Source: Haloferax elongans ATCC BAA-1513
GTDB taxonomy: Archaea > Halobacteriota > Halobacteria > Halobacteriales > Haloferacaceae
Direction: 5' to 3'
Assembly: GCF_000336755.1 (NCBI RefSeq)
Contig: NZ_AOLK01000023.1
Span: 53,070 to 117,069 of the forward strand
Length of the DNA: 64,000 nt
Shown here in pieces: positions 1-64,000 of the stretch. The position numbers and the translations under genes were made by a program. The notes below the pieces were generated by a model. That model made no database searches. It saw nothing but the letters and a program-made list of their open reading frames with translations, and was not told the origin of the DNA. How positions within the stretch are numbered: the stretch's first letter is position 1; the number at the start of each line of letters is the position of its first letter.

Positions 1-20
1 GAGATGTGTATAAGAGACAG
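1..20. other. Nextera/Tn5 mosaic-end adapter (assembly artefact)
   Basis: Positions 2-20 read AGATGTGTATAAGAGACAG, the 19-bp Tn5 mosaic end used in Illumina Nextera libraries; the preceding G fits the Read-2 adapter. It is not genomic. Read in frame it gives the peptide MCIRDR, a known contamination signature. Real sequence starts at 21. Confidence 0.97.
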
Positions 21-1029
21 GGACGACCGTCGTCGTCTCGTTCAGCGGCGAGTCAAGCGTGACCCGCACGTCGCGGTGCAGACCGGGTTCGAGGTACATC
101 GACGTCCCGCGGATGCTCTCGAAGACTTCGCCATCGGTGACAGTTCCGTCGTGAATCGTCACGAATCCGCCTTCAGGGAGGTACGCGGAGTCGACGACGA
201 TGGAGTAGCCACCGGTGGCCTGCTCGCTGTACTCGACGGTGGCCGTGTCCGAGGGCATCGCCATCGCCGTGTCGACGACGGCGCTTCCGTCAGCCGTGTA
301 CGGACCGTCGGTTTCGCCGTCCGTCTCCGGGAAGGTGTACATCTCGTCACCGTCGGTGTCTTTGTGTGCCATCGGGACGAGCGTCGTGTTCTCGGTCACG
401 GGCGTGTCTAACTCGACGCGGACGTCCTCGTGAACACCGGCAGAGAGGTACTCCGAGGTGCCGCGGATGCTCTCGAAGACTTCGCCATCGGTCACGGTCG
501 CGTCGTGAATCGTCACGAAGCCACCCTGCGAGAGTTCGACGCGGTCGACGACGACGGTGTCACCGGTCGTCGGTTGGTCGGACATCGAGACGGACGCGCT
601 GGCGTTCACCATCGCGTCGTCGACGACTGCTCCACCGTCGGCGGTGTACGGGCCGTCAGTCTCGCCGTTGTCGGAGACGAACGAGTAGACGCGGTCACCA
701 TCCGTATCCTTGTGTGGCATGGCGACGAAGCTCCCCGACTCGGCTATCGGTTCGTCGAGGCGGACGGTCACGTTCTCGTGTGTGCCTGCTTCGAGATAGG
801 TCGACGAGCCGACGACGCTCCCGAGGACTTCACCATCGGAGAGCGACGCGGCGTGAATCGTCACGAACCCGCCTTCGGGCAGGGTGACAGCGTCGACTGT
901 TACGGTCGTTCCAGCGGTCGTTTGGTCTTCGAAGGAGACCGTCGCAGTCTCCTGTTGTGCCGCCGCGGCCACTGGGACGCCCCCAGCGACGACGACGAGT
1001 GCCATCAACAGTGCGAGTGTGCGTCGCAT
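21..1029 (-). CDS. Secreted DUF7282-type repeat protein, 3' end missing
   Basis: The start ATG is 1027-1029. The protein opens with a signal peptide (MRRTLALLMALVVVAG, then Ala-rich to about residue 24). At least three similar repeats of about 110 residues follow. Each contains a GGFVTIH motif, a DGEV..S..G.S.YL segment, a 'DTDGD' acidic loop and a 'DGPYTADG' motif. This matches the haloarchaeal DUF7282 family, exported beta-rich surface proteins of unknown role. The frame is still open at 21, where adapter sequence begins, so the C-terminus (possibly more repeats and an anchor) is lost. An export role is inferred from the signal peptide; the ligand is unknown. Confidence 0.85.
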
Positions 1030-1235
1030 GTCTGAATCGGGGGCGAACACGTAAAAGGTAATTTTCCGAACTGTCACCCAAATCTCTCCCCGATGTCGCC
1101 CCAGTACGGCGATTTCAGCCCATAGAACGGAGGGGGAGCGTCCGCAACAGTCACCGTTGTGCGTGTTATATGGCTCACTAAGCGAACTACTATCCCGATA
1201 ATAAATACGGGAGAGCGTTCAAGTGAGACCAACAA

Positions 1236-2138
1236 ATGTCCTACACCTACACCGGTGATGCTCACCGTGCCCTCTTTGGCTCCTATCAAGAGGACACAGA
1301 CCCCTTCCCGACCGATACGTCGCTCGTGTTCCCCCGACGCGACCACATGCGCGACGACGTCCACCTGCTCAAACGACTCATCTTCCCGCGTGCGTGGAAC
1401 GGCGGCGACCTCGTCGAAGACGAGTCTACGCTCGAAGACACGGTCGCGGAGTTCGCATCGCTCTGCTACCGCGGTATCGCACCCTACCTCCAAGAGATGT
1501 CGGGCGAGAAAGACGCCGAGACCGACGGCGCAGGCGACCCTGCGAAGATGGTCGAGACGCTCCTCGACCGCCTTCCCGACCTCCGCGCGACGCTGAAAAA
1601 GGACGTCGAAGCGGCGTACAAAGGCGACCCGGCGGCGCGGAGTTACGTCGAGATAATCCGGTCGTACCCCGGTGTGCAGGCCATTATCGTCCAGCGCGTC
1701 GCGCACGTCCTCTACGAGGCTGGCGCACCGGAGTACGCCCGCGAGCTAACCGAGTACGCGAAGATGGAGTCCGGTATCGACATCCACCCCGGTGCAGAGA
1801 TTGGCGACTACTTCTTTATCGACCACGGAACCGGCGTCGTCATCGGTGAGACGGTCACCATCGGCGACTGGGCGCGAATCTATCAGGACGTGACGCTCGG
1901 CGCGCTGCACTTCGAGGAAGAAGAAAACGACCAGCACATGCTGAAGAAAGGCTACAAGCGTCACCCGGATATCGGCGACAGCGTCGTCATCGGCGCTGGA
2001 ACGAAAGTTCTGGGTGCAGTCAGCATCGGCGACCACGTGAGTATCGGCGCGAACTCGTGGGTCACAGAGGACATTCCGGACCACACGAGCGTCTTCATCT
2101 CGGAACACCCGACCCACGAACGGAAGTCGAACGACTGA
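1236..2138 (+). CDS. cysE: Serine O-acetyltransferase
   Basis: A 300-aa protein of the CysE/EpsC type, which transfers acetyl from acetyl-CoA to L-serine to give O-acetylserine for cysteine synthesis. The N-terminal half (1-150) is the helical SATase region. The C-terminal half is a left-handed beta-helix with hexapeptide repeats ('GAEIGDYFFIDHGTGVVIGE' and 'IGDSVVIGAGTKVLG'). The catalytic DHG histidine is visible near residue 203. Between the coils lies a short charged insertion (EEEENDQHMLKKGYKRHP), as in EpsC-like enzymes. The gene is monocistronic, with a 206-bp gap from the divergent DUF7282 gene. Family assignment is firm; the exact subfamily is less so. Confidence 0.92.
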   Translation: MSYTYTGDAHRALFGSYQEDTDPFPTDTSLVFPRRDHMRDDVHLLKRLIFPRAWNGGDLVEDESTLEDTVAEFASLCYRGIAPYLQEMSGEKDAETDGAGDPAKMVETLLDRLPDLRATLKKDVEAAYKGDPAARSYVEIIRSYPGVQAIIVQRVAHVLYEAGAPEYARELTEYAKMESGIDIHPGAEIGDYFFIDHGTGVVIGETVTIGDWARIYQDVTLGALHFEEEENDQHMLKKGYKRHPDIGDSVVIGAGTKVLGAVSIGDHVSIGANSWVTEDIPDHTSVFISEHPTHERKSND

Positions 2139-2182
2139 ATTTCGGCGCGTCGCTCTGCATCACCGCTCGTCACGCTGCCCGG

Positions 2183-2488
2183 TCAGTCGAGCGTAATCCA
2201 CGCGAGGAACGCGAGTCCAATCGTCTCGAAGACGTGGAGCAGCAGCATAAGCCGCCAGACGATGACGGGCACGGCCGTACTGAACCATCCCGACAGTGTG
2301 GGGTCGAGGATGTACATGTAGAGCGCCAGTGCGTTCTCTGCGAGGAGGAACACCCCGAAGACGAGGAGACCGAGGGCGTGCTTCGACCGGAAGGTCACGT
2401 AGTTCCGCGCCCAAATCGCCGACAGTGCGAGAAGCACGACGACGTTGACCGCGGCGGCGACCCGCGCGACGTCAACCCAGATACTCAT
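2183..2488 (-). CDS. Small integral membrane protein (haloarchaeal)
   Basis: A 101-aa protein with three hydrophobic segments: about 5-24, 35-60 and 70-98. A positively charged loop (WARNYVTFRSKHALG) follows the first. There are no catalytic motifs. It lies on the minus strand 55 bp beyond the ArsR-like regulator (2544-2819), which is read first, so the two are probably cotranscribed and this may be its target or partner. Similar regulator plus membrane-protein pairs occur in haloarchaea, but no function is known to me. Confidence 0.75.
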   Translation of the reverse strand: MSIWVDVARVAAAVNVVVLLALSAIWARNYVTFRSKHALGLLVFGVFLLAENALALYMYILDPTLSGWFSTAVPVIVWRLMLLLHVFETIGLAFLAWITLD

Positions 2489-2543
2489 TCGTTCGTTCCT
2501 TCCCCCGTCAGCCAGATATACACTTTCCCAAATCTCTCCATAT

Positions 2544-2819
2544 TCAGTCCACCTGCTCGATTATCTGCTCGACCGTTTCCCAGTTCGCGCGGCACCGCCC
2601 CGACGGGAGGTACACCGCGCCGTAGTCGTCGCCGCTTCGCTGGACGACGTTGTTGTCCATGAGGACGTCGAGGTGGTGTCTGACGGTCTTGTAGTCGAGG
2701 TCGAGTTCCTCGGCGAGTTGGTTCGCGTTCTGTGGCTGTGAATCGATAGTACGGAGAATACGCACGCGGTTCTCACCACCGCGTGTGCCGGTAAGTACGT
2801 ACCAGAGGACAGCCTCCAT
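2544..2819 (-). CDS. ArsR-type winged-helix transcriptional regulator
   Basis: A 91-aa protein from the ATG at 2817-2819 (MEAVLWYVLTG); an upstream ATG at 2855 in the same frame would add 12 residues. The body is a winged helix: 'NRVRILRTID', then 'NANQLAEELDLDYKTVRHHLDVLMDNNVV' as the recognition helices, and a wing 'GDDYGAVYLP'. It resembles small haloarchaeal ArsR-like regulators that act as stand-alone DNA-binding dimers. No metal-binding cysteine box is present, so metal sensing is unlikely. It is probably in an operon with the membrane protein 2183-2488. Confidence 0.83.
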   Translation of the reverse strand: MEAVLWYVLTGTRGGENRVRILRTIDSQPQNANQLAEELDLDYKTVRHHLDVLMDNNVVQRSGDDYGAVYLPSGRCRANWETVEQIIEQVD

Positions 2820-2914
2820 CGTTTCTCGTGACACGTCGAGAGAACCTAAGGCCATCGACCGATTCCGAAGACGCCGGTGCGCTGCGGCGCGACCACGTGG
2901 CGATGAGTGTCCGG

Positions 2915-4447
2915 TTACTCGTCGGTGTCGGCAGCACTCCCGTCGGCCATCGCTTCCTTCGCCAATCGCTCGGTAACGGCTGCGAGCGACTCTGTCGTCA
3001 CCGATCCGGGAACGAGTTCGAGCGCCGACGCGGGCCAGTCGTCGTGGGCGAGCGTGAGCGACGCGTCGGGGTTCTCGTCGGCCAGTCGGGCGACGCCGCG
3101 GGCGGCCTGCTCGTAGGCGTCGCGGTCGAGTCGCTCCGGCACCTCGGCGGTAAGCGGGTAGGTCTCCGAGAGCGCCCGCGGGAAGGGACCGAACGGCGGA
3201 ACGACCCGCCAGACCGAATCGTACTCGTCGTTCGACGGCGTTCCGCCCTCGGTGAGAAGCACGTCACCCTCGGCGGTCAGACGGTCCAGTCGGTCGTGAT
3301 GACGGACGACCTCGGGACGGTGGGCGCTCTCGTTGGAGGCGTAGAAGAACGCACCCTTCGAGGCCGGGTCCTCGCGTTCGAGTTGGTCCACGTGGTCCAG
3401 AAGCGCGCGGTAGCCGTCGAGCATCGCGGGGTGCGAGCGAGCGCGCTCTTCGACGAGTTCCATCAGGTCGCCGTCGCGGATGGCCTGCTTGATGCGCCGG
3501 AGTTCGGCGAACGTGACGTGCAGATTGTGCTCAGCGAGCAGTTTTTCCTGTCGTTTCGACCCCTTCGCCCGCAGGTCGTCGGGGGAGTACTCCGTACAGA
3601 TGGGACAGGTACACGGGAAGTACTCGAGGTCTTCGAGGTGTTCGGTTCCGCGGACCGTGAGATAGCGCCCGTCGCGGGCGTAGAGTGCGTACGCCGCCGA
3701 GTCGAACAGGTCACAGCCGAGCGCGACTGCGAGTGCGAGCATCATCGGGTGGCCCGCGCCGAACAGGTGGACGGGAGCGTCGACGGTGAGGCCGCGCTTG
3801 GCGGCCGCGACGGCGTCGACCATGTCGGCGTAGCGGTAGGCGTTCATCATCGGCACGACTGCCCCGACCGGGAACACGTCGAGGTCGGAGGCGGCGGCGT
3901 GGCGACCCGCTTCCTCGCGAAGGTCAGGGTAGGTCGACCCCTGAACGGGGGCGTTGAGCAGCATGTCGCCCGTCTCGGCGGCTTCCGCGTCAGCGATTGC
4001 CTGTTTCGTGACTTCGAGTTCCTCCTCGGCCTGCTCGCGGTCGACGTCCGGGGGCGTCGGGATGTCGACGGGCGTCGCGATGTCCGTGCCGATGTCGTGT
4101 TGGAACTGCAGAATCTCCTCGGTCGTCGTGTCGATTTCGCCGTACTCGGCGAGTTGGAACGACCCCGAGTCGGTCATGATGGCACCGTGGAAGTCCAGCA
4201 TCTCGTGAAGACCGACATCGAGTGCCTCCTCGCGCAGGTGGTCGTTCTTCTTGATGATGTAGGAGTTGGTAATGAGAATCTCCGCGCCGAACTCGGATTC
4301 GAGCTTCGCGGGCGGAATCGTATCGATATTCGGGTTGACGACCGGCAGAAGGGCCGGCGTCTCGACAGTGACCCCCGCGCGGGGGACTTCCAGACGGCCG
4401 ATACGGCCGGCGAGGTCCCCGTCGCGGATTTCGAAATGGTCGCGCAT
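2915..4447 (-). CDS. tgtA: Archaeosine tRNA-guanine transglycosylase
   Basis: A 510-aa archaeal TGT. It exchanges guanine-15 in the tRNA D-loop for preQ0, the first step of archaeosine synthesis. The start chosen is the ATG at 4445-4447 ([20 protein letters not shown]); an ATG 54 nt upstream would add an Arg-rich tail that looks non-coding. Visible: the TIM-barrel motif TDSGSFQ, the barrel segment 'FGAGHPMML', and the zinc site CTCPIC about 275-285 followed by a conserved His region. Residues after about 330 are the archaeal C1 extension. Length fits the shorter haloarchaeal TgtA lineage in which the PUA part is separate. Confidence 0.93.
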
Positions 4448-4625
4448 GGAGGTGCTTCCGTGAGCGCGGCGGTAAGGGTTGCGTTCGCGTGCGAGAGCCA
4501 CTTCCGAGAGACCAGAAACATACCAAGACCGATACCGGAAATAGATGACAACAGCGAATCATAATTTTTCATATGTCTAGTTCAGAGGGCGGAAAATTAT
4601 CAAATCCGAATATTTGGACGACCAA

Positions 4626-4633
4626 TTTAAAAA
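4626..4633 (+). promoter_or_regulatory. TATA box of the 4659 gene
   Basis: TTTAAAAA centred about 29 nt before the ATG at 4659, the spacing expected of a leaderless haloarchaeal transcript. It decides the start in favour of 4659 over the upstream TTG at 4614. Confidence 0.55.
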
Positions 4634-4658
4634 TGCATTCGTGGAACAATGCGAAGGA

Positions 4659-4934
4659 ATGTTGGCTGAACTATCACCACTCGAAGTAACTGGCCTGGTC
4701 GTGTCCCTGGTGGGACTCATACCGGTTGTCACGCAGTACAGGAGCGAGACGAAACTGTTCACCGCGGGCTACGTGTTGCTCGTCGTCGGGATGCTGGCGA
4801 CGAACCTCGAAACGTTTGCCCTCGAGCCAGTGTTGAACATGGTCGAACACGGCATCGGAATCGGCTTAGCGGGCGTCGCGTTCCTCGCAGCGGCGTACGT
4901 CCGTCGTAAAGAAGTCATCACGGCGGGTGAATAA
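4659..4934 (+). CDS. Small membrane protein paired with transducer
   Basis: A 91-aa protein with three hydrophobic stretches: about 8-24, 34-52 and 63-80. There is no recognisable domain. The ATG at 4659 is supported by a TATA box 29 nt upstream; a TTG at 4614 would give 106 aa. The next gene, a methyl-accepting-type transducer, starts 2 nt after its stop with a GGTGA site overlapping this gene's end, so the two are translationally linked. The linkage suggests a sensory or stabilising partner of the transducer in the membrane; this is inference. Confidence 0.75.
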   Translation: MLAELSPLEVTGLVVSLVGLIPVVTQYRSETKLFTAGYVLLVVGMLATNLETFALEPVLNMVEHGIGIGLAGVAFLAAAYVRRKEVITAGE

Positions 4935-4936
4935 CG

Positions 4937-6535
4937 ATGGTCGGAATCGCTCCAATCTTCGACGCCATCGGGATGCTCGGCTTCGTCGGTGCAGCAGCGC
5001 TGGGGTGGCTCAACTACCGCGACAGCGACGCAGAAGCGCCATTCTGGCTCACGTTCTCGTTCGGGTCCATTCTGGGCGTGATGTGGACGTTTAGCCTCGC
5101 CTTGGAGAAGGCTGGCATCTACGAAGAGGTGTTCAACCTCGTGACGAGCCCGCTTATGACCTCGACCGTCGCCGTGTTCGCAATCGGCGGCACTGCGACG
5201 CTCGCCATCGTCGAGGACATGAAGGAGCTCGTCGCGGACGCGGAGGCAAAGAGCCAAGAAGCCGAAGAGCAGCGCTCGCAACTCGACGCGCTCACGTCCG
5301 ACCTCGAACAGCAGGCCGAGGTGTACGGTGAGGCGATGGAGAACGCCGCAGCCGGTGACCTCACCGTCCGCGTCGACGCGGAGAGCCAAAACGACGCGAT
5401 GCAGCGCATCGGTGAAGGCTTCAACGAGATGATGGACTCCATCGACTTGGTCATCACTCAGATACAGACGTTCGCCGAACAAGTCGACGACGAGAGTTCG
5501 GACGTCACCGCGAGCGCGAACGCGGTGAAAGTCACCAGTGCCGATGTCGCCGAGAGTATCGAAGAAATTTCTGCAAGCAACGAGACGCAACACCGGAATC
5601 TCAACGCCGCAGAATCCGAACTAAGCAACCTCTCTGCAACCATCGAGGAGATTGCGTCGTCCTCCGAAGAGATTGCTCACGAGTCGCGGCGGACCGTCGA
5701 CCGCGCAAAGGAGAGCCGAGAAGCCGCCAGTTCGACCATCGAGAAGATGGAACGACTGGAGTCGCGGTCGGCTGAAACCGTCTCCGAAGTCGAAGACCTC
5801 CAGCAGTCCGTCACGGAGATTGGCGAAGTCGTCGAGCTAATCGACGATATCGCCGAGAAGACGAGCATCCTCGCGCTCAACGCCTCTATCGAGGCGGCGG
5901 GCGCTGGCGATGCGGGCGAAGGGTTCGCCGTCGTCGCGAGCGAAGTGAAGACGCTCGCCGAAGAGACCGCAGACGCGACCCAAGAGGTCGAAGCCCTCAT
6001 CGAAGACATCGAGACGTCTACCGAAAACGTCGCCGAGGACACCTTCGAGACCCGGGCTGAGGTCGAATCTAGCCGTGAGACGGTCGGCGAGACCGTCGAC
6101 GTGCTCGAAGAAATCGTCGGCAAAATCGAAGAGAGCAACGACGCCATCCAGTCTATCAGCAGCGCCACCGACGAACAGGCGCAGTCGACCCAAGAAGTCG
6201 TCACGACGATGGACGAGATTACGAACCTCAGCGACAAGACGGCCTCCGAGGCGCAGAACGTCTCGGCAGCGGCCGAAGAGCAGACGGCGACGACCCAAGA
6301 GATTGCATCTGCGTCGGAAGCGCTCTCGGAACGCGCACAGCGACTCCAGTCGCTCGTCGGCCAGTTCGACTCCAGCGACTCGCCATCCGATGTCAGCATC
6401 GGTCAACAGTCAGCTGGCTCCGACGTGAGCAGTCAGCAGTCGACGTCGGGAGACACCACCAGCCAACAGTCGACCTCCACGACGACGGAGCACGACGAAT
6501 CGGCGGCTAACGGAGAGGTCACGCTGAATAACTGA
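4937..6535 (+). CDS. Halobacterial signal transducer (methyl-accepting type)
   Basis: A 532-aa Htr-family transducer. Three hydrophobic helices span about 5-24, 36-56 and 68-92 with no large extracellular domain. A HAMP-like region (about 118-165, 'AAAGDLTVRVD') is followed by a long cytoplasmic coiled coil. The signalling hairpin tip is clear at about 296-345 ('IAEKTSILALNASIEAA' then 'GEGFAVVASEVKTLA'). Flanking Glu/Gln-rich heptads are the adaptation sites. The tail after about 480 is Ser/Thr/Gln-rich. It would signal through CheW/CheA to the archaellum motor. Lack of a periplasmic sensor suggests membrane or cytoplasmic input, possibly via the partner at 4659. Confidence 0.92.
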   Translation: MVGIAPIFDAIGMLGFVGAAALGWLNYRDSDAEAPFWLTFSFGSILGVMWTFSLALEKAGIYEEVFNLVTSPLMTSTVAVFAIGGTATLAIVEDMKELVADAEAKSQEAEEQRSQLDALTSDLEQQAEVYGEAMENAAAGDLTVRVDAESQNDAMQRIGEGFNEMMDSIDLVITQIQTFAEQVDDESSDVTASANAVKVTSADVAESIEEISASNETQHRNLNAAESELSNLSATIEEIASSSEEIAHESRRTVDRAKESREAASSTIEKMERLESRSAETVSEVEDLQQSVTEIGEVVELIDDIAEKTSILALNASIEAAGAGDAGEGFAVVASEVKTLAEETADATQEVEALIEDIETSTENVAEDTFETRAEVESSRETVGETVDVLEEIVGKIEESNDAIQSISSATDEQAQSTQEVVTTMDEITNLSDKTASEAQNVSAAAEEQTATTQEIASASEALSERAQRLQSLVGQFDSSDSPSDVSIGQQSAGSDVSSQQSTSGDTTSQQSTSTTTEHDESAANGEVTLNN

Positions 6536-6649
6536 CCTGACCTCGGGTGAGGGCACCCGAACTGAACCGGAATCCCGCAGCCAGCGACCACACGGTCCCT
6601 GCTCCGATAGCCCACAAACACTTTTTCTCGACGCCGCGGGACACCCCGT

Positions 6650-7129
6650 ATGCAACCCCGAAACGAGTCCGACCTCGACTGGGTCGAACACGAGGGCGTC
6701 GAAGGCACGTTCAAGCAGAAACAACTGGGCGACGCCGCCGGGAGCGACCAACTCGGCTGTAGCCTCTACGAACTCCCGCCGGGGAGTCAACCGTGGTCGT
6801 ACCACTACCACGCAGCCAACGAAGAGGCGCTGTACGTCCTCTCGGGGACCGGCACGCTCCGCCTCGGCGGCGAGACGTACACCCTCCGCGAGGGCGACTA
6901 CGTCCCCTGTCCGGCCGACGAAACCGGCGCACACTGTGTCGTCAACGATGGCGACGAACCACTCCGGTATCTCGCGGTTTCGACGATGCGCGACCCGGAC
7001 GTGACGCTTCACCCGGACATCGACAAAGTCGGCGTCTACGTCGGGTCGCCACCGGGGAGCACTGAAGACAGTTCGTACTCCGGCTTTTTCGACACCGACG
7101 ATGCAGAATACGAGTCGGGAGAGCCCTAA
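6650..7129 (+). CDS. Cupin-domain protein
   Basis: A 159-aa single-domain cupin. Residues 45-120 hold both motifs. Motif 1 is GSQPWSYHYHAANEEALYVLSG, where H52 and H54 with the later Glu form the metal site. Motif 2 is 'EGDYVPCPADETGAHCVVN'. The flanks 'TLRLGGETY' and 'YLAVST' are beta strands of the barrel. It resembles haloarchaeal cupin_2 proteins of unknown substrate, sometimes called mannose-6-phosphate isomerase-like. It sits alone, facing the convergent CPBP gene 16 bp away. Confidence 0.87.
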   Translation: MQPRNESDLDWVEHEGVEGTFKQKQLGDAAGSDQLGCSLYELPPGSQPWSYHYHAANEEALYVLSGTGTLRLGGETYTLREGDYVPCPADETGAHCVVNDGDEPLRYLAVSTMRDPDVTLHPDIDKVGVYVGSPPGSTEDSSYSGFFDTDDAEYESGEP

Positions 7130-7145
7130 CCTCGGACTCCGAGAC

Positions 7146-7961
7146 TCAGAAGAACAGGATGGAGGGCATCGCGTCGGGGTTCATCTCCATCACCTTGAAC
7201 GCGATGTAGGCGATGGTGAACAGCGTCGCGTTGTACGTGCCGTGGATGAGCGCGGGCACGACGAGGTTGTCGGTCAGTTCGTAGGCCGTCCCGAAGACGA
7301 GACTCGGGAAAAAGAGGATGCCGATAGTGACGAGGCGGGCACTCGCGCCGCCGGTCAGCGCGACGAAGTGAATCGCGGCGAAGATGGCGCTCGCGAGGGC
7401 GATACCCGACACGGGACCGAACGACTCACGGATACGGTTCTGGACGACGCCCCGGAACAGTAGTTCCTCGCCCGGACCGATGAGGAGGAACGACGCCGGA
7501 ACGAGTAGGAGGAGGACTTCAGGGTCTTGGGTGGCGATTTCGGTGACTTGGTTCGACCCGGCTTCGACGCCAATTGCCTGAATCAAGAAGGCACCAGTGA
7601 AGGCCGCACCGAGTGCGAGGACGTACCCGAGCACGATGGCGACAATCCCACGGGGCGAGGGGACTCGAACGCCGAAATGGTCGATGCCGAAGCCGCGGAA
7701 CCGTGCGTAGAGAAGCGCAACGCCCCCGAACGCGATGCCTTGCAACAAGATAAGCGACATCACGATGAGCATGAAGGGTGTCAGTTCGATGCCAACACTG
7801 ACCATCGCGAGTTGCGTCGCGATGACGAGTACCGTCCCAACGACGAGCCCACCGCCACCGACGGTGAGCGCCGCAGCGAGGGACCAAACCGAATCGAAGA
7901 GGCGCGTCGTAGTAACCACGAGCGAGTGGTAAGACCCCTGTCGTGAAAATCCTTCCCGCAT
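7146..7961 (-). CDS. CPBP-family intramembrane metalloprotease
   Basis: A 271-aa polytopic protein (about seven hydrophobic helices). The three CPBP/Abi signatures are present: EELLFRG (about 165, catalytic Glu pair and Arg), 'FAAIHF' (His) and 'HGTYN' (His/Asn). The family includes the eukaryotic CAAX protease Rce1 and bacterial immunity/self-protection proteins; substrates in haloarchaea are unknown. The ATG at 7961 is used here. A GTG at 7916 (VTTTRLFDSVWSL) starting just before the first helix is a credible alternative. Confidence 0.88.
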   Translation of the reverse strand: MREGFSRQGSYHSLVVTTTRLFDSVWSLAAALTVGGGGLVVGTVLVIATQLAMVSVGIELTPFMLIVMSLILLQGIAFGGVALLYARFRGFGIDHFGVRVPSPRGIVAIVLGYVLALGAAFTGAFLIQAIGVEAGSNQVTEIATQDPEVLLLLVPASFLLIGPGEELLFRGVVQNRIRESFGPVSGIALASAIFAAIHFVALTGGASARLVTIGILFFPSLVFGTAYELTDNLVVPALIHGTYNATLFTIAYIAFKVMEMNPDAMPSILFF

Positions 7962-8000
7962 TGGGCGACGGTGCGCCCGACTCCGTCGTCGCGGACGCGA

Positions 8001-8549
8001 CTACTCCTGTGTCAACTCGTAGTGGAGGACACCGAGCGCGGTCCGTCCGTCTCGAACGTCGCCGTCTCTGACCGACTGCAACAACTCGTCGTACGCGACG
8101 GTCGTCGGGCGAATGCTCTCGTTGAAATCGAGTTTCTGGGCTTCCTGTTTTTCACACCCGTGGGCGACGAAGTAGTGAAACACCGAGTTGGCGATGCCGT
8201 TGGCGGGTTCGACGGTCACGAGCGGTTCCATCGTCTCGGCGACGTAGCCCGTCTCTTCGGTGAGTTCGCGGTGTGCCGCGGCTTCGTAGTCGTCGTCACC
8301 AGCCTCGGTGCCACCGGCCGGGAGTCCGCGGTTCGTTCGCTCGACCGCCTGCCGCCACTCGTCGATGACGACCACGTCGCCGTCGGCGGTGAAAGGAAGA
8401 ATCACCACCGCAGGCGGTTCTTCGACGTAGTGAAAGTCGGTCTCCGTGCCGTCGGGAAGCCGAACGTCGTCCATCCGGATGTCGAACCCCGGACACGTGT
8501 AGTCGATTCGCGTGTCGGTCGTCTCCCACGCGAGGTCGTCGTCTGCCAT
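8001..8549 (-). CDS. Nudix hydrolase (ADP-ribose pyrophosphatase type)
   Basis: A 182-aa Nudix protein starting at the ATG 8547-8549 (MADDDLAWETTD); the frame is open upstream but encodes Pro/Arg-rich non-conserved residues. The Nudix box is GGTEAGDDDYEAAAHRELTE followed by ETGYV, with the REXXEE core intact and Asp in place of the usual middle Glu. The order of beta strands ('PAVVILPFTADGDVVVIDEWRQ') and the length fit ADP-ribose or ADP-sugar pyrophosphatases. The precise substrate cannot be read from sequence. It is monocistronic. Confidence 0.88.
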   Translation of the reverse strand: MADDDLAWETTDTRIDYTCPGFDIRMDDVRLPDGTETDFHYVEEPPAVVILPFTADGDVVVIDEWRQAVERTNRGLPAGGTEAGDDDYEAAAHRELTEETGYVAETMEPLVTVEPANGIANSVFHYFVAHGCEKQEAQKLDFNESIRPTTVAYDELLQSVRDGDVRDGRTALGVLHYELTQE

Positions 8550-8631
8550 GGGGGGACGTGGCCGCGGCGGGTGCAAAAGTGTCGCGGTCACCCCCATGAG
8601 GGCGGTGACTGAGTGGCAGTTACCAGTCGGG

Positions 8632-8715
8632 TCGATTCGGAATTATCAGTCGATTCGGTTCCGAATTACCACTCGATTCGGTTCCGAATTACCACTCGAT
8701 TCGATTCCGAACGAC
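8632..8715. repeat. 23-bp tandem repeats
   Basis: Units start at 8632 (shortened), 8650, 8673 and 8696 (diverged). The two middle copies, 8650-8672 and 8673-8695, are identical; the core is TCGATTCGGTTCCGAATT, itself containing the palindrome TTCCGAA. The array runs over the stop codon (8689-8691) of the minus-strand gene. Confidence 0.85.
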
Positions 8716-9957
8716 GATACCGGACCCGGCGCACATCGAAAGCAGTCCGAAGAGGACGCCCGCGAGGTGCCCCTCGGCGAGCCAGTACGGAAGTGGATAG
8801 CTCGCGCGAATACCCGTGAGGAGCGGCGAGAGAACCGGAACCTCCTCGGACTCGTGTGCGCCGTCCGGTACCACATCGGACCGTGGGCCGCCGACCGTCT
8901 CACCGATTGGGAGGCGCTCTGCCTCGTACGGAATGAGGTCGGTCTTGACGCTCCAGACGACCGCTCCGGTGCGGTTTACTTCGACGATGCGCTGGTTCGC
9001 CGAGTCGGTGATGAGCGTGTTGCCGTTCGGCAGGCGGTCGGCGTCGCGGGGCCATCGGAAGGAGACTCCCTGTGCGCTCCGAACCGACCACGCGATTTCC
9101 CAGTCGCCCGCGTCGTTCTCGTGGAGTTCGATGATGCGGTTGTTCTCACTGTCGGCGACGAGGACGGACCCGTTACCCAACCACTGCGGGTTGTGCTGGC
9201 GGAGCATGACCTCGGGGTCACCCTTGCCGTCACCGTCATCGTCCTCGTTGATGACGTCGACAACGCCCGACCCGCGCTCGATGATGACCAACTGGTTCGC
9301 GTTTCGGACCGAGACGAGATACCGGTCCTCGCCGATGACGTCCACGTCGTTGATGTGGAGCCAGTCGGTCTTGGTCGGGTCGGCGGGCGCGTCGTACATC
9401 GACGAGGCGTTCCACTGCCACGTCACCTCACCGTCATGGACCGTAAAGACGCGCTCGCGGTCCATGTCGGTCATGAGAATCTCGCCCGAGTCGAGGATTT
9501 CCACGTCGTGGACTTCGCTGTTCGCGCGCGACCGGACGGGGAAACTCCACTCCTCGACGGTCTGTGCGCCACCCTCTGCGTCAGGGTCGATAATTCGATA
9601 CCCGGTGTGGGTACACGGGGACTCGTACGGGCCACACTCCTCGTAGCCGCTGTGCATGAAGCCCGCGGCGATGCGGCCGTCTTCTAATTTCGTCACGTCG
9701 AAGTAGCTGTCGGCGTCGGCGACGCGCCACGAGACGGAAGTATTGTTGAGGAGGTAGACGCTCCCGTCTTCGTGGAGTCCGGGTCCACCACCCTGAGACC
9801 CGACAAGCGTCATTCGGGCTTGCTGCGCGTCGTCGCTGTTCGTCGCGGCACCGATGTCGGGTGCGAGGGCTGCACCCAGACCGAGTGTCGCCACGACGGC
9901 CACGACTCCGACGAGGACGAGCGCAATTCCCACTCGTCCATTCGATTGACTCGCCAT
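8689..9957 (-). CDS. Arylsulfotransferase-like secreted beta-propeller protein
   Basis: A 422-aa protein from the ATG 9955-9957 (MASQSNGRVG). An N-terminal hydrophobic segment (about 10-30) is a signal peptide or anchor. Propeller-like repeats follow ('DVTKLEDGRIAAGFM', 'EVHDVEILDSGEILMTD', 'HINDVDVIGEDRYLVSVRN', 'PRDADRLPNGNTLITDS'), and a second hydrophobic helix lies at the C-terminus (about 395-415). The NGNTLI and DVEIL patterns are typical of the ASST (aryl-sulfate sulfotransferase) superfamily. Two membrane segments flanking an outside propeller suggest a cell-surface enzyme or sensor. No catalytic His could be assigned with confidence. The C-terminus is encoded inside the tandem repeat. 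Confidence 0.8.
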   Translation of the reverse strand: MASQSNGRVGIALVLVGVVAVVATLGLGAALAPDIGAATNSDDAQQARMTLVGSQGGGPGLHEDGSVYLLNNTSVSWRVADADSYFDVTKLEDGRIAAGFMHSGYEECGPYESPCTHTGYRIIDPDAEGGAQTVEEWSFPVRSRANSEVHDVEILDSGEILMTDMDRERVFTVHDGEVTWQWNASSMYDAPADPTKTDWLHINDVDVIGEDRYLVSVRNANQLVIIERGSGVVDVINEDDDGDGKGDPEVMLRQHNPQWLGNGSVLVADSENNRIIELHENDAGDWEIAWSVRSAQGVSFRWPRDADRLPNGNTLITDSANQRIVEVNRTGAVVWSVKTDLIPYEAERLPIGETVGGPRSDVVPDGAHESEEVPVLSPLLTGIRASYPLPYWLAEGHLAGVLFGLLSMCAGSGIVVRNRIEW

Positions 9958-10060
9958 CGGTGTTGATGTGCGAAACGAGGGCGATAAGCGTTCGGAAATA
10001 CAGCGCAGGCGATGGGTTCGGCAGGACCCAAACACCGCCGCACCCTGACCTCAAAATGCG

Positions 10061-10792
10061 TTACGTCGCGTCTTCGAACGAGACCGTCGCCAAGTCAGCT
10101 TCCAACTCCTCGACGTACTCGTTGTACGCCTCGACGAACCCGACGAACCCCTCGGCGAGTTCTCGCACGTCCGGTGCCGACGGTGGCTGGTACTGCGAGA
10201 CCAGATAGACGCCACCTTCGCCACCAACCCGGAGATACGACGCCTGCGGGCCGTCCCATTTCAGCTCCCAGCGCGTCCCGTTGACGCGCTGTGCGAAGGT
10301 ACCGTACTCGCCGTCGAATCGCGTCAGTTCGCCCGCGATGGTGTTCGAAATCTCGCGAATAGTCGAGACGATCCGGTCGCGCTCGGAGACGAGTTCCTCG
10401 GTCGTCGTAATCGACGGAAACTCGGTCGGCACGTCGTCGAGGACGCCGTCGAGCGATTCGACGTGTTCGTTGTACGCCTCGACGAACGCCGGGTAGTCCT
10501 TCATCGCCGTCGCCAGCGGCTTCGGCTCGGGGGGTTGCTTGGTCGAGACGACGTAGGTCTCGCCGCCGGATTTGCCCTTGAATCGAAGATACTGGATGGC
10601 ACCGGCTTCGTACTTCAGCGTCCACGTTCCACGGCGCGTTTTGAACGTCTCCTGTCCGTAGTCGCCGCCCTGGAGGATGGCGAGTTCGCGCGCGATTGTC
10701 CCGGCGTGGGCCTGCACCGCCGAAACGACTTCGTCGCGGTTGGCGGCGACGTCCTCGACGTTGGTTACGTCGAAGGAGAGGGCGTCAGTCAT
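10061..10792 (-). CDS. Two-repeat haloarchaeal protein of unknown function
   Basis: A 243-aa protein from the ATG 10790-10792 (MTDALSFDVTNVEDV); longer frames upstream give Ser/Arg-rich non-conserved sequence. It consists of two homologous halves of about 110 residues. Each has a helix with R(D/E)xxVSxxxxxxxTIAxEL, a 'TWTLKY' or 'RWELKW' strand, a YLR(F/V) strand, a V(V/L)S..QPP strand-turn, and a final helix FVEAYNE(H/Y)VE. The duplication is plain; I do not recognise a functional family. It looks soluble and acidic. It is the last of three unlinked minus-strand genes between 10.1 and 12.2 kb. Confidence 0.78.
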   Translation of the reverse strand: MTDALSFDVTNVEDVAANRDEVVSAVQAHAGTIARELAILQGGDYGQETFKTRRGTWTLKYEAGAIQYLRFKGKSGGETYVVSTKQPPEPKPLATAMKDYPAFVEAYNEHVESLDGVLDDVPTEFPSITTTEELVSERDRIVSTIREISNTIAGELTRFDGEYGTFAQRVNGTRWELKWDGPQASYLRVGGEGGVYLVSQYQPPSAPDVRELAEGFVGFVEAYNEYVEELEADLATVSFEDAT

Positions 10793-10904
10793 CGTCGAAT
10801 GGAGGGGACAGGTGGGGATAAACGAGGTGGTCGAAGGTGAGGCCTCATTCGGGAGTGAGGACGGTGGTCGAAAGCGCGATATGAGTGCCGGGCGGTACGT
10901 GCGT

Positions 10905-11408
10905 CTAGAAGTCCTCCAACTCGCCACTCCAAAGCAGCGCCCAGCAGTCCACGAAGAGTGAATACGCACCGATAGAGAGACTCGACAGGATTCCGAGTAC
11001 GACCGTATTGTTCGGCCGCAGTTCGACGTTGAGCGACCAATCGAAGAGCGATTCGAGGACGATGGTGTACACTCCCGGGCGGAATATCAGCTGTACCGCG
11101 CCGACGAGTTGGAACAGACAGAACACGAGCACGAACCCAGCATAGAACACTTTCTCGTTCGGTTCTGTGATGAGCCTCGTTCTGTGTTCGAGTTGGTCAG
11201 CGACGAACCGAGAGATGCGAAGCAGTTGCGAGAGGACGATAGACACGGCAACGGCAACGATGAACTGGACTTGCAGCGAGAGCACGTTGTCGACGACGCC
11301 TTCGTGTCCGAGGTGGTCGATGAGCACATAGTAGACGCGCAGAAGCAACGCGGCCGCGACGACTGCGCCGAGGAGGACGAAAAAACGAGAGACGGTTCGC
11401 TCGTTCAT
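10905..11408 (-). CDS. Membrane protein, four helices
   Basis: A 167-aa protein starting at the ATG 11406-11408 (MNERTVSRFFVLLGAVV). Four hydrophobic helices lie near 8-28, 42-66, 88-110 and 135-158, separated by short loops. The charged stretch 'RISRFVADQLEHRTRLITEPNEKV' forms a cytoplasmic loop. No family is recognised. It is convergent with nothing and 41 bp from the lipoprotein gene stop, so the two may be cotranscribed. Confidence 0.72.
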   Translation of the reverse strand: MNERTVSRFFVLLGAVVAAALLLRVYYVLIDHLGHEGVVDNVLSLQVQFIVAVAVSIVLSQLLRISRFVADQLEHRTRLITEPNEKVFYAGFVLVFCLFQLVGAVQLIFRPGVYTIVLESLFDWSLNVELRPNNTVVLGILSSLSIGAYSLFVDCWALLWSGELEDF

Positions 11409-11449
11409 GTTCACGACTCGGACGTGTAGAGGCGATGGGATAAATCGAG

Positions 11450-12160
11450 CTATAGGAGAGCCCACGAGTGGGATGGGTCGAGAGCGTCTAGATAGAGGTA
11501 GTGTGTTCCAGAGGGGGTCGACTCGCGCTGGAGCCCGAATGTACTCGTCTGGCCGCGTTCGACGTTCGAGTACACGTTTCGAGTCGCCGGATATCGCTTT
11601 CGTGAAGCGCCACTCTCGAAGTCATGGGCCAAGACGATGCCTCCCGGATACTCGGAGGCAACAGCGGCGTCAGTATCACTCGCTTGTTCAGTTTTGCGAA
11701 CCACCCGGCCGCTTCTGACGATACGCTGGAACCCCGTGAGTGAATTATCGAGGCCCGTCATGATGACGACAAAGTCGCCAAATTGGGTCGCGTTGAACAG
11801 CGCTCTGTCAGTAGCGTAGTGGATGACGTCGCCCGCTTCGGGTGCGTTTCGGAGTCCGTCGTATCCTTCGTGGCGAATCGAAACGTAGCATTCCACGTCG
11901 TCGTACGCCTCAGACACATCCTCGTACGTCGAGTCGTTCAGAACGAATCCGATAGGTGCGCCGGTCGTTTCTGGACTATCCGAGGCGCTTCGGGGACTCT
12001 GATTCACGCTCCCGATGCGAACGCTTCGCCCCTCACGCTGACCAACGACAGTTCGACCAATTACTGTCCCTCGTGGGGGTGGAAGCGGATGCCCACTACA
12101 CCCAGACAAAAGTGAAATCAAACTGAGTGGGAGGACCTTAATCAGAGACCGCCGATCCAT
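11450..12160 (-). CDS. Lipoprotein of unknown function
   Basis: A 236-aa protein. The N-terminus MDRRSLIKVLPLSLISLLSG then C is a signal peptide with twin-Arg-like residues and a lipobox LSGC (Cys about 21), so it is probably a membrane-anchored lipoprotein outside the cell. The mature part is beta-rich with 'APIGFVLNDSTYEDVSEAYDDVECYV' and 'GGIVLAHDF'. No domain is recognised. Lower GC and plainer codon use than the preceding genes suggest a less conserved locus. Confidence 0.72.
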   Translation of the reverse strand: MDRRSLIKVLPLSLISLLSGCSGHPLPPPRGTVIGRTVVGQREGRSVRIGSVNQSPRSASDSPETTGAPIGFVLNDSTYEDVSEAYDDVECYVSIRHEGYDGLRNAPEAGDVIHYATDRALFNATQFGDFVVIMTGLDNSLTGFQRIVRSGRVVRKTEQASDTDAAVASEYPGGIVLAHDFESGASRKRYPATRNVYSNVERGQTSTFGLQRESTPSGTHYLYLDALDPSHSWALL

Positions 12161-12314
12161 ACGAAGAAGTGTGAAATGAGTGTCATAAACTTGTTGGTAG
12201 CCGTCATTTCATCGCGGAGAAAAGTGGATGTACACTGTTGCAACTGTCGAGTCCTGTGGTGAAGAAGAAGTCAACACACCTACTATTTAGGCCTCGAATT
12301 TGAGTACCTGTTTG

Positions 12315-12614
12315 ATGCCCTCCATAATCACGGACGTTGTGTTCAGTGAACCCTCCGGCCGTCCAAATGCGCTCATTCAGTTCTCCGGAGCAGTCATCCA
12401 CTTGGGCATATACCTGTATTTCAGTCTGCCCCCGAATTCCACATCGAGCAGTTGGATACTCGTCCTCGTCGCCGGGTTCACCCTGTCGGGGATGGCTGAA
12501 TCCCTTCCAAAACACCGACGGAAGACGGCCGGTGTGCTTCGCCTCACAACAATGTTCTTACTGGTCGGGTTTCTTGCTGCCACGTTCATCACTCCGGAAT
12601 TCGTTATCGGGTGA
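12315..12614 (+). CDS. Small membrane protein, three helices
   Basis: A 99-aa protein from the ATG at 12315 (MPSIITDVVFSE). A TATA-like CTATTTAGG is centred about 29 nt upstream and fits a leaderless start; a TTG at 12300 would add 5 aa. Hydrophobic helices lie near 20-38, 45-62 and 76-95. The linker 'SLPKHRRKTAGVLR' is basic. No family is recognised. It is the last chromosomal gene before the attachment-site region. Confidence 0.6.
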   Translation: MPSIITDVVFSEPSGRPNALIQFSGAVIHLGIYLYFSLPPNSTSSSWILVLVAGFTLSGMAESLPKHRRKTAGVLRLTTMFLLVGFLAATFITPEFVIG

Positions 12615-12909
12615 CTGGATAACGATTTGAGACGAGAGAATTCTGGAGTATCTTGTCGAGAGCAGCGGTGGTTTCCAGCGTCTATTTCGGGGAATTTGGC
12701 GACGAAACGACTACGACAGGTGGGGGTGGAGATGGGCCACTGTGACTCGCTTCGCTCGTCACAAGCACCCACTCACTCCGTTCGCGGGAACGGCTCAGAT
12801 TCGAACTTCCCTCGCTGTCGCTCGGGCGTTCGAATCTTCGGTCGCCCATACAACCGCATTCGGAGTGCGAGCGACAGAACAGTCGCTCGCGGTCGTAGAA
12901 TAGGGGTAG
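12615..12909. other. Relic attachment region left of the element
   Basis: No credible gene. The 18-bp word CGGCTCAGATTCGAACTT, the tRNA-Pro T-arm/acceptor sequence, occurs at 12791-12808 and again inside attL from 12918. A GGGGTGGAGATGGGCC block near 12722-12738 resembles the flank of attL (12903-12917). These look like remains of earlier insertions into the same tRNA target. Short GC-rich hairpins separate them. Confidence 0.6.
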
Positions 12910-12934
12910 AAATGGGCCGGCTCAGATTCGAACT
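12910..12934. other. attL (displaced tRNA-Pro 3' end)
   Basis: A 25-bp exact copy of 55616-55640, running from the TpsiC loop to the discriminator base of tRNA-Pro plus three outer bases. The sequence after the shared stretch diverges at once (12935 T against 55641 G). Confidence 0.9.
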
Positions 12935-13214
12935 TCTCGAAGACTGACACTTGCTCGCTGACGCTGCGCGTGTCAGCCTTCTTTGATGACACTCGGCCTG
13001 ACGGCCTCGCGTCATTGAGCTTACGGCCTATCGGTTCTCGCGCCTACGGCGCTGCGCTTCCGACTCCACGAAGGAATCGAGCTATCGCTGGCTGGCCCGC
13101 AATCGAGCCATCGCTACAACCAGTCGACGTCGCGCTAGCCGACCAGCCGACCGGCTCCGTGGAGCCGTCGCACCTGCGGGGAACCTGTCTCGGAGATTCT
13201 GGAGACCAACCCCA
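12935..13214. other. Gap with hairpins between attL and integrase
   Basis: No gene. Several GC-rich self-complementary stretches are present (around 12955-12980, 13040-13060 and 13140-13170), plus a CTAG palindrome variant at 13134-13147. It may hold integrase-binding arm sites. Confidence 0.4.
13134..13147. repeat. CTAG palindrome copy (GCTAGCCGACCAGC)
   Basis: A member of the island-wide GCTAGCCGRNYARC family, here 68 bp upstream of the integrase start. Its closest match is the inverted copy at 19246-19259, differing only in the last base. Confidence 0.6.
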
Positions 13215-14246
13215 ATGAGACAATCCATGAGGAACCCAGACGAACTCGAACCCCTCGAACCAGTTGAAGCAGTCGAGATGTACAAACAACAGCGCCGTGA
13301 CGAAGTCTCCGAGGCCACGCTCCAGAGCCATGGCTACCGACTCAAGAACTTCGTCAAATGGTGCGACAACCAAGGCATCGACAACCTGAACGACGTCGGA
13401 GGACGTGACATCCACCGGTTCAGACTCTGGCGTAGCGAGCAAGTCAACCAGACCACGTTGAAGTCACAGATGGACACACTGCGCGTGTTTATCAGATTCT
13501 GTGAGAATATCGACGGCGTGCGTGACGGCCTCTCCGAAAGCATCGACTCACCTGCTGTCGATCGCAAACCAGTTCGTGAGAAAGACGTCGTACGGGAAGC
13601 GAAAGCGAGCGACATTCTTGCCCACCACGACAAATACAGTTACGCAGGGGCTCATCATGCCATCACGCGCGTCCTCTGGGAGACCGGAATGCGTGCTGGA
13701 GCTGCCCGCAGTATCGACCTTGACGACCTCCATCTCCGCGAAGAGTTTATCGAACTACACCACCGTCCCGAACAGGATACTCCTCTTAAAAACAAGGAGA
13801 AAGGGGAGCGGTCAGTCGCAGTCTCAACGCGCACCGTCAACATTCTCCGAGACTACATCAAAGAGCATCGCCACGACGTAACCGACGACTATGACCGAAA
13901 ACCACTGTTCACCACTGAGTACGGTCGGATCACGAAAAACACGTTCCAAGCCTACGTCTATCGTTTGACGCGTCCGTGTATGTACGGACAAGAGTGTCCG
14001 CACGATCGTAACCCAGACGACTGCGAAGCCGTTCAAGGACGCATGTCTGCCAGCAAGTGCCCAGACAGTGTCGGCCCACACGCGTTCCGTAGAGGTGCCA
14101 TCACACACTTCCTCGGGATGGACACCCCGGGCGAAGTCGTCAGCGACAGGCTCGATGTCTCAAAAGACGTCATCGACGAACACTACGACAGTAGGACGGA
14201 ACGCGAGAAAATGGAACTGCGGCGGCGCTACCTCGACAACATCTAA
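13215..14246 (+). CDS. Tyrosine site-specific integrase
   Basis: A 343-aa integrase. An N-terminal SAM-like core-binding domain (about 15-100, 'SEATLQSHGYRLKNFVKWCD') is followed by the catalytic domain. The first Arg is in ETGMRAGAARSIDL (about 157), the HxxR box is 'GPHAFRRGAITH' (about 286) and the nucleophile Tyr is in 'DEHYD' (about 326). The usual second His is replaced (DRLDVSKDV), as in some archaeal enzymes. A Cys/His cluster (CMYGQECPH...C...C, about 255-282) could bind zinc. Its position next to attL makes it the probable integrase of this element. Its N-terminal start could be M5. Confidence 0.92.
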   Translation: MRQSMRNPDELEPLEPVEAVEMYKQQRRDEVSEATLQSHGYRLKNFVKWCDNQGIDNLNDVGGRDIHRFRLWRSEQVNQTTLKSQMDTLRVFIRFCENIDGVRDGLSESIDSPAVDRKPVREKDVVREAKASDILAHHDKYSYAGAHHAITRVLWETGMRAGAARSIDLDDLHLREEFIELHHRPEQDTPLKNKEKGERSVAVSTRTVNILRDYIKEHRHDVTDDYDRKPLFTTEYGRITKNTFQAYVYRLTRPCMYGQECPHDRNPDDCEAVQGRMSASKCPDSVGPHAFRRGAITHFLGMDTPGEVVSDRLDVSKDVIDEHYDSRTEREKMELRRRYLDNI

Positions 14247-14253
14247 CCAAGTT

Positions 14254-14315
14254 TTGTTGAAATCCTCTAGCCTTGACAGGAGCTGCGTGACACAAAGAGT
14301 GTATTCAGAAACCCT
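14254..14315. repeat. IS-end-like repeat, copy 1
   Basis: TGTTGAAATCCTCTAGCC then TTGACAGG and TGACACA, closely matching 53583-53648. It looks like a terminal remnant of an insertion sequence or MITE. It lies just beyond the integrase stop and 30 bp from the 14345 gene. Confidence 0.5.
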
Positions 14316-14344
14316 GTCTCAGGGAATTGGGACTATTAATGGCA

Positions 14345-14974
14345 CTATCCCATATTTTCCAGAATCTGAAGGAAGCGATAAGCTGGAATACCACGGTTAC
14401 TCACATCGTCTTTTGCTCTGTCGCGCAATTTACTGATATGGTTGTTGTACTTTTCATTGATAAATAGTTCCAGCTCCTCGTCCGTTTCTTTTTCAAACTC
14501 CTCAGAAAGCCTGTCAAGACCCTTGATGAGCGGCCCTGTTGTTTTCGCTCCTTTCACCACCGGTGCCCAGAACTCGAATGAGTACTTATCCGCATGAGGA
14601 AACGTCTGCCGCACGTAATTGTGGTCGTCTAAGAACTTCTTCCATAACTTTTCCAATGAGCGATGGTAGGCACTTGTGTTGGAATACTCCATCCACCATC
14701 CCTGTTCATCTTTTGGTGAGCCAGAATACAGATTCCCCTTTAAATGCGTTACTACCTCACAAACGTAGACATGCTGCTCTCCGCTCTCTCGGTCGTTGTC
14801 TATTCCAAGTACGTCGGCTTCCATCTGGTTCCCGGGCTCTTCTGATCGGTTGTTGTAGCTGACAACCTCACACTCATTCTCTAATCGATGGTACGCGCCG
14901 ACCAGGAGTTCTCCCCAACCAGCATTAATTGGCATACAAAATGCGAGTTCTGAGGTGTAATAGTATCCACCCAA
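14345..14974 (-). CDS. Possible PD-(D/E)XK-like protein
   Basis: A 209-aa protein. The central part has a pattern reminiscent of restriction-endonuclease folds: an acidic strand 'QMEADVLGID', a turn, then 'HVYVCEVVTHLKG'. The usual catalytic Lys of E-x-K is replaced by Val-Thr, so activity is doubtful. The C-terminal third is helical ('ELELFINEKYNNHISKLRDRAKD'). AT-rich codon use sets it apart from the integrase. It is bracketed by IS-end-like repeats (14254-14315, 15046-15090), consistent with separate acquisition. The family is not recognised; the nuclease reading is tentative. Confidence 0.6.
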   Translation of the reverse strand: MGGYYYTSELAFCMPINAGWGELLVGAYHRLENECEVVSYNNRSEEPGNQMEADVLGIDNDRESGEQHVYVCEVVTHLKGNLYSGSPKDEQGWWMEYSNTSAYHRSLEKLWKKFLDDHNYVRQTFPHADKYSFEFWAPVVKGAKTTGPLIKGLDRLSEEFEKETDEELELFINEKYNNHISKLRDRAKDDVSNRGIPAYRFLQILENMG

Positions 14975-15045
14975 AATACAGAGGAAAACTTGTGAATACG
15001 CGCTCGCTATCGAGTACAGGCCGTTCGAACTACTAGGTTCGTGTT

Positions 15046-15090
15046 ATGAACGTCATGACCGACTCAGAGGGAGTATTCAGCAACCATTTC
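15046..15090. repeat. IS-end-like repeat, partial copy
   Basis: Contains GAGGGAGTATTCAGCAACC, which matches the right part of the repeats at 14254-14315 and 53583-53648. Confidence 0.4.
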
Positions 15091-15157
15091 TCTTTGTTCC
15101 ATCGGTGAGCAAGTGGATTAGCCGATAAGAAGTTGTTTCGTTGATACAACCGACATG

Positions 15158-15164
15158 TTTATAC
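15158..15164 (+). promoter_or_regulatory. TATA box of the DUF1643 gene
   Basis: TTTATAC centred about 26 nt upstream of the GTG at 15187. It fits a leaderless transcript and supports the long, stop-interrupted reading of this gene. Confidence 0.5.
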
Positions 15165-15186
15165 TGAAACCAATAGCCTTTGAAAT

Positions 15187-15750
15187 GTGAGCGAACGAAC
15201 TCAAACTAGTTTTGAGGTTGTCCGAGAGAATCCTAACCCCGGCCCTGAATACACCGAGAAGGATGCCGTACTACTCAATGATGGGGAGTATCGATTTTCG
15301 CTCCGGCGTAAATGAAAGGGTGGCGACATGACCGCATGTGTTGTGATGGTGAATCCTAGTGTTGCTGATAAAGATGACCCTGACAGGACAGTAACAACGC
15401 TTGCGAGGGCACTCCACATGCTTGGGTTTGGGGAGATGATTGTAGTGAACCTCTTCCCAGTTGTCGACTCAGACAAAAGTGTCATTAAATCGCATCCAGA
15501 TCCGCAAGGAGAGGACATTGACGAGGACAACGATCAACATATTTCAGAGGCTGCGGGAGCCTCGGATGCTGTATTCGTGGCTTGGGGACAGGCCCCTGAC
15601 GCGAAATACAGTGAGGAAATTGAAGAGTTACTTGACGTGCTCCCAGTTACCCCATATGTATTGGCACAAAACAAGAACGGTAGCCCGAAGCATCCGGGTG
15701 CTCGGGAGAACTTCTACAAATCTCTGAACCCAGTACCGTACGAGAGATAA
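15187..15750 (+). pseudogene. DUF1643 protein interrupted by an in-frame TGA
   Basis: The frame opens with GTG at 15187 (SERTQTSFEVV...DGEYRFSLRRK), meets TGA at 15313-15315, and continues in the same frame through ATG 15328 to the TAA at 15748-15750. The downstream part (140 aa from 15328) carries the DUF1643 hallmarks 'VVMVNPSVADKDDPDRTV' and 'VVNLFPVVDSDKS'. In this family a Trp commonly follows the Arg-rich 'YRYSLRR' strand, so TGG to TGA is the simplest lesion. Either the gene is dead, or only a shortened protein from 15328 is made. DUF1643 proteins are small and occur on mobile elements; their function is unknown. Confidence 0.75.
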
Positions 15751-15917
15751 CTAAATTCGGGAGACCCACAGTAGTGTAGTGTTTTTGTATTGTATCTGTC
15801 AACGCAACCGCTCCCCCTCTAGACACGATCCCGCTGGCCGAATCGCACCCTGTGTTCAGCACGGCCCAAACAAACAATCAGTAACTGGGGATTTCAACAG
15901 AGCTCTGACCTCTACTC

Positions 15918-16388
15918 TTAGTCTTCTTCATAGTACACAGCGACAGTGCGACTATCTCCGAATTTGATTTCGTCAATAAATTCGACCTCGTTCCACCAAC
16001 GCTGTTTCATTTCTTCCCAGACTTCTTCAACAGCGTTGTTGAATTCTGGCGTGTTCAAAATCTCTTCTTTGCGTTCGTAGGTAATGTTCGGATACCGATC
16101 TATCTGAAAGACTGTTGTTTCAGCGTCAGCCTTTGTTGGCCACGTTTCTCCATCGATATGTCGAATGAGTCGCTTAGGGCTGAGACTGACCTCGAGATAT
16201 TCGTGCGGTTCCTTCACTTGAGCATGTTGATGCCCGGTCAGGCCATCAACTACAACACGTACTGGATTACCTGGGAATTGATTGTGTTCATGCGCTTCTT
16301 TGATTTCTTCACGCGATGGAATGGTAATAGAATCTAGATTGGCAGCGTTGTCTGAATTCATACTCTCGGTTTTGGAATGGTTTGTCAA
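15918..16388 (-). CDS. Hypothetical protein
   Basis: A 156-aa acidic soluble protein with no recognised family. The N-terminal 25 residues are polar and probably disordered. The core has alternating strands ('NPVRVVVDGLTGHQHAQVKEPHEYLEVSLSP') and a Trp-rich helix ('AVEEVWEEMKQRWWNEVEFI'), ending 'SRTVAVYYEED'. An internal ATG 27 nt downstream (MNSDNAAN) is another start. It lies 30 bp beyond the 16419 gene on the same strand, so probably in one transcript with it. Confidence 0.6.
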   Translation of the reverse strand: MTNHSKTESMNSDNAANLDSITIPSREEIKEAHEHNQFPGNPVRVVVDGLTGHQHAQVKEPHEYLEVSLSPKRLIRHIDGETWPTKADAETTVFQIDRYPNITYERKEEILNTPEFNNAVEEVWEEMKQRWWNEVEFIDEIKFGDSRTVAVYYEED

Positions 16389-16418
16389 TACACTTGTTCA
16401 TAACCAAATCAAACAGGA

Positions 16419-16979
16419 CTATTCCTCGAGTAACTTATCCAGTAGCTTGACTGCTGTCTCGCCAATGAACTCTGCACGTCGCGCACCAACCGACTCATCT
16501 ACATCCAATAGCGCTTGAGACTCCTCGTGCAGTAGTTCGATTTTCTCCTTGACAGTCTGCACGTCTTCCGCTCGAACCGTACCTGCGACGTTATCAGAGC
16601 CAATTTCATCGGCTGTACTAGCCGGTTCGTTGATTGCGGCACAACTTTCGGCATCGGTATCGTTGGCGAGATTGCCGATCCCGAGGAGGGCAGGTTCGAT
16701 AGCGGTCTGGATTTGGTCGTTGAGGGCATCATTGATTCGTTCGTCGGAGTATGTTCCGTCGCGGGCTTCACGGAAGGTTCGAGAGGCATTCTCGTAGCCG
16801 GAGCTGATGAGTCCGGCGTCGGTGAGGGCTTCGTGAACGTCGTTGACAATGGCGTCGGGGCCCACTAAGTGGCGGGCGTTGAGGATGATGTCTTTGTCTG
16901 AGATGGTGTTGAGCGGGGATGTGTCGGAGTCGGTGTCTGGCTCTGAGTCTTCGCTGAGGGAGTCTTGTTGTTCAGTCAT
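16419..16979 (-). CDS. Hypothetical acidic protein
   Basis: A 186-aa very acidic protein. The first 25 residues (DSLSEDSEPDTDSDTSP) look disordered. The body is helical, with 'YENASRTFREARDGTYSDERINDALNDQ' and a C-terminal helix 'GARRAEFIGETAVKLLDKLLEE'. I do not recognise a family. The opposite strand has an open but compositionally implausible frame. It heads a probable two-gene unit with 15918-16388. Confidence 0.6.
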   Translation of the reverse strand: MTEQQDSLSEDSEPDTDSDTSPLNTISDKDIILNARHLVGPDAIVNDVHEALTDAGLISSGYENASRTFREARDGTYSDERINDALNDQIQTAIEPALLGIGNLANDTDAESCAAINEPASTADEIGSDNVAGTVRAEDVQTVKEKIELLHEESQALLDVDESVGARRAEFIGETAVKLLDKLLEE

Positions 16980-17820
16980 GGGGCTGTTGGTTGTATAGTT
17001 GTTGGGCGTGGTACTTAGTTGGTGTCGATGCAGAGGTTGGTGTCGGCGAGACAGCTTAGGGCCGAAACTGAAACTGAAGATGTCATAGGTTGAAACAGGG
17101 AATTACTGAGTTTCGGGGGATTTGGGAGCCTTGAGTTGGGACAGTGTATTTAAAAATTGGGTCGTGGTTGCAAACTGAAGATGAAGGTTCGTCGTGGAGA
17201 GTAAGCAGGGGGGGTGTCGGGCTAGCCGATCGTGTAGGCGGTGCTGGCACGGGTTAATCATCCTCGGCTAGTCCACAATTTAGTCCGAGAGGGTTTCTAT
17301 GAGTGTTTTTTCAGTAGTTCGTCTGTTTCTCGCGGTTTGTTTTATGTGTTGTACAACAGTAGGACAAACATTTATATTCCCACACAACATATCTAACCGT
17401 AGGCTGTCCTGTTAGGCAAGAGGAGGGAGAGTCATCGACCGAATTCTGCCTTATTCGAGGCGGCATATGGCTGTCGACCCGTAATCTAACTTTGCGGCGT
17501 TGTGCGTGGCTGTTGTGTCTACAGGCGCTTGGAGTTGTCTTGACTCCTCCCCCGGGGGCACCCTTTCGCCCGCGTTCTCTTCATCTTCAGTTTCATGGAG
17601 AGGGACGTTTTTTATATGTTCATTCCAGATTTCACAGCAGTTTTTAGAAAATTGGCCCTGTGGGGCGTTGTAGTTGGTGTTTTCTTTTCGGCATAGGTTT
17701 TTCAGTTTTGTAGAGTGAATCAGTATGTTTGGGTTAGATTGCCTTGTGTCTCATTTTCAGTCGAAGCTAGAACTGATGCGGAGGCTTATCCGTCCCTGTT
17801 GTGTTGTATCTGAACACTTT
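16980..17820. other. Long gene-poor region with promoter-like and palindromic signals
   Basis: 840 bp without a credible protein gene. It holds a CTAG palindrome (17221-17232) and a half copy (17262-17272). A strong TATA-like TTTATATTC lies near 17370, followed by a G/A- and C-rich stretch (17410-17560) able to fold into hairpins. A small RNA or a replication/control region is possible; nothing proves either. The longer frame of the next gene starts at 17725. Confidence 0.4.
17221..17232. repeat. CTAG palindrome copy (GCTAGCCGATCG)
   Basis: A partial copy of the GCTAGCCGGCTAGC family within the gene-poor region; a related CGGCTAG lies 40 bp further on. Confidence 0.5.
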
Positions 17821-18756
17821 ATGGGTGAAGACACGAAGCGCCGTCGCATCGATGCGAAGGCAGACACGATTGTTGAGAAACACGCGCAGCGCCGTGGCGT
17901 AACGAAGCGTGAAATGCTCGAAGAGATGATTTATACCTACGATGAGCGCGATGATGAGTTGTTGGATGAGACGAAGCACCAGACAAAGATGCTGGAGGAG
18001 CTGTGTGGCGAGGTGCTCGCCGGTTCCGAGGGGGCGGCTGGGAATACCTCGGCGACGTCCTCTGAAAGCGCTGAGACCTCCGACAGCGGTGAGGGTAGCG
18101 GCGAACCCGACCACCATCCGAATGACCTGCCGGTCAACCATGGAGTAGAGTTTGACCCAGATGCCCGTGAATGGAGTGAGGAAGTGAAGTCAAGGAAGGT
18201 TCCTGGTATGGCAGCGGTTCGCGGATTTCTGAACTATAAACTGGCTGATGTGGATGTGATTCCGGAGCGTCTCCTTGAAGAATCAATGGATGGATTGGAG
18301 TTGCATGCGTCGTCGCGTCGTCGGTATAAGTTCGAGTACGGGTCGAGCCTCGATGTCTGGTATCCGTACCCGTCGCTTGACCCGGATTTCGACGAGAATG
18401 CGGTGTATGAGCGGATTATCGAGGCAAAAGAGGCTGGGAAGACTTTTAATAAGGGGAAGGTTCGTGAGGAGCATCCGTCGTTGCGCTCGTGTTTCCCGGG
18501 CGCAGAAGACGAAGAGATGCCGTTCGTTGCGAAAGACATCTTCCTCTCAGATGATGATAAGCGCGACGAGTGGGTGGCTGAGTTGGTTGACCGTACGACT
18601 AACTACATCAACAACCATAGGTCGAGAAAGGCCGGTGTGATCTACCTCTCGTACTTGATGCACTATGCTGATAAGAAGAGCGTGAAGAATGAATCTTGGC
18701 GGGCGATGGTGCGGGAAGAGTGGAACGATAAAAAGTACTGGGTTGAGGACTGGTAG
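17821..18756 (+). CDS. Hypothetical protein with basic N-terminal helix
   Basis: A 311-aa protein from the ATG at 17821 (MGEDTKRRRIDAKADTIVEK); a frame start at 17725 would add 32 residues with a weak hydrophobic stretch. The N-terminal 50 residues ('KRRRIDAKADTIVEKHAQRRGVTKREMLEEMI') resemble a helical DNA-binding segment of the ribbon-helix-helix sort. A low-complexity Ser/Glu linker (about 62-95) leads to a C-terminal domain with 'SSLDVWYPYPSLDPDFDENAVYERIIEAKEAG' and 'WRAMVREEWNDKKYWVEDW'. It could be an element-encoded regulator or maintenance protein. No family is recognised. Confidence 0.6.
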   Translation: MGEDTKRRRIDAKADTIVEKHAQRRGVTKREMLEEMIYTYDERDDELLDETKHQTKMLEELCGEVLAGSEGAAGNTSATSSESAETSDSGEGSGEPDHHPNDLPVNHGVEFDPDAREWSEEVKSRKVPGMAAVRGFLNYKLADVDVIPERLLEESMDGLELHASSRRRYKFEYGSSLDVWYPYPSLDPDFDENAVYERIIEAKEAGKTFNKGKVREEHPSLRSCFPGAEDEEMPFVAKDIFLSDDDKRDEWVAELVDRTTNYINNHRSRKAGVIYLSYLMHYADKKSVKNESWRAMVREEWNDKKYWVEDW

Positions 18757-18762
18757 CGAGAA

Positions 18763-18774
18763 CTAGTCGGCTAG
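18763..18774. repeat. CTAG palindrome copy (CTAGTCGGCTAG)
   Basis: Lies between convergent genes and supplies the stop codon (18771-18773) of the minus-strand DUF7344-like gene. Confidence 0.55.
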
Positions 18775-19187
18775 CGTGACAGCTCTATCTGGAACGCTTT
18801 GAAGGCATCCCAGACTCGCTGCGCTTCAGTTGGCACGACTACTTGACGATTAGAGTCATACTCAACGACAACTCCGTTAAGCTGAGGCATGTGTTGTTGT
18901 TGCAGGGAAATATATACTCGTTTGCGCTGTTGTGAGGTGAGTTCGCTAACGGAGCAATTGTTCTCCTTCGCGGCTACCTGCTCGGCCAGTTTGGATAGCG
19001 GTATAGTCTCACCAGTGGGTTCTGAGGCGAGAAGTTGGATGACCCAGCGTCTCCGATCCGAAGTGAGCAGATTGAGTACATCGCTGTATTCAATGTCTGT
19101 TGCATATGGCTGTGATGTTTGATCGTGAGTTGAGGGTGCGGTTATTTCTCTAAGCCGACGGATGAAATTGGTGAGTTCTGATCTCAT
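18771..19187 (-). CDS. DUF7344-like winged-helix protein
   Basis: A 138-aa protein resembling haloarchaeal DUF7344 winged-helix proteins. The signature is 'VLNLLTSDRRRWVIQLLASE' (helix 1), then 'IPLSKLAEQVAAKE', 'SVSELTSQQRKRVYISLQQQHMPQLNGVVVEYD' (recognition helix and wing) and 'VWDAFKAF'. It probably binds DNA as a small regulator. A decayed paralogue lies at 54903-55311, with a truncated third copy at 50589-50645. All three share an upstream cassette (here 19192-19259), which suggests autoregulation or co-regulation. The ATG at 19187 follows that cassette directly. Confidence 0.75.
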   Translation of the reverse strand: MRSELTNFIRRLREITAPSTHDQTSQPYATDIEYSDVLNLLTSDRRRWVIQLLASEPTGETIPLSKLAEQVAAKENNCSVSELTSQQRKRVYISLQQQHMPQLNGVVVEYDSNRQVVVPTEAQRVWDAFKAFQIELSR

Positions 19188-19191
19188 ATGG

Positions 19192-19259
19192 TGTCTCGGG
19201 CGTGTCGCCCGCAGCCCCTCAATATCGTCCCGCGGGCGACCGCAGACTGGTCGGCTAGC
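19192..19259 (-). promoter_or_regulatory. Promoter cassette, copy A
   Basis: Read on the minus strand: palindrome at 19259-19246, CTGCGGTCGCC at 19245-19235, then the inverted repeat TGCGGGCGACACGCCCGAGA at 19213-19194. The order and spacing match copies at 50486-50553 and 54827-54892. The ATG of the DUF7344-like gene follows. Confidence 0.65.
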
Positions 19260-19361
19260 ACGAACTTGCCAAATTTGGAGGAAGACCGGGGAAGCTACGG
19301 TTTCACTTTCAGGTTGGTATACCGAAACTTATCAGGATAGCAATTGTCACATTCAATCTGA

Positions 19362-20522
19362 ATGCCAACTCGTCTTCTCCACATCAGCGATACTCACCTC
19401 GGGAACCGGCAGTATGGGAGCGATCTCCGCCGGAATGACTTCGCTGATTCATTCGAAAAAGCCATTGAGTATGCCGTTGAGCAAGATGTCGACGCTGTCG
19501 TACACACAGGCGATCTATTCGACTCGCGCGACCCGAGCCTTCCCGACCTAAACCGATGCATTGACACCCTCCAGCGCCTCGAACTGGCTGGAATTCCGTT
19601 CTACGGCATCGTTGGCAACCACGAACGGAAGATGGACGACCAGTACCTCGACCTAATCGAGAAGACAGGGGCAGCCGAACGCCTAACGAGACACCCCACG
19701 CAGGTCACAGATGAGGTTACTCTATACGGCATTGACGCCGTAACAAAGCCAGCGTGGCACGCGGAGGACTTCCAGCTCGAAGCACCACCAGAGGACACGT
19801 TCACGATCCTATGCATGCATCAGCTCCTCGATCCGCCGGTGCCGGACATATTTGCCGACCACCCCCTCAGCGACGTTCTCGAACAGGTCAACGTCGATCT
19901 TGACGCTCTTGCACTCGGAGACTACCACGAGACCGTCGGTACAGTCGAAACCGGGACGAAGGTCTGGTACGCCGGGTCTACGGAGCGATGCGCAAAGGAT
20001 GAGATAGAGCCCAGGACAGTGAGCCTCCTTGAGATCGACGATGGTGAGTTGACCCGGCGGGAGTGGGAATTGGACACACGAGACTTCATCACCATCGGAA
20101 TCACGTTTGCTGAGGGCGACGACCACTCGTACGCCGATGATGTGATTGACCGCCACAACGTGGAAGACAAGGTTGTCTCAGTAGCACTTAACGGGGAAGC
20201 GACGTCAGTCACCTCCCGCGACGTGCGCAAGGCCGTTATCAACCGTGGCGCCGCAGTATGTCGGGTTGACGACCAGCGCGGTGGGCCAAACATCGACCTT
20301 TCCGGGAGGCCGAGCGGCGGCATCGAGAGTGCCGACCGTCTTATTCAAGAAAAACTAGGCGAACAGAACCTCAGCGAAATCTCGCTGGAGATTGAGGAAC
20401 GCGTTCGCACCGGAGATGTCGCACGGTCTGGATTCGACAACGAGGTGGAAGAACTTCTCATAGAGGCACAGGACGAGGCGTTCGACGGACAGCCAGCAAC
20501 AGGAGCGGAGGGCCAAGAATGA
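19362..20522 (+). CDS. mre11: Mre11-like DNA double-strand-break nuclease
   Basis: A 386-aa Mre11/SbcD phosphoesterase. Metal ligands are visible in order: SDTHLG (D10, H12), 'HTGDLFDSRDP' (D51), 'GNHERK' (N86, H87), 'MHQ' (about 152) and 'GDYHE' (about 187; the usual GHxH is changed to GDYH). The C-terminal part (about 280-370) would be the Rad50-binding region. It is the first gene of mre11-rad50-nurA-herA; its stop overlaps the rad50 start by 4 nt. It should trim broken or blocked DNA ends in complex with Rad50. Located on the element, it is probably additional to a chromosomal copy. Confidence 0.93.
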   Translation: MPTRLLHISDTHLGNRQYGSDLRRNDFADSFEKAIEYAVEQDVDAVVHTGDLFDSRDPSLPDLNRCIDTLQRLELAGIPFYGIVGNHERKMDDQYLDLIEKTGAAERLTRHPTQVTDEVTLYGIDAVTKPAWHAEDFQLEAPPEDTFTILCMHQLLDPPVPDIFADHPLSDVLEQVNVDLDALALGDYHETVGTVETGTKVWYAGSTERCAKDEIEPRTVSLLEIDDGELTRREWELDTRDFITIGITFAEGDDHSYADDVIDRHNVEDKVVSVALNGEATSVTSRDVRKAVINRGAAVCRVDDQRGGPNIDLSGRPSGGIESADRLIQEKLGEQNLSEISLEIEERVRTGDVARSGFDNEVEELLIEAQDEAFDGQPATGAEGQE

Positions 20523-23500
20523 GGGTTCAAAAAGTCTGCCTTCAGAACATCCGCAGTTACGCTGACCAGACAGTTGAGTTCCCCGAGGGCACGATTCTCA
20601 TTCACGGTGACAATGGAGCGGGAAAGACATCGCTCCTAATGGGTCTGTTTGGGGGCCTCTTTCTCTCGGAGATTCGGAGCGTCGGCAACAACTCGTTCAA
20701 ACTTGAGGAGTTCGTCCGTCGGGGCGAGACCAAAGGAACCGTTGACCTCGTTTTTGAGGTCGACAGAGTGGAATATTCCGTTGAGTGGGAAATATACACA
20801 ACAGGTACACAGAACAGCGCGACGCTCACCTCCCCGACACTGTCCGAACCCGTGTCCGGAATCGAGGACGTTCACGACGAGGTGGAGCGCATCATCGGAA
20901 TGGACGAGGACGACTTCGCCAACTCAGTCTACGTCAAACAGGGTGAAATCGACCGCCTGATAGACGCGAGCGACCGGGCAGGGATGATTGACGGTCTCCT
21001 TGGGCTCAACGAGATTGACGACTACATCGAGACGATGAAGATGGCCCGTCGGGGGGCCAGACGCGTGAGGGATCGGAACCGTGACAACGCCGAGAGCCGC
21101 CGCGAAGACCTCCGAGAGAATTTCGAACGCGACGAGGATGATTTCGAAGGTGAAATCGCCAAACTGAGTAAAGACATCGACCGCCTCGACTCGCAGGTCA
21201 ACAAGGTGGAAGACTACCTGGATGACCTTCGAGACACGCGTGCCAACCTCGCAGGTGACATAGACGACTACGAAGATGCCGTCGAGCAGAAACGCGAGAA
21301 GGAGCACCAAATCAAGGAAACAAAACAGAAGCGAACCGAGAGGCAACAGCAAATCGAGGAATGTGAGTCTACAATCGACAACCTTGGTGCAGTCATCGAT
21401 GACTTCGAAGAAGACATCGACGAACTCGCCGCCAATCTCGACATGGGTGTCGGCACGGCTGACACGGCCAAGACTGTACTCAACGACACACAAGACGCAC
21501 TCCAAACGGTTTCGGTCGAGAAGGCAAACCGGGAGAACGACCTCGAGCAGGCGACGGAGACACTCAACGAACTTGAAGCGGAGTTGGACGGGACACAAGA
21601 AGAACTAGAAGAACTTCGGGACGGACGTGATGCATTCGAGAGAGAGCTTGACGCTCGCGAGGACGACCTCACTGTAGCGAAGGACGACCACAAAGACGCC
21701 ATCGGAAAGCGAGACGAGATGGCGGTGGAATTTGTGCCTGATGTCGACTCAGGCGACGAGATTGACGCTAAGACAATCGACCATGTGGAAGAGCGAATCG
21801 ACACGCTCGACGACCGACACGGAGATACTCAGACCGAACTAGCACAGTCCGAGACCACGCTCTCCGAACGCGAGAGCGACCTTGAGGACGAGCGAGAGGA
21901 AGTAGACGACGCACGGAACGCCCTCAAGGAGAAGCGACAAGAACACGACTTGCTCGCTGACGACATCGACGCAGCTGAGCGCCGACTTGATGAGGCCACT
22001 GAAGAGTTCGAGAACCAGCTTTCATCGCTGGTCGAACGCGCTGTCGAGTACGATATTGAGCTAACTCCCGACGAGCTACAGGCCGCTGCTGACACCCAGT
22101 TGCCCGACCGGATCGAGGCGCTAAACGACGGTCTCGATGAGGTCGGAAACAAGATATCAGCACTCGAGGAGCGCAAGCGCAATTTGGTCGAGGAACGCGA
22201 AGAGCTGCGCGAACTCGACCAGGAGGGCAAGTGCCCACGATGCAGGCAGCCTGTGGACGAGACCCACATAGAGATTGAGATCGACGAGATAGAGACCAAA
22301 CTAGAAGAAACCCGCGAGGAATTGGACGAGCTACGTGGAGAACGAAAGACGCTCCAGCAGGAGAAGGCAGCTATCGGCGACCTTCGAGAAGACGTCCTCG
22401 ATGTTGTGAAATTCCACAGCGAAAAGGTCGAGACTGCCGAAGACGAACTCGACGGACTCCGCGACGAAAGAGACGAGCTCCAAGCAGACATTGACGACCT
22501 TGAGATAGAGGTTGAAACACACGAAAACGAAATTGAGCAGCTCGAAGACAATATCGCTGACCTCAAGGACGAGATTGAGCAGCTCGAAACCGACGGTGAC
22601 GAATTGGAAGAAGCGATTAAACGCGGTGAGGCTGTCGTCGAGCAGTTCGAGACGGTCGTGGTACACCATGAGCGTGTAGAGGACATAGAGGAGGAAGTCG
22701 ACCAGTTCCGCACGGTAGTGGAAGAGAAAGGGAACGAGATCGCCGAAACACGCGACAGGATTGAATCGCTCCAGTCAGAGATCAACAACCAAGAGGGTAC
22801 CGTCGAAGGCTGCAATGAAGCGCTCAACGAGGCTAACTCGGAGGTCGGCACCCTCGAAGAGCGAAGAGAGACGCTGGAGAAAATCGTTGAACTCTACGAT
22901 CAGATTGACGAGAAACAGTCTGATATTTCTGATGAGCAACAGAGTATCGAGGCCCATCGCGAGATGATCCAGACGTTCAACGAACAACTCACTGACCTAC
23001 GTGAGGATCGTGACGACCTCGAGGAGCAACTGGGCGGCACCGGTCTCGAGGAACTCGAAACCAAGCTTGAACAGGTGGAAGACAAGGTCGAGAAGCGAAA
23101 GGAGACGCGAGACGAGCTACAGGCAGAGGCCAGCAAGCTCAGAGAGGAGCGGGCCACGCTCCAGAACGAGTTGTCGAACTTGTGTGACCTGAAAGAACGT
23201 ATCGAGGAGTTTGAGCAGCGGGCGGAGTGGGCCGACGCTGTTTACGGCGAACTCGACACAACGCTTGATGTCTATGAAAATGTCAAGTCCGAACTCCGTG
23301 AAAAGTACCTCGCGTACATCAACGAGTACACAAACGACATCTTCCAGGACATCTACCTGAACAATAGCTACCAGCGAGTGGTCATCTCCGAAACCTATGA
23401 CGAGCGCAGCGATAGCTACGACTACGATATCAAGCTTCTGTGCGACGACGGCACTACCGAAGACCCGAGCAATGCTAGTGGCGGGGAGCGGGCCATCGTC

Positions 23501-23791
23501 AACCTCGCGCTCCGGGCGGGCATTTACAAGCTCATCGCTGAACTGGAGGGAGGCGACCGTGGTCGACTTCCCCCGTTCATCCTCGACGAACCGACTACCT
23601 TCCTCGACGAGGGTCACGTCGGCCAGCTCGAGGAAATGCTCGACCGAATCCGAGAATGGGATGTCCCACAAGTTATTGTCGTCTCGCACGACGAGACGCT
23701 GATTGACGGAGCCGACCACGCTTGTCACGTCGAAATCGACGAGGCGACGAACACTAGCCGTGTCACGATGCGCTCTGCGGGGGACGACTGA
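20519..23791 (+). CDS. rad50: Rad50-like SMC ATPase with zinc hook
   Basis: A 1090-aa SMC-type ATPase, longer than typical haloarchaeal Rad50. Walker A is GDNGAGKTS (about 30-38), the Q-loop region is 'VKQGEID' (about 140), and two long coiled coils (about 170-560 and 590-930) flank a CPRC zinc hook (about 571-574). The ABC signature is 'NASGGERAIVN' (about 983) and Walker B is 'PPFILDEPTTFLD' (about 1018), with the H-loop 'VVSHDE'. It partners the overlapping Mre11. The complex tethers DNA ends and gates the nuclease by ATP. Confidence 0.94.
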   Translation: MRVQKVCLQNIRSYADQTVEFPEGTILIHGDNGAGKTSLLMGLFGGLFLSEIRSVGNNSFKLEEFVRRGETKGTVDLVFEVDRVEYSVEWEIYTTGTQNSATLTSPTLSEPVSGIEDVHDEVERIIGMDEDDFANSVYVKQGEIDRLIDASDRAGMIDGLLGLNEIDDYIETMKMARRGARRVRDRNRDNAESRREDLRENFERDEDDFEGEIAKLSKDIDRLDSQVNKVEDYLDDLRDTRANLAGDIDDYEDAVEQKREKEHQIKETKQKRTERQQQIEECESTIDNLGAVIDDFEEDIDELAANLDMGVGTADTAKTVLNDTQDALQTVSVEKANRENDLEQATETLNELEAELDGTQEELEELRDGRDAFERELDAREDDLTVAKDDHKDAIGKRDEMAVEFVPDVDSGDEIDAKTIDHVEERIDTLDDRHGDTQTELAQSETTLSERESDLEDEREEVDDARNALKEKRQEHDLLADDIDAAERRLDEATEEFENQLSSLVERAVEYDIELTPDELQAAADTQLPDRIEALNDGLDEVGNKISALEERKRNLVEEREELRELDQEGKCPRCRQPVDETHIEIEIDEIETKLEETREELDELRGERKTLQQEKAAIGDLREDVLDVVKFHSEKVETAEDELDGLRDERDELQADIDDLEIEVETHENEIEQLEDNIADLKDEIEQLETDGDELEEAIKRGEAVVEQFETVVVHHERVEDIEEEVDQFRTVVEEKGNEIAETRDRIESLQSEINNQEGTVEGCNEALNEANSEVGTLEERRETLEKIVELYDQIDEKQSDISDEQQSIEAHREMIQTFNEQLTDLREDRDDLEEQLGGTGLEELETKLEQVEDKVEKRKETRDELQAEASKLREERATLQNELSNLCDLKERIEEFEQRAEWADAVYGELDTTLDVYENVKSELREKYLAYINEYTNDIFQDIYLNNSYQRVVISETYDERSDSYDYDIKLLCDDGTTEDPSNASGGERAIVNLALRAGIYKLIAELEGGDRGRLPPFILDEPTTFLDEGHVGQLEEMLDRIREWDVPQVIVVSHDETLIDGADHACHVEIDEATNTSRVTMRSAGDD

Positions 23792-23793
23792 AG

Positions 23794-25071
23794 ATGGATT
23801 CCGAAGCTGTTGGCACTGTTCGGGAACTGTTCGCCGAGATAGATGCAGCAGTTCCCCGTGAATTAGAGTCGCAGGCCGAACACGCGCGCCGAATGTTCGA
23901 ATTTCTCGGGCTCGATGGGGGCGTGGTGAAGCCGATAGGCGACCCGACCTACCAGCGGACGCGCATCGATGAGCTTGGAACGTGGGCTGAAGATCCGTGG
24001 AGTGGCCAGAGCTACGGAGTCGACGCCAGCACGACCCGTCCGATGGAGTACAACAACGGGATGGTCATCGATGCTGCCCACGCCAAGACTGCCGCAGTTG
24101 GCGAATCGGCTGACCGTACAGTTGAACAAGTAGGACAGATTGTCGGCGTAGCATTCCTCGACGACACTGATACGACTCTCCACCGGAAGACCATCGAGGG
24201 GGATTACGTCATGGGCGAGTTGGTACGTTTCCCTGAGTCAACCGAAGAGCTACGCAACATCTCTAAGTCGGTGGGGGCAGTAGCCCAGCGCCTAAGCGAG
24301 GGGCAGCAAGCGGTCAACTCGCTTGACAGCATCGACGGGGCATTGTTCCTTGACGGGTCTGTCCTGCCACTGGGAATCATTTACTGGGTGCTACTCGACT
24401 ACGCAGGCGGAAGGTCTCCAGCCGGATCGTGGGGACTCCCAGCCGATATCGTCCGCAACTACGTCGAGATTATCGACCAACAGTACGAGCGCAACCAACC
24501 CGTAATTGGCATTGTCAAGACATCGACGATGTCACAGGTGGTCTCCTCACTCAACGAGAAGCTTGATCAGCACGACATCACTGAGGACGGGCAACAGCCA
24601 GAGGTGCCGTGGATTCGAGACCATCAGTTCCTTTCCGAAGTGCTTCGATTCGAGAATCTAGACTACCTCACCTACACGTCGTGGTTCGTTAGTGAAGGGC
24701 AGAAGATTTCCGGCGAGGTCTACCGACTTCTGGAACCACTGTCGGATGACTTGCAGCACGGTAGCCCAGATGACTACCGGCGAGCGTTTTGCTTTGTCCG
24801 GCTCCCAAAGACTGGCGATTTGCTCCGGATTGAAACACCCTACCTGATGGTGCGGGAAGAAGAGATGCGCCGGCAGATTCAGCTGAAGGCACTGAAGGCC
24901 ATCGCGCAGCGGCGTGGTGTACCGCGTGCCATCCACCGAGCTGACCGACTCGCCCGCATCAGCCAAGAGAACCGAGAGAAAATCCGCGACATGATCAAGC
25001 GCACTGAGGCCGCGTACGACCACAATTGGGATGGTCGCTGGCGTAACCTCACCGATGACACAGACCTATGA
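23794..25071 (+). CDS. nurA: NurA-like 5'-3' nuclease
   Basis: A 425-aa NurA-family nuclease. The two metal-binding aspartates are in YGVDAS (about 75) and 'ALFLDGSVLP' (about 188). The C-terminal 'RLPKTGDLLRIETPYLM' and 'LKAIAQRRGVPRAIHRADRLARIS' blocks match the final NurA motifs, including the conserved His. In thermophilic archaea NurA resects 5' ends together with HerA. Its start is 2 nt after the rad50 stop, and its stop overlaps the herA start by 4 nt. NurA-HerA is not a usual part of the haloarchaeal core genome to my knowledge. Confidence 0.9.
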   Translation: MDSEAVGTVRELFAEIDAAVPRELESQAEHARRMFEFLGLDGGVVKPIGDPTYQRTRIDELGTWAEDPWSGQSYGVDASTTRPMEYNNGMVIDAAHAKTAAVGESADRTVEQVGQIVGVAFLDDTDTTLHRKTIEGDYVMGELVRFPESTEELRNISKSVGAVAQRLSEGQQAVNSLDSIDGALFLDGSVLPLGIIYWVLLDYAGGRSPAGSWGLPADIVRNYVEIIDQQYERNQPVIGIVKTSTMSQVVSSLNEKLDQHDITEDGQQPEVPWIRDHQFLSEVLRFENLDYLTYTSWFVSEGQKISGEVYRLLEPLSDDLQHGSPDDYRRAFCFVRLPKTGDLLRIETPYLMVREEEMRRQIQLKALKAIAQRRGVPRAIHRADRLARISQENREKIRDMIKRTEAAYDHNWDGRWRNLTDDTDL

Positions 25072-26954
25072 CAGACGACGTAGACGAACTCCTCAACAAC
25101 GACCCCATAGCCGACGAACAGCAACCCGACCAACCGATTGACTCGGACGACAGCGGCGGAGAGGAAGACTCCACGCTGCGGGAGGATACCTCCATTCCTG
25201 AATCTCCTGTGCCCAACGACGGATCAGAACCCACAGATGGAGAAGTTGGGCACGTGCTCGCGAGCGAAGAAATTCGCGTTGCTCGCGACGAGTACAACGT
25301 CAACACCTTCGTGACCACTAGCCGGCGCGATGACGTACGGGTGGGCGACTATGTGGAGATTCCGTACCCTGGCGGTGACGATAATTTGTTCTCGGTCATC
25401 GACGGCCTGCGATACGAGCCGTATACCGAACTGGACGACAAGTCGGACACGCACAACATTATCAGCAAGGCACGCACCCTCGACGAGTCCGAGTACGTCC
25501 TCGTGGCAGAACTCGACCCGATAGCAATCCTCCGTGATCGGGCTGGTGAGTTGGAGCGAGGCATCGTGAACCGTATACCCAAACCGAACACTCCGGTTAA
25601 CCTCTCTCGCGACGACGAGCACCTCCGTACTGGGCTCAACATCCCACAGGAGGGTATCTTCGCTGGTTACCTCTCGGTCGGTGGCGACCGGATGGAAATC
25701 GACGGTGACCCGTTCCCCTACTACATTCAGAACCCCGGCATTGAACCCGACACCGGCGAGATTGAGGACGGTGAACCGGCGGTATTCCGGCATGCGCTCA
25801 TTGCAGGGTCGACTGGCACCGGCAAGACCCATTTCACAAAAAACCTCCTGAGGCAGTTCGTCAGCGGCAAGCGGTATCCCGTGGATGTTGGCTCGGACAG
25901 CGAAGTGGAGCGCAGCAGGCTCAATGTCGTCATCTTCGATCCGGAGAACGAGTACTGGGAGATGCGCGGCAACAACCCGGCGCTGACCGACGATCTGCGT
26001 CAACGGCTGCGCAACCAAGACATCGAATTCGACGGTGTCGACGACTTGGAGGTGTTCGTTCCGGATGTCGACCACACTCGAAGCCCCTCGACCGAAGAGA
26101 GTCAACAGCTTACTATCCCGTTCTCCATTGCGAAGCACGAGCCACAACTCCTGATGCCGTTCGACCAGATGTCGGACGTCACTCGTGGGGCCATCACTAG
26201 CTGTCTTGACGCGTACTTCAGTTGCTTCGACGAGGACAACGACGACTGGTCTACACGCACCATTCCCAAGCCGACGTACGAGGACTTCGTCCAGTTCCTC
26301 GACGAGCATGAACACGAGGACAGCCAGCTCCGCCAGTGGAACAGTATCGGCGACGGAACGTGGGACGCAATGTGCCGGCGCACAAAGCAACGCGAGTATT
26401 TCGATGTCTTCGACACGGGTACGAACCCCTTCCCCGAAATCTCCGACCAGATCTTCCGCGAGGGGCAGGTTACGGTCATCCCTACGAGCCATCTCAGAGG
26501 GGAGAAAGAGTATCTCGTCGTGCTGTCGATTCTCTCGTACATAATCGAGAACAAGATTGACGACTTTGGTGTTGACCCCGCAGTCAAGAGCACGCCAATG
26601 CTTGTGGCGGTTGACGAGGCCCACAACTACTTCTCAAGTCCATCGAACATCCGTGAGGCCTACATTGTGGGGAAGGCCCGGGAGGCCGTCAAGCAAGGTC
26701 GGAAGGACAAGCTAGGCCTGTTAATGATTACGCAAAATCCCGGCGACATCGACGGGGACATTCTCAAGCAAGTCAACACCAACGTCTTCCTACAACTCCG
26801 CAACGAAGTCGTTGAGGATGTGCCGTCAGTTCCGCGCGGTTTCCGAAAAGACATCCCGAAATTCGCCAAGGGTCAGGCCGTCGTTAAGGCTCCTGACGTG
26901 GAAGCAGTGGAAGTCGTCGGACTCCCTTACTGCCTTACTCGTCACGACAACTGA
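25068..26954 (+). CDS. herA: HerA-like hexameric DNA translocase
   Basis: A 628-aa HerA/FtsK-type ATPase. The N-terminal 60 residues are acidic and disordered; about 70-230 is a HAS-barrel-like domain ('HVLASEEIRVARDEYNVNTFV'). Walker A is GSTGTGKTH (about 246-254), Walker B 'MLVAVDEAHNYF' (about 510), sensor/arginine region 'GLLMITQNPGDID', and a C-terminal 'RGFRKDIPKFAKGQAVVKAPDV' brace. It is the fourth gene of the mre11-rad50-nurA-herA unit; all junctions overlap or nearly touch. It would pump DNA for NurA resection. Confidence 0.93.
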   Translation: MTDDVDELLNNDPIADEQQPDQPIDSDDSGGEEDSTLREDTSIPESPVPNDGSEPTDGEVGHVLASEEIRVARDEYNVNTFVTTSRRDDVRVGDYVEIPYPGGDDNLFSVIDGLRYEPYTELDDKSDTHNIISKARTLDESEYVLVAELDPIAILRDRAGELERGIVNRIPKPNTPVNLSRDDEHLRTGLNIPQEGIFAGYLSVGGDRMEIDGDPFPYYIQNPGIEPDTGEIEDGEPAVFRHALIAGSTGTGKTHFTKNLLRQFVSGKRYPVDVGSDSEVERSRLNVVIFDPENEYWEMRGNNPALTDDLRQRLRNQDIEFDGVDDLEVFVPDVDHTRSPSTEESQQLTIPFSIAKHEPQLLMPFDQMSDVTRGAITSCLDAYFSCFDEDNDDWSTRTIPKPTYEDFVQFLDEHEHEDSQLRQWNSIGDGTWDAMCRRTKQREYFDVFDTGTNPFPEISDQIFREGQVTVIPTSHLRGEKEYLVVLSILSYIIENKIDDFGVDPAVKSTPMLVAVDEAHNYFSSPSNIREAYIVGKAREAVKQGRKDKLGLLMITQNPGDIDGDILKQVNTNVFLQLRNEVVEDVPSVPRGFRKDIPKFAKGQAVVKAPDVEAVEVVGLPYCLTRHDN

Positions 26955-27111
26955 GCCGCTTTACCCAAACTTCCAGCTTAGGAATCCGCACGGAACTATA
27001 CGAAAAAGATACGAATCCTCTTTTCAAGGTGCCATTTACCAGTAGTTCTAGCCGAGCAATGGTGGCGGTCAAGGGCGATGTCGCGCACGATGCTGAGCAG
27101 TGGTGTGCGGA

Positions 27112-27181
27112 TGTGATCTTGAAGTGTGAGTCGAGATAATGACGTGGCACTGCGAGTTGGAACTGTGATGTGAGAGTGTGA
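27112..27181 (-). repeat. 13-bp TCACA array 1 (TGTGA orientation)
   Basis: TGTGA at 27112, 27125, 27164 and 27177, with degenerate words in phase at 27138 and 27151. The spacing is exactly 13 bp or multiples. Less regular TGTGA words continue to about 27260. Confidence 0.65.
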
Positions 27182-27408
27182 GCTGTGCAGGTCACAACTG
27201 ACTGTGGTGTGTGAGAGTCACATGTGCGTGTGGCAGGACACTATGACGTGTGGTTGTGACCTGTGTCCTCGCCAGTAATGAACTGAGGTGCGTGTGTCGA
27301 TTTCATTTCGATTGTGGAGTCTTCATTTCGACGACTGCCCCTTCATTTCGAATACGGTTCCTCACAGTAGCGAAGCGAGGTGTGTTGACTCTATCGTGAG
27401 CGGGGCGG

Positions 27409-27422
27409 GCTAGCCGGCTAGC
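27409..27422. repeat. CTAG palindrome, perfect copy
   Basis: GCTAGCCGGCTAGC, fully self-complementary. It lies 67 bp upstream of the QIDH-box pseudogene. Confidence 0.75.
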
Positions 27423-27488
27423 GCGACAACGGCTGGAATTCTATTGTTCCCCTTGGAAATCTTGTTCGTTGATTCTCTACCCGTAGGT

Positions 27489-27854
27489 ATGACTGGCGAC
27501 GACATCGACGGCGGTGACCCTGATATCCTGTGATTGCGAGTCAATCAAATCGATCATATGACGCATCAGCATGTGAATCTCATTCAGCAGCTGAGTCACG
27601 AAGCTGTACCGGCTGACTCGATTCCTGTCCGCACAATAGAGTTGCTGGTCGAACTTGGTCTGGTTACTATAGACGACGGTCAAGCGCGACTGGTTCCGGA
27701 TGGTGTGGTGTTCGAGTCGCTCGTCAGCCCCGATGGCGTGACCTCAAGTGTGCATCGAGACTTCTCTGACTCTGAACGCTACGGAGGCTACAACAAAGAA
27801 GTGGAGCTCAAGAACGCCGATCTGACCCCAGACCGGAAACCACGCGATGAGTAA
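27489..27854 (+). pseudogene. QIDH-box family protein with in-frame TGA
   Basis: ATG at 27489 opens MTGDDIDGGDPDIL, then TGA at 27531-27533, then the frame continues LRVNQIDHMTHQHVNLIQQL to the stop at 27854. The intact paralogue (43186-43647, minus) reads straight through the same point with Thr (DPDILTLRVEQIDHM). Shared blocks: QIDHM, VNLIQQL, VFE(S/P)LVSPD, SERYGGY(N/D)KE. Either the gene is broken or translation restarts at the TTG at 27534 (106 aa). The family looks like a small helical plus beta domain of unknown role, always beside the CTAG palindrome. Confidence 0.7.
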
Positions 27855-28133
27855 GTGTGTCGCATTACTCTGTCTGTTTGTCGCGCTCGCCGGTCTTACC
27901 TGTTCGAAGAGTGGGCGTGGCGCGGTATTGGTCGGGTTAGACGCGTCTGTGTGGCGATTATCGCATGTATCGAGGAAAAGCCGACATTCTCAGTTTGGGT
28001 TTCTTCTAACAGAATCCAAAACTGAAGCGCCTTTTCGACGTTATTTCGAGTCAAACCCCGGAGTCAAACACCCAACTTTGCAGATTCCAAAACTGACCCG
28101 GCTAGTTAAGTTGTTCCAGAAACAACAGAATAT

Positions 28134-28772
28134 ATGAGCAAAAAAGCAACAGTACACCGGTACATTCACCTCGACGAAGTAGATCCGCTCCGCGACGCTG
28201 CCCACGACAGAGACCTCAGGTACGACAGTCTCGGTCGCCGAATTCGCGACGAAGTTCTCATCGTTCTGGCCATTGACCTCGGACTTCGCGCCGCAGAATT
28301 GCGCGGGCTCAAAGAGTCGATGTTCCGGCTGAACGCCGAAGAGGTACAGATTCCGGGGCATGTCCAGAAAGATTACCCGAACGAGGACATCAGCCCCGGC
28401 AGCGTCACGATGCGGCTAGACCCTTACAACCACTTCGGGACGGTGCGGCTCTTGAAGAGCTACTTCAACTCTGAGTGGCATCGAGAACGAGGCAGCGACT
28501 ACGTCTTTCCCTCGCGCCAAAGCGACCAGATGACAACGGAATCGATGCGGAACATCGTCGAAGACCTTGCAGTTCATGCAGACACCACGGTGCACCGGAG
28601 CGATGGGGAGTCAGCTGACCCATCGGAACTCCATCCACAGGCACTCAGGCACTCGCTGTCAAACTATATGTTGGGTGACCCAGATACCCGGCTTGTAGAC
28701 TTGCGGAACAGACTTCGCCACCGTAGTATATCGACGACAGAACGAGTTTATGAGCACTTCCAACGTCGTTGA
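28134..28772 (+). CDS. Tyrosine recombinase, catalytic domain only
   Basis: A 212-aa protein with the integrase catalytic core and almost no arm/core-binding domain. First Arg in LGLRAAELRGL (about 45-55), HxxR box 'HPQALRHSLSNYML' (about 163-176), second His in 'RLRHRSISTTERVYEHF', where the Tyr is the nucleophile (about 207). All catalytic residues appear present. It probably resolves or inverts DNA within the element rather than integrating it, or it relies on another protein for site binding. A CCGGCTAG half-palindrome lies 30 bp upstream. The start ATG at 28134 could be followed by others. Confidence 0.85.
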   Translation: MSKKATVHRYIHLDEVDPLRDAAHDRDLRYDSLGRRIRDEVLIVLAIDLGLRAAELRGLKESMFRLNAEEVQIPGHVQKDYPNEDISPGSVTMRLDPYNHFGTVRLLKSYFNSEWHRERGSDYVFPSRQSDQMTTESMRNIVEDLAVHADTTVHRSDGESADPSELHPQALRHSLSNYMLGDPDTRLVDLRNRLRHRSISTTERVYEHFQRR

Positions 28773-29243
28773 AGCTCACCACACGTCGTCACCTGAAGAG
28801 CGAATTATTCTACTAATCTGATAGCAACCGTTCGCAATCTACCAAGAATCATCCGTCTGCCGACCCCCACTTGCACGGCAAGCTACCAGACTAGCGGCTC
28901 CAAACAAGAATCTACCCGATAGATCGGGTACGCATAAACAACGACCCACCACGGGTGGTTGTCTATTTAGTTTTATATTTGTGTGAGCTTTTATTTTGCA
29001 TGGTGGGTGTATATCTTCAGTTGTTGTAAGATGGTCATTTTGGGGTTTGAGGCGTGCTCGCAGCGAAAATCTCCGGAGAGATTCCGTGTAAGAATGAGGG
29101 GTTACAGATAGGTATTTTTGTGACGGGAAATTGTCTGTAAGACTCGTTGAAAAAGCGTGTAACACCGGACTGGGCCATATTGTTCGAGTCACTTGGAAGT
29201 CTTCCGCTCAACCTTTATTTACACAGCACAAATTGTTGGTAAG
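28773..29243. other. Gap with 8-bp inverted repeat
   Basis: No gene. A perfect inverted repeat TACCCGAT-AG-ATCGGGTA lies at 28913-28930, followed by a second hairpin (CCACCACGGGTGG near 28948-28960) and T-rich tracts. An operator or bidirectional terminator would fit. A TATA-like TTTTATATTT near 28972 may serve the 29244 gene. Confidence 0.45.
28913..28930. repeat. Perfect inverted repeat, 8-2-8
   Basis: TACCCGATAGATCGGGTA. It is isolated, located between genes and AT-flanked. Candidate operator. Confidence 0.5.
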
Positions 29244-30299
29244 ATGTCGGGTTTCCCTAAACAAAACGTCCAGTTGGCGAGCCACGAGAAGCTATTCAAC
29301 CATCCACAATGCCCAACCGAGTTTCGGCGAGCGTCTGTTGTCCAGACTATCCAGGCAGGGCAACACAAACGGGCGAGAAGACAGCTAAAACGTGCATACA
29401 AACAGCTGTTCGCCTTAGACGACTATGATTTCCAGTTTTTGCTCTATTTAGCGGATCTGCGCAATCAGATCAACGCGTTCTCCCCTGTCAGCAAAACCGA
29501 CCCGGACACAGGTGAGGTTTCTCACGGATGGACACAAACGCTCATGCAAGGCCATGGAGCTCTAAGAGACTACTTCAACGCGGACATCGAGAAGCTAATC
29601 GAGGCCGGATTACTGTATTATCCTAGCATCGATGGAATACAGCGAAAGCGGCTGATTCGCAAACCGTACTATTGCATAACGAGGGAGGCACTGGATTGTG
29701 TCAACAAGAGTGTGCAAGGGCCCGACATTGGGGACTTAGGGGAGTCAGTGACCCACTCGCTTGGATGTCGTCTCGTAGCTGAATATTTGCGGCGTGCAGT
29801 TGAGCAACAGACCGGCGACTCAGTACGCGTCGAATACTTCGTAGAGAGATTAGTAGATGAACATACCGTTGACGTTGTGGCGTTGAAGGAAACCCCGGAC
29901 AACCAGGGAATGAAGGTGTTTGCTGTCGCCGAGGTCGAAACAGGACTCAACAGAGAGAACGAGGTGCTGGCGGACATGGCGAAGTTGGGGCAGGTTGATT
30001 CTCCGAGAAAGTTATGGGTGGCACCGACGCGCCAGTTGGTGAACCGGATGCTGAACGTTGTGTTGAAGCGTGACTGGTATGATATTGACCCGGTGCCGCA
30101 GGATCTCCCACTTTTGACTGGTGAGGGGATTCTACACAATACTAACAGGCGGTTGCGAGATGCCGAATATACGCCGGAGGATGTACAGTGGACAGATGTC
30201 CCGCATACACCGGTGACTGATGTATTATCGTATATGGATTTGTACGATATATTGAAGAACCAATTTGATGCGTCGATGTTCGATACACCGTGCGTGTAA
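29244..30299 (+). CDS. Hypothetical protein, possible winged helix plus nuclease-like domain
   Basis: A 351-aa protein from the ATG at 29244 (MSGFPKQNVQLASHEKLF); a start at 29193 would add 17 aa. The N-terminal half is helical, with 'DYFNADIEKLIEAGLLYYPSIDGIQRKRLIRKPYYCITREALDCVN' looking like a winged helix. The C-terminal half has 'HTVDVVALKETPDNQGMKVFAVAEVETGLNRENE', an order (Asp, then E-x-E after a strand) reminiscent of PD-(D/E)XK folds. The last part, 'KLWVAPTRQLVNRMLNVVL', fits such a fold. A regulator or nuclease role is inferred only weakly. Confidence 0.62.
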   Translation: MSGFPKQNVQLASHEKLFNHPQCPTEFRRASVVQTIQAGQHKRARRQLKRAYKQLFALDDYDFQFLLYLADLRNQINAFSPVSKTDPDTGEVSHGWTQTLMQGHGALRDYFNADIEKLIEAGLLYYPSIDGIQRKRLIRKPYYCITREALDCVNKSVQGPDIGDLGESVTHSLGCRLVAEYLRRAVEQQTGDSVRVEYFVERLVDEHTVDVVALKETPDNQGMKVFAVAEVETGLNRENEVLADMAKLGQVDSPRKLWVAPTRQLVNRMLNVVLKRDWYDIDPVPQDLPLLTGEGILHNTNRRLRDAEYTPEDVQWTDVPHTPVTDVLSYMDLYDILKNQFDASMFDTPCV

Positions 30300-30365
30300 A
30301 TGGTTGTCTAGGATGACGAGGTTACATTTCTATTGAGGAAAGCGGATGCGTGTTGCCTGAGAGAG

Positions 30366-30578
30366 CTAAGGGCGTAGCTCTAATACTCCCGAATTCAGGG
30401 CGTCTCGCACAGGTTCTGGTGGATCGCCATCCTCCCATACGTACACTTCTATTTCGACGGCTGACGCGAGATCGTCGTAGAGTCGATACTCGATGCGGCC
30501 AAGGATATCTGAATCGGGGATGTCCTGCCAGCCGTCCCATTCTTCGTCGTTTTGCGGTCGTCTGATGGCTAATCGCAT
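30366..30578 (-). CDS. Small hypothetical protein
   Basis: 70 aa: MRLAIRRPQNDEEWDGWQDI then a beta-rich segment 'ILGRIEYRLYDDLASAVEIEVYVWEDGD'. No family is recognised. The reverse frame is also open but has unlikely composition. It is preceded on its strand by a TCACA array (30626-30728), as are other small genes of the island, which supports it as real. Confidence 0.5.
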   Translation of the reverse strand: MRLAIRRPQNDEEWDGWQDIPDSDILGRIEYRLYDDLASAVEIEVYVWEDGDPPEPVRDALNSGVLELRP

Positions 30579-30625
30579 ATCAGATGGCTATACAACCAAC
30601 ACCATATATTTTCCGAAGAGAAGAG

Positions 30626-30728
30626 TCACACAAAAAAGTCACACATCGCACTCATGTATCACAACCACAGGTCACACTCACGTGTGACTCCAACACATCA
30701 CAGTGAAACATCACAGACAAAACTCACA
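30626..30728 (+). repeat. 13-bp TCACA array 2
   Basis: TCACA at 30626, 30639, 30659, 30672, 30698, 30711 and 30724. Differences are 13, 20, 13, 26, 13 and 13, so one phase shift divides two 13-bp-periodic blocks; degenerate words fill 30652 and 30685. It lies in the gap upstream of the 30366-30578 gene. Confidence 0.7.
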
Positions 30729-30784
30729 CTCGCGTATCGAATTAACTAGACACACTCTGCTTCATCACTGCCTCTCCTACCGAA

Positions 30785-31009
30785 CTACAGCGGACGTAAA
30801 TCCCGCCATCGCAAATCAACAACCTCCCTACTGCCCTCCAACTCAACATGGTATAGCACTGAATCTCGAACATCACCTGTCTCAAGACCGGCATCATCTT
30901 CTAGTACTCCAATCACTGTCCCGTGATGTCCATGGAGGCGTTCATGATCGACGTCATCCTTGTTAGGGATATCAACTCGAACTTCGTCACCCACGTTAAT
31001 CCAATTCAT
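30785..31009 (-). CDS. Small SH3/KOW-like protein
   Basis: A 74-aa protein: 'VGDEVRVDIPNKDDVDHERLHGHHGTVIGVLEDD' then 'YHVELEGSREVVDLRWRDLRP'. The order of a V-x-V strand, a D-x-x-x-x-x-x-G-x-x-G-x-V turn and a closing strand with Arg-Pro resembles KOW/L21e-type small barrels or haloarchaeal DUF-type SH3 proteins. It lies 34 bp downstream of the defence operon on the same strand and could be its last gene. Confidence 0.6.
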   Translation of the reverse strand: MNWINVGDEVRVDIPNKDDVDHERLHGHHGTVIGVLEDDAGLETGDVRDSVLYHVELEGSREVVDLRWRDLRPL

Positions 31010-31043
31010 ATATTTATATTGACTGAAAGAACCAGCAAAAGAA

Positions 31044-31424
31044 TTAGAGGAGCCTCTCGTAATCGAAGTAATCGTTGTTGTCTATGTCGTTGGCGATGAT
31101 ATCGACACCACCAGCATAATACTCCCTCAAGAGCGTTACGAGTTCCTCGCCGGACTTCTCGGGGTGCTTAATTTCGATGAGCGTTTTCAACACACCCTGA
31201 GGATCGAGAGACCCGATACTCGTTCGGTCGGCCCCATCCAAGCTGTGTTCACTTCTGTTATCCACCTCTAAACCAACAGCAACTGCGAGGTCAATAATAC
31301 GACTGACAGCGAGGTCATTCTCGTCTTCGTTTCGGAATTCTTCGTTGACGTGCTTCTTGATTTTAGTGAGCTTTTCGCTGTCAGCGTGGATGGTGGCTCC
31401 GCCTTCGATATCGTCGAAACTCAT
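31044..31424 (-). CDS. Small protein of the helicase/ATPase operon
   Basis: A 126-aa protein whose start overlaps the ATPase stop by 4 nt. The N-terminal helix pair 'SEKLTKIKKHVNEEFRNEDENDLAVSRIIDLAVAVGLEVD' resembles DndE-like or ribbon-helix-helix segments. The C-terminal half is acidic ('VDIIANDIDNNDYFDYERLL'). It is probably a DNA-binding or bridging subunit. DndE homology would fit the DndD-like partner but is not secure. Confidence 0.65.
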   Translation of the reverse strand: MSFDDIEGGATIHADSEKLTKIKKHVNEEFRNEDENDLAVSRIIDLAVAVGLEVDNRSEHSLDGADRTSIGSLDPQGVLKTLIEIKHPEKSGEELVTLLREYYAGGVDIIANDIDNNDYFDYERLL

Positions 31425-33382
31425 TGGTCGACCAACTCCATTGTCGAATCCATGTTCTTGTCGGGTTTGATAACGTAATGCACCCCAATATGATTCTTAA
31501 TCGATTCCTCGAGTTGTTGGAGTTCGGCGTCGGTCACCAACAACACAATTGGTTCCTCAAGCGTCGTAAAGAACTGCCCCTGCGCACGACTGTTGTCAAG
31601 GTCTAGCCGGCCAGCTACGGTGTCGAAGACAATCGTCGTGGAGTACTTTGCATACTCGTTTAGCCCGAAGATGAACGACAACGCAGTCAGTTGGGTCTCG
31701 CCTGCCGACGGCGGGTGGTCGTTCATCGCCTTCTTCGAGCCGTTGTTTTTCACTAGCTCAAGAACGAACGAGTCGTCATCCTCGGCATCACCAGCGAAGT
31801 CGATCCCTTTGTAACGTCCTTTGATGAACTCGGACTGACTGACCTGATTGAAGACTTCATCCATCTTCAGCTTGATAGCCTCGCGTTTCTGTTCGATGTG
31901 GGCCTCGCGAATGCCATCTAAGTGGTCAATGGCTCGTTCTGCGGCTTCGATTTTTTCGATGGTGTCGTCGATGGTTTTCTGCCCCGACTTTTTCTGTTTC
32001 TCCCGCTGGATACGACTACGCTCACTTTGTAGTTCTTGGATTTTTTCCGCCTTATCGTCGAGCCCGTCTTGAATGTCACTGAGGCGCGATTCTAATCGAT
32101 TGATGTTCTCCTTGTACCGTTGTTTTTGCCCTTCGGCATCGGTAGGGCGACCGCCAAATTCCTCCATCAACTCCTGGCGTTTACTCTCCTCTTTCCGGAT
32201 CTCGTTTCGGAGGCGTTGAATTTCGCCCATCACTCCACCTGGGATGCGTTTCGGAGAGGTAGCGCTATTCAGGGTGTTGATTCGCTGACGTAGCGAATGG
32301 ATTTGATCAGTGAGCGAATCTTCCGATTCAACGTCTTCACCGCCATTCGCATGTACCTCGGGAACAGCATCGACGTGTTCCTCACCACAAATGGGACAAC
32401 GCCCATCCAGTGCCTCCTGCTGAAGCTCTTGGACAATCTCTTGCTTGTGTACTGATGACCGGAGTTCGGTCAGGTCATCGGCACGTTCCTGCAAGTCGTC
32501 GACGATGTCGTCGATCGTGTCTTCGAGGATGGCATATGGAAGTTGAGTCCATGCATCGCGGAGCTCGTCGAGTTCGCTCGCTTTATTGGCCTTCTGTTGC
32601 GCGATGTTATCTTCTCGAGACTGGAGTTGTTGGGCGAGTTCGTCGTCATATTTTTCGAGCTCCTCACGCGTTTCCTCGAGAGTTCTCTTCTTGTTTCCAC
32701 GCTCGTCACGGAGCTCATCCCGCTCTTTTTCCAACTCGGTGATCTCGTCGCGAATCTTCTTGTATTCCTGGTTGAGCTCCTCACGCTCACTCTTCTCCTC
32801 GCGTGCTCGCTCCAGTTCTGGGTCGTACTTGTTGTCGATGACGTACTCCAAGTCTTCCTTGGCGTGGATGATGGCTTGGTGCTTGAGGATAGTCTCGATA
32901 TCCTCCTTGACCTTTCGACCCGTTTCGTCATCGATGAGCTTGCGAATGCGCTCGCCGTCGAGGAAGAAGAAATCCTTCAGCTGCTCCGGTAGAAGTTCAT
33001 TGATCTCATCTTGTGCTCGTTCCCCCTCGTATCTGTTTTCACCGTCTATGACTAGCTTGAGGTCTTCATAGGCACGCTCGAGGTCGGGATTGAATGTGGA
33101 GATTTCGCGCCGCAGGAGATGATCGATGTTGTCTTCGGTGAACTTTATTTCGACAAACAACTCGCGTTCGTCTTCCTCTCGTGCAGTTGCATTCCAATTT
33201 TGGCGGAAGTTGTCGTACTCGGAGTCTCCGTATAGTCCCCATTGAATTGCTTTGTGGAAGCTGGTTTTCCCAGCGCCTTGGGGGCCTTCGATGATATGGA
33301 TTTGACCGTCTGAGAGGGTAAAATCGACTTCTAGGTCTCGATATGGGCGGAAATTCCGCACTTTAACGCGCTCAAATTTCAT
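31421..33382 (-). CDS. DndD/Rad50-like ATPase with zinc hook
   Basis: A 653-aa SMC-type ATPase. Walker A GPQGAGKTS (33-41), a DndD-like 'FFFLDGERIRKL' block, coiled coils about 190-325 and 380-500, a CPIC hook (about 329-332), the signature 'PSAGETQLTAL' (about 555) and Walker B 'TIVFDTVAGRLD' (about 585; Asp-Thr in place of Asp-Glu). DndD proteins in phosphorothioation systems share the DGE and SAGE motifs, but no dndA, dndB or dndC is present here. It fits the ATPase of a helicase-methylase-ATPase (Hma-like) defence system. Confidence 0.88.
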   Translation of the reverse strand: MKFERVKVRNFRPYRDLEVDFTLSDGQIHIIEGPQGAGKTSFHKAIQWGLYGDSEYDNFRQNWNATAREEDERELFVEIKFTEDNIDHLLRREISTFNPDLERAYEDLKLVIDGENRYEGERAQDEINELLPEQLKDFFFLDGERIRKLIDDETGRKVKEDIETILKHQAIIHAKEDLEYVIDNKYDPELERAREEKSEREELNQEYKKIRDEITELEKERDELRDERGNKKRTLEETREELEKYDDELAQQLQSREDNIAQQKANKASELDELRDAWTQLPYAILEDTIDDIVDDLQERADDLTELRSSVHKQEIVQELQQEALDGRCPICGEEHVDAVPEVHANGGEDVESEDSLTDQIHSLRQRINTLNSATSPKRIPGGVMGEIQRLRNEIRKEESKRQELMEEFGGRPTDAEGQKQRYKENINRLESRLSDIQDGLDDKAEKIQELQSERSRIQREKQKKSGQKTIDDTIEKIEAAERAIDHLDGIREAHIEQKREAIKLKMDEVFNQVSQSEFIKGRYKGIDFAGDAEDDDSFVLELVKNNGSKKAMNDHPPSAGETQLTALSFIFGLNEYAKYSTTIVFDTVAGRLDLDNSRAQGQFFTTLEEPIVLLVTDAELQQLEESIKNHIGVHYVIKPDKNMDSTMELVDQ

Positions 33383-33387
33383 TCGTG

Positions 33388-33567
33388 TTAGTCTCGGTCG
33401 TTAAGATATTCGTTAATGAAGTTGTCCATGTGGCGCTTTTTATTTTGGCGTGTGCCGTGGTGTACACGTGGGTTTTCCCACTCTAGGATCTTCGTAACCA
33501 ACTCGCGCTCGTGGGCGTCGTCAATTTCCTCTTGGACTATTTCTCGTAAGTCCCTATCGAGAGTCAT
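33388..33567 (-). CDS. 59-aa basic/acidic linker protein in defence operon
   Basis: A short gene: ATG at 33565-33567 overlaps the helicase stop (33564-33566) as ATGA, and it ends 5 nt before the ATPase start. The protein MTLDRDLREIVQEEIDDAHE continues RELVTKILEW and ends with a basic RQNKKRHMDNFINEYLNDRD. It is all helical. The tight coupling on both sides shows it is a real operon member. No family is recognised. Confidence 0.72.
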   Translation of the reverse strand: MTLDRDLREIVQEEIDDAHERELVTKILEWENPRVHHGTRQNKKRHMDNFINEYLNDRD

Positions 33568-35651
33568 TCGTATACAGCAACCTGATTGCGGAGTCTTATA
33601 ATATCTAGGTCATTTTGCTCTCGGTTCCATGCGGCCTCGTTCATTCGCTCAACCCGAAGTAATTCCTTATTGATCAGGTTAACTTCGGCAGTGCTCAAGT
33701 CCGCGTGTTGGAATTCAATCTCTGCCTGGGCGACAGGTAGTGTGATGAAGTCGTGTATTTGCGCACGGGTCTCCTCCTCAGCTTTCCGTAGCACTCGTCC
33801 CCGTCGCTGAACGGCCTCTCGTTCCGACATTGAGTTTGCGACCAACACTGCCGAGTCGCATTCTGGAACGTCGATTCCCTCGTTGAGAACGTCGATGGAG
33901 ACAAGCGTGTCGAGGAACCCGTCTTCGAAGTCGGACATGAAACCATCCCGCTCATCGGACGAGAGAGACCCAAAGAACAGCCCAATGTTGCGTGCCGAGG
34001 ATTCGTCGATGACGGATTTTACCCTACGAGCATGGTCTCGAGTGTTGCAGAACACCAACGTCTTGTCTCCCAACCCTTCGATAACATCAGCGGTCACCAC
34101 GTCTTTCGCTTGGCACTCTTTCAGCACACGAGCTCGCTCCATGATTGCACCGCGCAGCGGTGGGTTTCGATCAGCCACCTCTGTAATGGGGTCGTTCTCG
34201 GAGCTCCGGTATCGCAGGTATTTCTGAGCAATATCCTTCGACAATTCGTTGTACTCCTCACGCTCAACTGGGTTTAGCGTCACAACGTGGACATGGTACT
34301 CGTACTCGCTGAGTACACCATAGTGTTCAATGGCATCCTCAAGCGTGATGGTGTCGACGACATCACCGAAATATCGCTCGATGAATTCGTCGCCGTCGTC
34401 ACCGCGCTCTGGTGTTGCACTCAACCCGATCCGACCGCCGGTCGGTTGAAACTGATCGAGCACTGCTCTCCTGCGTTCTGAACCCACATTGTGCACCTCG
34501 TCGGCGATGAGAATCTGCTCCGACGGGTGTGTTCGAGAGCCGACCATCTCGAATATTTTTTCCATCGTATCCGGATACATGGTTGAGACAACGACCAACG
34601 GCGCATCCCGGTCGGAGAGTAGCATATCGTAGAGATTCTTCGACCAGTCCTCGTCTCCAGTGCACTCAATCACAACCGAATTAGGGAAGAACTGCCCGAC
34701 GTTATCGGATGAAGCCCATTGTTTGACTAAATCAGTAGTTGGAGCGAGAATGACGATAACAGAGTCATCCGTGGCGACCTCTGAAGCAGAAAACAGGGAC
34801 GTCCAGGTCTTCCCGGTGCCAGTTGCGTGCTCTAGGAGAATTCGGCAGCCATTTTCGAGGAACAGGTCAATAGCATCTTGTTGGTACGGACGTGGTGTTG
34901 GGCCTTCGTCCTGTTTCTGGGCTGCACTTGTAATCTCATCCCAATCGGGTTCGTATCTGGGCTTGTACTCCAAAATATTCGATTCAACGGCTTCAGGAAA
35001 TTCGAAGATTCGGGCGCCAACAGCACGATCGTCCCACAATGACCCGAACTCGCTCTGGTGACTTTCGACCTTGGCGGCTTCATCCCAGTCCTCCGTCGGG
35101 TGGGTAACCCAGCTTCTGTTCAGGTCGAGAGACTCTCGGTTTCTCTGAAGGGCCTTGAACGACTCATTTGGCGACCCCACAACTGAGATGCTTGTGTTGT
35201 CATCCGAGAATATCGCGACTTTCTGGTGCCACTGACCATAGTCGCTACTTCGTGGCCGTTGGTTCTCATCGACGATTGCACCGACCTTGATGTCCAAGAT
35301 ATCGTTGGCAATCAACCACGCCAACGCCTCCAATACTTCTTCGGAGCTACCGTTCTCTACCTCCTCCCAGTCGATCTTGTCGACCAACACGTCGTCTGTC
35401 TTACCGCGTTCAATCGCCTCAATGTCGGACGGAAATAGTTCTATCCCGGTGATTAGCCGAATCTTCCCGTCGTTGTCGATGAACTGCTTCAAACCCTCCG
35501 AGAATATAGAAAGCACTGAGGATGAGAAATCGCCTGTAATGCGATCGTAGGCGGTGCTGCGTTGGAGGGCAGGGATGAAGAACTCTCGTAGATGGTCGGT
35601 ACTGCCGGGATAGTACCCGTCCCACTGATAGTCACGGAGAGACACTTTCAT
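33564..35651 (-). CDS. SF2 helicase with N-terminal PLD-like nuclease domain
   Basis: A 695-aa fusion. Residues about 1-235 are phospholipase-D-like, with one HKD-type motif HQKVAIF (H142, K144) and 'VVGSPNES' (158-164). Residues about 250-640 are an SF2 helicase: 'YQQDAIDLFLENG' (Q region), Walker A ATGTGKTW (276-283), DEVH (384-387), SATP (411-414), and motif VI 'QRRGRVLRK' (about 617). The tail is helical. It leads the operon with the 59-aa protein, the DndD-like ATPase and the 126-aa protein. The role fits a DNA-cleaving or unwinding effector of an Hma-like antiviral system. Confidence 0.9.
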   Translation of the reverse strand: MKVSLRDYQWDGYYPGSTDHLREFFIPALQRSTAYDRITGDFSSSVLSIFSEGLKQFIDNDGKIRLITGIELFPSDIEAIERGKTDDVLVDKIDWEEVENGSSEEVLEALAWLIANDILDIKVGAIVDENQRPRSSDYGQWHQKVAIFSDDNTSISVVGSPNESFKALQRNRESLDLNRSWVTHPTEDWDEAAKVESHQSEFGSLWDDRAVGARIFEFPEAVESNILEYKPRYEPDWDEITSAAQKQDEGPTPRPYQQDAIDLFLENGCRILLEHATGTGKTWTSLFSASEVATDDSVIVILAPTTDLVKQWASSDNVGQFFPNSVVIECTGDEDWSKNLYDMLLSDRDAPLVVVSTMYPDTMEKIFEMVGSRTHPSEQILIADEVHNVGSERRRAVLDQFQPTGGRIGLSATPERGDDGDEFIERYFGDVVDTITLEDAIEHYGVLSEYEYHVHVVTLNPVEREEYNELSKDIAQKYLRYRSSENDPITEVADRNPPLRGAIMERARVLKECQAKDVVTADVIEGLGDKTLVFCNTRDHARRVKSVIDESSARNIGLFFGSLSSDERDGFMSDFEDGFLDTLVSIDVLNEGIDVPECDSAVLVANSMSEREAVQRRGRVLRKAEEETRAQIHDFITLPVAQAEIEFQHADLSTAEVNLINKELLRVERMNEAAWNREQNDLDIIRLRNQVAVYE

Positions 35652-35664
35652 CGGAAATCGACAC

Positions 35665-35840
35665 GTCGCCTATTGAATCCTTTCCACAGACGGCTGCACA
35701 CGTGACACTTCTTCTTTATGGCTGTTCAGAATCTGACCCAGGTACTCATCGATCCAACCCCTCACTGTGGTCTCGTCTTTGTCCTCCGCCTGAGCAGCCT
35801 TACACAATTAGTCGAACAATTCAGCTAACCGGGCTTCAAC
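35665..35840 (-). pseudogene. Decayed copy of the methylase 3' end
   Basis: The stretch is closely similar to 40405-40575, the C-terminal coding end of the adenine methylase: shared long words such as CTGCACACGTGACACTTC and GAGCAGCCTTACACAATT. A CAA to TAA change puts a stop in the frame (35801-35803 on the plus strand TTA), and the C-terminal codons are altered. It ends about 15 bp from the helicase start, showing the methylase once directly preceded the helicase. Confidence 0.85.
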
Positions 35841-35851
35841 CAGCACGTCAT

Positions 35852-36679
35852 TTAGATGCTGTTTGAGAAGCTATTCGTAGTCCGTGTGGCTACCGTTTTT
35901 CGGGAGAGATTACTATTCTCACTTGCATGAACATACCACCATTCAGGCAACATACACTGATTGCTTTGAGGTTCAGGTTCGTAGCATTCATCTGGATACT
36001 TTGGTAGCTTCTCCAATTCACCCGCCAATTTACCAGGCCACTCAACCTCCTCTGGAAGCTCTTTTGTTAACATATATGTGAGGCCTCCAACATCCACTGG
36101 CGCACTCGGTATCCTGGGGGAATCTAGAACCTCTATATCAACTATCTCCTCATTTTGAATGGCATATTGTTGTTCCAGAACGTCTAACTCGATTGATTCT
36201 GGGTCGTACTGCACATGGAATATCGGATGTCCATCGTCGGGTGGGAACTCAAAATCAAAATGATATCCATTCTTTATTTCGGCAGGGAATAATCCTGTAC
36301 TCGGGTTGCGACCGTCTAACACTTTCAAATAGACAACCCTCATTGTGGACTTGGAAGTCTGATAAACGATTCCGTCATCAGTTTCTCGTCCAACGATAGT
36401 TTGTTCAAATACTGCCCCAATATGCAATTTCTGAACTTCTAATCCATCATCTGAAGGATATGGGATTCCTGTAAATTGGAACATCGCCCCTGGTGGGCTC
36501 TCTACTTCTAATCCTTCCTCACTCTTGTTAATATCTATCAAAAGGTCAGGGTCGTTACTCACAGAGACGTTCAAAACATTCTTCAGTTGGTTACAAAAGC
36601 TATTGAATTTAGAGAATACCTCTCCCTGGTGATCTCCACCTAGCTGCTTGAACTCTAAGTCTCTGTCAGCCATTGTCAC
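35852..36679 (-). CDS. Third gene of the dual-GHKL module, unknown
   Basis: A 275-aa protein from a GTG at 36677-36679, or 273 aa from the ATG at 36671-36673. Beta-rich with 'GAMFQFTGIPYPSDDGLEVQKLHIGAVFEQ' and 'GYHFDFEFPPDDGHPIFHVQYD'; this pattern resembles haloarchaeal/bacterial proteins that carry metal-independent beta sandwiches, but no family is recognised. C-terminal 'LPEWWYVHASENSN' is polar. It follows the receiver-like gene with no gap, so the three genes form one transcript. It would be the candidate effector or target binder. Confidence 0.7.
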   Translation of the reverse strand: MTMADRDLEFKQLGGDHQGEVFSKFNSFCNQLKNVLNVSVSNDPDLLIDINKSEEGLEVESPPGAMFQFTGIPYPSDDGLEVQKLHIGAVFEQTIVGRETDDGIVYQTSKSTMRVVYLKVLDGRNPSTGLFPAEIKNGYHFDFEFPPDDGHPIFHVQYDPESIELDVLEQQYAIQNEEIVDIEVLDSPRIPSAPVDVGGLTYMLTKELPEEVEWPGKLAGELEKLPKYPDECYEPEPQSNQCMLPEWWYVHASENSNLSRKTVATRTTNSFSNSI

Positions 36680-37768
36680 CTACTGCATCCACGGGTTATA
36701 CTCCGCATGCTTGGCCACACTTATCCGCGATCGAGTAGCCCCCATGGGCAACCAACCACCACCATCTTTTGAATGTTCCTTACATACCGGTTTTTGAATC
36801 ATCACTCCATAATACCTTGCCTCATGATCACCACCCATCTCCTCATCGTGACATTTAGAGGTATTAATTGGGTCGCAGTCAAGACGCTTAAATAATTCTG
36901 GCCCATCTGGAATTCCACTATCCTCAGCAGTCATGTGGTTCGCCCGAATTTGATCTATTTGTGGCTTCCACCACCATTGACCCATCTCTGAAAATGGGCC
37001 CTCATACAATGCGTCGCTAAATGGCTCCTGATACTGCTTGTCATCCTCAAATGCTTCGTAATCCACGTTGAGATAAGCAGCTGTGGCGACCGGATTCAAT
37101 AAGCCACCTGGGAACTCCAAGAGTTCATTATAGATCCAATATCCGAGCAACGTGGTGAATTGACGGTCTTTCTCAGCTTCAGACATCCCGTCAATCTGTC
37201 CAACTATTGTTCTCGGATTCCCCCATTTGTATTGATCCATCTGCGACCTGACTGCTTCGTCCGCACACAAGATTTCAGCAATTGGATGTTGCTGTTCAGC
37301 CCCCTTTAACGAGAGGTACTTTGTCCGAATTTCTCGAAATGCCCGCGCAATATTAGCTGCATCTGCCGCTAACCGCTCGTAATCACGACTTGGGTCAAGT
37401 TTGACAACATCTTCTTCATATTCTTCGATACGTCGTTTCGTTTCGTCCTCTGAAGTCCGTTCTCGGTGATAGATACATAATGGAATATTCTTTTCATCAC
37501 ATACCTCACGGACATCCTGTTGTCGAACACCGTGATCAGTATCCTCGGTCAGATCTTCATCTAATATAACTAAAAGTGGAGATTCTGTATCACCTAATTC
37601 TTCCCTTAATGGCTCTATCACATCAAATGTCTCGAACTCAGGGCCTGGGTCAAAACCTTCGATATTCAAGTCTTCTCCGACTGTCTCTTCTTCCCAAGCC
37701 TCCTGAAACTTCTCAGAACGCTCTGGTCTATCCTCGAATAAAACGACTCGTTGCGTGTTGAGTGTCAT
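36680..37768 (-). CDS. Receiver-like protein of the dual-GHKL module
   Basis: A 362-aa protein. Residues 6-125 read as a divergent response-regulator receiver: 'QRVVLFEDRPERS' with acidic pair E12-D13, phospho-acceptor candidate D70 in 'LLVILDEDLTED', and Lys 123 in 'DVVKLDPS'. The C-terminal domain (130-362) is unknown and has scattered Cys/His ('CDPINTSKCHDEE', 'VCKEHSK') that could bind metal. Its start overlaps the GHKL gene stop by 4 nt. By analogy with two-component defence systems such as Detocs, it may receive a signal from the upstream protein. Confidence 0.75.
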   Translation of the reverse strand: MTLNTQRVVLFEDRPERSEKFQEAWEEETVGEDLNIEGFDPGPEFETFDVIEPLREELGDTESPLLVILDEDLTEDTDHGVRQQDVREVCDEKNIPLCIYHRERTSEDETKRRIEEYEEDVVKLDPSRDYERLAADAANIARAFREIRTKYLSLKGAEQQHPIAEILCADEAVRSQMDQYKWGNPRTIVGQIDGMSEAEKDRQFTTLLGYWIYNELLEFPGGLLNPVATAAYLNVDYEAFEDDKQYQEPFSDALYEGPFSEMGQWWWKPQIDQIRANHMTAEDSGIPDGPELFKRLDCDPINTSKCHDEEMGGDHEARYYGVMIQKPVCKEHSKDGGGWLPMGATRSRISVAKHAEYNPWMQ

Positions 37769-40029
37769 CTAGGATACCGTACTTCGAACGCCGTTTCATA
37801 TGGCTCTGGTGGTTCTACCAGTTCAATTTCGCCACCCTGTGTCCCCACAACATTCTTCACAATATACAAACCAAGTCCAGCACCAATACTGCCTGGGCCT
37901 TCTACATTTGTCGTCGAGTATAGCGGATCAAACATTTTATCCTTCTCGTCCTCGCTAATTCCGCTTCCATTGTCGATAACTCGGAGTTTATGATAATCAG
38001 GTGTGTTCTCGGCCTCGAACCTGATCTTGTTCCCCTCTTCCGGGGCAGCATCTTCAGAAACAGCCTTAATTGCATTAGTGAAAAGGTTTGTCACTACTCC
38101 AGAATATACAGCGACATTCATCGTCGGCCCCTCTAACGAAAAATCAATTGTGTTTTCAACCGTAATTGAACGCCGCTTAGTGTAAGACTCAAACCGATTC
38201 ACGACGTGTTTGACTTGCATCTTCGGATTGAGTTCCTCAGTCTCATCCCCCTCTGACAGACCCTTCATGAAGTTCTCAGCATACCCCAAATGCTGTTTAT
38301 AGTCCTCTATTGTAGATTCCGTCTTCTCAACCACCTCCTGCGTCTTCTCATCTCGTTCTTCAGTTGGTATCGATTTCCAGTGCCGAACCAGTTCCTGAGC
38401 GTTGTCCAAAATCATTGATGACTCATGGCTCATAAACGCGGATACTGCTCCGAGTAAGTTCATCGACTCGATGGCTTTTCGCGCCTCACGCTCAGCTTCT
38501 ACTGACTCCTCTGCTTGCTCTTTCAGATCTTCGACTTCTCCAACTAGCTCTTCTTTCTCTGAAGGATCAACACTTGACGAGGACTGGATTATATCCAACG
38601 TCGACTTAGCTACTTTGTCAAGCTTCGATCGACTCCGATTCGCTTTCTCGATTCTTTCCTTTCGCTCAGCCTGTTTATGGATAATTCCTACTCCTTCGAG
38701 TGCACCGCGCACGATAGCTTGGAGCTGATAGAAGGCAGCATTTTTGATGAATCCTTGTCGATCCATTGCTGGTACTAGCCGATCTATTTCGTCCTCTTCA
38801 GCCCCTTCTCCAGGTCGGTAACTGGATACTTCCACAGATCCCAAGAGTTGGTTCTTCCGCGGTAGACTCAGCTGGGCACTAACAATATCAATATTCAATT
38901 CTCCGCTTGGGAACAACACTTCTGTAATTGGAGAACGCCAATTTCGTTCACGTCGAGCATGGGATTCAGAAAGGTTCAGCCAGTCATTCCCTTGGTCACC
39001 ATACGGAGGCATGCGGAACCCTTTATCCATCACTCGCACACCTCCGTTCTCTCGAAGCCATGTTCGAACTTGACGACCGTCTATTGTTTTCATCCCTCTA
39101 AATTGGCCTGACGACTGGTCGAAATAGCGAATTTCGCCGTCTAGTTCACCAACATTGTTCTCATCCAGCTCATAGGTATACTCAGAGGCCCCTTCAAATG
39201 ACTCAGCTTGATGCTTGTACCGGTAAGTGAGGGTATTCCCATCAAGATTGATTTCGGCAACAGCAGTCCATCGATCATAAATCTCTTTGGCTGGACTCTC
39301 AGTGACATCCCCCTTACCAGGTGGAGCGAAATACACTGAAAAGCCAGGGTCTTCTCCAGATTCAGAAGCTACATTTGATGGCTCTGGCTCATAAGGTGCT
39401 GACACGATATCCAAGACACCATTTGAAACTTCCTCAAGGCCCGATTGCGACCAATCATCTCGTAACGCAGATATCTGGAGACGAGTTCCTTCATCAGATT
39501 CGTCAACATCGTCAAATAGACGGTATTCAATTTCCATCTCACTGAGCCCGGAACCACTTTCAAACTCACGCCAATCGAAGTTTGCTACTAACCGACGATG
39601 TTCGCCAGCGTTAGGATCGTATGCGACCGATTCTAACTTTAGTTCCAACCCTAAGTTACGAACTGCGAATCGACCAACGCCTTTGGAGCCCGTGACCTCG
39701 CGATTGTACTTCCGACTGGTGGGCTTTTTACTTCTGTTAGATGTCGCGATCGTCATCCAGTGATCACGGAATTCTTGTTCAGTCATCCCATGACCATCGT
39801 CTTTCACGACAAGGGTTTTACCACTATCAGCTAGCCAAATATTGCACTTTGTTGCATCTGCATCATACGCATTCTTAATGAGTTCGGCAAGCGCCACTTT
39901 ACGCGAGGCTATCAGCCGCTCTCCGAGTTCAGACAACAACTGGCTATCACTCGAAAATCGAACAACCTCACGGTCGATTGGCTCAACTTGGGACACTGCT
40001 AATACTTTGTATTTTGAGAGGAACAGCAT
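37765..40029 (-). CDS. Dual-GHKL ATPase / histidine-kinase-like protein
   Basis: A 754-aa protein with two ATP-binding GHKL folds. The N-terminal one is Hsp90/MutL-like: ELIKNAYDADA (49-59), 'DDGHGM' (77-82) and 'GSKGVGRFA' (114-122). A central region (about 250-480) has a beta domain and a coiled coil. Next comes an H-box-like 'GAVSAFMSHESS' and a C-terminal kinase-type ATPase: 'NLFTNAIKAVS', 'DNGSGIS', 'GAGLGLYIVKNVV'. A GTG 33 nt downstream (SQVEPIDREV) is another start. It heads the three-gene module. The combined chaperone-like sensor and kinase suggests signalling in antiviral defence; unproven. Confidence 0.85.
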   Translation of the reverse strand: MLFLSKYKVLAVSQVEPIDREVVRFSSDSQLLSELGERLIASRKVALAELIKNAYDADATKCNIWLADSGKTLVVKDDGHGMTEQEFRDHWMTIATSNRSKKPTSRKYNREVTGSKGVGRFAVRNLGLELKLESVAYDPNAGEHRRLVANFDWREFESGSGLSEMEIEYRLFDDVDESDEGTRLQISALRDDWSQSGLEEVSNGVLDIVSAPYEPEPSNVASESGEDPGFSVYFAPPGKGDVTESPAKEIYDRWTAVAEINLDGNTLTYRYKHQAESFEGASEYTYELDENNVGELDGEIRYFDQSSGQFRGMKTIDGRQVRTWLRENGGVRVMDKGFRMPPYGDQGNDWLNLSESHARRERNWRSPITEVLFPSGELNIDIVSAQLSLPRKNQLLGSVEVSSYRPGEGAEEDEIDRLVPAMDRQGFIKNAAFYQLQAIVRGALEGVGIIHKQAERKERIEKANRSRSKLDKVAKSTLDIIQSSSSVDPSEKEELVGEVEDLKEQAEESVEAEREARKAIESMNLLGAVSAFMSHESSMILDNAQELVRHWKSIPTEERDEKTQEVVEKTESTIEDYKQHLGYAENFMKGLSEGDETEELNPKMQVKHVVNRFESYTKRRSITVENTIDFSLEGPTMNVAVYSGVVTNLFTNAIKAVSEDAAPEEGNKIRFEAENTPDYHKLRVIDNGSGISEDEKDKMFDPLYSTTNVEGPGSIGAGLGLYIVKNVVGTQGGEIELVEPPEPYETAFEVRYPR

Positions 40030-40069
40030 AAAGCTTCTCGGCTACGTCGCTCAATAACGTTCTTTGGTA

Positions 40070-40387
40070 CATCCTCGTTGCAGGCCAACTGACGATAGTT
40101 AGTAACGGCTCTGCTTCTGCATCAACTCAATTAGAGAAACACGACTTCTGGGACGCTGAGTTCCTTGTCGATCAGATTAGCTATCGGACTGTTCTCGTTC
40201 AAGTAGGTTTGCGCGGTTAGGTCAACCACCTGATCGAAAGCTCATTAAGGAGTGTACCTCGAAATGCGTTGATCACTTCGATAATTCCTGGGCCAATAGT
40301 CACGCACACGCGGATAAATCAGTACCTGCCAAAGACGGCATTAAGCTCTCAGTGGAAAGAAAACCCATCGAGGAGACTGCGAATTAG
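40070..40387 (+). mobile_element. IS6-family (ISH-type) transposase relic
   Basis: Fragments in two frames match haloarchaeal IS6-type transposases: 'FLVDQISYRTVLVQVGLRG' (from about 40160), then a stop and frame change, 'VDHFDNSWANSH' and a terminal 'KPIEETAN' ending at TAG 40385-40387. No intact frame is left. It sits exactly between the inserted GHKL module and the methylase. Confidence 0.65.
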
Positions 40388-40413
40388 ATAATGACGTTCG
40401 TTTCTTATTGAAT

Positions 40414-42546
40414 TCAATCCACAGACGACTGCACACGTGACACTTCTTCTTTATGACTGTTCAGTATCTGGCTCAGGTACTCATCAATCTCAGCCATTAC
40501 TGTGGTCTCGTCTTCGTCCTCCGTCCGAGCAGCCTTACACAATTGGTCGAATAATTCAGCTAATTGGGACACCTGTGTGTTGGTTAGTTCGTTCGGGTCG
40601 ATGACTGGAATCTGCTTAAGCTCATTCGGCTCGATTTTTTGCAAGCCCTGCGCGTACGTCCGGCCACTCTGTGCCACGATCTGGTCAACAATATTGCTGT
40701 TGAGATACGCACAAATCGCACGTATTTGTCGGTCTGAGTAATCTTCGAAATAGATACTGTGGAGGTTATTGAGGTTCCGAGCGTCGGTTTTGTTGTGGAT
40801 GAATCGAAATCCACTCTGAGTCATGTATGTTGCCCAAACGTCAGCGGGCTCACGGCGGTCTACACGGTACCAGACCGCTCTAGATTGGGCAAGGTAACTC
40901 TCGTCTGCTCCCTGTTTGAGGCCAGATTTCAGATACTCACGTACGCCGTCTCCACCGAGTGAACTCGTCTCGCCATTGACGTGGTACAACAACCACGTTT
41001 CTTTGTTCTTTTTTCGCCACTCGTCGAAATCCAGTTGTGTACAGTCATAGTGTTCTACGCTGGTTGCATTACGGATGAGCGGAGAGAGATATTGATCGTC
41101 GATGTCCCACTTTTCAACCTGTTTGTCAGTCAGACAGAAGTAATCATTATTCCCTGTAGCAATGCCGCGCTTTAGACTGCCGATATCACTGAGTGGTTTG
41201 AGATCTGGGAAGCGTGTGACAGGATCTGGATCGAAGTACTTTGTCCACTTCTCATCTGGGTCTAGCTGACCCTGTTCGGTGACCCAGACGGTTCCGAAGT
41301 CGCATTCTGATGCGCCTGTTTCGATTACGTTCACAAGGTCATCTGCGTCCGGCCATTTGTCAAGTTCGATGAAGCGTGTGTGGTTCTTCTCATTGGGGTT
41401 GTCCTGACGTTCGAGCAGGGTAATACAAGATGTGGTGTGGACATCCTCGAAAGTGAGTGAGTCGTGGTCGTGGAGGATGACAGCGTTGATATTGAAATTG
41501 TCCAGAAGATACTCCTTGAGCGGGGTGCCGTAGTTCGTCTCGAGAAACTCTGACGGTGTTAGGAATGCCATTCGTCCCCCTTGCTTCAGGAATTGTGTTG
41601 CGTGGATGTAGAAGTAGAGATACATGGGCGACTGCCCTGACAGTGAGAGACCGCCAGCTTCCTCTTGGACTTTCTTTTTAATCCAGGCCTTGTCTTCTTG
41701 ACTCAGTTCGTGGTGGCGAGAGTATGGAGGGTTAGAGACAAGCGAATCCATTTTCTCAGGTACTGACGGAGAGGGCTTGCTAATGTGTCCTTTCGATTCG
41801 GGCAAGTCGATTTCGAGAAAGTCGCGATGGTAGAAATTCGGAGTTCCATCTCCGTTGATGAGTTTGATTGCGGTAGTAGACATCACCACTGCAAGCGGAT
41901 TGACGTCCACACCATACATCTCGCGAACACTGCTTTTGCCACAGTGGCTTTGTTTCCGTTTATACGCTCTCGCTGTCAGTGCGCCTGCACCCATTCCGGG
42001 GTCAAATACGGTGTCATCAGCACTGGTTATTGCCCAGTTGGATAGCACCTCGGCGACGTGTTCTGGTGTGCGAAACTGGCCGAGCTTCCGTCGGGATTCC
42101 TGTAGGATGATAGATTCAAACAACCATCCGATTGTTTCGGCTGGATCGTCTGCATCGACGAGCAGTTGACGTAGTTCGATAATCTCTCGTAGTGTATCTG
42201 TATCAGCGGTGAATGCTACCTCGTCGAGGATGCACTCTTTGAACGCGTTATTGCCGATGATGGATTTTGCCTCCGCAAAACACTCGCGAATGTCGTTGTC
42301 TTCGTTGAGGCTTTTTAATTCATAGCCGTCAAGTCGGTATTGGGAGTAGAGTGTGCTTTTAAGCAGGACGTTGAATGCAGCTTGGCGCGCAACGGTCAAT
42401 AGCGGTTTTTCCGTTCGGTCGAGACCATGATATGATGTCCAGTCATTGAGGCGAGCCTCAATGTCGCTGTCTGCTGGTTCGAATTGAGCATAGATAGCGT
42501 CTCCACCTTGGAAAATGGCATCTATTAGCGTCGATTCCTCAGACAT
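40414..42546 (-). CDS. N6-adenine DNA methyltransferase of the Hma-like system
   Basis: A 710-aa protein from the ATG 42544-42546 (MSEESTLID); a longer frame from 42666 is unlikely. SAM motif I FDPGMGAGA (181-189) preceded by 'GQFRTPEHVAEVL', catalytic NPPY (272-275), and a C-terminal target-recognition-like region (about 430-690; 'SDIGSLKRGIATGNNDYF'). The form is that of type IIG/BREX-like stand-alone adenine methylases (TaqI-type fold). It would modify self DNA so that the helicase/ATPase genes spare it. A decayed copy of its 3' end borders the helicase gene. Confidence 0.9.
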   Translation of the reverse strand: MSEESTLIDAIFQGGDAIYAQFEPADSDIEARLNDWTSYHGLDRTEKPLLTVARQAAFNVLLKSTLYSQYRLDGYELKSLNEDNDIRECFAEAKSIIGNNAFKECILDEVAFTADTDTLREIIELRQLLVDADDPAETIGWLFESIILQESRRKLGQFRTPEHVAEVLSNWAITSADDTVFDPGMGAGALTARAYKRKQSHCGKSSVREMYGVDVNPLAVVMSTTAIKLINGDGTPNFYHRDFLEIDLPESKGHISKPSPSVPEKMDSLVSNPPYSRHHELSQEDKAWIKKKVQEEAGGLSLSGQSPMYLYFYIHATQFLKQGGRMAFLTPSEFLETNYGTPLKEYLLDNFNINAVILHDHDSLTFEDVHTTSCITLLERQDNPNEKNHTRFIELDKWPDADDLVNVIETGASECDFGTVWVTEQGQLDPDEKWTKYFDPDPVTRFPDLKPLSDIGSLKRGIATGNNDYFCLTDKQVEKWDIDDQYLSPLIRNATSVEHYDCTQLDFDEWRKKNKETWLLYHVNGETSSLGGDGVREYLKSGLKQGADESYLAQSRAVWYRVDRREPADVWATYMTQSGFRFIHNKTDARNLNNLHSIYFEDYSDRQIRAICAYLNSNIVDQIVAQSGRTYAQGLQKIEPNELKQIPVIDPNELTNTQVSQLAELFDQLCKAARTEDEDETTVMAEIDEYLSQILNSHKEEVSRVQSSVD

Positions 42547-42684
42547 TTGTTTATATATGTGATTGTGAAGTACACGGGAGTTTTTATAGTTATTCACCAG
42601 CGTCGGGTGCCGATTAGTAGTTGTCGACGTGACTAAGACATTGATGATTGGAACTTGCCGTGCCACAGTTTAACGTGGTCGCCA

Positions 42685-42728
42685 TCACACTCACACCTCA
42701 CAGCGACAAGTCACAGTCACGCATCACA
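42685..42728 (+). repeat. 13-bp TCACA array 3
   Basis: TCACA at 42685, 42698, 42711 and 42724, each 13 bp apart, with half-phase TCAC words at 42691 and 42717. It lies 48 bp upstream of the CxxC mini-protein gene and in the divergent promoter region of the methylase. Confidence 0.75.
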
Positions 42729-42775
42729 CCCACACCCCTATACACGTTTTTAACATTTTGAGCCCATATCTCACT

Positions 42776-42970
42776 ATGACCGGGATGACCGAGAAAGAAG
42801 CTCGTGAAATTATGGAAGAGTCCATCGAAATGGGTGATACCGGGGCTGTCACGACGGTTGACGGGGTGTGCAGTCGTTGTGGTACAGATGCAGCGTGGTG
42901 CGACCCAGAGACTGACGAACTGTTCTGCTCGGATCATGCAACGGAGCAATTCACCGGTCGACATGGCTGA
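42776..42970 (+). CDS. CxxC mini-protein (zinc-binding type), copy 1
   Basis: 64 aa from the ATG at 42776 (MTGMTEKEAREIMEESIEMG). A helical N-terminus is followed by a compact Cys4/His-type motif: 'CSRCGTDAAWCDPETDELFCSDHA'. The paralogue at 50722-50934 keeps the EESxEMGDxGA segment and the C-x-x-C ... WFC-x-x-H pattern. Such mini-proteins are common in haloarchaea and often regulatory. A TCACA array is just upstream, and the next membrane gene overlaps its end by 8 nt. Confidence 0.78.
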   Translation: MTGMTEKEAREIMEESIEMGDTGAVTTVDGVCSRCGTDAAWCDPETDELFCSDHATEQFTGRHG

Positions 42971-43142
42971 CATCGGCCCCTGGCAAGTGTCGATAGTGAT
43001 GATTGGGGTGTCGATGATACTGTTCGGAACATCAGGACTGATTGGTTTCGTGACTCCTTCCTCTCGCGTCGGTGCTGCTTTGCTGGTTGCGGCGGTTATT
43101 CTTGCGTTCGTATTGGGGCGAGCGTCCGCCAATCTCTGGTAA
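42963..43142 (+). CDS. Small two-helix membrane protein
   Basis: 59 aa from the ATG at 42963: MADIGPWQVSIVMIGVSMIL then 'FGTSGLIGFVTPSSRVGAALLVAAVILAFVLG'. Two transmembrane helices are clear. It overlaps the mini-protein gene by 8 nt, so it is translated from the same message. Function unknown. A related two-helix protein is at 53666-53857. Confidence 0.65.
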   Translation: MADIGPWQVSIVMIGVSMILFGTSGLIGFVTPSSRVGAALLVAAVILAFVLGRASANLW

Positions 43143-43185
43143 TTCCCGAAGCGGAAGACCGCCTCTCATCGGAGTGGTAAGACAG

Positions 43186-43647
43186 TCAGTTCTCGTCGTC
43201 CGGCGTACGCGGCTCCCGGTCTGGAGGCAACTCAACGCCCTCCAATTCTTCCTCCTTGTCATAGCCTCCGTAGCGCTCAGAGTCAGGGCGGCACCGATAC
43301 GCCTTTGGTAAAATCACTTCGTCGGGGCTGACAAGCGGTTCGAACACCACACCATCCGATTTCAGACGCGCGTAATCGCCACCGACAGCAATCACGCCCA
43401 GTTCGATTAGCCATTCCAACGTGCGCTCAGGAATTGATTCCACCGGCACATCCTCCTCTGCTAACTGCTGAATGAGATTGACATCCGCGATCGTCATATG
43501 GTCGATTTGTTCGACTCGAAGCGTCAGGATATCGGGGTCTCCGTCTTTGATGCCGTCCACAACGTCTTCCTTCCCAGCCATATCTCGACGTTTCGTAGCG
43601 TCGATGCCTTCTTGGAGTTCGTTGTGGGGATTGTCCCTGTTGGTCAT
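43186..43647 (-). CDS. QIDH-box family protein, intact copy
   Basis: 153 aa from the ATG 43645-43647 (MTNRDNPHNELQEGIDATKRR). Blocks shared with the decayed copies at 27489-27854 and 48845-49065: 'DILTLRVEQIDHM', 'VNLIQQLAEEDVPVESIPERTLEWLIELG', 'DGVVFEPLVSPDE' and 'SERYGGYDKEEE'. The middle looks like a helix-turn segment and the end like a beta hairpin; no known family. The CTAG palindrome (43794) and CATTTCGA repeats lie upstream. Confidence 0.7.
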   Translation of the reverse strand: MTNRDNPHNELQEGIDATKRRDMAGKEDVVDGIKDGDPDILTLRVEQIDHMTIADVNLIQQLAEEDVPVESIPERTLEWLIELGVIAVGGDYARLKSDGVVFEPLVSPDEVILPKAYRCRPDSERYGGYDKEEELEGVELPPDREPRTPDDEN

Positions 43648-43793
43648 GCCTATGGATAGGGTTTTATCGCACAAGACTTCCACGGGCACGAAAAACAGAG
43701 ACAGTCGTCGCGCTCGCCGAGGTCTGCAAGGCTACGCCTCGTTGGGGGTTGCTTCACATGGTTCTATAGGGGAGACGAATCCTACAGCCGATT

Positions 43794-43806
43794 TAGCCGG
43801 CTAGTA
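43794..43806. repeat. CTAG palindrome copy
   Basis: TAGCCGGCTAGTA; the central 10 bp are self-complementary. It lies 147 bp upstream of the intact QIDH-box gene. Confidence 0.65.
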
Positions 43807-43955
43807 CTCGCCGTTCACCGGTGGTCGTTGCACGCACCTCGTTTCGCCACTGCCAGAGAAACACCGTGGTCGAAATGTGGACTCCGTTCTCGAAATGGAA
43901 CCGTACACCTCGCTTCATCATTGAACAGGACACAGCCCCAATTCATACGCACACA

Positions 43956-44038
43956 TCACAGTCACGTGTGACTCCATCAAGTCACAGTCTCGGTTCACTG
44001 CCACACCTCACACTTCCAGATCACAGTCTCACGTCACT
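43956..44038 (+). repeat. 13-bp TCACA array 4
   Basis: TCAC words at 43956, 43982, 43995, 44008, 44021 and 44034, with a degenerate word at 43969: seven positions on one 13-bp lattice. This is the longest unbroken array and cannot be explained by codon structure. Confidence 0.75.
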
Positions 44039-44329
44039 GGCCAACGTCGCGCGCGATACCACTACGCGACCGCCACCGCTGCTGGGCGAGATAGTCTCGG
44101 TGGATTCACACCACCAATAATTCACAACGCTATCTGGTGGACTCTAATATTGTACAATTCTTCCTAGGTCATCTTCGAATCTCTCTTCTCGGTTCGGTTA
44201 CCGGGAACGACGACTGTTCAGGTGATTCTAATCCCGTGAGCCCAAATCACCACTAAACCACTATTGGAATTCCAGATCCATTGACCGCCCCACCGGAACA
44301 AATACTAGTATCGACGATTGCCTTCCTGT

Positions 44330-45835
44330 ATGGCTGAATTATTCGTTTTTACTATACTTGCTGCGGTTGTGACATTCTACTCTGTCCTGCCAAGTCACCG
44401 TCAGTTGCGAATCCAATTTGCCTTCCCTTCATCAATGAAGTGGGTATTCGGAGCAAGTGGCGTTGGGATCATATTGCTCTACATTGTTGATCTTTACTTA
44501 GAAACAGCATCTCCCGCATTCTCTTGGTACTGTGATTCTTTCTGCCTCCCGGCAAGATTTTGGGTTGGTGGCACTCAAGTTGCAATCGTAACGACACTTT
44601 CAGTATACACTGCTACAATATTTTTGCGGAAGTCAGTTCCCGTTCACAACGATAGTGCGCTTGAAACTCGAATTCGCAATCTTTTCGCAACTCAGCAGTT
44701 CAATACACTTTCTTCGTTGTTAGAGGACAACTACACACAACTCCTATCGAAAGAGACCGAATCTCGGCCCTTGCATAGTCGTGAGGCGGCAAAAGAAGTG
44801 CTGACTGCGAAGAATTTCATGGAACACCACAGTGAGCTGAATCCTTCTCTGACAACTCAGATAATTATAGATTCTAACTCCACGCTAAACCGGGAAGTGT
44901 TTGCTCGTGAATACCTGAAAGCCCTTCACAAAGACCCGATGAGTCTTCTCTATCACGAGGTTGAAGGGATAGATGGGAGGCATGGAAACCGAAAGATTCC
45001 GGACTCAAGTCAGTTGTTGTACTCTCTCTTTGATGACGTCAATATCGCTGTTGAATTGCAGATTTGGAATCCAATTCGCGAGAGTACCAAATCGTTCCTC
45101 CGTACTCAGGCTGAACGACTGAATGATGAGTACATTGGCCGTCCGGAAGATTTCTCACTTAACGGGCCAGACCAACCGTCGCATGATCCAATCCTTGTCG
45201 GTATCGAACTCTTCGATTTATTCGCATCTCAGGCTCTCCGGCAAGGAACTTCACGTCACATTTTCCTGCATTTTCTGGCGGAGGTTGTTGAAGAGATTTG
45301 TTCAAATTTCCAACTTGGGACATCTGCTGACCCGACGGAGGAGTTTCCAAATGCATATGGCTACTTGTTGAAGCACACAATCGCTGTCTATCGAGGTCTA
45401 GTCACTTTACCTGCCCAACCTAATCCAGGAATCCAGATGGGAATCAGGCGGGTGAATACCGAGCACGAACAGGACGTATTGAAGAACGGAGTGTGGAGTT
45501 TTGTGCGTGCTCAGAAAGCGATTCTGCTCACAGACACGATCCCGGATCAATTCAAAAACGACGTAGTGAGGAACCTTGTCTTAGCGTATATTGAATTAGG
45601 GAAAACACCCCACAGGGATAGTCAGATGTATTTTGCAACTCTACATAAGCATATCCTCAGTGACGGTATGAATGGTAGCGCACCGAGTGATGAGTATATG
45701 GAATTCCTCCAAGAACTAAACACACAAATCCGTCGCTTAGACCAAGGGAGGTTTGCTCTATCCCCAGATGCAGAACTTTATCGACGCCTCTCTGCCGATA
45801 TTGAGTCAGTACTCAGGACGAATCAACATCCGTAA
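44330..45835 (+). CDS. Membrane-anchored protein of unknown function
   Basis: 501 aa from the ATG at 44330 (MAELFVFTILAAVV); a TTG at 44318 would add four residues. Three N-terminal helices (about 3-22, 36-56, 84-106) are followed by a large cytoplasmic helical domain of about 390 aa. No catalytic motif is seen. AT-rich codon use differs from the flanking haloarchaeal genes, a sign of separate origin. A membrane anchor plus large soluble helical part, standing alone in a defence island, is compatible with an abortive-infection type protein; this is speculation. Confidence 0.7.
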   Translation: MAELFVFTILAAVVTFYSVLPSHRQLRIQFAFPSSMKWVFGASGVGIILLYIVDLYLETASPAFSWYCDSFCLPARFWVGGTQVAIVTTLSVYTATIFLRKSVPVHNDSALETRIRNLFATQQFNTLSSLLEDNYTQLLSKETESRPLHSREAAKEVLTAKNFMEHHSELNPSLTTQIIIDSNSTLNREVFAREYLKALHKDPMSLLYHEVEGIDGRHGNRKIPDSSQLLYSLFDDVNIAVELQIWNPIRESTKSFLRTQAERLNDEYIGRPEDFSLNGPDQPSHDPILVGIELFDLFASQALRQGTSRHIFLHFLAEVVEEICSNFQLGTSADPTEEFPNAYGYLLKHTIAVYRGLVTLPAQPNPGIQMGIRRVNTEHEQDVLKNGVWSFVRAQKAILLTDTIPDQFKNDVVRNLVLAYIELGKTPHRDSQMYFATLHKHILSDGMNGSAPSDEYMEFLQELNTQIRRLDQGRFALSPDAELYRRLSADIESVLRTNQHP

Positions 45836-46150
45836 GTCGATTTGGAGGCCAGAACCCCGGGAGTTTGAAGATTTCGTCGATTCGGTGTTGAGGAGTGCTC
45901 AAAGGTATGGGCATCGGCAAGAGCTGCAAATTAGGAAATCTGGCTTGTTGAGACAGTAATCACTTTGAAAGCACACCTCAGCTTAACAACCACCAGCATC
46001 GTCTTCGACGAAGCCGGGGTCAGAACTGCATCCACAACCACAGTTCGCAGTCTTAGGTCACCAATCTCGAGGTACCGCCTATCTCGGTTAGTAAAGGGCA
46101 GCAACGTCCTCTAAAAAGAGAATTTGCTCCGACCTACACGACGGAGGGCA
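45836..46150. other. Short gene-free gap
   Basis: No gene that I can support. A 40-codon open stretch (about 45838-45957, 'RPEPREFEDFVDSVLRSAQRYGHRQELQI') could be a fragment of a lost gene. No repeat family member is seen. Confidence 0.35.
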
Positions 46151-47887
46151 TCAAATGTCGAAGTTCCAGATGTTGGGGCAGGCGTTCGCTAGTGTCTCCG
46201 TTCGCTTGTCAATCTCGCTGGCGCCCCATTCATCATGCTCGCACACAACCTTCGTCATTTCGTAGTCCGAAGACGCGTACTCCTTCTTTTTTTGGTCAAA
46301 TGGATTGTCCTGCGCACGGGCGTTCACGCGCTCATCAAGAATAGTGAGGTTACCAATCTTGTCCGAGTATTCCTCGAATTCTTCCGGTGACATATTTAGA
46401 TAAGCCGGCCACGTGCTGTACTTTTTCGCCGAGAATGCCTTCCGCGGTGCGATGTGTTCGATGTCGATTGTGCTGGGGTCGACTCGCTTGTTTCCAGACG
46501 AGTAGTACTCGTTTTCCATCCGAGTGAGGATGTACCTGGTTCGGGCGTTCCGGGTGAAGCTCTCAGTGCGGATGGCTAGCCGCACCTCGGGGTCATCGGG
46601 AGCAATGGAAGATAGACGCTCCCGAAGTCGTTCGATTGGTTCGGGGTCGTTGAAGATTGTGGAGCAGAGAGTGGCGTGGATCTCGTCCACGTCCGTCCCA
46701 GTTTGTTGCCCGGTCATCCGCCAGCGGAACACGAACGATTCAAGAATCTTCAACGCCCGCATCAGGCGGTTGGGGTTGTCAATCTCGGTGAACAAGCGGA
46801 GAAGGAGTGTCCGTTCCTGCGTGATACCGAGCGTGTTCAGGTTCTCGAGCTTCTGGTTGATGGCACGGTTACCCTTTTGGCCGAAAAGGTCGGTGTCAGC
46901 CTGAACGATGTCAACGTATAGGGACGCCTTCTCCTTCATATCGGCTACATAGTCTTCGACGGTGGTGTTGGATGCCGGAATCTCCTTGTCGAGAACCTCG
47001 CAAAAGCGGTCGTATAGCTTGTAACTGGAAATTGGGTCGGTTACGTCTGGTTCTTCAGTTGACATAATGTAGTGCCTGAAGAATCGTCCATGTTTCGTCA
47101 ATTCTGGTTTGATGATCTTGATTATGTCTTCCCAGTCCCTCCGCACCAGTTCGTAGTTGATCTTCTGACGTGGTGCCTCGTGGGCAGTTTTGAACAGGTA
47201 GTTCTTCATGAGGTCGACCGCACTCAGTTCCAGTCCCCGGTTGTTCAGGGTCTCAAAGAGCTTGAACGCAGATCCCTCACTGTCGCACTCGATGGTGACC
47301 AGGGTCATCGAGTTCACGAGCCGCTTCCGAATCTCGTTCACCTCTTCAACTCCTTTGGTGGCGATCTTCTCGTGGAAAAACTCTGCCGACTCAACGAGTT
47401 GGCTGTCATCGTTCGCCGGTAATCGCCCGTTCAGCAGCTGCGTGTACTCCTCATCGTCGAACGTACTCATCGTGAGATTCGGCTGCTCGACGAAGTCCTC
47501 GTCCTCCTCCCACAGGTAGTTGCGGTCGATTCCCTCGGCTGGGTCTGATTCGGTATCGAGTTTGTCAGCATCTTTCCGCAATCTCTGTCGGATAATGCAG
47601 AGGAGCACAGAAATCGTCGCCAGTCGCTGTTGCCCGTCCACGATTTGGAGAACCGCGAGTTCGTCGAGGCCCTTGTCCTCCTTCACGACGACGATAGAAC
47701 CGAGGAAGTGAGTCTCTACTTCACCCTCGTTCACCGACATCAGGTCGTTCCAGAAAGCCTCTAACTGGTCTTCCTGCCAAGCATATGCACGCTGGTATTC
47801 AGGGACTTGAAATCGGTGCTTGTCACGGGAAAGAACAGAACTTACTGTATCCTCAATGGCGGTGATGTTCAGACCTTTAGATGACAT
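46151..47887 (-). CDS. GmrSD-type modification-dependent endonuclease (DUF262-DUF1524)
   Basis: 578 aa from the ATG 47885-47887 (MSSKGLNITAIED). The N-terminal GmrS/DUF262 domain has 'FQVPEYQRAYAWQEDQLEAF' and 'IVDGQQRLATISVLL' (nucleotide-binding DGQQR). The C-terminal GmrD/DUF1524 HNH-type domain has 'DIEHIAPRKAF' (catalytic His) and 'NLTILDERVNARAQDNPFDQKKKEY'. This single-chain architecture is that of type IV restriction enzymes that cut glucosylated or otherwise modified viral DNA using NTP. It stands alone within the island. Confidence 0.92.
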   Translation of the reverse strand: MSSKGLNITAIEDTVSSVLSRDKHRFQVPEYQRAYAWQEDQLEAFWNDLMSVNEGEVETHFLGSIVVVKEDKGLDELAVLQIVDGQQRLATISVLLCIIRQRLRKDADKLDTESDPAEGIDRNYLWEEDEDFVEQPNLTMSTFDDEEYTQLLNGRLPANDDSQLVESAEFFHEKIATKGVEEVNEIRKRLVNSMTLVTIECDSEGSAFKLFETLNNRGLELSAVDLMKNYLFKTAHEAPRQKINYELVRRDWEDIIKIIKPELTKHGRFFRHYIMSTEEPDVTDPISSYKLYDRFCEVLDKEIPASNTTVEDYVADMKEKASLYVDIVQADTDLFGQKGNRAINQKLENLNTLGITQERTLLLRLFTEIDNPNRLMRALKILESFVFRWRMTGQQTGTDVDEIHATLCSTIFNDPEPIERLRERLSSIAPDDPEVRLAIRTESFTRNARTRYILTRMENEYYSSGNKRVDPSTIDIEHIAPRKAFSAKKYSTWPAYLNMSPEEFEEYSDKIGNLTILDERVNARAQDNPFDQKKKEYASSDYEMTKVVCEHDEWGASEIDKRTETLANACPNIWNFDI

Positions 47888-48361
47888 TATATTGCTACCA
47901 ACATAGACCAACATAGAAAAGATTACTCAAGAGTACGACGTTTTCAGCTCGGGTTTTAATGTTTCGGACAATCAGAAAGACGGATTTCGGGCCGAGACTG
48001 GCCATCAAACCGAGTCGACAACCTTGAGCCGAATAGTTAGCCTTCCTGGCTTCGCTTGTTTGTGCATACCCCGTTTATTGGGTGGAACAAACCTCAATAG
48101 AACCCGATCCCCGAGATTACAAGTGATAGTGTCGCTCCCACTTTGTGCTAGCCGGATAGCCCGATCTGCCAGTAGGCAATGCTGTGTACTCCGTCGTGTT
48201 TTTGTCCCGTCGGAAAACGCTCTCCATACCGTTTTCTGGCTAACTTCGGAGAGGAGAGTTATGAGAATAGGGATAGTGCTCGTGATTAATCTGTTTCGGG
48301 GGGGAGAGCGTTGATAGCTGTGTGGCGCTGGGTTTGGTCGCAGTTTTGGTTTTTAGGTCGT
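47888..48361. other. Gene-poor gap with CTAG palindrome
   Basis: No credible gene. It holds the palindrome GCTAGCCGGATAGC (48147-48160). A G-run (48298-48304) lies near the right end. Confidence 0.5.
48147..48160. repeat. CTAG palindrome copy (GCTAGCCGGATAGC)
   Basis: One mismatch from the perfect copy at 27409. It lies between the GmrSD gene and the membrane protein at 48362. Confidence 0.65.
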
Positions 48362-48712
48362 TTAGAAGCTTGAACTGTGAATTTTGATTCGAAGAACGAC
48401 TGCTCCAAGAGCTGCACCGGCATAGATAATCCAGTCAGTGAGCCCAATGAAGTCCGTCTGAGAGAGCATCGGGAGTGCCAAGAAAACGCCGATGACGAAC
48501 CCTGCGAGATAGCCAAAAGACCAGTATCTTGACGCATCAACGGTCATTACGATGCTGACAATCGAGACAACGATAATGCCAGAAAACAGTCCTCGAGGAA
48601 GCAAACCAGCCTCGACGAGACGGGGGACAACTTCTCCGATGAAAACTGCTACAACCAGTGCCCCGACGACCATTGAGATACCCCGGTCGTACCCGTGTTC
48701 GATTCCAGGCAT
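48362..48712 (-). CDS. Membrane protein, four helices
   Basis: 116 aa (MPGIEHGYDRGISMVVGALV). Hydrophobic helices near 12-30, 40-58, 64-82 and 88-108. No family is recognised. Similar small membrane proteins accompany several island modules (42963, 53666); they may be paralogues too short to align by eye. Confidence 0.68.
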   Translation of the reverse strand: MPGIEHGYDRGISMVVGALVVAVFIGEVVPRLVEAGLLPRGLFSGIIVVSIVSIVMTVDASRYWSFGYLAGFVIGVFLALPMLSQTDFIGLTDWIIYAGAALGAVVLRIKIHSSSF

Positions 48713-48844
48713 ATGTCAGACGAAGAAACAGGGGTGAATAAGTGTGTTTCCTGTAGTACCTGTGAAGACCCGACCGCTACGCTGACCCCTCACGGACGCA
48801 CATTCATTACCAGAAAACAATCCAGTTCTCAAGTACACTAACAG

Positions 48845-49065
48845 CTACTCATCATCGCCAGGGTAAACAATCGGTTCGATCACGACGACTTCGTGCTTGG
48901 AAGAAACCATGCCACTCTCGACCTGGCCACGTCAAGCTCAGTCAACCACTCCAACTTCCTCTCTGAGATTTCACTAGCCGGGATGTTTTCCCGGTTCAGT
49001 CGCTCAATCAACAACAATTCGTCCTCCCCGATGTGATCAATCTGACTCCGTCGCAACACCAGCAC
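48845..49065 (-). pseudogene. QIDH-box family protein, frameshifted relic
   Basis: It begins MLVLRRSQIDHIGEDELLLIERLNRENIP...EWLTELDVA. The family then expects a DGVVFEPLV-like strand. That strand appears in another frame ('ESGMVSSKHEVVVIEPIVYPGDDE') and stops at 48845-48847. One frameshift near 48925-48935 joins the parts. The N-terminus is also shorter than in the intact paralogue at 43186-43647. A CGGCTAG half-palindrome lies upstream at 49250-49256. Confidence 0.65.
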
Positions 49066-49245
49066 ATCAGTCCATCCGCGCGGTTCAACGCAGATGAAAA
49101 TTCATCTATCGTCATTAACGGCAGTGTACACCTTCTAACGACAATAACAACCGGGTCGAGCCTGCGACGTAACAGGCTTGCAAGTAATCCCTGGATGCTC
49201 AATCTTCGAAAGAGGCAATGACTGACCTCGAACCACCCTTTTGAT

Positions 49246-49257
49246 GACCGGCTAGCA
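49246..49257. repeat. CTAG half-palindrome
   Basis: GACCGGCTAGCA, between the QIDH relic and the Mrr-like gene stop. With the copy at 50486 it brackets the Mrr-like gene. Confidence 0.5.
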
Positions 49258-49259
49258 AC

Positions 49260-50267
49260 TCAGTTCAAACAAATTTGATCAATTGGTAGGCTTTCTGGGA
49301 GAGAATTGAGCTTCTCTCGAATCGATTCGTCCATGTGTATTGTGATTCTTTCTTTACCGTCACTCTGGTTGTCATCTCCATGGGAGTGGAGTAGTTTGGT
49401 TGTGTACTCTATCTTCTCCGGATCAAACCATGTTTTATAGATAACAACTATTCTTGATTTGGAATTTGGTTTGATATCGTGGTTCTTGCCATTATTCCAC
49501 GGTGTATATTGACCAGACCGACTTGACCAAGAATTATCTTGATGATTATCATAAGAAAACCCATCTGATGCGGTTACTGCCAAGTGATTATATCCAAAGA
49601 AATTCCACTCGTAATCTGTTTTGTTCCGGACATACATGCAGATTACAGTGTATTTCCTCTCTTCATGTATATTTTCATCACGGTCTTCAAACTCAATATA
49701 TCGATTATCGAATCCAACCACCTCTATTTCCAAGCAGTCACCTTCACCAACGACAAAACTTTGTTCAGATTCTTTAGTATCTGGACTATCAGGCGATCGC
49801 TTTTGTTTTGGTGTTTGTACGCTGTCTCCCTCAGCATATGATTCCACGAGGTCAACGAGGCCCTCTCTTAGAACCAAGTTAGCCAAGGTATTGCCACCAA
49901 TACATTTTATTTCCTCTTCCTCTGCGATCTCCCGTGCTTGTTTGGTAAATCCTCCTGTGCTAATCACTAATACTGTATCAACGCCATCTTTCCCACTAAG
50001 GCGTCCATACTTCTGCATTTCTGGCCCTGAAAGGGTAGAACCAGCACCATATCTTTTGGCTTGTATTAGAATAGTTTCCTCGTATGGAAAATCACGAGTA
50101 GCAACAATGTCAATTCCTTTGTCACCAACAGATGCTGTAACTTCCGTATTGTACCCTATGTATTCCCAGATGTCAGATATGAGCTGTTCAAAAGAATCAG
50201 GATCGATCAACCGAACCGTGGAGAGGACACTTTCGGGATCTATATTTTCCATGAATAATCCATCCAA
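49260..50267 (-). CDS. Mrr-type restriction endonuclease
   Basis: 335 aa (start ATG 50267; M6 at 50252 is an alternative). Residues about 15-135 are an Mrr_cat PD-(D/E)XK domain: 'FEQLISDIWEYIGYNTEVTASVGDKGIDIVATRD' with the catalytic Asp, then 'ILIQAKRYG' (Q-x-K) and a conserved 'VLISTGGFTKQAREIAEE'. The C-terminal 165 residues form a beta-sandwich-like domain ('VIYKTWFDPEKIEY'). Mrr enzymes cut methylated DNA. Low GC contrasts with the neighbours, and the gene sits exactly between two CTAG palindromes, suggesting insertion as a cassette. Confidence 0.9.
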   Translation of the reverse strand: MDGLFMENIDPESVLSTVRLIDPDSFEQLISDIWEYIGYNTEVTASVGDKGIDIVATRDFPYEETILIQAKRYGAGSTLSGPEMQKYGRLSGKDGVDTVLVISTGGFTKQAREIAEEEEIKCIGGNTLANLVLREGLVDLVESYAEGDSVQTPKQKRSPDSPDTKESEQSFVVGEGDCLEIEVVGFDNRYIEFEDRDENIHEERKYTVICMYVRNKTDYEWNFFGYNHLAVTASDGFSYDNHQDNSWSSRSGQYTPWNNGKNHDIKPNSKSRIVVIYKTWFDPEKIEYTTKLLHSHGDDNQSDGKERITIHMDESIREKLNSLPESLPIDQICLN

Positions 50268-50485
50268 GTATCTACAGATAGGGATTATGTTTTCAATAAT
50301 ATCTTGACACAGTTTCCTCAGGAAGTCTGTAATAAGTCACATGTCTTGAGTCGTAGTTGGCATAGATGTGGTGACCATTTGCCCTTGTAGCACGGTCTAA
50401 TTCGGTTGTAATGCCCACATATCGCACCGGTGCTGATGCTAACCCCCACTCACAACGAGGCTAGACGATTGTCGTTGCTTTCCGG

Positions 50486-50553
50486 GCTAGCCGGCCAACC
50501 TGCGGTCGCCTGCGCGACGAGATTACGTTGTTGCGGGCGAGACGCCCGAGACA
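50486..50553 (+). promoter_or_regulatory. Promoter cassette, copy B
   Basis: GCTAGCCGGCC (50486-50496), CTGCGGTCGCC (50500-50510) and the inverted repeat TGCGGGCGAGACGCCCGAGA (50532-50551), in the order seen at 19192-19259 and 54827-54892. A clean TATA box TATATATACA (50561-50570) follows, 28 nt before an ATG at 50589. Confidence 0.65.
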
Positions 50554-50588
50554 CACCTTCTATATATACAATTCAGCAACCACGTCAG

Positions 50589-50645
50589 ATGAGTCAAGCT
50601 AGTCATCACAACACCGCATCACAGTCACACATCACAATCACTTGA
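50589..50645 (+). pseudogene. Truncated DUF7344-like leader (18 aa)
   Basis: ATG at 50589 reads MSQASHHNTASQSHITIT and stops. This resembles the N-terminal linker of the DUF7344-like relic at 54903 (KSQSHVTEID). Promoter and start survive but the winged helix is gone. TCACA array 5 overlaps it. Confidence 0.45.
50606..50642 (+). repeat. 13-bp TCACA array 5
   Basis: TCACA at 50606, 50619 and 50632 with half-phase TCAC at 50625 and 50638. Unit: TCACAGTCACACA. Lies 80 bp upstream of the second CxxC mini-protein gene. Confidence 0.7.
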
Positions 50646-50721
50646 ACTGCCGCAAACAGCACCCAGAGACGCCTAGTCCGCGGATTTATTGGTTCCCTCC
50701 GACTCTATAGAGTAGGTGAAG

Positions 50722-50934
50722 ATGACTGGCAACACCCACAAGAGCGACGATGATACCGAAGAAGTAGCAGCCAATATCATCGAAGAGTCTGCTGAGATGG
50801 GTGACCGAGGTGCAGAGTCCCCACCAGAAGGTCAGACATGTGCCCGCTGCGAACGAGACGCAGTCCCCGGGCCAGGTGACGAGTGGTTCTGCGAGGAACA
50901 CCAAAGAGAGTATTTCGAGGAACGACACAGCTAA
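50722..50934 (+). CDS. CxxC mini-protein (zinc-binding type), copy 2
   Basis: 70 aa from the ATG at 50722 (MTGNTHKSDDDTEEVAANII). Shares 'EESAEMGDRGAESPPEGQTCARCERDA' and 'EWFCEEHQREYFEERH' with the copy at 42776-42970. The Cys-x-x-Cys and Cys-x-x-His pairs are intact. A TCACA array lies upstream in both cases, evidence for common regulation. Confidence 0.78.
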   Translation: MTGNTHKSDDDTEEVAANIIEESAEMGDRGAESPPEGQTCARCERDAVPGPGDEWFCEEHQREYFEERHS

Positions 50935-50952
50935 TCAACTCACTCTCAGTAA

Positions 50953-51663
50953 CTACCGCCACGGATTCTTCATAAAGCTCCACCTGTGCTCCGACACGTC
51001 CGTCCCTGGGTGTGGATACTCACGATACTGCTCTAACGTCTCCGGGATTTTACCCAACGTGTCAGGGTTGCGATGGCGAACGCTGATCGCATGGCCCACA
51101 TCAATTGGTTCCCTTCCCTGCCAGTCGTGTCTCTGTTTATAAGTGGAGAACAGTTCATTGACGACATCCCAATTCAGAGACTCTTCATCGAAGTGTTGTG
51201 GGCCGAGCCACGCGACGGAATAGTCCGCTGAGACGTAGTCATAGGTCACCTTCCGGAGATCCTTGTCCTTATTCCGGTACTGGACTTCGATGACGAGTCC
51301 CGTTCCAAAGTAGCGGTTCCTCGAATCGAACTCGAGAAGAACATCAGCTGTCCGACGGTTAGGCCCATCAGGGGTAAACGCCACTTCCACGTCTTCTTCG
51401 ACACCACATCGGCAGGCTATCGACCCAAATTTCTCCTTCAGCGCTGCTAGCGCGAGTGCTTTACAACGGTGGTGAACATCAGACTCTCCAGCGTACTCAC
51501 AGCCACCAACGATATCAACGTTCTCGTGGTAGAAGTGACGAGCGACGTTCTCTCCTTCGCGTGGATACATTGCTCCACCACACTCGGGACAACGCACAGC
51601 TTGACCATCCTCTACGACGGTCGGCGCAACAACCTCTCTATCTAAGATTGCACGAAATGGCAT
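50953..51663 (-). CDS. CoiA-like nuclease
   Basis: 236 aa. An N-terminal zinc-like motif 'RCPECGGAMYPREGENVARHFYH' and 'HHRCKALALAALKEKF' are typical of competence protein CoiA. A PD-(D/E)XK core follows: 'RTADVLLEFDSRNRYFGTGLVIEVQYRNKDKD' (Asp, then E-x-Q in place of E-x-K) with 'DYSVAWLG'. CoiA-like proteins act on single-stranded or branched DNA. It is the last gene of a minus-strand run that starts at 53504, with a 20-bp gap to the nuclease fragment upstream. Confidence 0.82.
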   Translation of the reverse strand: MPFRAILDREVVAPTVVEDGQAVRCPECGGAMYPREGENVARHFYHENVDIVGGCEYAGESDVHHRCKALALAALKEKFGSIACRCGVEEDVEVAFTPDGPNRRTADVLLEFDSRNRYFGTGLVIEVQYRNKDKDLRKVTYDYVSADYSVAWLGPQHFDEESLNWDVVNELFSTYKQRHDWQGREPIDVGHAISVRHRNPDTLGKIPETLEQYREYPHPGTDVSEHRWSFMKNPWR

Positions 51664-51683
51664 TTCCCACCAGTTATCCTATC

Positions 51684-52169
51684 CTACATCAGGTGTGACC
51701 GCAACAACTCTTCCGGCGATCCATCACTGACCATCTGCTCAACATCCTCTCGAACCCAACCAACCATCTTCGGATCAGTCTTCGATTGCATCAACTGCTC
51801 CGCGCCAATATTTCGCTCAGACGTGAATCCACCCATACTGACGAAATAGCACACCTTGCACGAAGCAGTCGCCATCGAGACCTTATCGTGAAACACGCTA
51901 ATATCATCAGTACCAGTCGGCTTCCCACGCCACTTGTTCTCCAACAGTGTTGCGTCACCTACCAGTCTATGTAGCCACTGCGGAGCGTCTAAACACGCAA
52001 CAAAAACATCAATTTCTCCTGTTGCGACCTCACGACCAATCACCACATCCACACCGGGCAACTGATTGAACAGTAACCCAACGAAGTAGTCGAAGTACCG
52101 ACCTCTAGTTGCACTATCGTCGATTGACTCCAGCTCGTCGAACTTCGTCTGGAAATACTCTGGACTCAA
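51684..52169 (-). CDS. PD-(D/E)XK nuclease part of a frameshifted gene
   Basis: 161 aa from an in-frame ATG-less region beginning MSPEYFQTKFDELES (ATG/TTG-type restart at 52169). Restriction-type core: 'GEIDVFVACLDAPQWLHRL' (Asp) and 'ATLLENKWRGKP' (E-x-K), then 'CYFVSMGGFT'. Upstream in the same frame the coding continues back to a T7 run shared with the 52184-52573 gene: adding one T there joins VDFF to SDLKLEFETFVDSAKSLSPEYF. It is therefore probably the C-terminal half of one 295-aa protein. Confidence 0.78.
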   Translation of the reverse strand: MSPEYFQTKFDELESIDDSATRGRYFDYFVGLLFNQLPGVDVVIGREVATGEIDVFVACLDAPQWLHRLVGDATLLENKWRGKPTGTDDISVFHDKVSMATASCKVCYFVSMGGFTSERNIGAEQLMQSKTDPKMVGWVREDVEQMVSDGSPEELLRSHLM

Positions 52170-52183
52170 GCTCTTCGCGGAAT

Positions 52184-52573
52184 CTACGAAGGTCTCGAAC
52201 TCCAGCTTGAGGTCAGAAAAAAATCGACGTCCTCCACGAACTCATACACAACCGACCAGTTCGTCTTCTCGCTCGGATTGAACTCCTCGCCACAAAAGCA
52301 GTGCATCGGCTCACTCGGTACGTCGCTACGCGAAGAATACGTCCCATGTTCTTGGTGGCAGTACGGGCACCGAACCTTCAGCTTCGCCTCAACCACACCT
52401 TCATCGCTAAGCTCACTAAGAAACACAAGTACTTGTGACTCATCGACCCCGGAACGCTTCGCTAGAGCCGACCGAGTGAATCGGGATTTCTCGGTCTTAA
52501 GTTCACTCAGGGACGTTTTCAAATCCCTGAAGTTTTTGTTGGGGATATCCTCCACTTTGTCTGAGAACATCAT
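52184..52573 (-). CDS. Winged-helix and zinc-ribbon part of a frameshifted gene
   Basis: 129 aa. N-terminal winged helix ('FTRSALAKRSGVDESQVLVFLSELSDEGVV') and a zinc ribbon ('CPYCHQEHGTY' then 'MHCFCGEEF'), ending in an unrelated tail after 'EDVDFFL'. The tail starts at a 7-base homopolymer (52217-52223, A on the plus strand). One extra base restores a fusion with the nuclease domain at 51684-52169. The gene overlaps the preceding 333-aa gene by about 70 nt. Confidence 0.78.
   Translation of the reverse strand: MMFSDKVEDIPNKNFRDLKTSLSELKTEKSRFTRSALAKRSGVDESQVLVFLSELSDEGVVEAKLKVRCPYCHQEHGTYSSRSDVPSEPMHCFCGEEFNPSEKTNWSVVYEFVEDVDFFLTSSWSSRPS
52217..52223. other. A7/T7 homopolymer at a frameshift
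   Basis: Seven A residues on the plus strand. Eight would join the winged-helix/zinc-ribbon and nuclease halves into one frame. Sequencing error, true mutation or phase variation are all possible. Confidence 0.7.
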
Positions 52574-53504
52574 CGATGAGCTCCTCGATCTCGTTGAGTC
52601 GTCCTTCTCGTTCGTAGCTTCTGAACCAAATTTTGCTTTGGGGCCGATTCAGGTATAGCGCGAAGTCGCCGTCATTGAGCTTGACGTAACCTTTCGATAT
52701 CTCGCCGCCCTCTTCATTAAGCTCCTGCTGCACTTGGCCGTCCTCAAGCAAATTCATGTACTCCCCAGTTTCATCTTTCTTCGAGGTGTACCGAACTGAG
52801 CTTGCTGTTCGACCGTTGCCTTCACTCACAATGACGTTTAGATTAACGTACTTCTCTATCTGATCGCTGAACTCGTCGACGAACGCTTGGTCGAAGCTTG
52901 GCTTGTAGAACACATCCTCGTTGTGGTAGTCTATCCCGACTGAAGACGCGATCTTCCTGCAAATTCTTCGAGCCAACGGAACCTCGGCAGTTCGTACATG
53001 CACCAGGTCGGTGTTTTTGTTGATGACAGCCACACACTCGTCCGGTTTCAGGTCACGTTGTGGTTTGCCTGTTGATGGATCGACTGTCTTCATCGATACA
53101 TACCGGCCTAGAATGACGTACAACCGGTCATCGAATTCCTCGGAATCAACAAAGAACGGTTCGCCTTTCTGGTCTTGAACCTCCTCCGCTCGAGGGAACT
53201 CTCGGACGACGCTAGACGGTATGTTGTCGAATTCGTCGGAGATTCCCGTGAGAACAAAGAAGTTCAGGCTCTGTTTCCCTCCGAACCGGAATTGTTTCCG
53301 GAAGTCAGTGAAGTCATCCTCGTCGAGGACTTTAGCCACGTGTTCCTCAAGGTCGATGTCTCCGTTGGGTAGGTTTCTGTTGTGGTTTGTGAGGAAGGAT
53401 CTGAGTGCCGTGTCTGCTATTTCTCGGTCTCGAATCCACTGCGTCCGTTTCTGGACGGTCTCCAGGGACATTGGTATGGTTTCGCTACTCTCTCCAGCAC
53501 CCAT
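52503..53504 (-). CDS. First gene of the HTH-nuclease/CoiA operon, unknown
   Basis: 333 aa from the ATG 53502-53504 (MGAGESSETIPMSLETVQKR); the open frame upstream to 53738 runs into an IS-end-like repeat and is not coding. Blocks: 'WIRDREIADTALRSFLTNHNRNLPNGDIDLEEHVAKVL', 'YVILGRYVSMKTVDPSTGKPQRDLKPDECVAVINKNTDLVHVRT' and 'GFENVPE'. It has a mixed alpha/beta pattern with no known motif. It overlaps the winged-helix gene by about 70 nt, so the two are cotranslated. Perhaps the sensor or scaffold of the module. Confidence 0.7.
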   Translation of the reverse strand: MGAGESSETIPMSLETVQKRTQWIRDREIADTALRSFLTNHNRNLPNGDIDLEEHVAKVLDEDDFTDFRKQFRFGGKQSLNFFVLTGISDEFDNIPSSVVREFPRAEEVQDQKGEPFFVDSEEFDDRLYVILGRYVSMKTVDPSTGKPQRDLKPDECVAVINKNTDLVHVRTAEVPLARRICRKIASSVGIDYHNEDVFYKPSFDQAFVDEFSDQIEKYVNLNVIVSEGNGRTASSVRYTSKKDETGEYMNLLEDGQVQQELNEEGGEISKGYVKLNDGDFALYLNRPQSKIWFRSYEREGRLNEIEELIDDVLRQSGGYPQQKLQGFENVPE

Positions 53505-53582
53505 TTTCTCATCCGTTGGGTGACACGACAGATAAAAGCACTCCCTCAAACGATCCAGATCCACACTTTCAAACCGAATGGC

Positions 53583-53648
53583 TCTGTTGAAACCCTCTGA
53601 CCTTGACAGAACTGGTGTGACACAGACAGAGGGTGTGTGCAGCAATTT
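53583..53648. repeat. IS-end-like repeat, copy 2
   Basis: TGTTGAAACCCTCTGACC then TTGACAGA and TGACACA, ending GAGGGTGTGTGCAGCAA. Near-identical to 14254-14315, with the right part also at 15046-15090. Confidence 0.5.
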
Positions 53649-53665
53649 GGCGTCCTGAATATTAC

Positions 53666-53857
53666 TCAAATATCCGCATTTGATACGGTCGCACGGACGC
53701 CGACATATGCCCCCAAGATGAGTCCGACGATTCCCCACACAAAGCCGGGGCCGACTGGAAATCCTGCCTCTCCTAGCAAGACCCAGAATAATCCACCGAC
53801 GAAGAGTCCAAATAGGCTAAAAGCAATTGTGAGTGCGTCACGAGAGTCTATTGACAT
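53666..53857 (-). CDS. Small two-helix membrane protein
   Basis: 63 aa (MSIDSRDALTIAFSLFGLFV). Two hydrophobic helices (about 9-28 and 33-55) with a Gly-rich turn 'GEAGFPVGPGF'. No family is recognised. Comparable in size and shape to the 42963-43142 protein. Confidence 0.62.
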   Translation of the reverse strand: MSIDSRDALTIAFSLFGLFVGGLFWVLLGEAGFPVGPGFVWGIVGLILGAYVGVRATVSNADI

Positions 53858-54197
53858 AATCCAGACTACAACCTTATCAGATTAAATTGTTCGCTGAATT
53901 TTCACTTATCGTTCCGACGTATCAGTTTGACCGACTTGCGCTCTCTATTCAGCACGACCGTTGAAACTTATCCAAGTGGTGTCAGAAAACACGTTTTGAA
54001 CGTAGAGAGGGCGTTCGGCACGGTTACTGGGATTCTGCGGTTTTCATAGTGATGTCGGCTGAACGAAAGCGATTCACGAGTTGTGACCTTCGGAAATCGT
54101 GTCTGCCCGGTGCGACCGCACAGCTTCTAATTGAACAGAAGGCACACAGCACTACCATTTCCCAAACTTGTCCGATAACCCGCTTGCCCGACCCACG
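53858..54197. other. Gap, possible gene remains
   Basis: No intact gene. Short open stretches in shifting frames (for example 'TTVETYPSGVRKHVLNVERAFGTVTGIL', about 53955-54045) suggest a dead coding sequence I cannot identify. Confidence 0.35.
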
Positions 54198-54788
54198 CTA
54201 CATCCTGTCAACGACTTTGATATGCACCGCTGGCCCGGCGACCGATGCGACAACAATCACGGCAGCAATCACTCTCGGCAAATCCAGATACAGATGCCCT
54301 GCACCAGCAGCAACAATTCCTAGTACAGCCCAGAAATACACACTATGCAGAAGCCCCCGATGCGTCGACAATTCATCCAGCCCATACCCAGCAGACTTCG
54401 CCAGACCGACTGCACCCACAACTAGGACACCACACCCAATCACTACCGGTGGTACATCTCCCAACCCGACGAGCGCTAAAACTTGCTCACCGACTGATAC
54501 TGCAATACTCGGATCAGTATACACCATGTATAGTGCGCCTGCCGGCAGCGAACCAACCAGTACATACCCGAGATACCGACGTGGAATCGAGGACGAAACG
54601 TCAATATCCGGCGCGATACCGAGCACCACGACCAACCCGAACATCACGGCACTCCCGACGCTAACCATCTGCACCGAATACTCACGCGAATACAAAACGT
54701 ATCCAGCAATTCCCGCAAGCACAACCCCGGCTAGAATCGCGGCACGAAGATGCTCTGAGTAATCACCCATATCTCCGCCTGTTTTCAT
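54198..54788 (-). CDS. YdjM-like membrane metal-dependent hydrolase
   Basis: 196 aa. Five to six hydrophobic helices. Histidine/aspartate signatures of the YdjM/DUF457 family: 'GIAPDIDVSSSIPRR' (D-x-D) and 'STHRGLLHSVYFWA' (HRG..H). Start ATG 54788; M7 (MGDYSEHL) is possible. Members are often found on haloarchaeal plasmids and islands. The substrate is unknown; a phospholipid-related hydrolase is usually proposed. Confidence 0.82.
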   Translation of the reverse strand: MKTGGDMGDYSEHLRAAILAGVVLAGIAGYVLYSREYSVQMVSVGSAVMFGLVVVLGIAPDIDVSSSIPRRYLGYVLVGSLPAGALYMVYTDPSIAVSVGEQVLALVGLGDVPPVVIGCGVLVVGAVGLAKSAGYGLDELSTHRGLLHSVYFWAVLGIVAAGAGHLYLDLPRVIAAVIVVASVAGPAVHIKVVDRM

Positions 54789-54826
54789 TGACGCGTTGAG
54801 AACTTTTGGGTCACCATACCTCTCGC

Positions 54827-54892
54827 GCTAGCCGGTCAGCCTGCGGTCGCCCATGGTGCTATTCGGATGCTGCGGGCGACACGCCCCAGACA
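54827..54892 (+). promoter_or_regulatory. Promoter cassette, copy C
   Basis: Palindrome GCTAGCCGGTCAGC (54827-54840), CTGCGGTCGCC (54841-54851) and the GC-rich inverted repeat TGCGGGCGACACGCCCCAGA (54871-54890). It precedes the DUF7344-like relic with ATG at 54903. Confidence 0.65.
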
Positions 54893-54902
54893 CACCCAAA
54901 CA

Positions 54903-55311
54903 ATGCAAGTTCGGAATCTCACCAGTTGGTTCAAAGCGGCCATCACATCTTCGGATCACACTCACAAATCACAGTCACACGTCACAGAAATCGATCACAG
55001 TGACGCAATGGACATCCTATCGTCCGAACGCAGAAGATGGGCGATTGAAAACTTGGCTGTCACCCACCAGACGCCACCGTGACCGTATCTACCATCGCCG
55101 AGGAAGTTGCTGCACGCGAGAACAACTGCACAGTAGCAGAATTAACTTCGACGCAACGTAAAAGAGTCTACATCTCGCTGGAGCAGAACCATCTCGTCAC
55201 GATGGATGGCATCATCGACTATAACGACGACAAAAAACGGTGACTCCCACGGAAACTCCATCCCGACTATGGCGCGCGTACAGTACCTTCCGGCGCAGCC
55301 TGAACGGCTAG
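54903..55311 (+). pseudogene. DUF7344-like winged-helix gene, two frameshifts
   Basis: Frame 1 from ATG 54903 gives MQVRNLTSWFKAAITSSDHT, then MDILSSERRRWAIENLAVTH. After about 55079 the family sequence moves frame ('VSTIAEEVAARENNCTVAELTSTQRKRVYISLEQ'), and after about 55240 again ('VTPTETPSRLWRAYSTFRRSLNG', stop 55309-55311). Every block aligns with the intact paralogue at 18771-19187. It is a dead copy that kept its promoter cassette. The 13-bp array 54943-54999 falls within its first 35 codons. Confidence 0.8.
54943..54999 (+). repeat. 13-bp TCACA array 6
   Basis: TCACA at 54943, 54956, 54969, 54982 and 54995: five words exactly 13 bp apart, with half-phase copies at 54962 and 54975. It lies inside the leader of the DUF7344-like relic although 13 is not a codon multiple. 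Confidence 0.8.
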
Positions 55312-55615
55312 AGCGACCTCCTTTACCTGACTGCCATGGAAACGAGGCGAGGGCGTCTACTCATTAGAACACCCACCAGTGAGCCAATTTAATCAGATAG
55401 TTGATGTTGGATGTGACAGTGCGTTCGTGAAGATGGCTGGTACGAGGTTTTATCTAGGTTCGCAAGCGACAGCCGTTCGGCTCCAGAAGATTCGCATGAC
55501 AGTGGGAACCCGTGGTTGCGACACAGTTCAAATCAACCCCCAGCGTAGCGCAACTGCTCTACCGAACCAGTCGCTGTCTGGCGATTACGTCCGAATGCAA
55601 AATGGGGGTAGCAAC
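55312..55615. other. Gap before the tRNA
   Basis: No gene or repeat member recognised. This is the right inner edge of the element. The flank GGGGGTAG (55606-55613) resembles the flank of attL. Confidence 0.4.
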
Positions 55616-55640
55616 AAATGGGCCGGCTCAGATTCGAACT
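55616..55640. other. attR within tRNA-Pro
   Basis: A 25-bp direct repeat of 12910-12934, spanning the 3' end of the tRNA gene from its discriminator base into the T loop. Confidence 0.9.
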
Positions 55641-55691
55641 GAGGTTACGGCCACCCGAAGGCCGAAGGATACCAAGCTACCCCACCGGCCC
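55619..55691 (-). tRNA. tRNA-Pro (anticodon CGG)
   Basis: A 73-nt cloverleaf on the minus strand: acceptor GGGCCGG pairs with CCGGCCC, anticodon arm CGGCC-TTCGGGT-GGCCG with CGG in the loop, T arm CTCAG-TTCGAAT-CTGAG, discriminator A. CCA is not encoded. It is intact because the integrated element carries or restores its 3' end. It serves as integration target. Confidence 0.95.
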
Positions 55692-55766
55692 GCATTCTGA
55701 CGCAAGCCACGGTCGGCTTTAACAGTTGTGATTAGCTACAACTGACAGACCGTGTAGCACACCGAT

Positions 55767-56363
55767 TCAGTACTGCGAATAGCCCGCCGTATCGAGGTAA
55801 TTGTGCGCCACCGTAATCGAGTGGTCGGCGTGCAGCACCTCGGGTCCGAGTCGAACCCGCTCGTCCGACGCCTCGGCCAACAACTCGGCTTCCGCCTCGG
55901 TGAAATCGTTGTGGTCCGAGAGCACGAACAGCGGATTCTCGGGGGGTTCCACGTCCACGACCGGGTCGCCATCTTCGTGCAACTCCACCACGGTCGCGTC
56001 GCGCGCGGCGTCCTCCAGCGTGGTCTCGAAGCCCATCCGACGAATCGAGACGCCCGGCGACGACTCCGCGGGCATGTGGCCGATGGCCTCGTCGCGTTTC
56101 TCCAGCGCCTTGCGAATCAGGGCGGCCGTCGAGCGCTCGTCGGGGTTGAGCCGCCGCAACTCGGAGCCCTCGAAGCGGACGGTGTACTCGTCGCCGAGGA
56201 CGAGGTGAACGCGCACGTCTTCGCGAATCGCGTGCGAGAGGAAGAACGCGGAGTTGACACAGCGACAGAGCACGTCGAGGCGGCCCGCACCGCCCGCGAT
56301 GTCGTCGAGCGAGAACTCGGGTGTCGTCGGGGCGTCGTGGCCGAGGAGGATAAATTGGCGCAT
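55767..56363 (-). CDS. trmY: tRNA pseudouridine(54)-N1-methyltransferase
   Basis: 198-aa SPOUT-class methylase that makes m1-pseudouridine at position 54 of archaeal tRNA. Recognised blocks: '[21 protein letters not shown]', '[18 protein letters not shown]', 'VHLVLG', '[18 protein letters not shown]' and the SAM-knot region '[17 protein letters not shown]' and '[22 protein letters not shown]'. Length matches the family. It is the first chromosomal gene beyond the tRNA. Confidence 0.94.
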
Positions 56364-56478
56364 AGACGGAGTCGGCCCGAGAGCGTCTTAGGGTTGTTCA
56401 CTCGGTGCTGGGGGCGAGGTGGTCGGTCGGGTGAACCCACCGCGCACGTCATATCTACTGGACGCTAACCTCCGGTAA

Positions 56479-58389
56479 GTGAGCCACCAATCTGGACGTG
56501 ACCCGATGGTCCGTCTGTTCAGCGAATACGGTCGTGAGAACCTCCCGTGGTTCGTCGCCGGGCTGGTAGCGAGCGTCTTCGGTCGGCTCGTCGGCGTCGT
56601 TCCGGCACTGGTGTTGGGCGTCGCCATCGACGCCGTGTTCTTCCAGAACGCACCGTACCGACTCCCGCTCGTTCCAGCAGGGTGGATTCCATCGACTATC
56701 GCCGGGCAGTTCTGGCTGAGCTTCTGGCTCGTCATTGGGGCGTTCGCCGCCGGTGTCGGCCTCTCGTGGGTGCAAGGACTCGGCCTCGCAGTGTATTCGA
56801 ACCGCGTCCAGCACGCCGTTCGCGTCGATACCTACGACGCACTCCAGCGACTCGATATGGCCTTTTTCGACGACAAGCAGACCGGCGAACTCCTGTCGAT
56901 TCTCAACAGCGACGTGCGCAACCTCCGGACGTTCCTCGACAGCACGCTCTCTGGTGGCCTGCAACTCGTGGTCGCCGTCGTCGGTATCGCGGGCGTGCTG
57001 TTCTATCTCAACGCCCAACTCGCGGTGGTGACGCTCGTGGCTGTCCCCCTCTTGGCGGTCTTCACCGTCTGGTTCATGCAGACGATTCGGCCGATGTACC
57101 GGTCGCTCCGCGAGAGCGTCGGCGCGCTCAACACCCGCATCGAGAACAACGTCGCCGGAATCGAGGTCATCAAAGCCTCGACCACCGAGGCCTACGAGAC
57201 CGACCGCGTCGCCGAGGCGTCGATGGACTACTACGAGCGCGCCCTCGCCGTGGTCAGACTCGACTACCTCTACCAGCCGTCGATGGAACTCCTCGCAGGC
57301 GTGGCGTTCGCGGCGACCTTCGCAATCGGCGGTATCTGGCTCATCTTCGGCCCGCCAGGGCCCTTTACCGGCGACCTGCTGGTCGGTGAGTTCGTCACGT
57401 TCCTGTTTATGACCCAGCGCTTCATCGACCCCCTCTCGGGTGCGGGCCGCATCGTCAACGCCTACGAGAACGCCCGTGCGTCAGGTGAACGCATCTTCGA
57501 CCTCGCCGACCGAGAGGTAGTCGTCGCCGACGACCCCGACACCGCGGCTCTCGGCCACGTTGAGGGCCGAATCGAATTCGACCGCGTCTCGTTCGCCTAC
57601 GCCCACGGCCGCGAGGTGCTCGAAGACGTGTCGTTCACGGCCGCACCCGGCGAAACGGTCGCACTCGTCGGCCCCACCGGTGCGGGAAAGTCGACCGCCG
57701 CGAAACTCCTCTTGCGGTTGTACGAGGTGACAGACGGCGCGGTCCGAGTCGATGGACGAGACGTTCGAACCGTCCCCATACAGGACCTCAGGTCGGCACT
57801 GGGCTACGTCAGTCAAGACGTCTACCTCTTCGACGGAACGGTTCGCGAGAACCTCGTGTACGGCACGTTCGACGCCACGAGCGAGTCCGAGATGGTCGCG
57901 GCCGCGACAGCGGCCGAAGCCCACGAGTTCGTCTCGCGGCTTCCGAACGGCTACGACACCCGAATCGGCGAGCGCGGCGTGAAACTCTCGGGCGGCCAGC
58001 GTCAGCGACTCTCTATCGCCCGTGCGATGCTTCAAGACCCGCGGGTTCTCGTCCTCGACGAGGCGACGAGCGCCGTCGATACCGAGACGGAACTGCTCAT
58101 ACAGCGCGCACTCGACCGATTGACGGCAGGTCGAACCACGCTCGTCATCGCCCACCGTCTCTCGACGGTTCGACACGCAGACCGCATCGTCGTCCTCGAC
58201 GAGGGACGAGTCGCCGAATCCGGCACGCACGACGAACTGGTCGCACGAGGTGGCCTGTACGCGACGCTCTGGGGTGTCCAATCGGGTGACGTGGAGGCGA
58301 TTCCACCCGAGGCGCTCGACCGTCTCGTCGACCGTCTCAAGGCGAGCGACGGATTCGACACGGCGACAACTGACGGCGGCAACGAGTGA
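56479..58389 (+). CDS. ABC exporter (fused permease and ATPase)
   Basis: 636 aa from a GTG at 56479 (SHQSGRDPMVRLFSEYG); an ATG at 56506 is an alternative. Six transmembrane helices in residues about 15-320, then an ATPase domain: Walker A GPTGAGKST (about 397), Q-loop 'GYVSQDVYLFDG', signature LSGGQRQRLS (about 501), Walker B 'VLVLDEATSAVD' and His switch 'IAHRLS'. This is a MsbA/MDR-type half-transporter that works as a homodimer or with a partner. The substrate is unknown. Common in haloarchaea. Confidence 0.93.
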   Translation: MSHQSGRDPMVRLFSEYGRENLPWFVAGLVASVFGRLVGVVPALVLGVAIDAVFFQNAPYRLPLVPAGWIPSTIAGQFWLSFWLVIGAFAAGVGLSWVQGLGLAVYSNRVQHAVRVDTYDALQRLDMAFFDDKQTGELLSILNSDVRNLRTFLDSTLSGGLQLVVAVVGIAGVLFYLNAQLAVVTLVAVPLLAVFTVWFMQTIRPMYRSLRESVGALNTRIENNVAGIEVIKASTTEAYETDRVAEASMDYYERALAVVRLDYLYQPSMELLAGVAFAATFAIGGIWLIFGPPGPFTGDLLVGEFVTFLFMTQRFIDPLSGAGRIVNAYENARASGERIFDLADREVVVADDPDTAALGHVEGRIEFDRVSFAYAHGREVLEDVSFTAAPGETVALVGPTGAGKSTAAKLLLRLYEVTDGAVRVDGRDVRTVPIQDLRSALGYVSQDVYLFDGTVRENLVYGTFDATSESEMVAAATAAEAHEFVSRLPNGYDTRIGERGVKLSGGQRQRLSIARAMLQDPRVLVLDEATSAVDTETELLIQRALDRLTAGRTTLVIAHRLSTVRHADRIVVLDEGRVAESGTHDELVARGGLYATLWGVQSGDVEAIPPEALDRLVDRLKASDGFDTATTDGGNE

Positions 58390-58483
58390 GGTATCGTACC
58401 TACGTCGCAGCGTCCGGCCTGAGCGTCCGCTCTGCGGTCGGGAAAATGAAAAATGATGGCTGCGCGTGTTTCAGAGAGCGAGC

Positions 58484-59476
58484 TTACGCGGGAGCGCGCG
58501 GCGGACCGGAGTTCTGGCCGGTCGAGACCGGTGCCGGAGCGCCCTCGGTCTTGTCACCAGTGACGAGGAAGTCGGCGAGGTTGCCGATGAGAACCTCGTT
58601 GTCGGCCTCGTAGGCCGATTGGGTGGACATGAAGTCGGAGTCACCGATGGCGACGACGTTGTCACCCTGCACGGCGACGGTGAACGGCCCCGACTGACGC
58701 GAGGTCTCGATTTTCGTCTGGGCGCCCGTGGCGAGGACCGCCGAACCGGCGTCAGACGAGAGGGAGACCGGTGCAGCGTCGCGGAAGACGACCTTGTCGA
58801 CGCCGTCCGTCAGCGAGCTGTTGCTCTGCGGCGTGGCGTAGACGTTCTGGTGGTTCAGATAGTAGTCGTGCATGTTGTACAGCGACGACGACCCGAACGT
58901 GATACCGTAGTCCGAGGTCAGTCCAGCATCACCGCCGGACTCACCTCGCGGCATGGGTGCGAAGAGGCCGAAGAGGCTCATGCCTTCTGCGGACTGCGGG
59001 TCACCGATGAGGGCGACGCGGCCGCCGGCGTCTTCGAACTTCCGAAGCGCGTCGAGCTGCTTGGTCTCGTAGGTCCGTTCGGGGTTGACAACCACGAACG
59101 CGTCGGCCTTGCGGAGCGTGGAGTTGAAGTTCTGCCGCGCGTCGTCGCGGGTCAGATACTTCACGTTGTGTCCGTTGGCAACGAGTGCATCGACGAGGGG
59201 CTGGATGCCCTTCTCGCTCACGTCGTTTTCGTGCGCGACGTCGATGACGACCGTCTTGGACTCGGTGTTCGAGTCCATCGTCACCGTCCCGGAGTCGGGA
59301 GCGGGTGTGACGACGAGTTCGCTCGCGTCGTACTGCTGTTTCGCAATGTTAGTCGTATTCTGCTCTTCGCTACTCGTGAACGCCTGTGCGTACGGCACGA
59401 TGGCCGCGCCGACCACGATGAGGGCGACGACAACCACGAAGACGGCCACACCGCCGAGGAGGTTACGCTGAGACAT
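58484..59476 (-). CDS. Membrane-anchored DUF4350-like protein
   Basis: 330 aa from the ATG 59474-59476 (MSQRNLLGGVAVFVVVVALI). One N-terminal anchor helix is followed by a Rossmann-like domain: 'TVVIDVAHENDVSEKGIQPLVDALVANGHNV', 'ADAFVVVNPERTYETKQLDALRKFEDAGGRVALIGDPQ'. This matches the DUF4350 region of haloarchaeal membrane proteins often seen near MoxR/peptidase genes. Proline/Ser-rich C-terminus. Its start overlaps the stop of the SppA-like gene by 14 nt, so the two are cotranslated. Confidence 0.82.
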   Translation of the reverse strand: MSQRNLLGGVAVFVVVVALIVVGAAIVPYAQAFTSSEEQNTTNIAKQQYDASELVVTPAPDSGTVTMDSNTESKTVVIDVAHENDVSEKGIQPLVDALVANGHNVKYLTRDDARQNFNSTLRKADAFVVVNPERTYETKQLDALRKFEDAGGRVALIGDPQSAEGMSLFGLFAPMPRGESGGDAGLTSDYGITFGSSSLYNMHDYYLNHQNVYATPQSNSSLTDGVDKVVFRDAAPVSLSSDAGSAVLATGAQTKIETSRQSGPFTVAVQGDNVVAIGDSDFMSTQSAYEADNEVLIGNLADFLVTGDKTEGAPAPVSTGQNSGPPRAPA

Positions 59477-60359
59477 TTCCAATCACCTCATCTTCGTACT
59501 GAACCTGACCGTACACCATCAGGAACTCCGACGTTCGAACGCCGTCGTATCCGACGGGACTCTTCTCGACCACAACGGTCGCGTTACCGTTCCGTTCACT
59601 GAACAGGAAGATGCCGAAGCGGTTTGCTGGCTCCTTCTCGACGACTTCGTAGTTGTCGAGACCAGCTTCGTTGGCCGCGTGGTCGATGGCCTTCTGCAGC
59701 GTGCCGATGTCGTCGACGTACCCGTTCTGGGACGCGCGAGCACCAGTGTAGACCTTCGCGTAGGCGACTTCCTGGCGGGACATCGTGAGCTCGTCACTGC
59801 GGTGTTTCATCACACTGCCGACGAAGCCTCGCTTGAGGGTCTCGATTTGAGCCTCACGCTGGTCCATCGTCGTCGATGCCTTGTCTGGGCCGGTTCGAAT
59901 CTCGTTTCCGCCAGATGGCATTGGTTTCGACCCGCGGACACCGACGCTCCCGACCATGGACGATGGGGTCGCGTAGATGTGCTCAGACGGCAACATGGTG
60001 TAGTACGCACCGGACGCGCCCATTCCTTGGACGCTGGAGACGACCGGCATCTCCTTTGCAGTCCGGTTCACCGCGAGGTACATCCGCTCAGAGGCGGATG
60101 CTGAGCCACCAGGACTGTCGACCTTTAGGACGACAGCCTTGATGGATTCGTTCTCTCGCACTTCTTCGAGATCCTCTTCCAGCTGGTCAGCTGTGTTAGA
60201 GGAGATGTACCCATCGACCGAGATGACCGCAACCCTGTCGGGTTCGGGGGCAACCGCATCGGAAACGATGGGGGCGAGGAATGCTCCAACTAGGACGGCC
60301 GCGACGAGAGCGAGGACGTATACCGTCTTTCTCGTCGCGTTGGAGGATTTGGATACCAT
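59463..60359 (-). CDS. SppA-like signal peptide peptidase (S49 family)
   Basis: 298 aa from the ATG 60357-60359 (MVSKSSNATRKTVYVLALVA). N-terminal membrane anchor, then an S49 serine-peptidase core: 'VAVISVDGYISSNTADQLEEDLEEV', 'AVVLKVDSPGGSASASERMYLAV', catalytic Ser in 'GMGASGAYYTMLPSEHIYA' and 'SMVGSVGVRG'. Lys dyad candidates lie in the following helical part. It faces outside and would degrade cleaved signal peptides or membrane remnants. Operon with the DUF4350-like gene. Confidence 0.9.
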   Translation of the reverse strand: MVSKSSNATRKTVYVLALVAAVLVGAFLAPIVSDAVAPEPDRVAVISVDGYISSNTADQLEEDLEEVRENESIKAVVLKVDSPGGSASASERMYLAVNRTAKEMPVVSSVQGMGASGAYYTMLPSEHIYATPSSMVGSVGVRGSKPMPSGGNEIRTGPDKASTTMDQREAQIETLKRGFVGSVMKHRSDELTMSRQEVAYAKVYTGARASQNGYVDDIGTLQKAIDHAANEAGLDNYEVVEKEPANRFGIFLFSERNGNATVVVEKSPVGYDGVRTSEFLMVYGQVQYEDEVIGNVSA

Positions 60360-60502
60360 ACAGCGACCCAAACTACCAAACCGACTGTCAAAATACTTGT
60401 CATTTGTAAAGGCAAAATTGTAGAAATAAACTGGTTACTCGTGGTCTGCGAGTGGTAGGGTACCAAAGGCCCCAGTGGAGGTTAGTCAGTGGGAGCGAGC
60501 GA

Positions 60503-61279
60503 TTAGTCGGTGAGGCCGTACCCACGCCGGAACAGAGCGACGTTCACCGCGACGACGACGAACGTGAGTGCCGAGAGGACACCCAAAGAGAGGTTCGGGT
60601 CCACTTCGGTGACGCCGAGGAAGCCGTAGCGGACGCCGTTGACCATGTAAATCATGGGATTGAGGAGCGACGCCTGTCGGAAAGCTTCGGGAATCTCGTT
60701 GAGCGAGTAGAAGACGCCGCCGAAGAAAACCAACGGCCGGAGGATGAACTGGTTCATCATCGTCAGGTCGTCGAAGTCGTCCGCCCAGAGACCGCCGATG
60801 ACGCCGAGACCCGCGAACAAGAGCGTGATGACGAGCATGAAGGCGACCAGATAGAACGGTTGGGCCACCCCGACGGACGTGAAGAACACGCCGATGAGTG
60901 CGACGAGCACGCCGACGAGAATCCCGCGGGTCGCACTGGAGAGGACGTACGCACCGACCATCGAGGTATACGACAGCGGCGACGTGAGTGCCTCTTCGAT
61001 ATAGCGGTTCCAGCGGCCGTGGAAGATGGAGAAGGAGGCGTTCTCGAAGGCGTTCGAGACGGCTCCGAGGACGATGAGACCGGGCAGGATAAACAGGATG
61101 TACGGAACGCCCGCAATCTGGTCGATGCGCTCGCCGAGGATGACGCCGAACACCGAGAAGTACAGCACGTTGGTGATAAACGGTGGGACGAACGTGTTTC
61201 GGGGTCGGCGGACGAACCGGAGGACTTCGCGCCGAAGGAGGGCATAAAAGCCGGTCACGTCGAGACTCGTGAGGCTCAC
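60503..61279 (-). CDS. ABC-2 type transporter permease
   Basis: 258 aa with six hydrophobic helices. ABC-2 signature features: 'RREVLRFVRRPRNTFVPPFI', 'GVPYILFILPGLIVLGAVSNAFENAS', 'RWNRYIEEALTSPLS' and 'PLVFFGGVFYSLNEIPEAFRQ'. Its start overlaps the ATPase stop by 4 nt (61276-61279), so the two form an exporter of the drug or polysaccharide/heme type. The substrate is unknown. Confidence 0.92.
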   Translation of the reverse strand: MSLTSLDVTGFYALLRREVLRFVRRPRNTFVPPFITNVLYFSVFGVILGERIDQIAGVPYILFILPGLIVLGAVSNAFENASFSIFHGRWNRYIEEALTSPLSYTSMVGAYVLSSATRGILVGVLVALIGVFFTSVGVAQPFYLVAFMLVITLLFAGLGVIGGLWADDFDDLTMMNQFILRPLVFFGGVFYSLNEIPEAFRQASLLNPMIYMVNGVRYGFLGVTEVDPNLSLGVLSALTFVVVAVNVALFRRGYGLTD

Positions 61280-62229
61280 TGTTCGACCTCCATCGTCGCG
61301 CGGCCTTCGTCCTGTCTCGTCATCTCGACGAACACCTCTTCGAGCGACGTGCGAGAGATTTCGAGGTCGACGATTTCGTGGGCGTCGCGGTCGAGGGCCT
61401 GCACCACGTCGGGAGCCACGAGGCCGCCCTGTTGGGCCGTCACGACGAGACGCGACCCATCGAGTTCGACGGCATCGACCCGGTCGTCGTCGGCCGCAAA
61501 GTCGGGAACCGCTGTCGGCGGGTCACGGAGTTGAACCACGATGTCGTCGGTGCCGCGGTCCATCAGTTCGTCGGGACTGGCGACTTCGAGGACGCGCCCC
61601 GAATCGAGGATGGCGACCTCGTCACAGAGGCGCTCTGCCTCCTCGATGTAGTGGGTCGTGAGCAGGATGGTCGTCCCGCGGTCGTTGAGGTCCGTAATCG
61701 TCTCCCAGAGTTCGTGGCGGAGTTGGACGTCCACCCCGGCGGTCGGTTCGTCGAGGATGAGCAAGTCGGGGTCGGTGATGAGCGCTCGCGCGAGCATGAA
61801 CCGCCGCTTCATCCCGCCGGAGAGCCAGTCGAATCGCGTGTCTCGCTTGTCGTGGATGCCGACGCGCTTGAGGACCTCGTCGGCCCGCTCTTTGGCGTCA
61901 GCCTGTGAGATGCCGTGATAGCCAGCTTTGTGTTCGAGAACCTCCCGAATCGGGAAGAAGCGGTCGACGTTGAACTCCTGTGGCGCGAGGCCGATACAGT
62001 CGCGTGCCTCGCGGTAGTCGGCTTCGACGTCGTGGCCGAACACGCGTGCCTCGCCGCCCGACTTTCGGACGAGGCCAACGAGGATGTTGATGAACGTCGT
62101 CTTTCCTGCACCGTTCGGTCCCAACAAGCCGAAAAACGAGCCCTCGGGAACGTCGAGGTCGACGCCGTCGAGCGCCCTGACATCCCCGTAGGATTTCGTC
62201 AAGTCGCGTATCTCTATCGCCGATTTCAT
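61276..62229 (-). CDS. ABC-2 type transporter ATP-binding protein
   Basis: 317 aa. Walker A GPNGAGKTT (about 38-46), Q-loop 'GLAPQEFNVDRFF', signature 'LSGGMKRRFMLARAL' (about 141), Walker B 'LLILDEPTAGVD', H-loop 'LTTHYIEEAERL'. The extra C-terminal 90 residues (after 'LDSGRVLEVASPDELM') are typical of ABC-2/CcmA-like drug-export ATPases. Operon with the permease downstream. Confidence 0.94.
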   Translation of the reverse strand: MKSAIEIRDLTKSYGDVRALDGVDLDVPEGSFFGLLGPNGAGKTTFINILVGLVRKSGGEARVFGHDVEADYREARDCIGLAPQEFNVDRFFPIREVLEHKAGYHGISQADAKERADEVLKRVGIHDKRDTRFDWLSGGMKRRFMLARALITDPDLLILDEPTAGVDVQLRHELWETITDLNDRGTTILLTTHYIEEAERLCDEVAILDSGRVLEVASPDELMDRGTDDIVVQLRDPPTAVPDFAADDDRVDAVELDGSRLVVTAQQGGLVAPDVVQALDRDAHEIVDLEISRTSLEEVFVEMTRQDEGRATMEVEQ

Positions 62230-62420
62230 TCGTTGCTGGGGAGTCTGGTGTGGACCCGATTAAGCAGTGTGGACGCGGAACCTGTGGCCCACTGTTGCAG
62301 TCCCATATACACTCGGAGCGTGGGCCACCGTCGCCCCAGAATTATCTAGTGTGTCATGAAGTACCAAATTAAGGCCTAAAATTCGACTGCACAGAATAAA
62401 GTCATTAACGAATATTATCA

Positions 62421-62428
62421 TTATAAAT
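62421..62428 (+). promoter_or_regulatory. TATA box of the ace operon
   Basis: TTATAAAT within an AT-rich block; the direct repeat TCATTAAC at 62402-62409 and 62428-62435 flanks it and may be an operator for acetate-dependent control (inference). Confidence 0.45.
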
Positions 62429-62478
62429 CATTAACTTTTAGTATTACTCCCGACTCCCACCAAGCGAGGCAACGAACA

Positions 62479-62568
62479 ATGGCAGTATCCGTACGCTCCG
62501 CAGCATCTCACCGCAGTTCGACCACCCAGAGAATCGCCCGCTACCGACCGCCGACACCACCGACGTAA
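62479..62568 (+). CDS. 29-aa leader peptide-like gene
   Basis: ATG at 62479 reads MAVSVRSAASHRSSTTQRIA then RYRPPTPPT, stop 62566-62568. It lies 50 nt after the TATA box and 3 nt before the 62572 gene. Basic, low complexity. Possibly a translated leader; evidence is positional only. Confidence 0.35.
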   Translation: MAVSVRSAASHRSSTTQRIARYRPPTPPT

Positions 62569-62571
62569 CCG

Positions 62572-62817
62572 ATGACGAACCCACGAAACACGACCCGAAC
62601 CGACACGACGACCCGCCAGACGACTACTACTCGCACGCCCCGTCCCTCGCGGCGCTACCCCAACAACGAGGAGAACATGGACGCGCCGCTCGTCCCCTTC
62701 ATCCAAGAACCGGGTGAGGAAGACGAGATGACGGATATCCGGCGCGAACTCGCCGCCCTCCGTACTCAACTGAACCGTATCGAGCGAGCGATGCAGAACC
62801 CGACCGACACGCAGTAA
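62572..62817 (+). CDS. Small protein ahead of aceA
   Basis: 81 aa. A Thr/Arg-rich start (MTNPRNTTRTDTTTRQTTTT) is followed by an acidic middle and a coiled-coil end 'DIRRELAALRTQLNRIERAMQN'. It ends 12 nt before aceA on the same strand, so it is in the operon. The coiled coil with low-complexity start suggests an adaptor or assembly role; unknown. Confidence 0.6.
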   Translation: MTNPRNTTRTDTTTRQTTTTRTPRPSRRYPNNEENMDAPLVPFIQEPGEEDEMTDIRRELAALRTQLNRIERAMQNPTDTQ

Positions 62818-62829
62818 TCCCCTCACCCA

Positions 62830-63867
62830 ATGAATCCGACAGAACTCGACGACGACGTCTTCGCACAGGATGTTGACAACCAGAAAGGCCGCGAACTCCG
62901 CGAGATGCTCAACACGCAGGACTTCGTGTTCGCGCCCGGCATGTACCACGCCCTCGACGCGCGACTGGCCGAGATGACCGGCCACGACGCCGCGTACATG
63001 TCCGGTTACTCGACTGTCCTCGGGCAGTTCGGCTTCCCGGACCTGGAGATGGTCACGATGACCGAGATGGTCGAAAATGCCAAGCGCATGGTCGAAGCGA
63101 CGAACCTCCCGGTCATCGCCGACTGTGACACCGGCTACGGCGGCATCCACAACGTCCGACGCGCCGTCCGCGAGTACGAGAAAGCCGGTGTCGCCGCCAT
63201 CCACATCGAAGACCAGACGACGCCCAAGCGCTGCGGTCACATCGCGGGCAAGCAAATCGTCTCCCGCGAGAAGGCTCGCGCCCGCTTCGAGGCCGCTGTC
63301 GACGCGAAGCAGAGCGACGACACGGTCATCATCGCCCGGACGGACGCCTACGGCTCCGCCAACGGTGACTGGGAAGAACACCTCGAACGCGGTCGCATCT
63401 ACGCCGACGCCGGTGTCGACCTCGTCTGGCCAGAGATGCCGAACCCATCGCGCGAAGACGCGGTCAACTACGCCGAGACCATCCACGAGACGCATCCGGA
63501 CCTGAAACTCGCGTTCAACTACTCGTCGTCGTTCGCGTGGTCCGAAGAGGAAGACCCGCTTACGTTCCAGGAACTGGGCGACCTCGGCTACAAGTACATC
63601 TTCATCACGCTGTTCGGCCTGCACTCCGGCGCGCACGCCGTCTACGAGGACTTCAAGAAGCTCGCCGAACAGGACGAAGAAGGCCAGTTCGACCTCGAAC
63701 AGCGCTATCTCGGCCACCCGACCGAGAGCCACCACGAACTCTCGTTCGTCTCGCGCTATCAGGACATCGAGACGGAGTTCGACCCCGAGGCGCGCCGCCG
63801 CATCGAATCCTCGGAGGGATTCAGCGAGGAACAAGCCGACCCCATCACCACGAACGACGATGACTGA
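62830..63867 (+). CDS. aceA: Isocitrate lyase
   Basis: 345 aa, the short haloarchaeal-type isocitrate lyase. It splits isocitrate to glyoxylate and succinate in the glyoxylate bypass, needed for growth on acetate. The active-site KRCGH motif is at 133-137 with Cys as the base; 'CDTGYGG' binds metal; 'HIEDQ' and 'IARTDAYGS' are the following barrel motifs. Its stop overlaps the start of aceB by 8 nt. Confidence 0.95.
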
Positions 63868-64000
63868 ACGACGACACGACCGTGAATTCGTGCGGACGTT
63901 CTTCACCTCGCCCACGGCGGTCGAAGGCGAGGAGGACTCCGCCAAGATGCTCCGCCGAGCGGCCCAACTCCGCGGGATGCAGGCCCCCGACGTGTGGGTG
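63860..64000 (+). CDS. aceB: Malate synthase, 5' part
   Basis: The gene starts with ATG at 63860 inside the end of aceA and runs off the window (47 codons seen: [20 protein letters not shown], then '[21 protein letters not shown]'). This matches the N-terminus of the haloarchaeal (AceB/CitE-like) malate synthase, which joins glyoxylate with acetyl-CoA. The aceA-aceB order is that of Haloferax. Catalytic residues lie beyond the window. Confidence 0.88.

What the first reader, a model, noticed from the sequence alone, without database searches (positions are those of the whole stretch)
19362..26954. Complete mre11-rad50-nurA-herA unit on a mobile haloarchaeal island
The four-gene end-resection cassette is known from thermophilic archaea. 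Haloarchaea generally carry mre11-rad50 alone on the chromosome, as far as I know. Here all four genes are fused by 4-nt overlaps or 2-nt gaps inside an integrated element, next to restriction systems. The enlarged Rad50 (1090 aa) and changed GDYH motif in Mre11 set it apart. HerA-nuclease pairs are used in bacterial antiviral systems, so this could be a defence or element-maintenance machine rather than housekeeping repair.
Basis: partly seen in the sequence, partly recalled or inferred. Interest (0 to 1): 0.85.

Follow-up and report, generated by a model that had tools for sequence, protein, structure and literature searches.

The report
Mobile four-gene DNA-end-processing cassette in haloarchaea
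A Haloferax genome carries, on a 42.7 kb island inserted at a tRNA gene, a second and transferable set of four DNA-end-processing genes (mre11, rad50, nurA, herA) beside its own chromosomal copies; the same four-gene block moves as a unit between salt-loving archaea and their plasmids, probably as a weapon against foreign DNA.

Summary
Confirmed: four complete, overlapping genes (Mre11 386, Rad50 1090, NurA 425, HerA 628 aa) lie on a 42.7 kb tRNA-Pro island of a Haloferax species, with exact 25-bp attachment repeats and an empty site in the closest congener. The genome also has core mre11-rad50 and a separate core nurA-herA pair. The island genes belong to an accessory family in 40 of 391 haloarchaeal genomes and on plasmids, in one constant order. 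It moves horizontally as exactly these four genes: DNA homology between distant hosts starts 40-180 bp before mre11 and usually stops within 174 bp of herA. Catalytic motifs are intact and dN/dS is 0.08-0.16. Relatives often sit among defence genes. In one genus the cassette occupies the native locus of the lost core mre11-rad50, so it is probably a complete working machine. Best reading: a mobile end-processing and degradation module, most likely used against foreign DNA; defence is inferred, not shown.

The parts
19362..20522 (+). mre11 (accessory type), 386 aa nuclease; DTHLG, GDLFD, GNHE, H153, GDYH motifs
20519..23791 (+). rad50 (accessory type), 1090 aa SMC-like ATPase; Walker A, zinc hook, signature and Walker B intact; arms about 100 aa longer each than in core Rad50
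23794..25071 (+). nurA (accessory type), 425 aa RNase H-fold nuclease; D77, D187, K242, D276 invariant across 24 sequences
25068..26954 (+). herA (accessory type), 628 aa DNA translocase of the HerA/FtsK class; Walker A GSTGTGKT, DEAH, QGRK and ITQ motifs conserved
19298..27128 (.). the transferable block: DNA homology with the cassette of a different genus (G022, 87% identity) begins 64 bp before mre11 and ends 174 bp after herA
12910..12934 (.). attL, 25 bp exact copy of the 3' end of tRNA-Pro
13215..14246 (+). tyrosine integrase of the island
55616..55640 (.). attR inside tRNA-Pro(CGG) 55619-55691 (-)
31421..35651 (-). PbeC (31421-33382) and PbeA (33564-35651), parts of a phosphorothioation-linked defence system; no PbeB, PbeD or Dnd partner was identified in the island
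40414..42666 (-). type II-like N6 DNA methyltransferase
46151..50267 (-). GmrSD-type (DUF262-DUF1524) protein (46151-47914) and Mrr-type nuclease (49260-50267)

Best explanation
An accessory, horizontally mobile Mre11-Rad50 / HerA-NurA cassette. Shown: four co-inherited genes move as one block among haloarchaeal chromosomes, islands and plasmids and are kept under purifying selection with intact active sites, in hosts that usually already own core versions. Inferred: Rad50-Mre11 binds free or protein-blocked DNA ends and clips them; the HerA ring, with NurA docked on it, then translocates along the duplex and degrades it. The most likely benefit is destruction of linear or broken foreign DNA (virus genomes entering as linear molecules, or DNA already cut by restriction systems that travel in the same islands). 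Because the module is complete, it can probably also take over the housekeeping role when the core genes are lost.
For: Patchy: 40 of 391 genomes against near-universal core genes. Same order in all complete relatives. HGT: own versus another genus (G022) accessory 84-93% but core 58-74% identical; own versus same genus (G266) accessory 48-64% but core 77-83%. Block boundaries. The four genes' distances correlate at r 0.92-0.97. dN/dS 0.08-0.16. On plasmids of Haloferax, Halocatena, Natribaculum, Natrinema. Neighbours include OLD/Gabija-type, BrxHII, pAgo, Avs2, Dnd/Pbe, SngC and Csx1 matches, while flanks of core copies show only inteins and AAA-ATPases of the PAN type; own island carries Pbe, methyltransferase, GmrSD and Mrr genes. 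T. kodakarensis HerA-NurA degrades both strands of dsDNA from any end and was proposed to be antiviral (PMC12977600). Presence at the native core locus in genus g41.
Against: No protection assay exists. No neighbour is fixed, so guilt by association is loose; some copies sit among metabolic genes. No PADLOC system covers it. The defence comparison uses few control loci (46 ORFs) and counts by family, not by ORF. Displacement of core genes in g41 fits a repair role equally well.
Confidence: 0.5

Rival explanations
1. Extra DNA-repair capacity: the cassette is a transferable double-strand-break resection machine that helps the host survive damage (desiccation, salt, UV), with no special anti-invader role.
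For: All parts are homologues of repair proteins; it sits at the native chromosomal locus of the lost core mre11-rad50 in one genus, in two subtypes and orientations, and core HerA is gone there.
Against: Hosts usually already hold both core sets; patchy, plasmid/island location and defence-rich surroundings are unusual for plain repair genes; in H. volcanii loss of core Mre11-Rad50 makes cells more resistant to DNA damage, not less (PMC2700283 as cited in PMC12977600).
Confidence: 0.27
2. Element maintenance: the cassette serves the island or plasmid itself (processing ends during integration, replication or recombination, or attacking competing elements).
For: It lies on an integrase-bearing island and on plasmids.
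Against: The four genes travel independently of any one element type: no integrase, partition or replication gene is shared by the relatives, and homology stops at the cassette; chromosomal residence in genus g41.
Confidence: 0.17
3. A decaying passenger with no present function.
For: Some relatives have split herA or rad50 frames.
Against: dN/dS 0.08-0.16 for all four genes and all motifs intact in this copy.
Confidence: 0.03

Closest known systems
Archaeal mre11-rad50-nurA-herA operon (housekeeping end-resection machinery)
   Same: Same four families, same motifs; the same gene order mre11-rad50-nurA-herA occurs in other families of the phylum (f14, f29).
   Different: Here it is an accessory, horizontally moving second set beside core copies; its sequences form a clade separate from those families and from core haloarchaeal genes.
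Core haloarchaeal mre11-rad50 (polB-PAN locus) and core haloarchaeal nurA-herA pair
   Same: Closest sequence relatives (Mre11 and HerA 36-41% identity); GD-x-H Mre11 motif shared.
   Different: Core genes are nearly universal, split over two loci, with a shorter Rad50 (about 890 aa); NurA only about 27-30% identical.
HerA-nuclease defence pairs (HerA-Sir2, HerA-DUF4297)
   Same: HerA-type translocase paired with an operon partner nuclease; among the best sequence matches of this HerA to solved structures are ATP-binding/HerA chains of recent entries.
   Different: Partner is NurA, and Mre11-Rad50 are in the same operon; no Sir2 or DUF4297 gene.
Lamassu and other Rad50/SMC-like defence systems
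   Same: Rad50-like ATPase; PADLOC LmuB models match Rad50 here (2e-43), largely expected for SMC-like proteins.
   Different: No LmuA or LmuC; a true Mre11 partner and a zinc hook are present.

Membership tests
Archaeal mre11-rad50-nurA-herA operon family | all four families adjacent in one operon | tested here: met
   4-nt overlaps and a 2-nt gap
Archaeal mre11-rad50-nurA-herA operon family | catalytic and ATPase motifs intact (Mre11 phosphoesterase, Rad50 Walker/hook/signature, NurA acidic residues, HerA Walker) | tested here: met
   one Mre11 metal-ligand position is Asp instead of His, as in core haloarchaeal Mre11
Archaeal mre11-rad50-nurA-herA operon family | NurA fold | tested here: met
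   model pLDDT 88.5, Foldseek to 9x1m and 2ygk E 5e-9 and 3e-8
Archaeal mre11-rad50-nurA-herA operon family | end-dependent DNA processing by the proteins | not testable with these tools
   biochemistry needed
Core haloarchaeal mre11-rad50 | groups with the vertically inherited haloarchaeal copies in trees | tested here: not met
   separate clade; core plus f13 97% SH-aLRT, accessory side 95%; quick trees only
HerA-Sir2 / HerA-DUF4297 defence | Sir2 or DUF4297 partner gene | tested here: not met
   partner is NurA
Lamassu | lmuA effector and lmuC next to lmuB | tested here: not met
   no such genes in the operon
Anti-virus defence system (any) | protects against virus or plasmid | not testable with these tools
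   no experiment available; context only

The most novel reading that the evidence does not exclude
An undescribed haloarchaeal immune system in which a mobile Mre11-Rad50 pair acts as DNA-end sensor and a HerA-NurA pair as processive degrader of invading linear or cut DNA, and which has in one genus been domesticated at the native locus in place of the housekeeping genes.
Probability: 0.42. Interest if true: 0.8.

Novelty: new variant of a known kind. Interest (0 to 1): 0.62.

Why it matters
Mre11-Rad50-NurA-HerA is treated as core archaeal repair machinery whose HerA-NurA half may really be antiviral (PMC12977600). A mobile, optional copy in genetically tractable Haloferax, beside the core copies, lets that question be tested directly by deletion or transfer. 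It also corrects the published view that Haloferax and halophiles lack NurA/HerA (PMC2700283, PMC7776575, PMC12977600), which affects how haloarchaeal mre11-rad50 knock-outs are read, and offers natural replacement and loss of the whole machinery in one genus.

Tried and rejected
Thermophile import: not supported, Mre11 of other archaeal families outside f13 scores about 20-77 bits against about 170-230 for core haloarchaeal and f13 copies. Viral carriage: no NurA relative in phage records or viral contigs, although viral contigs was scanned once only. Fixed fifth gene: none; the most widespread neighbour family occurs at 6 of 40 loci, though an OLD/Gabija-type AAA-TOPRIM gene follows herA directly in L027, L028 and L033. 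Gene order as a novelty: rejected, f14 and f29 genomes have the same order. tRNA-Pro as common entry site for relatives: only scattered tRNAs near other copies. NurA by sequence against solved structures: no usable match, so the fold was predicted. The left flank of the island found no match in plasmids.

Full report
Observation. Pfam and structure matches identify Mre11, Rad50, NurA and HerA. NurA was the weakest by sequence, so its structure was predicted from an alignment of 24 relatives (pLDDT 88.5, pTM 0.87); the best fold matches are HerA-NurA from Thermococcus kodakarensis and NurA from Sulfolobus (E 5e-9 and 3e-8).

Island. GC content drops from 60-65% to 45-58% between about 12 and 55 kb. 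A 25-bp sequence, the 3' end of tRNA-Pro(CGG) at 55619-55691, is repeated exactly at 12910, next to a tyrosine integrase at 13215-14246. In the nearest congener, G113, the left and right flanks lie about 160 bp apart: the 42.7 kb insertion is absent there. Besides the cassette the island carries PbeA and PbeC, a methyltransferase, a GmrSD-type protein and an Mrr-type nuclease.

Other copies in the same genome. A core mre11-rad50 begins at a contig end (C13, Mre11 38% identical) and a core nurA-herA pair lies on C22 (HerA 37%, NurA about 30%). The core NurA passes Pfam's NurA cut-off by far (86 bits against 21) and is present in 15 of 15 Haloferax genomes. Core HerA (64-95% identity) is present in about 140 of 145 haloarchaeal genomes. 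[quoted passage not shown] volcanii or halophiles (PMC2700283; PMC7776575; PMC12977600) and with the inferred loss of a nurA family before haloarchaea (PMC7599335).

Family. A search of 391 haloarchaeal genomes with the island Mre11 gave two populations: scores of about 170-230 bits (core copies, almost everywhere) and above 260 bits in 40 genomes. The neighbourhoods of the high scorers hold rad50, nurA and herA in the same order and strand wherever the contig is complete, apart from copies with split frames. Named carriers include Natronosalvus, Halarchaeum, Halovenus, Halorhabdus, Natrinema, several Halorubrum, Haloquadratum, Halosimplex and Haloferax, and plasmids of Haloferax alexandrinus (101 kb), Halocatena salina, Natribaculum breve and Natrinema sp.. 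None was found in phage records or viral contigs.

Mobility. Against another genus of the family (G022) the accessory genes are 84-93% identical and the core Mre11/Rad50 only 74% and 58%; against the same genus (G266) accessory genes are only 48-64% identical and core Mre11/Rad50 83% and 77%. That reversal shows horizontal transfer. DNA alignments between pairs of loci start 40-180 bp before mre11 and end within 174 bp of the herA stop (one group includes an OLD-type gene after herA). The four genes' distance matrices agree (r 0.92-0.97, Mantel p 0.001), so they travel together. No other gene is shared by many loci.

Trees. Quick maximum-likelihood trees separate accessory Mre11 from a clade of core haloarchaeal Mre11 plus family f13 (97% SH-aLRT for the latter, 95% for the accessory side); HerA gives the same picture, with core HerA 99% and the main accessory clade 99%, but only 71% for all accessory copies together. 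One sequence that I had labelled core (L082) fell with a divergent accessory copy. Long outgroup branches make the exact root unsure. From genome sizes I suspect f13 is Methanosarcinaceae; that is not shown.

Function-related evidence. All catalytic and ATPase motifs are conserved, and dN/dS between this cassette and that of G022 is 0.08 (HerA), 0.11 (Mre11, NurA) and 0.16 (Rad50). The Asp in the GD-x-H motif of Mre11 also occurs in core haloarchaeal Mre11, so it is a class-wide trait. Rad50 is longer than core Rad50 because its coiled-coil arms are longer (hook at residue 572 versus 454); some other accessory subtypes have arms of core length. Neighbour proteins of accessory copies match Old/GajA, BrxHII, pAgo, Avs2, PbeC, DndC, DndD, SngC and Csx1 models at E below 1e-20; neighbours of core copies match only homing-endonuclease (intein) and AAA-ATPase models plus one GlgB-like model, the AAA-ATPases being of the proteasome-activating type, here called PAN. 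Control numbers are small.

Replacement of the core genes. In the haloarchaea examined core rad50-mre11 lies between DNA polymerase B and PAN (L050-L053). In genus g41 none of nine genomes has a core Mre11 or core HerA, while the sister genus g51 has both. In three of the nine the accessory cassette sits between polB and PAN, in the opposite orientation to the core pair; in a fourth a different accessory subtype sits there in the core orientation; a fifth has a cassette elsewhere; four have no copy of either kind. The simplest reading is replacement in place, at least twice, which means the cassette can probably do without the core set. An ancestral four-gene locus in that genus is a less simple alternative.

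Mechanism. Inferred: Rad50-Mre11 recognises DNA ends and can open protein-blocked ends (established knowledge of these families; see PMC10586767); HerA-NurA then degrades the duplex, as shown for T. kodakarensis where both strands are cut from any end (PMC12977600). In an island with restriction-type systems this would clear cut or linear foreign DNA. Whether this is its main benefit is unproven; the repair and element-maintenance readings keep substantial weight.

Verdict. The parts are known; the accessory, mobile, self-contained form in haloarchaea is, as far as the papers searched show, undescribed. New variant of a known kind.

Noticed in passing
27112-27181(-), 30626-30728, 42685-42728, 43982-44038, 50606-50636, 54943-54999: Arrays of a 13-nt repeat, TCACA followed by 8 variable bases, lie in six intergenic gaps of the island; a three-unit motif occurs 7 times in the whole genome, all inside this island, and the four-unit motif is rare in 292 haloarchaeal genomes (5 genomes). 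Possible protein-binding or recombination sites between modules.
   Followed up: partly
G000:C22:277136-280834 (L047) and all Haloferax genomes: A core nurA-herA pair exists in haloarchaea although the literature calls the genes absent or not apparent.
   Followed up: yes
L038, L039, L041, L044, L221-L225 (genus g41): The core mre11-rad50 locus between polB and PAN is occupied by accessory cassettes of two subtypes in opposite orientations, and four species show no Mre11 of either type.
   Followed up: partly
L027, L028, L033 directly downstream of herA: An OLD/Gabija-type AAA-TOPRIM protein (638 aa) plus a 70-aa ORF follow herA and share the block of DNA homology, making a larger form of the cassette.
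   Followed up: partly
L056, L057, L061, L068, L069, L075, L127: herA (and twice rad50) is split in several relatives while mre11 and nurA stay whole; could be pseudogenes, insertions or sequencing errors.
   Followed up: no
28134-28772: A second tyrosine-recombinase-like gene (212 aa) lies 1.2 kb after herA.
   Followed up: no
35852-40029: Three-gene stretch with a protein holding two HATPase domains (754 aa) and two unknown partners, no PADLOC match; possible unknown defence operon.
   Followed up: no
35664-35833 and 40399-40568: 170-nt direct repeat (86% identical) flanking the stretch at 35852-40029.
   Followed up: no
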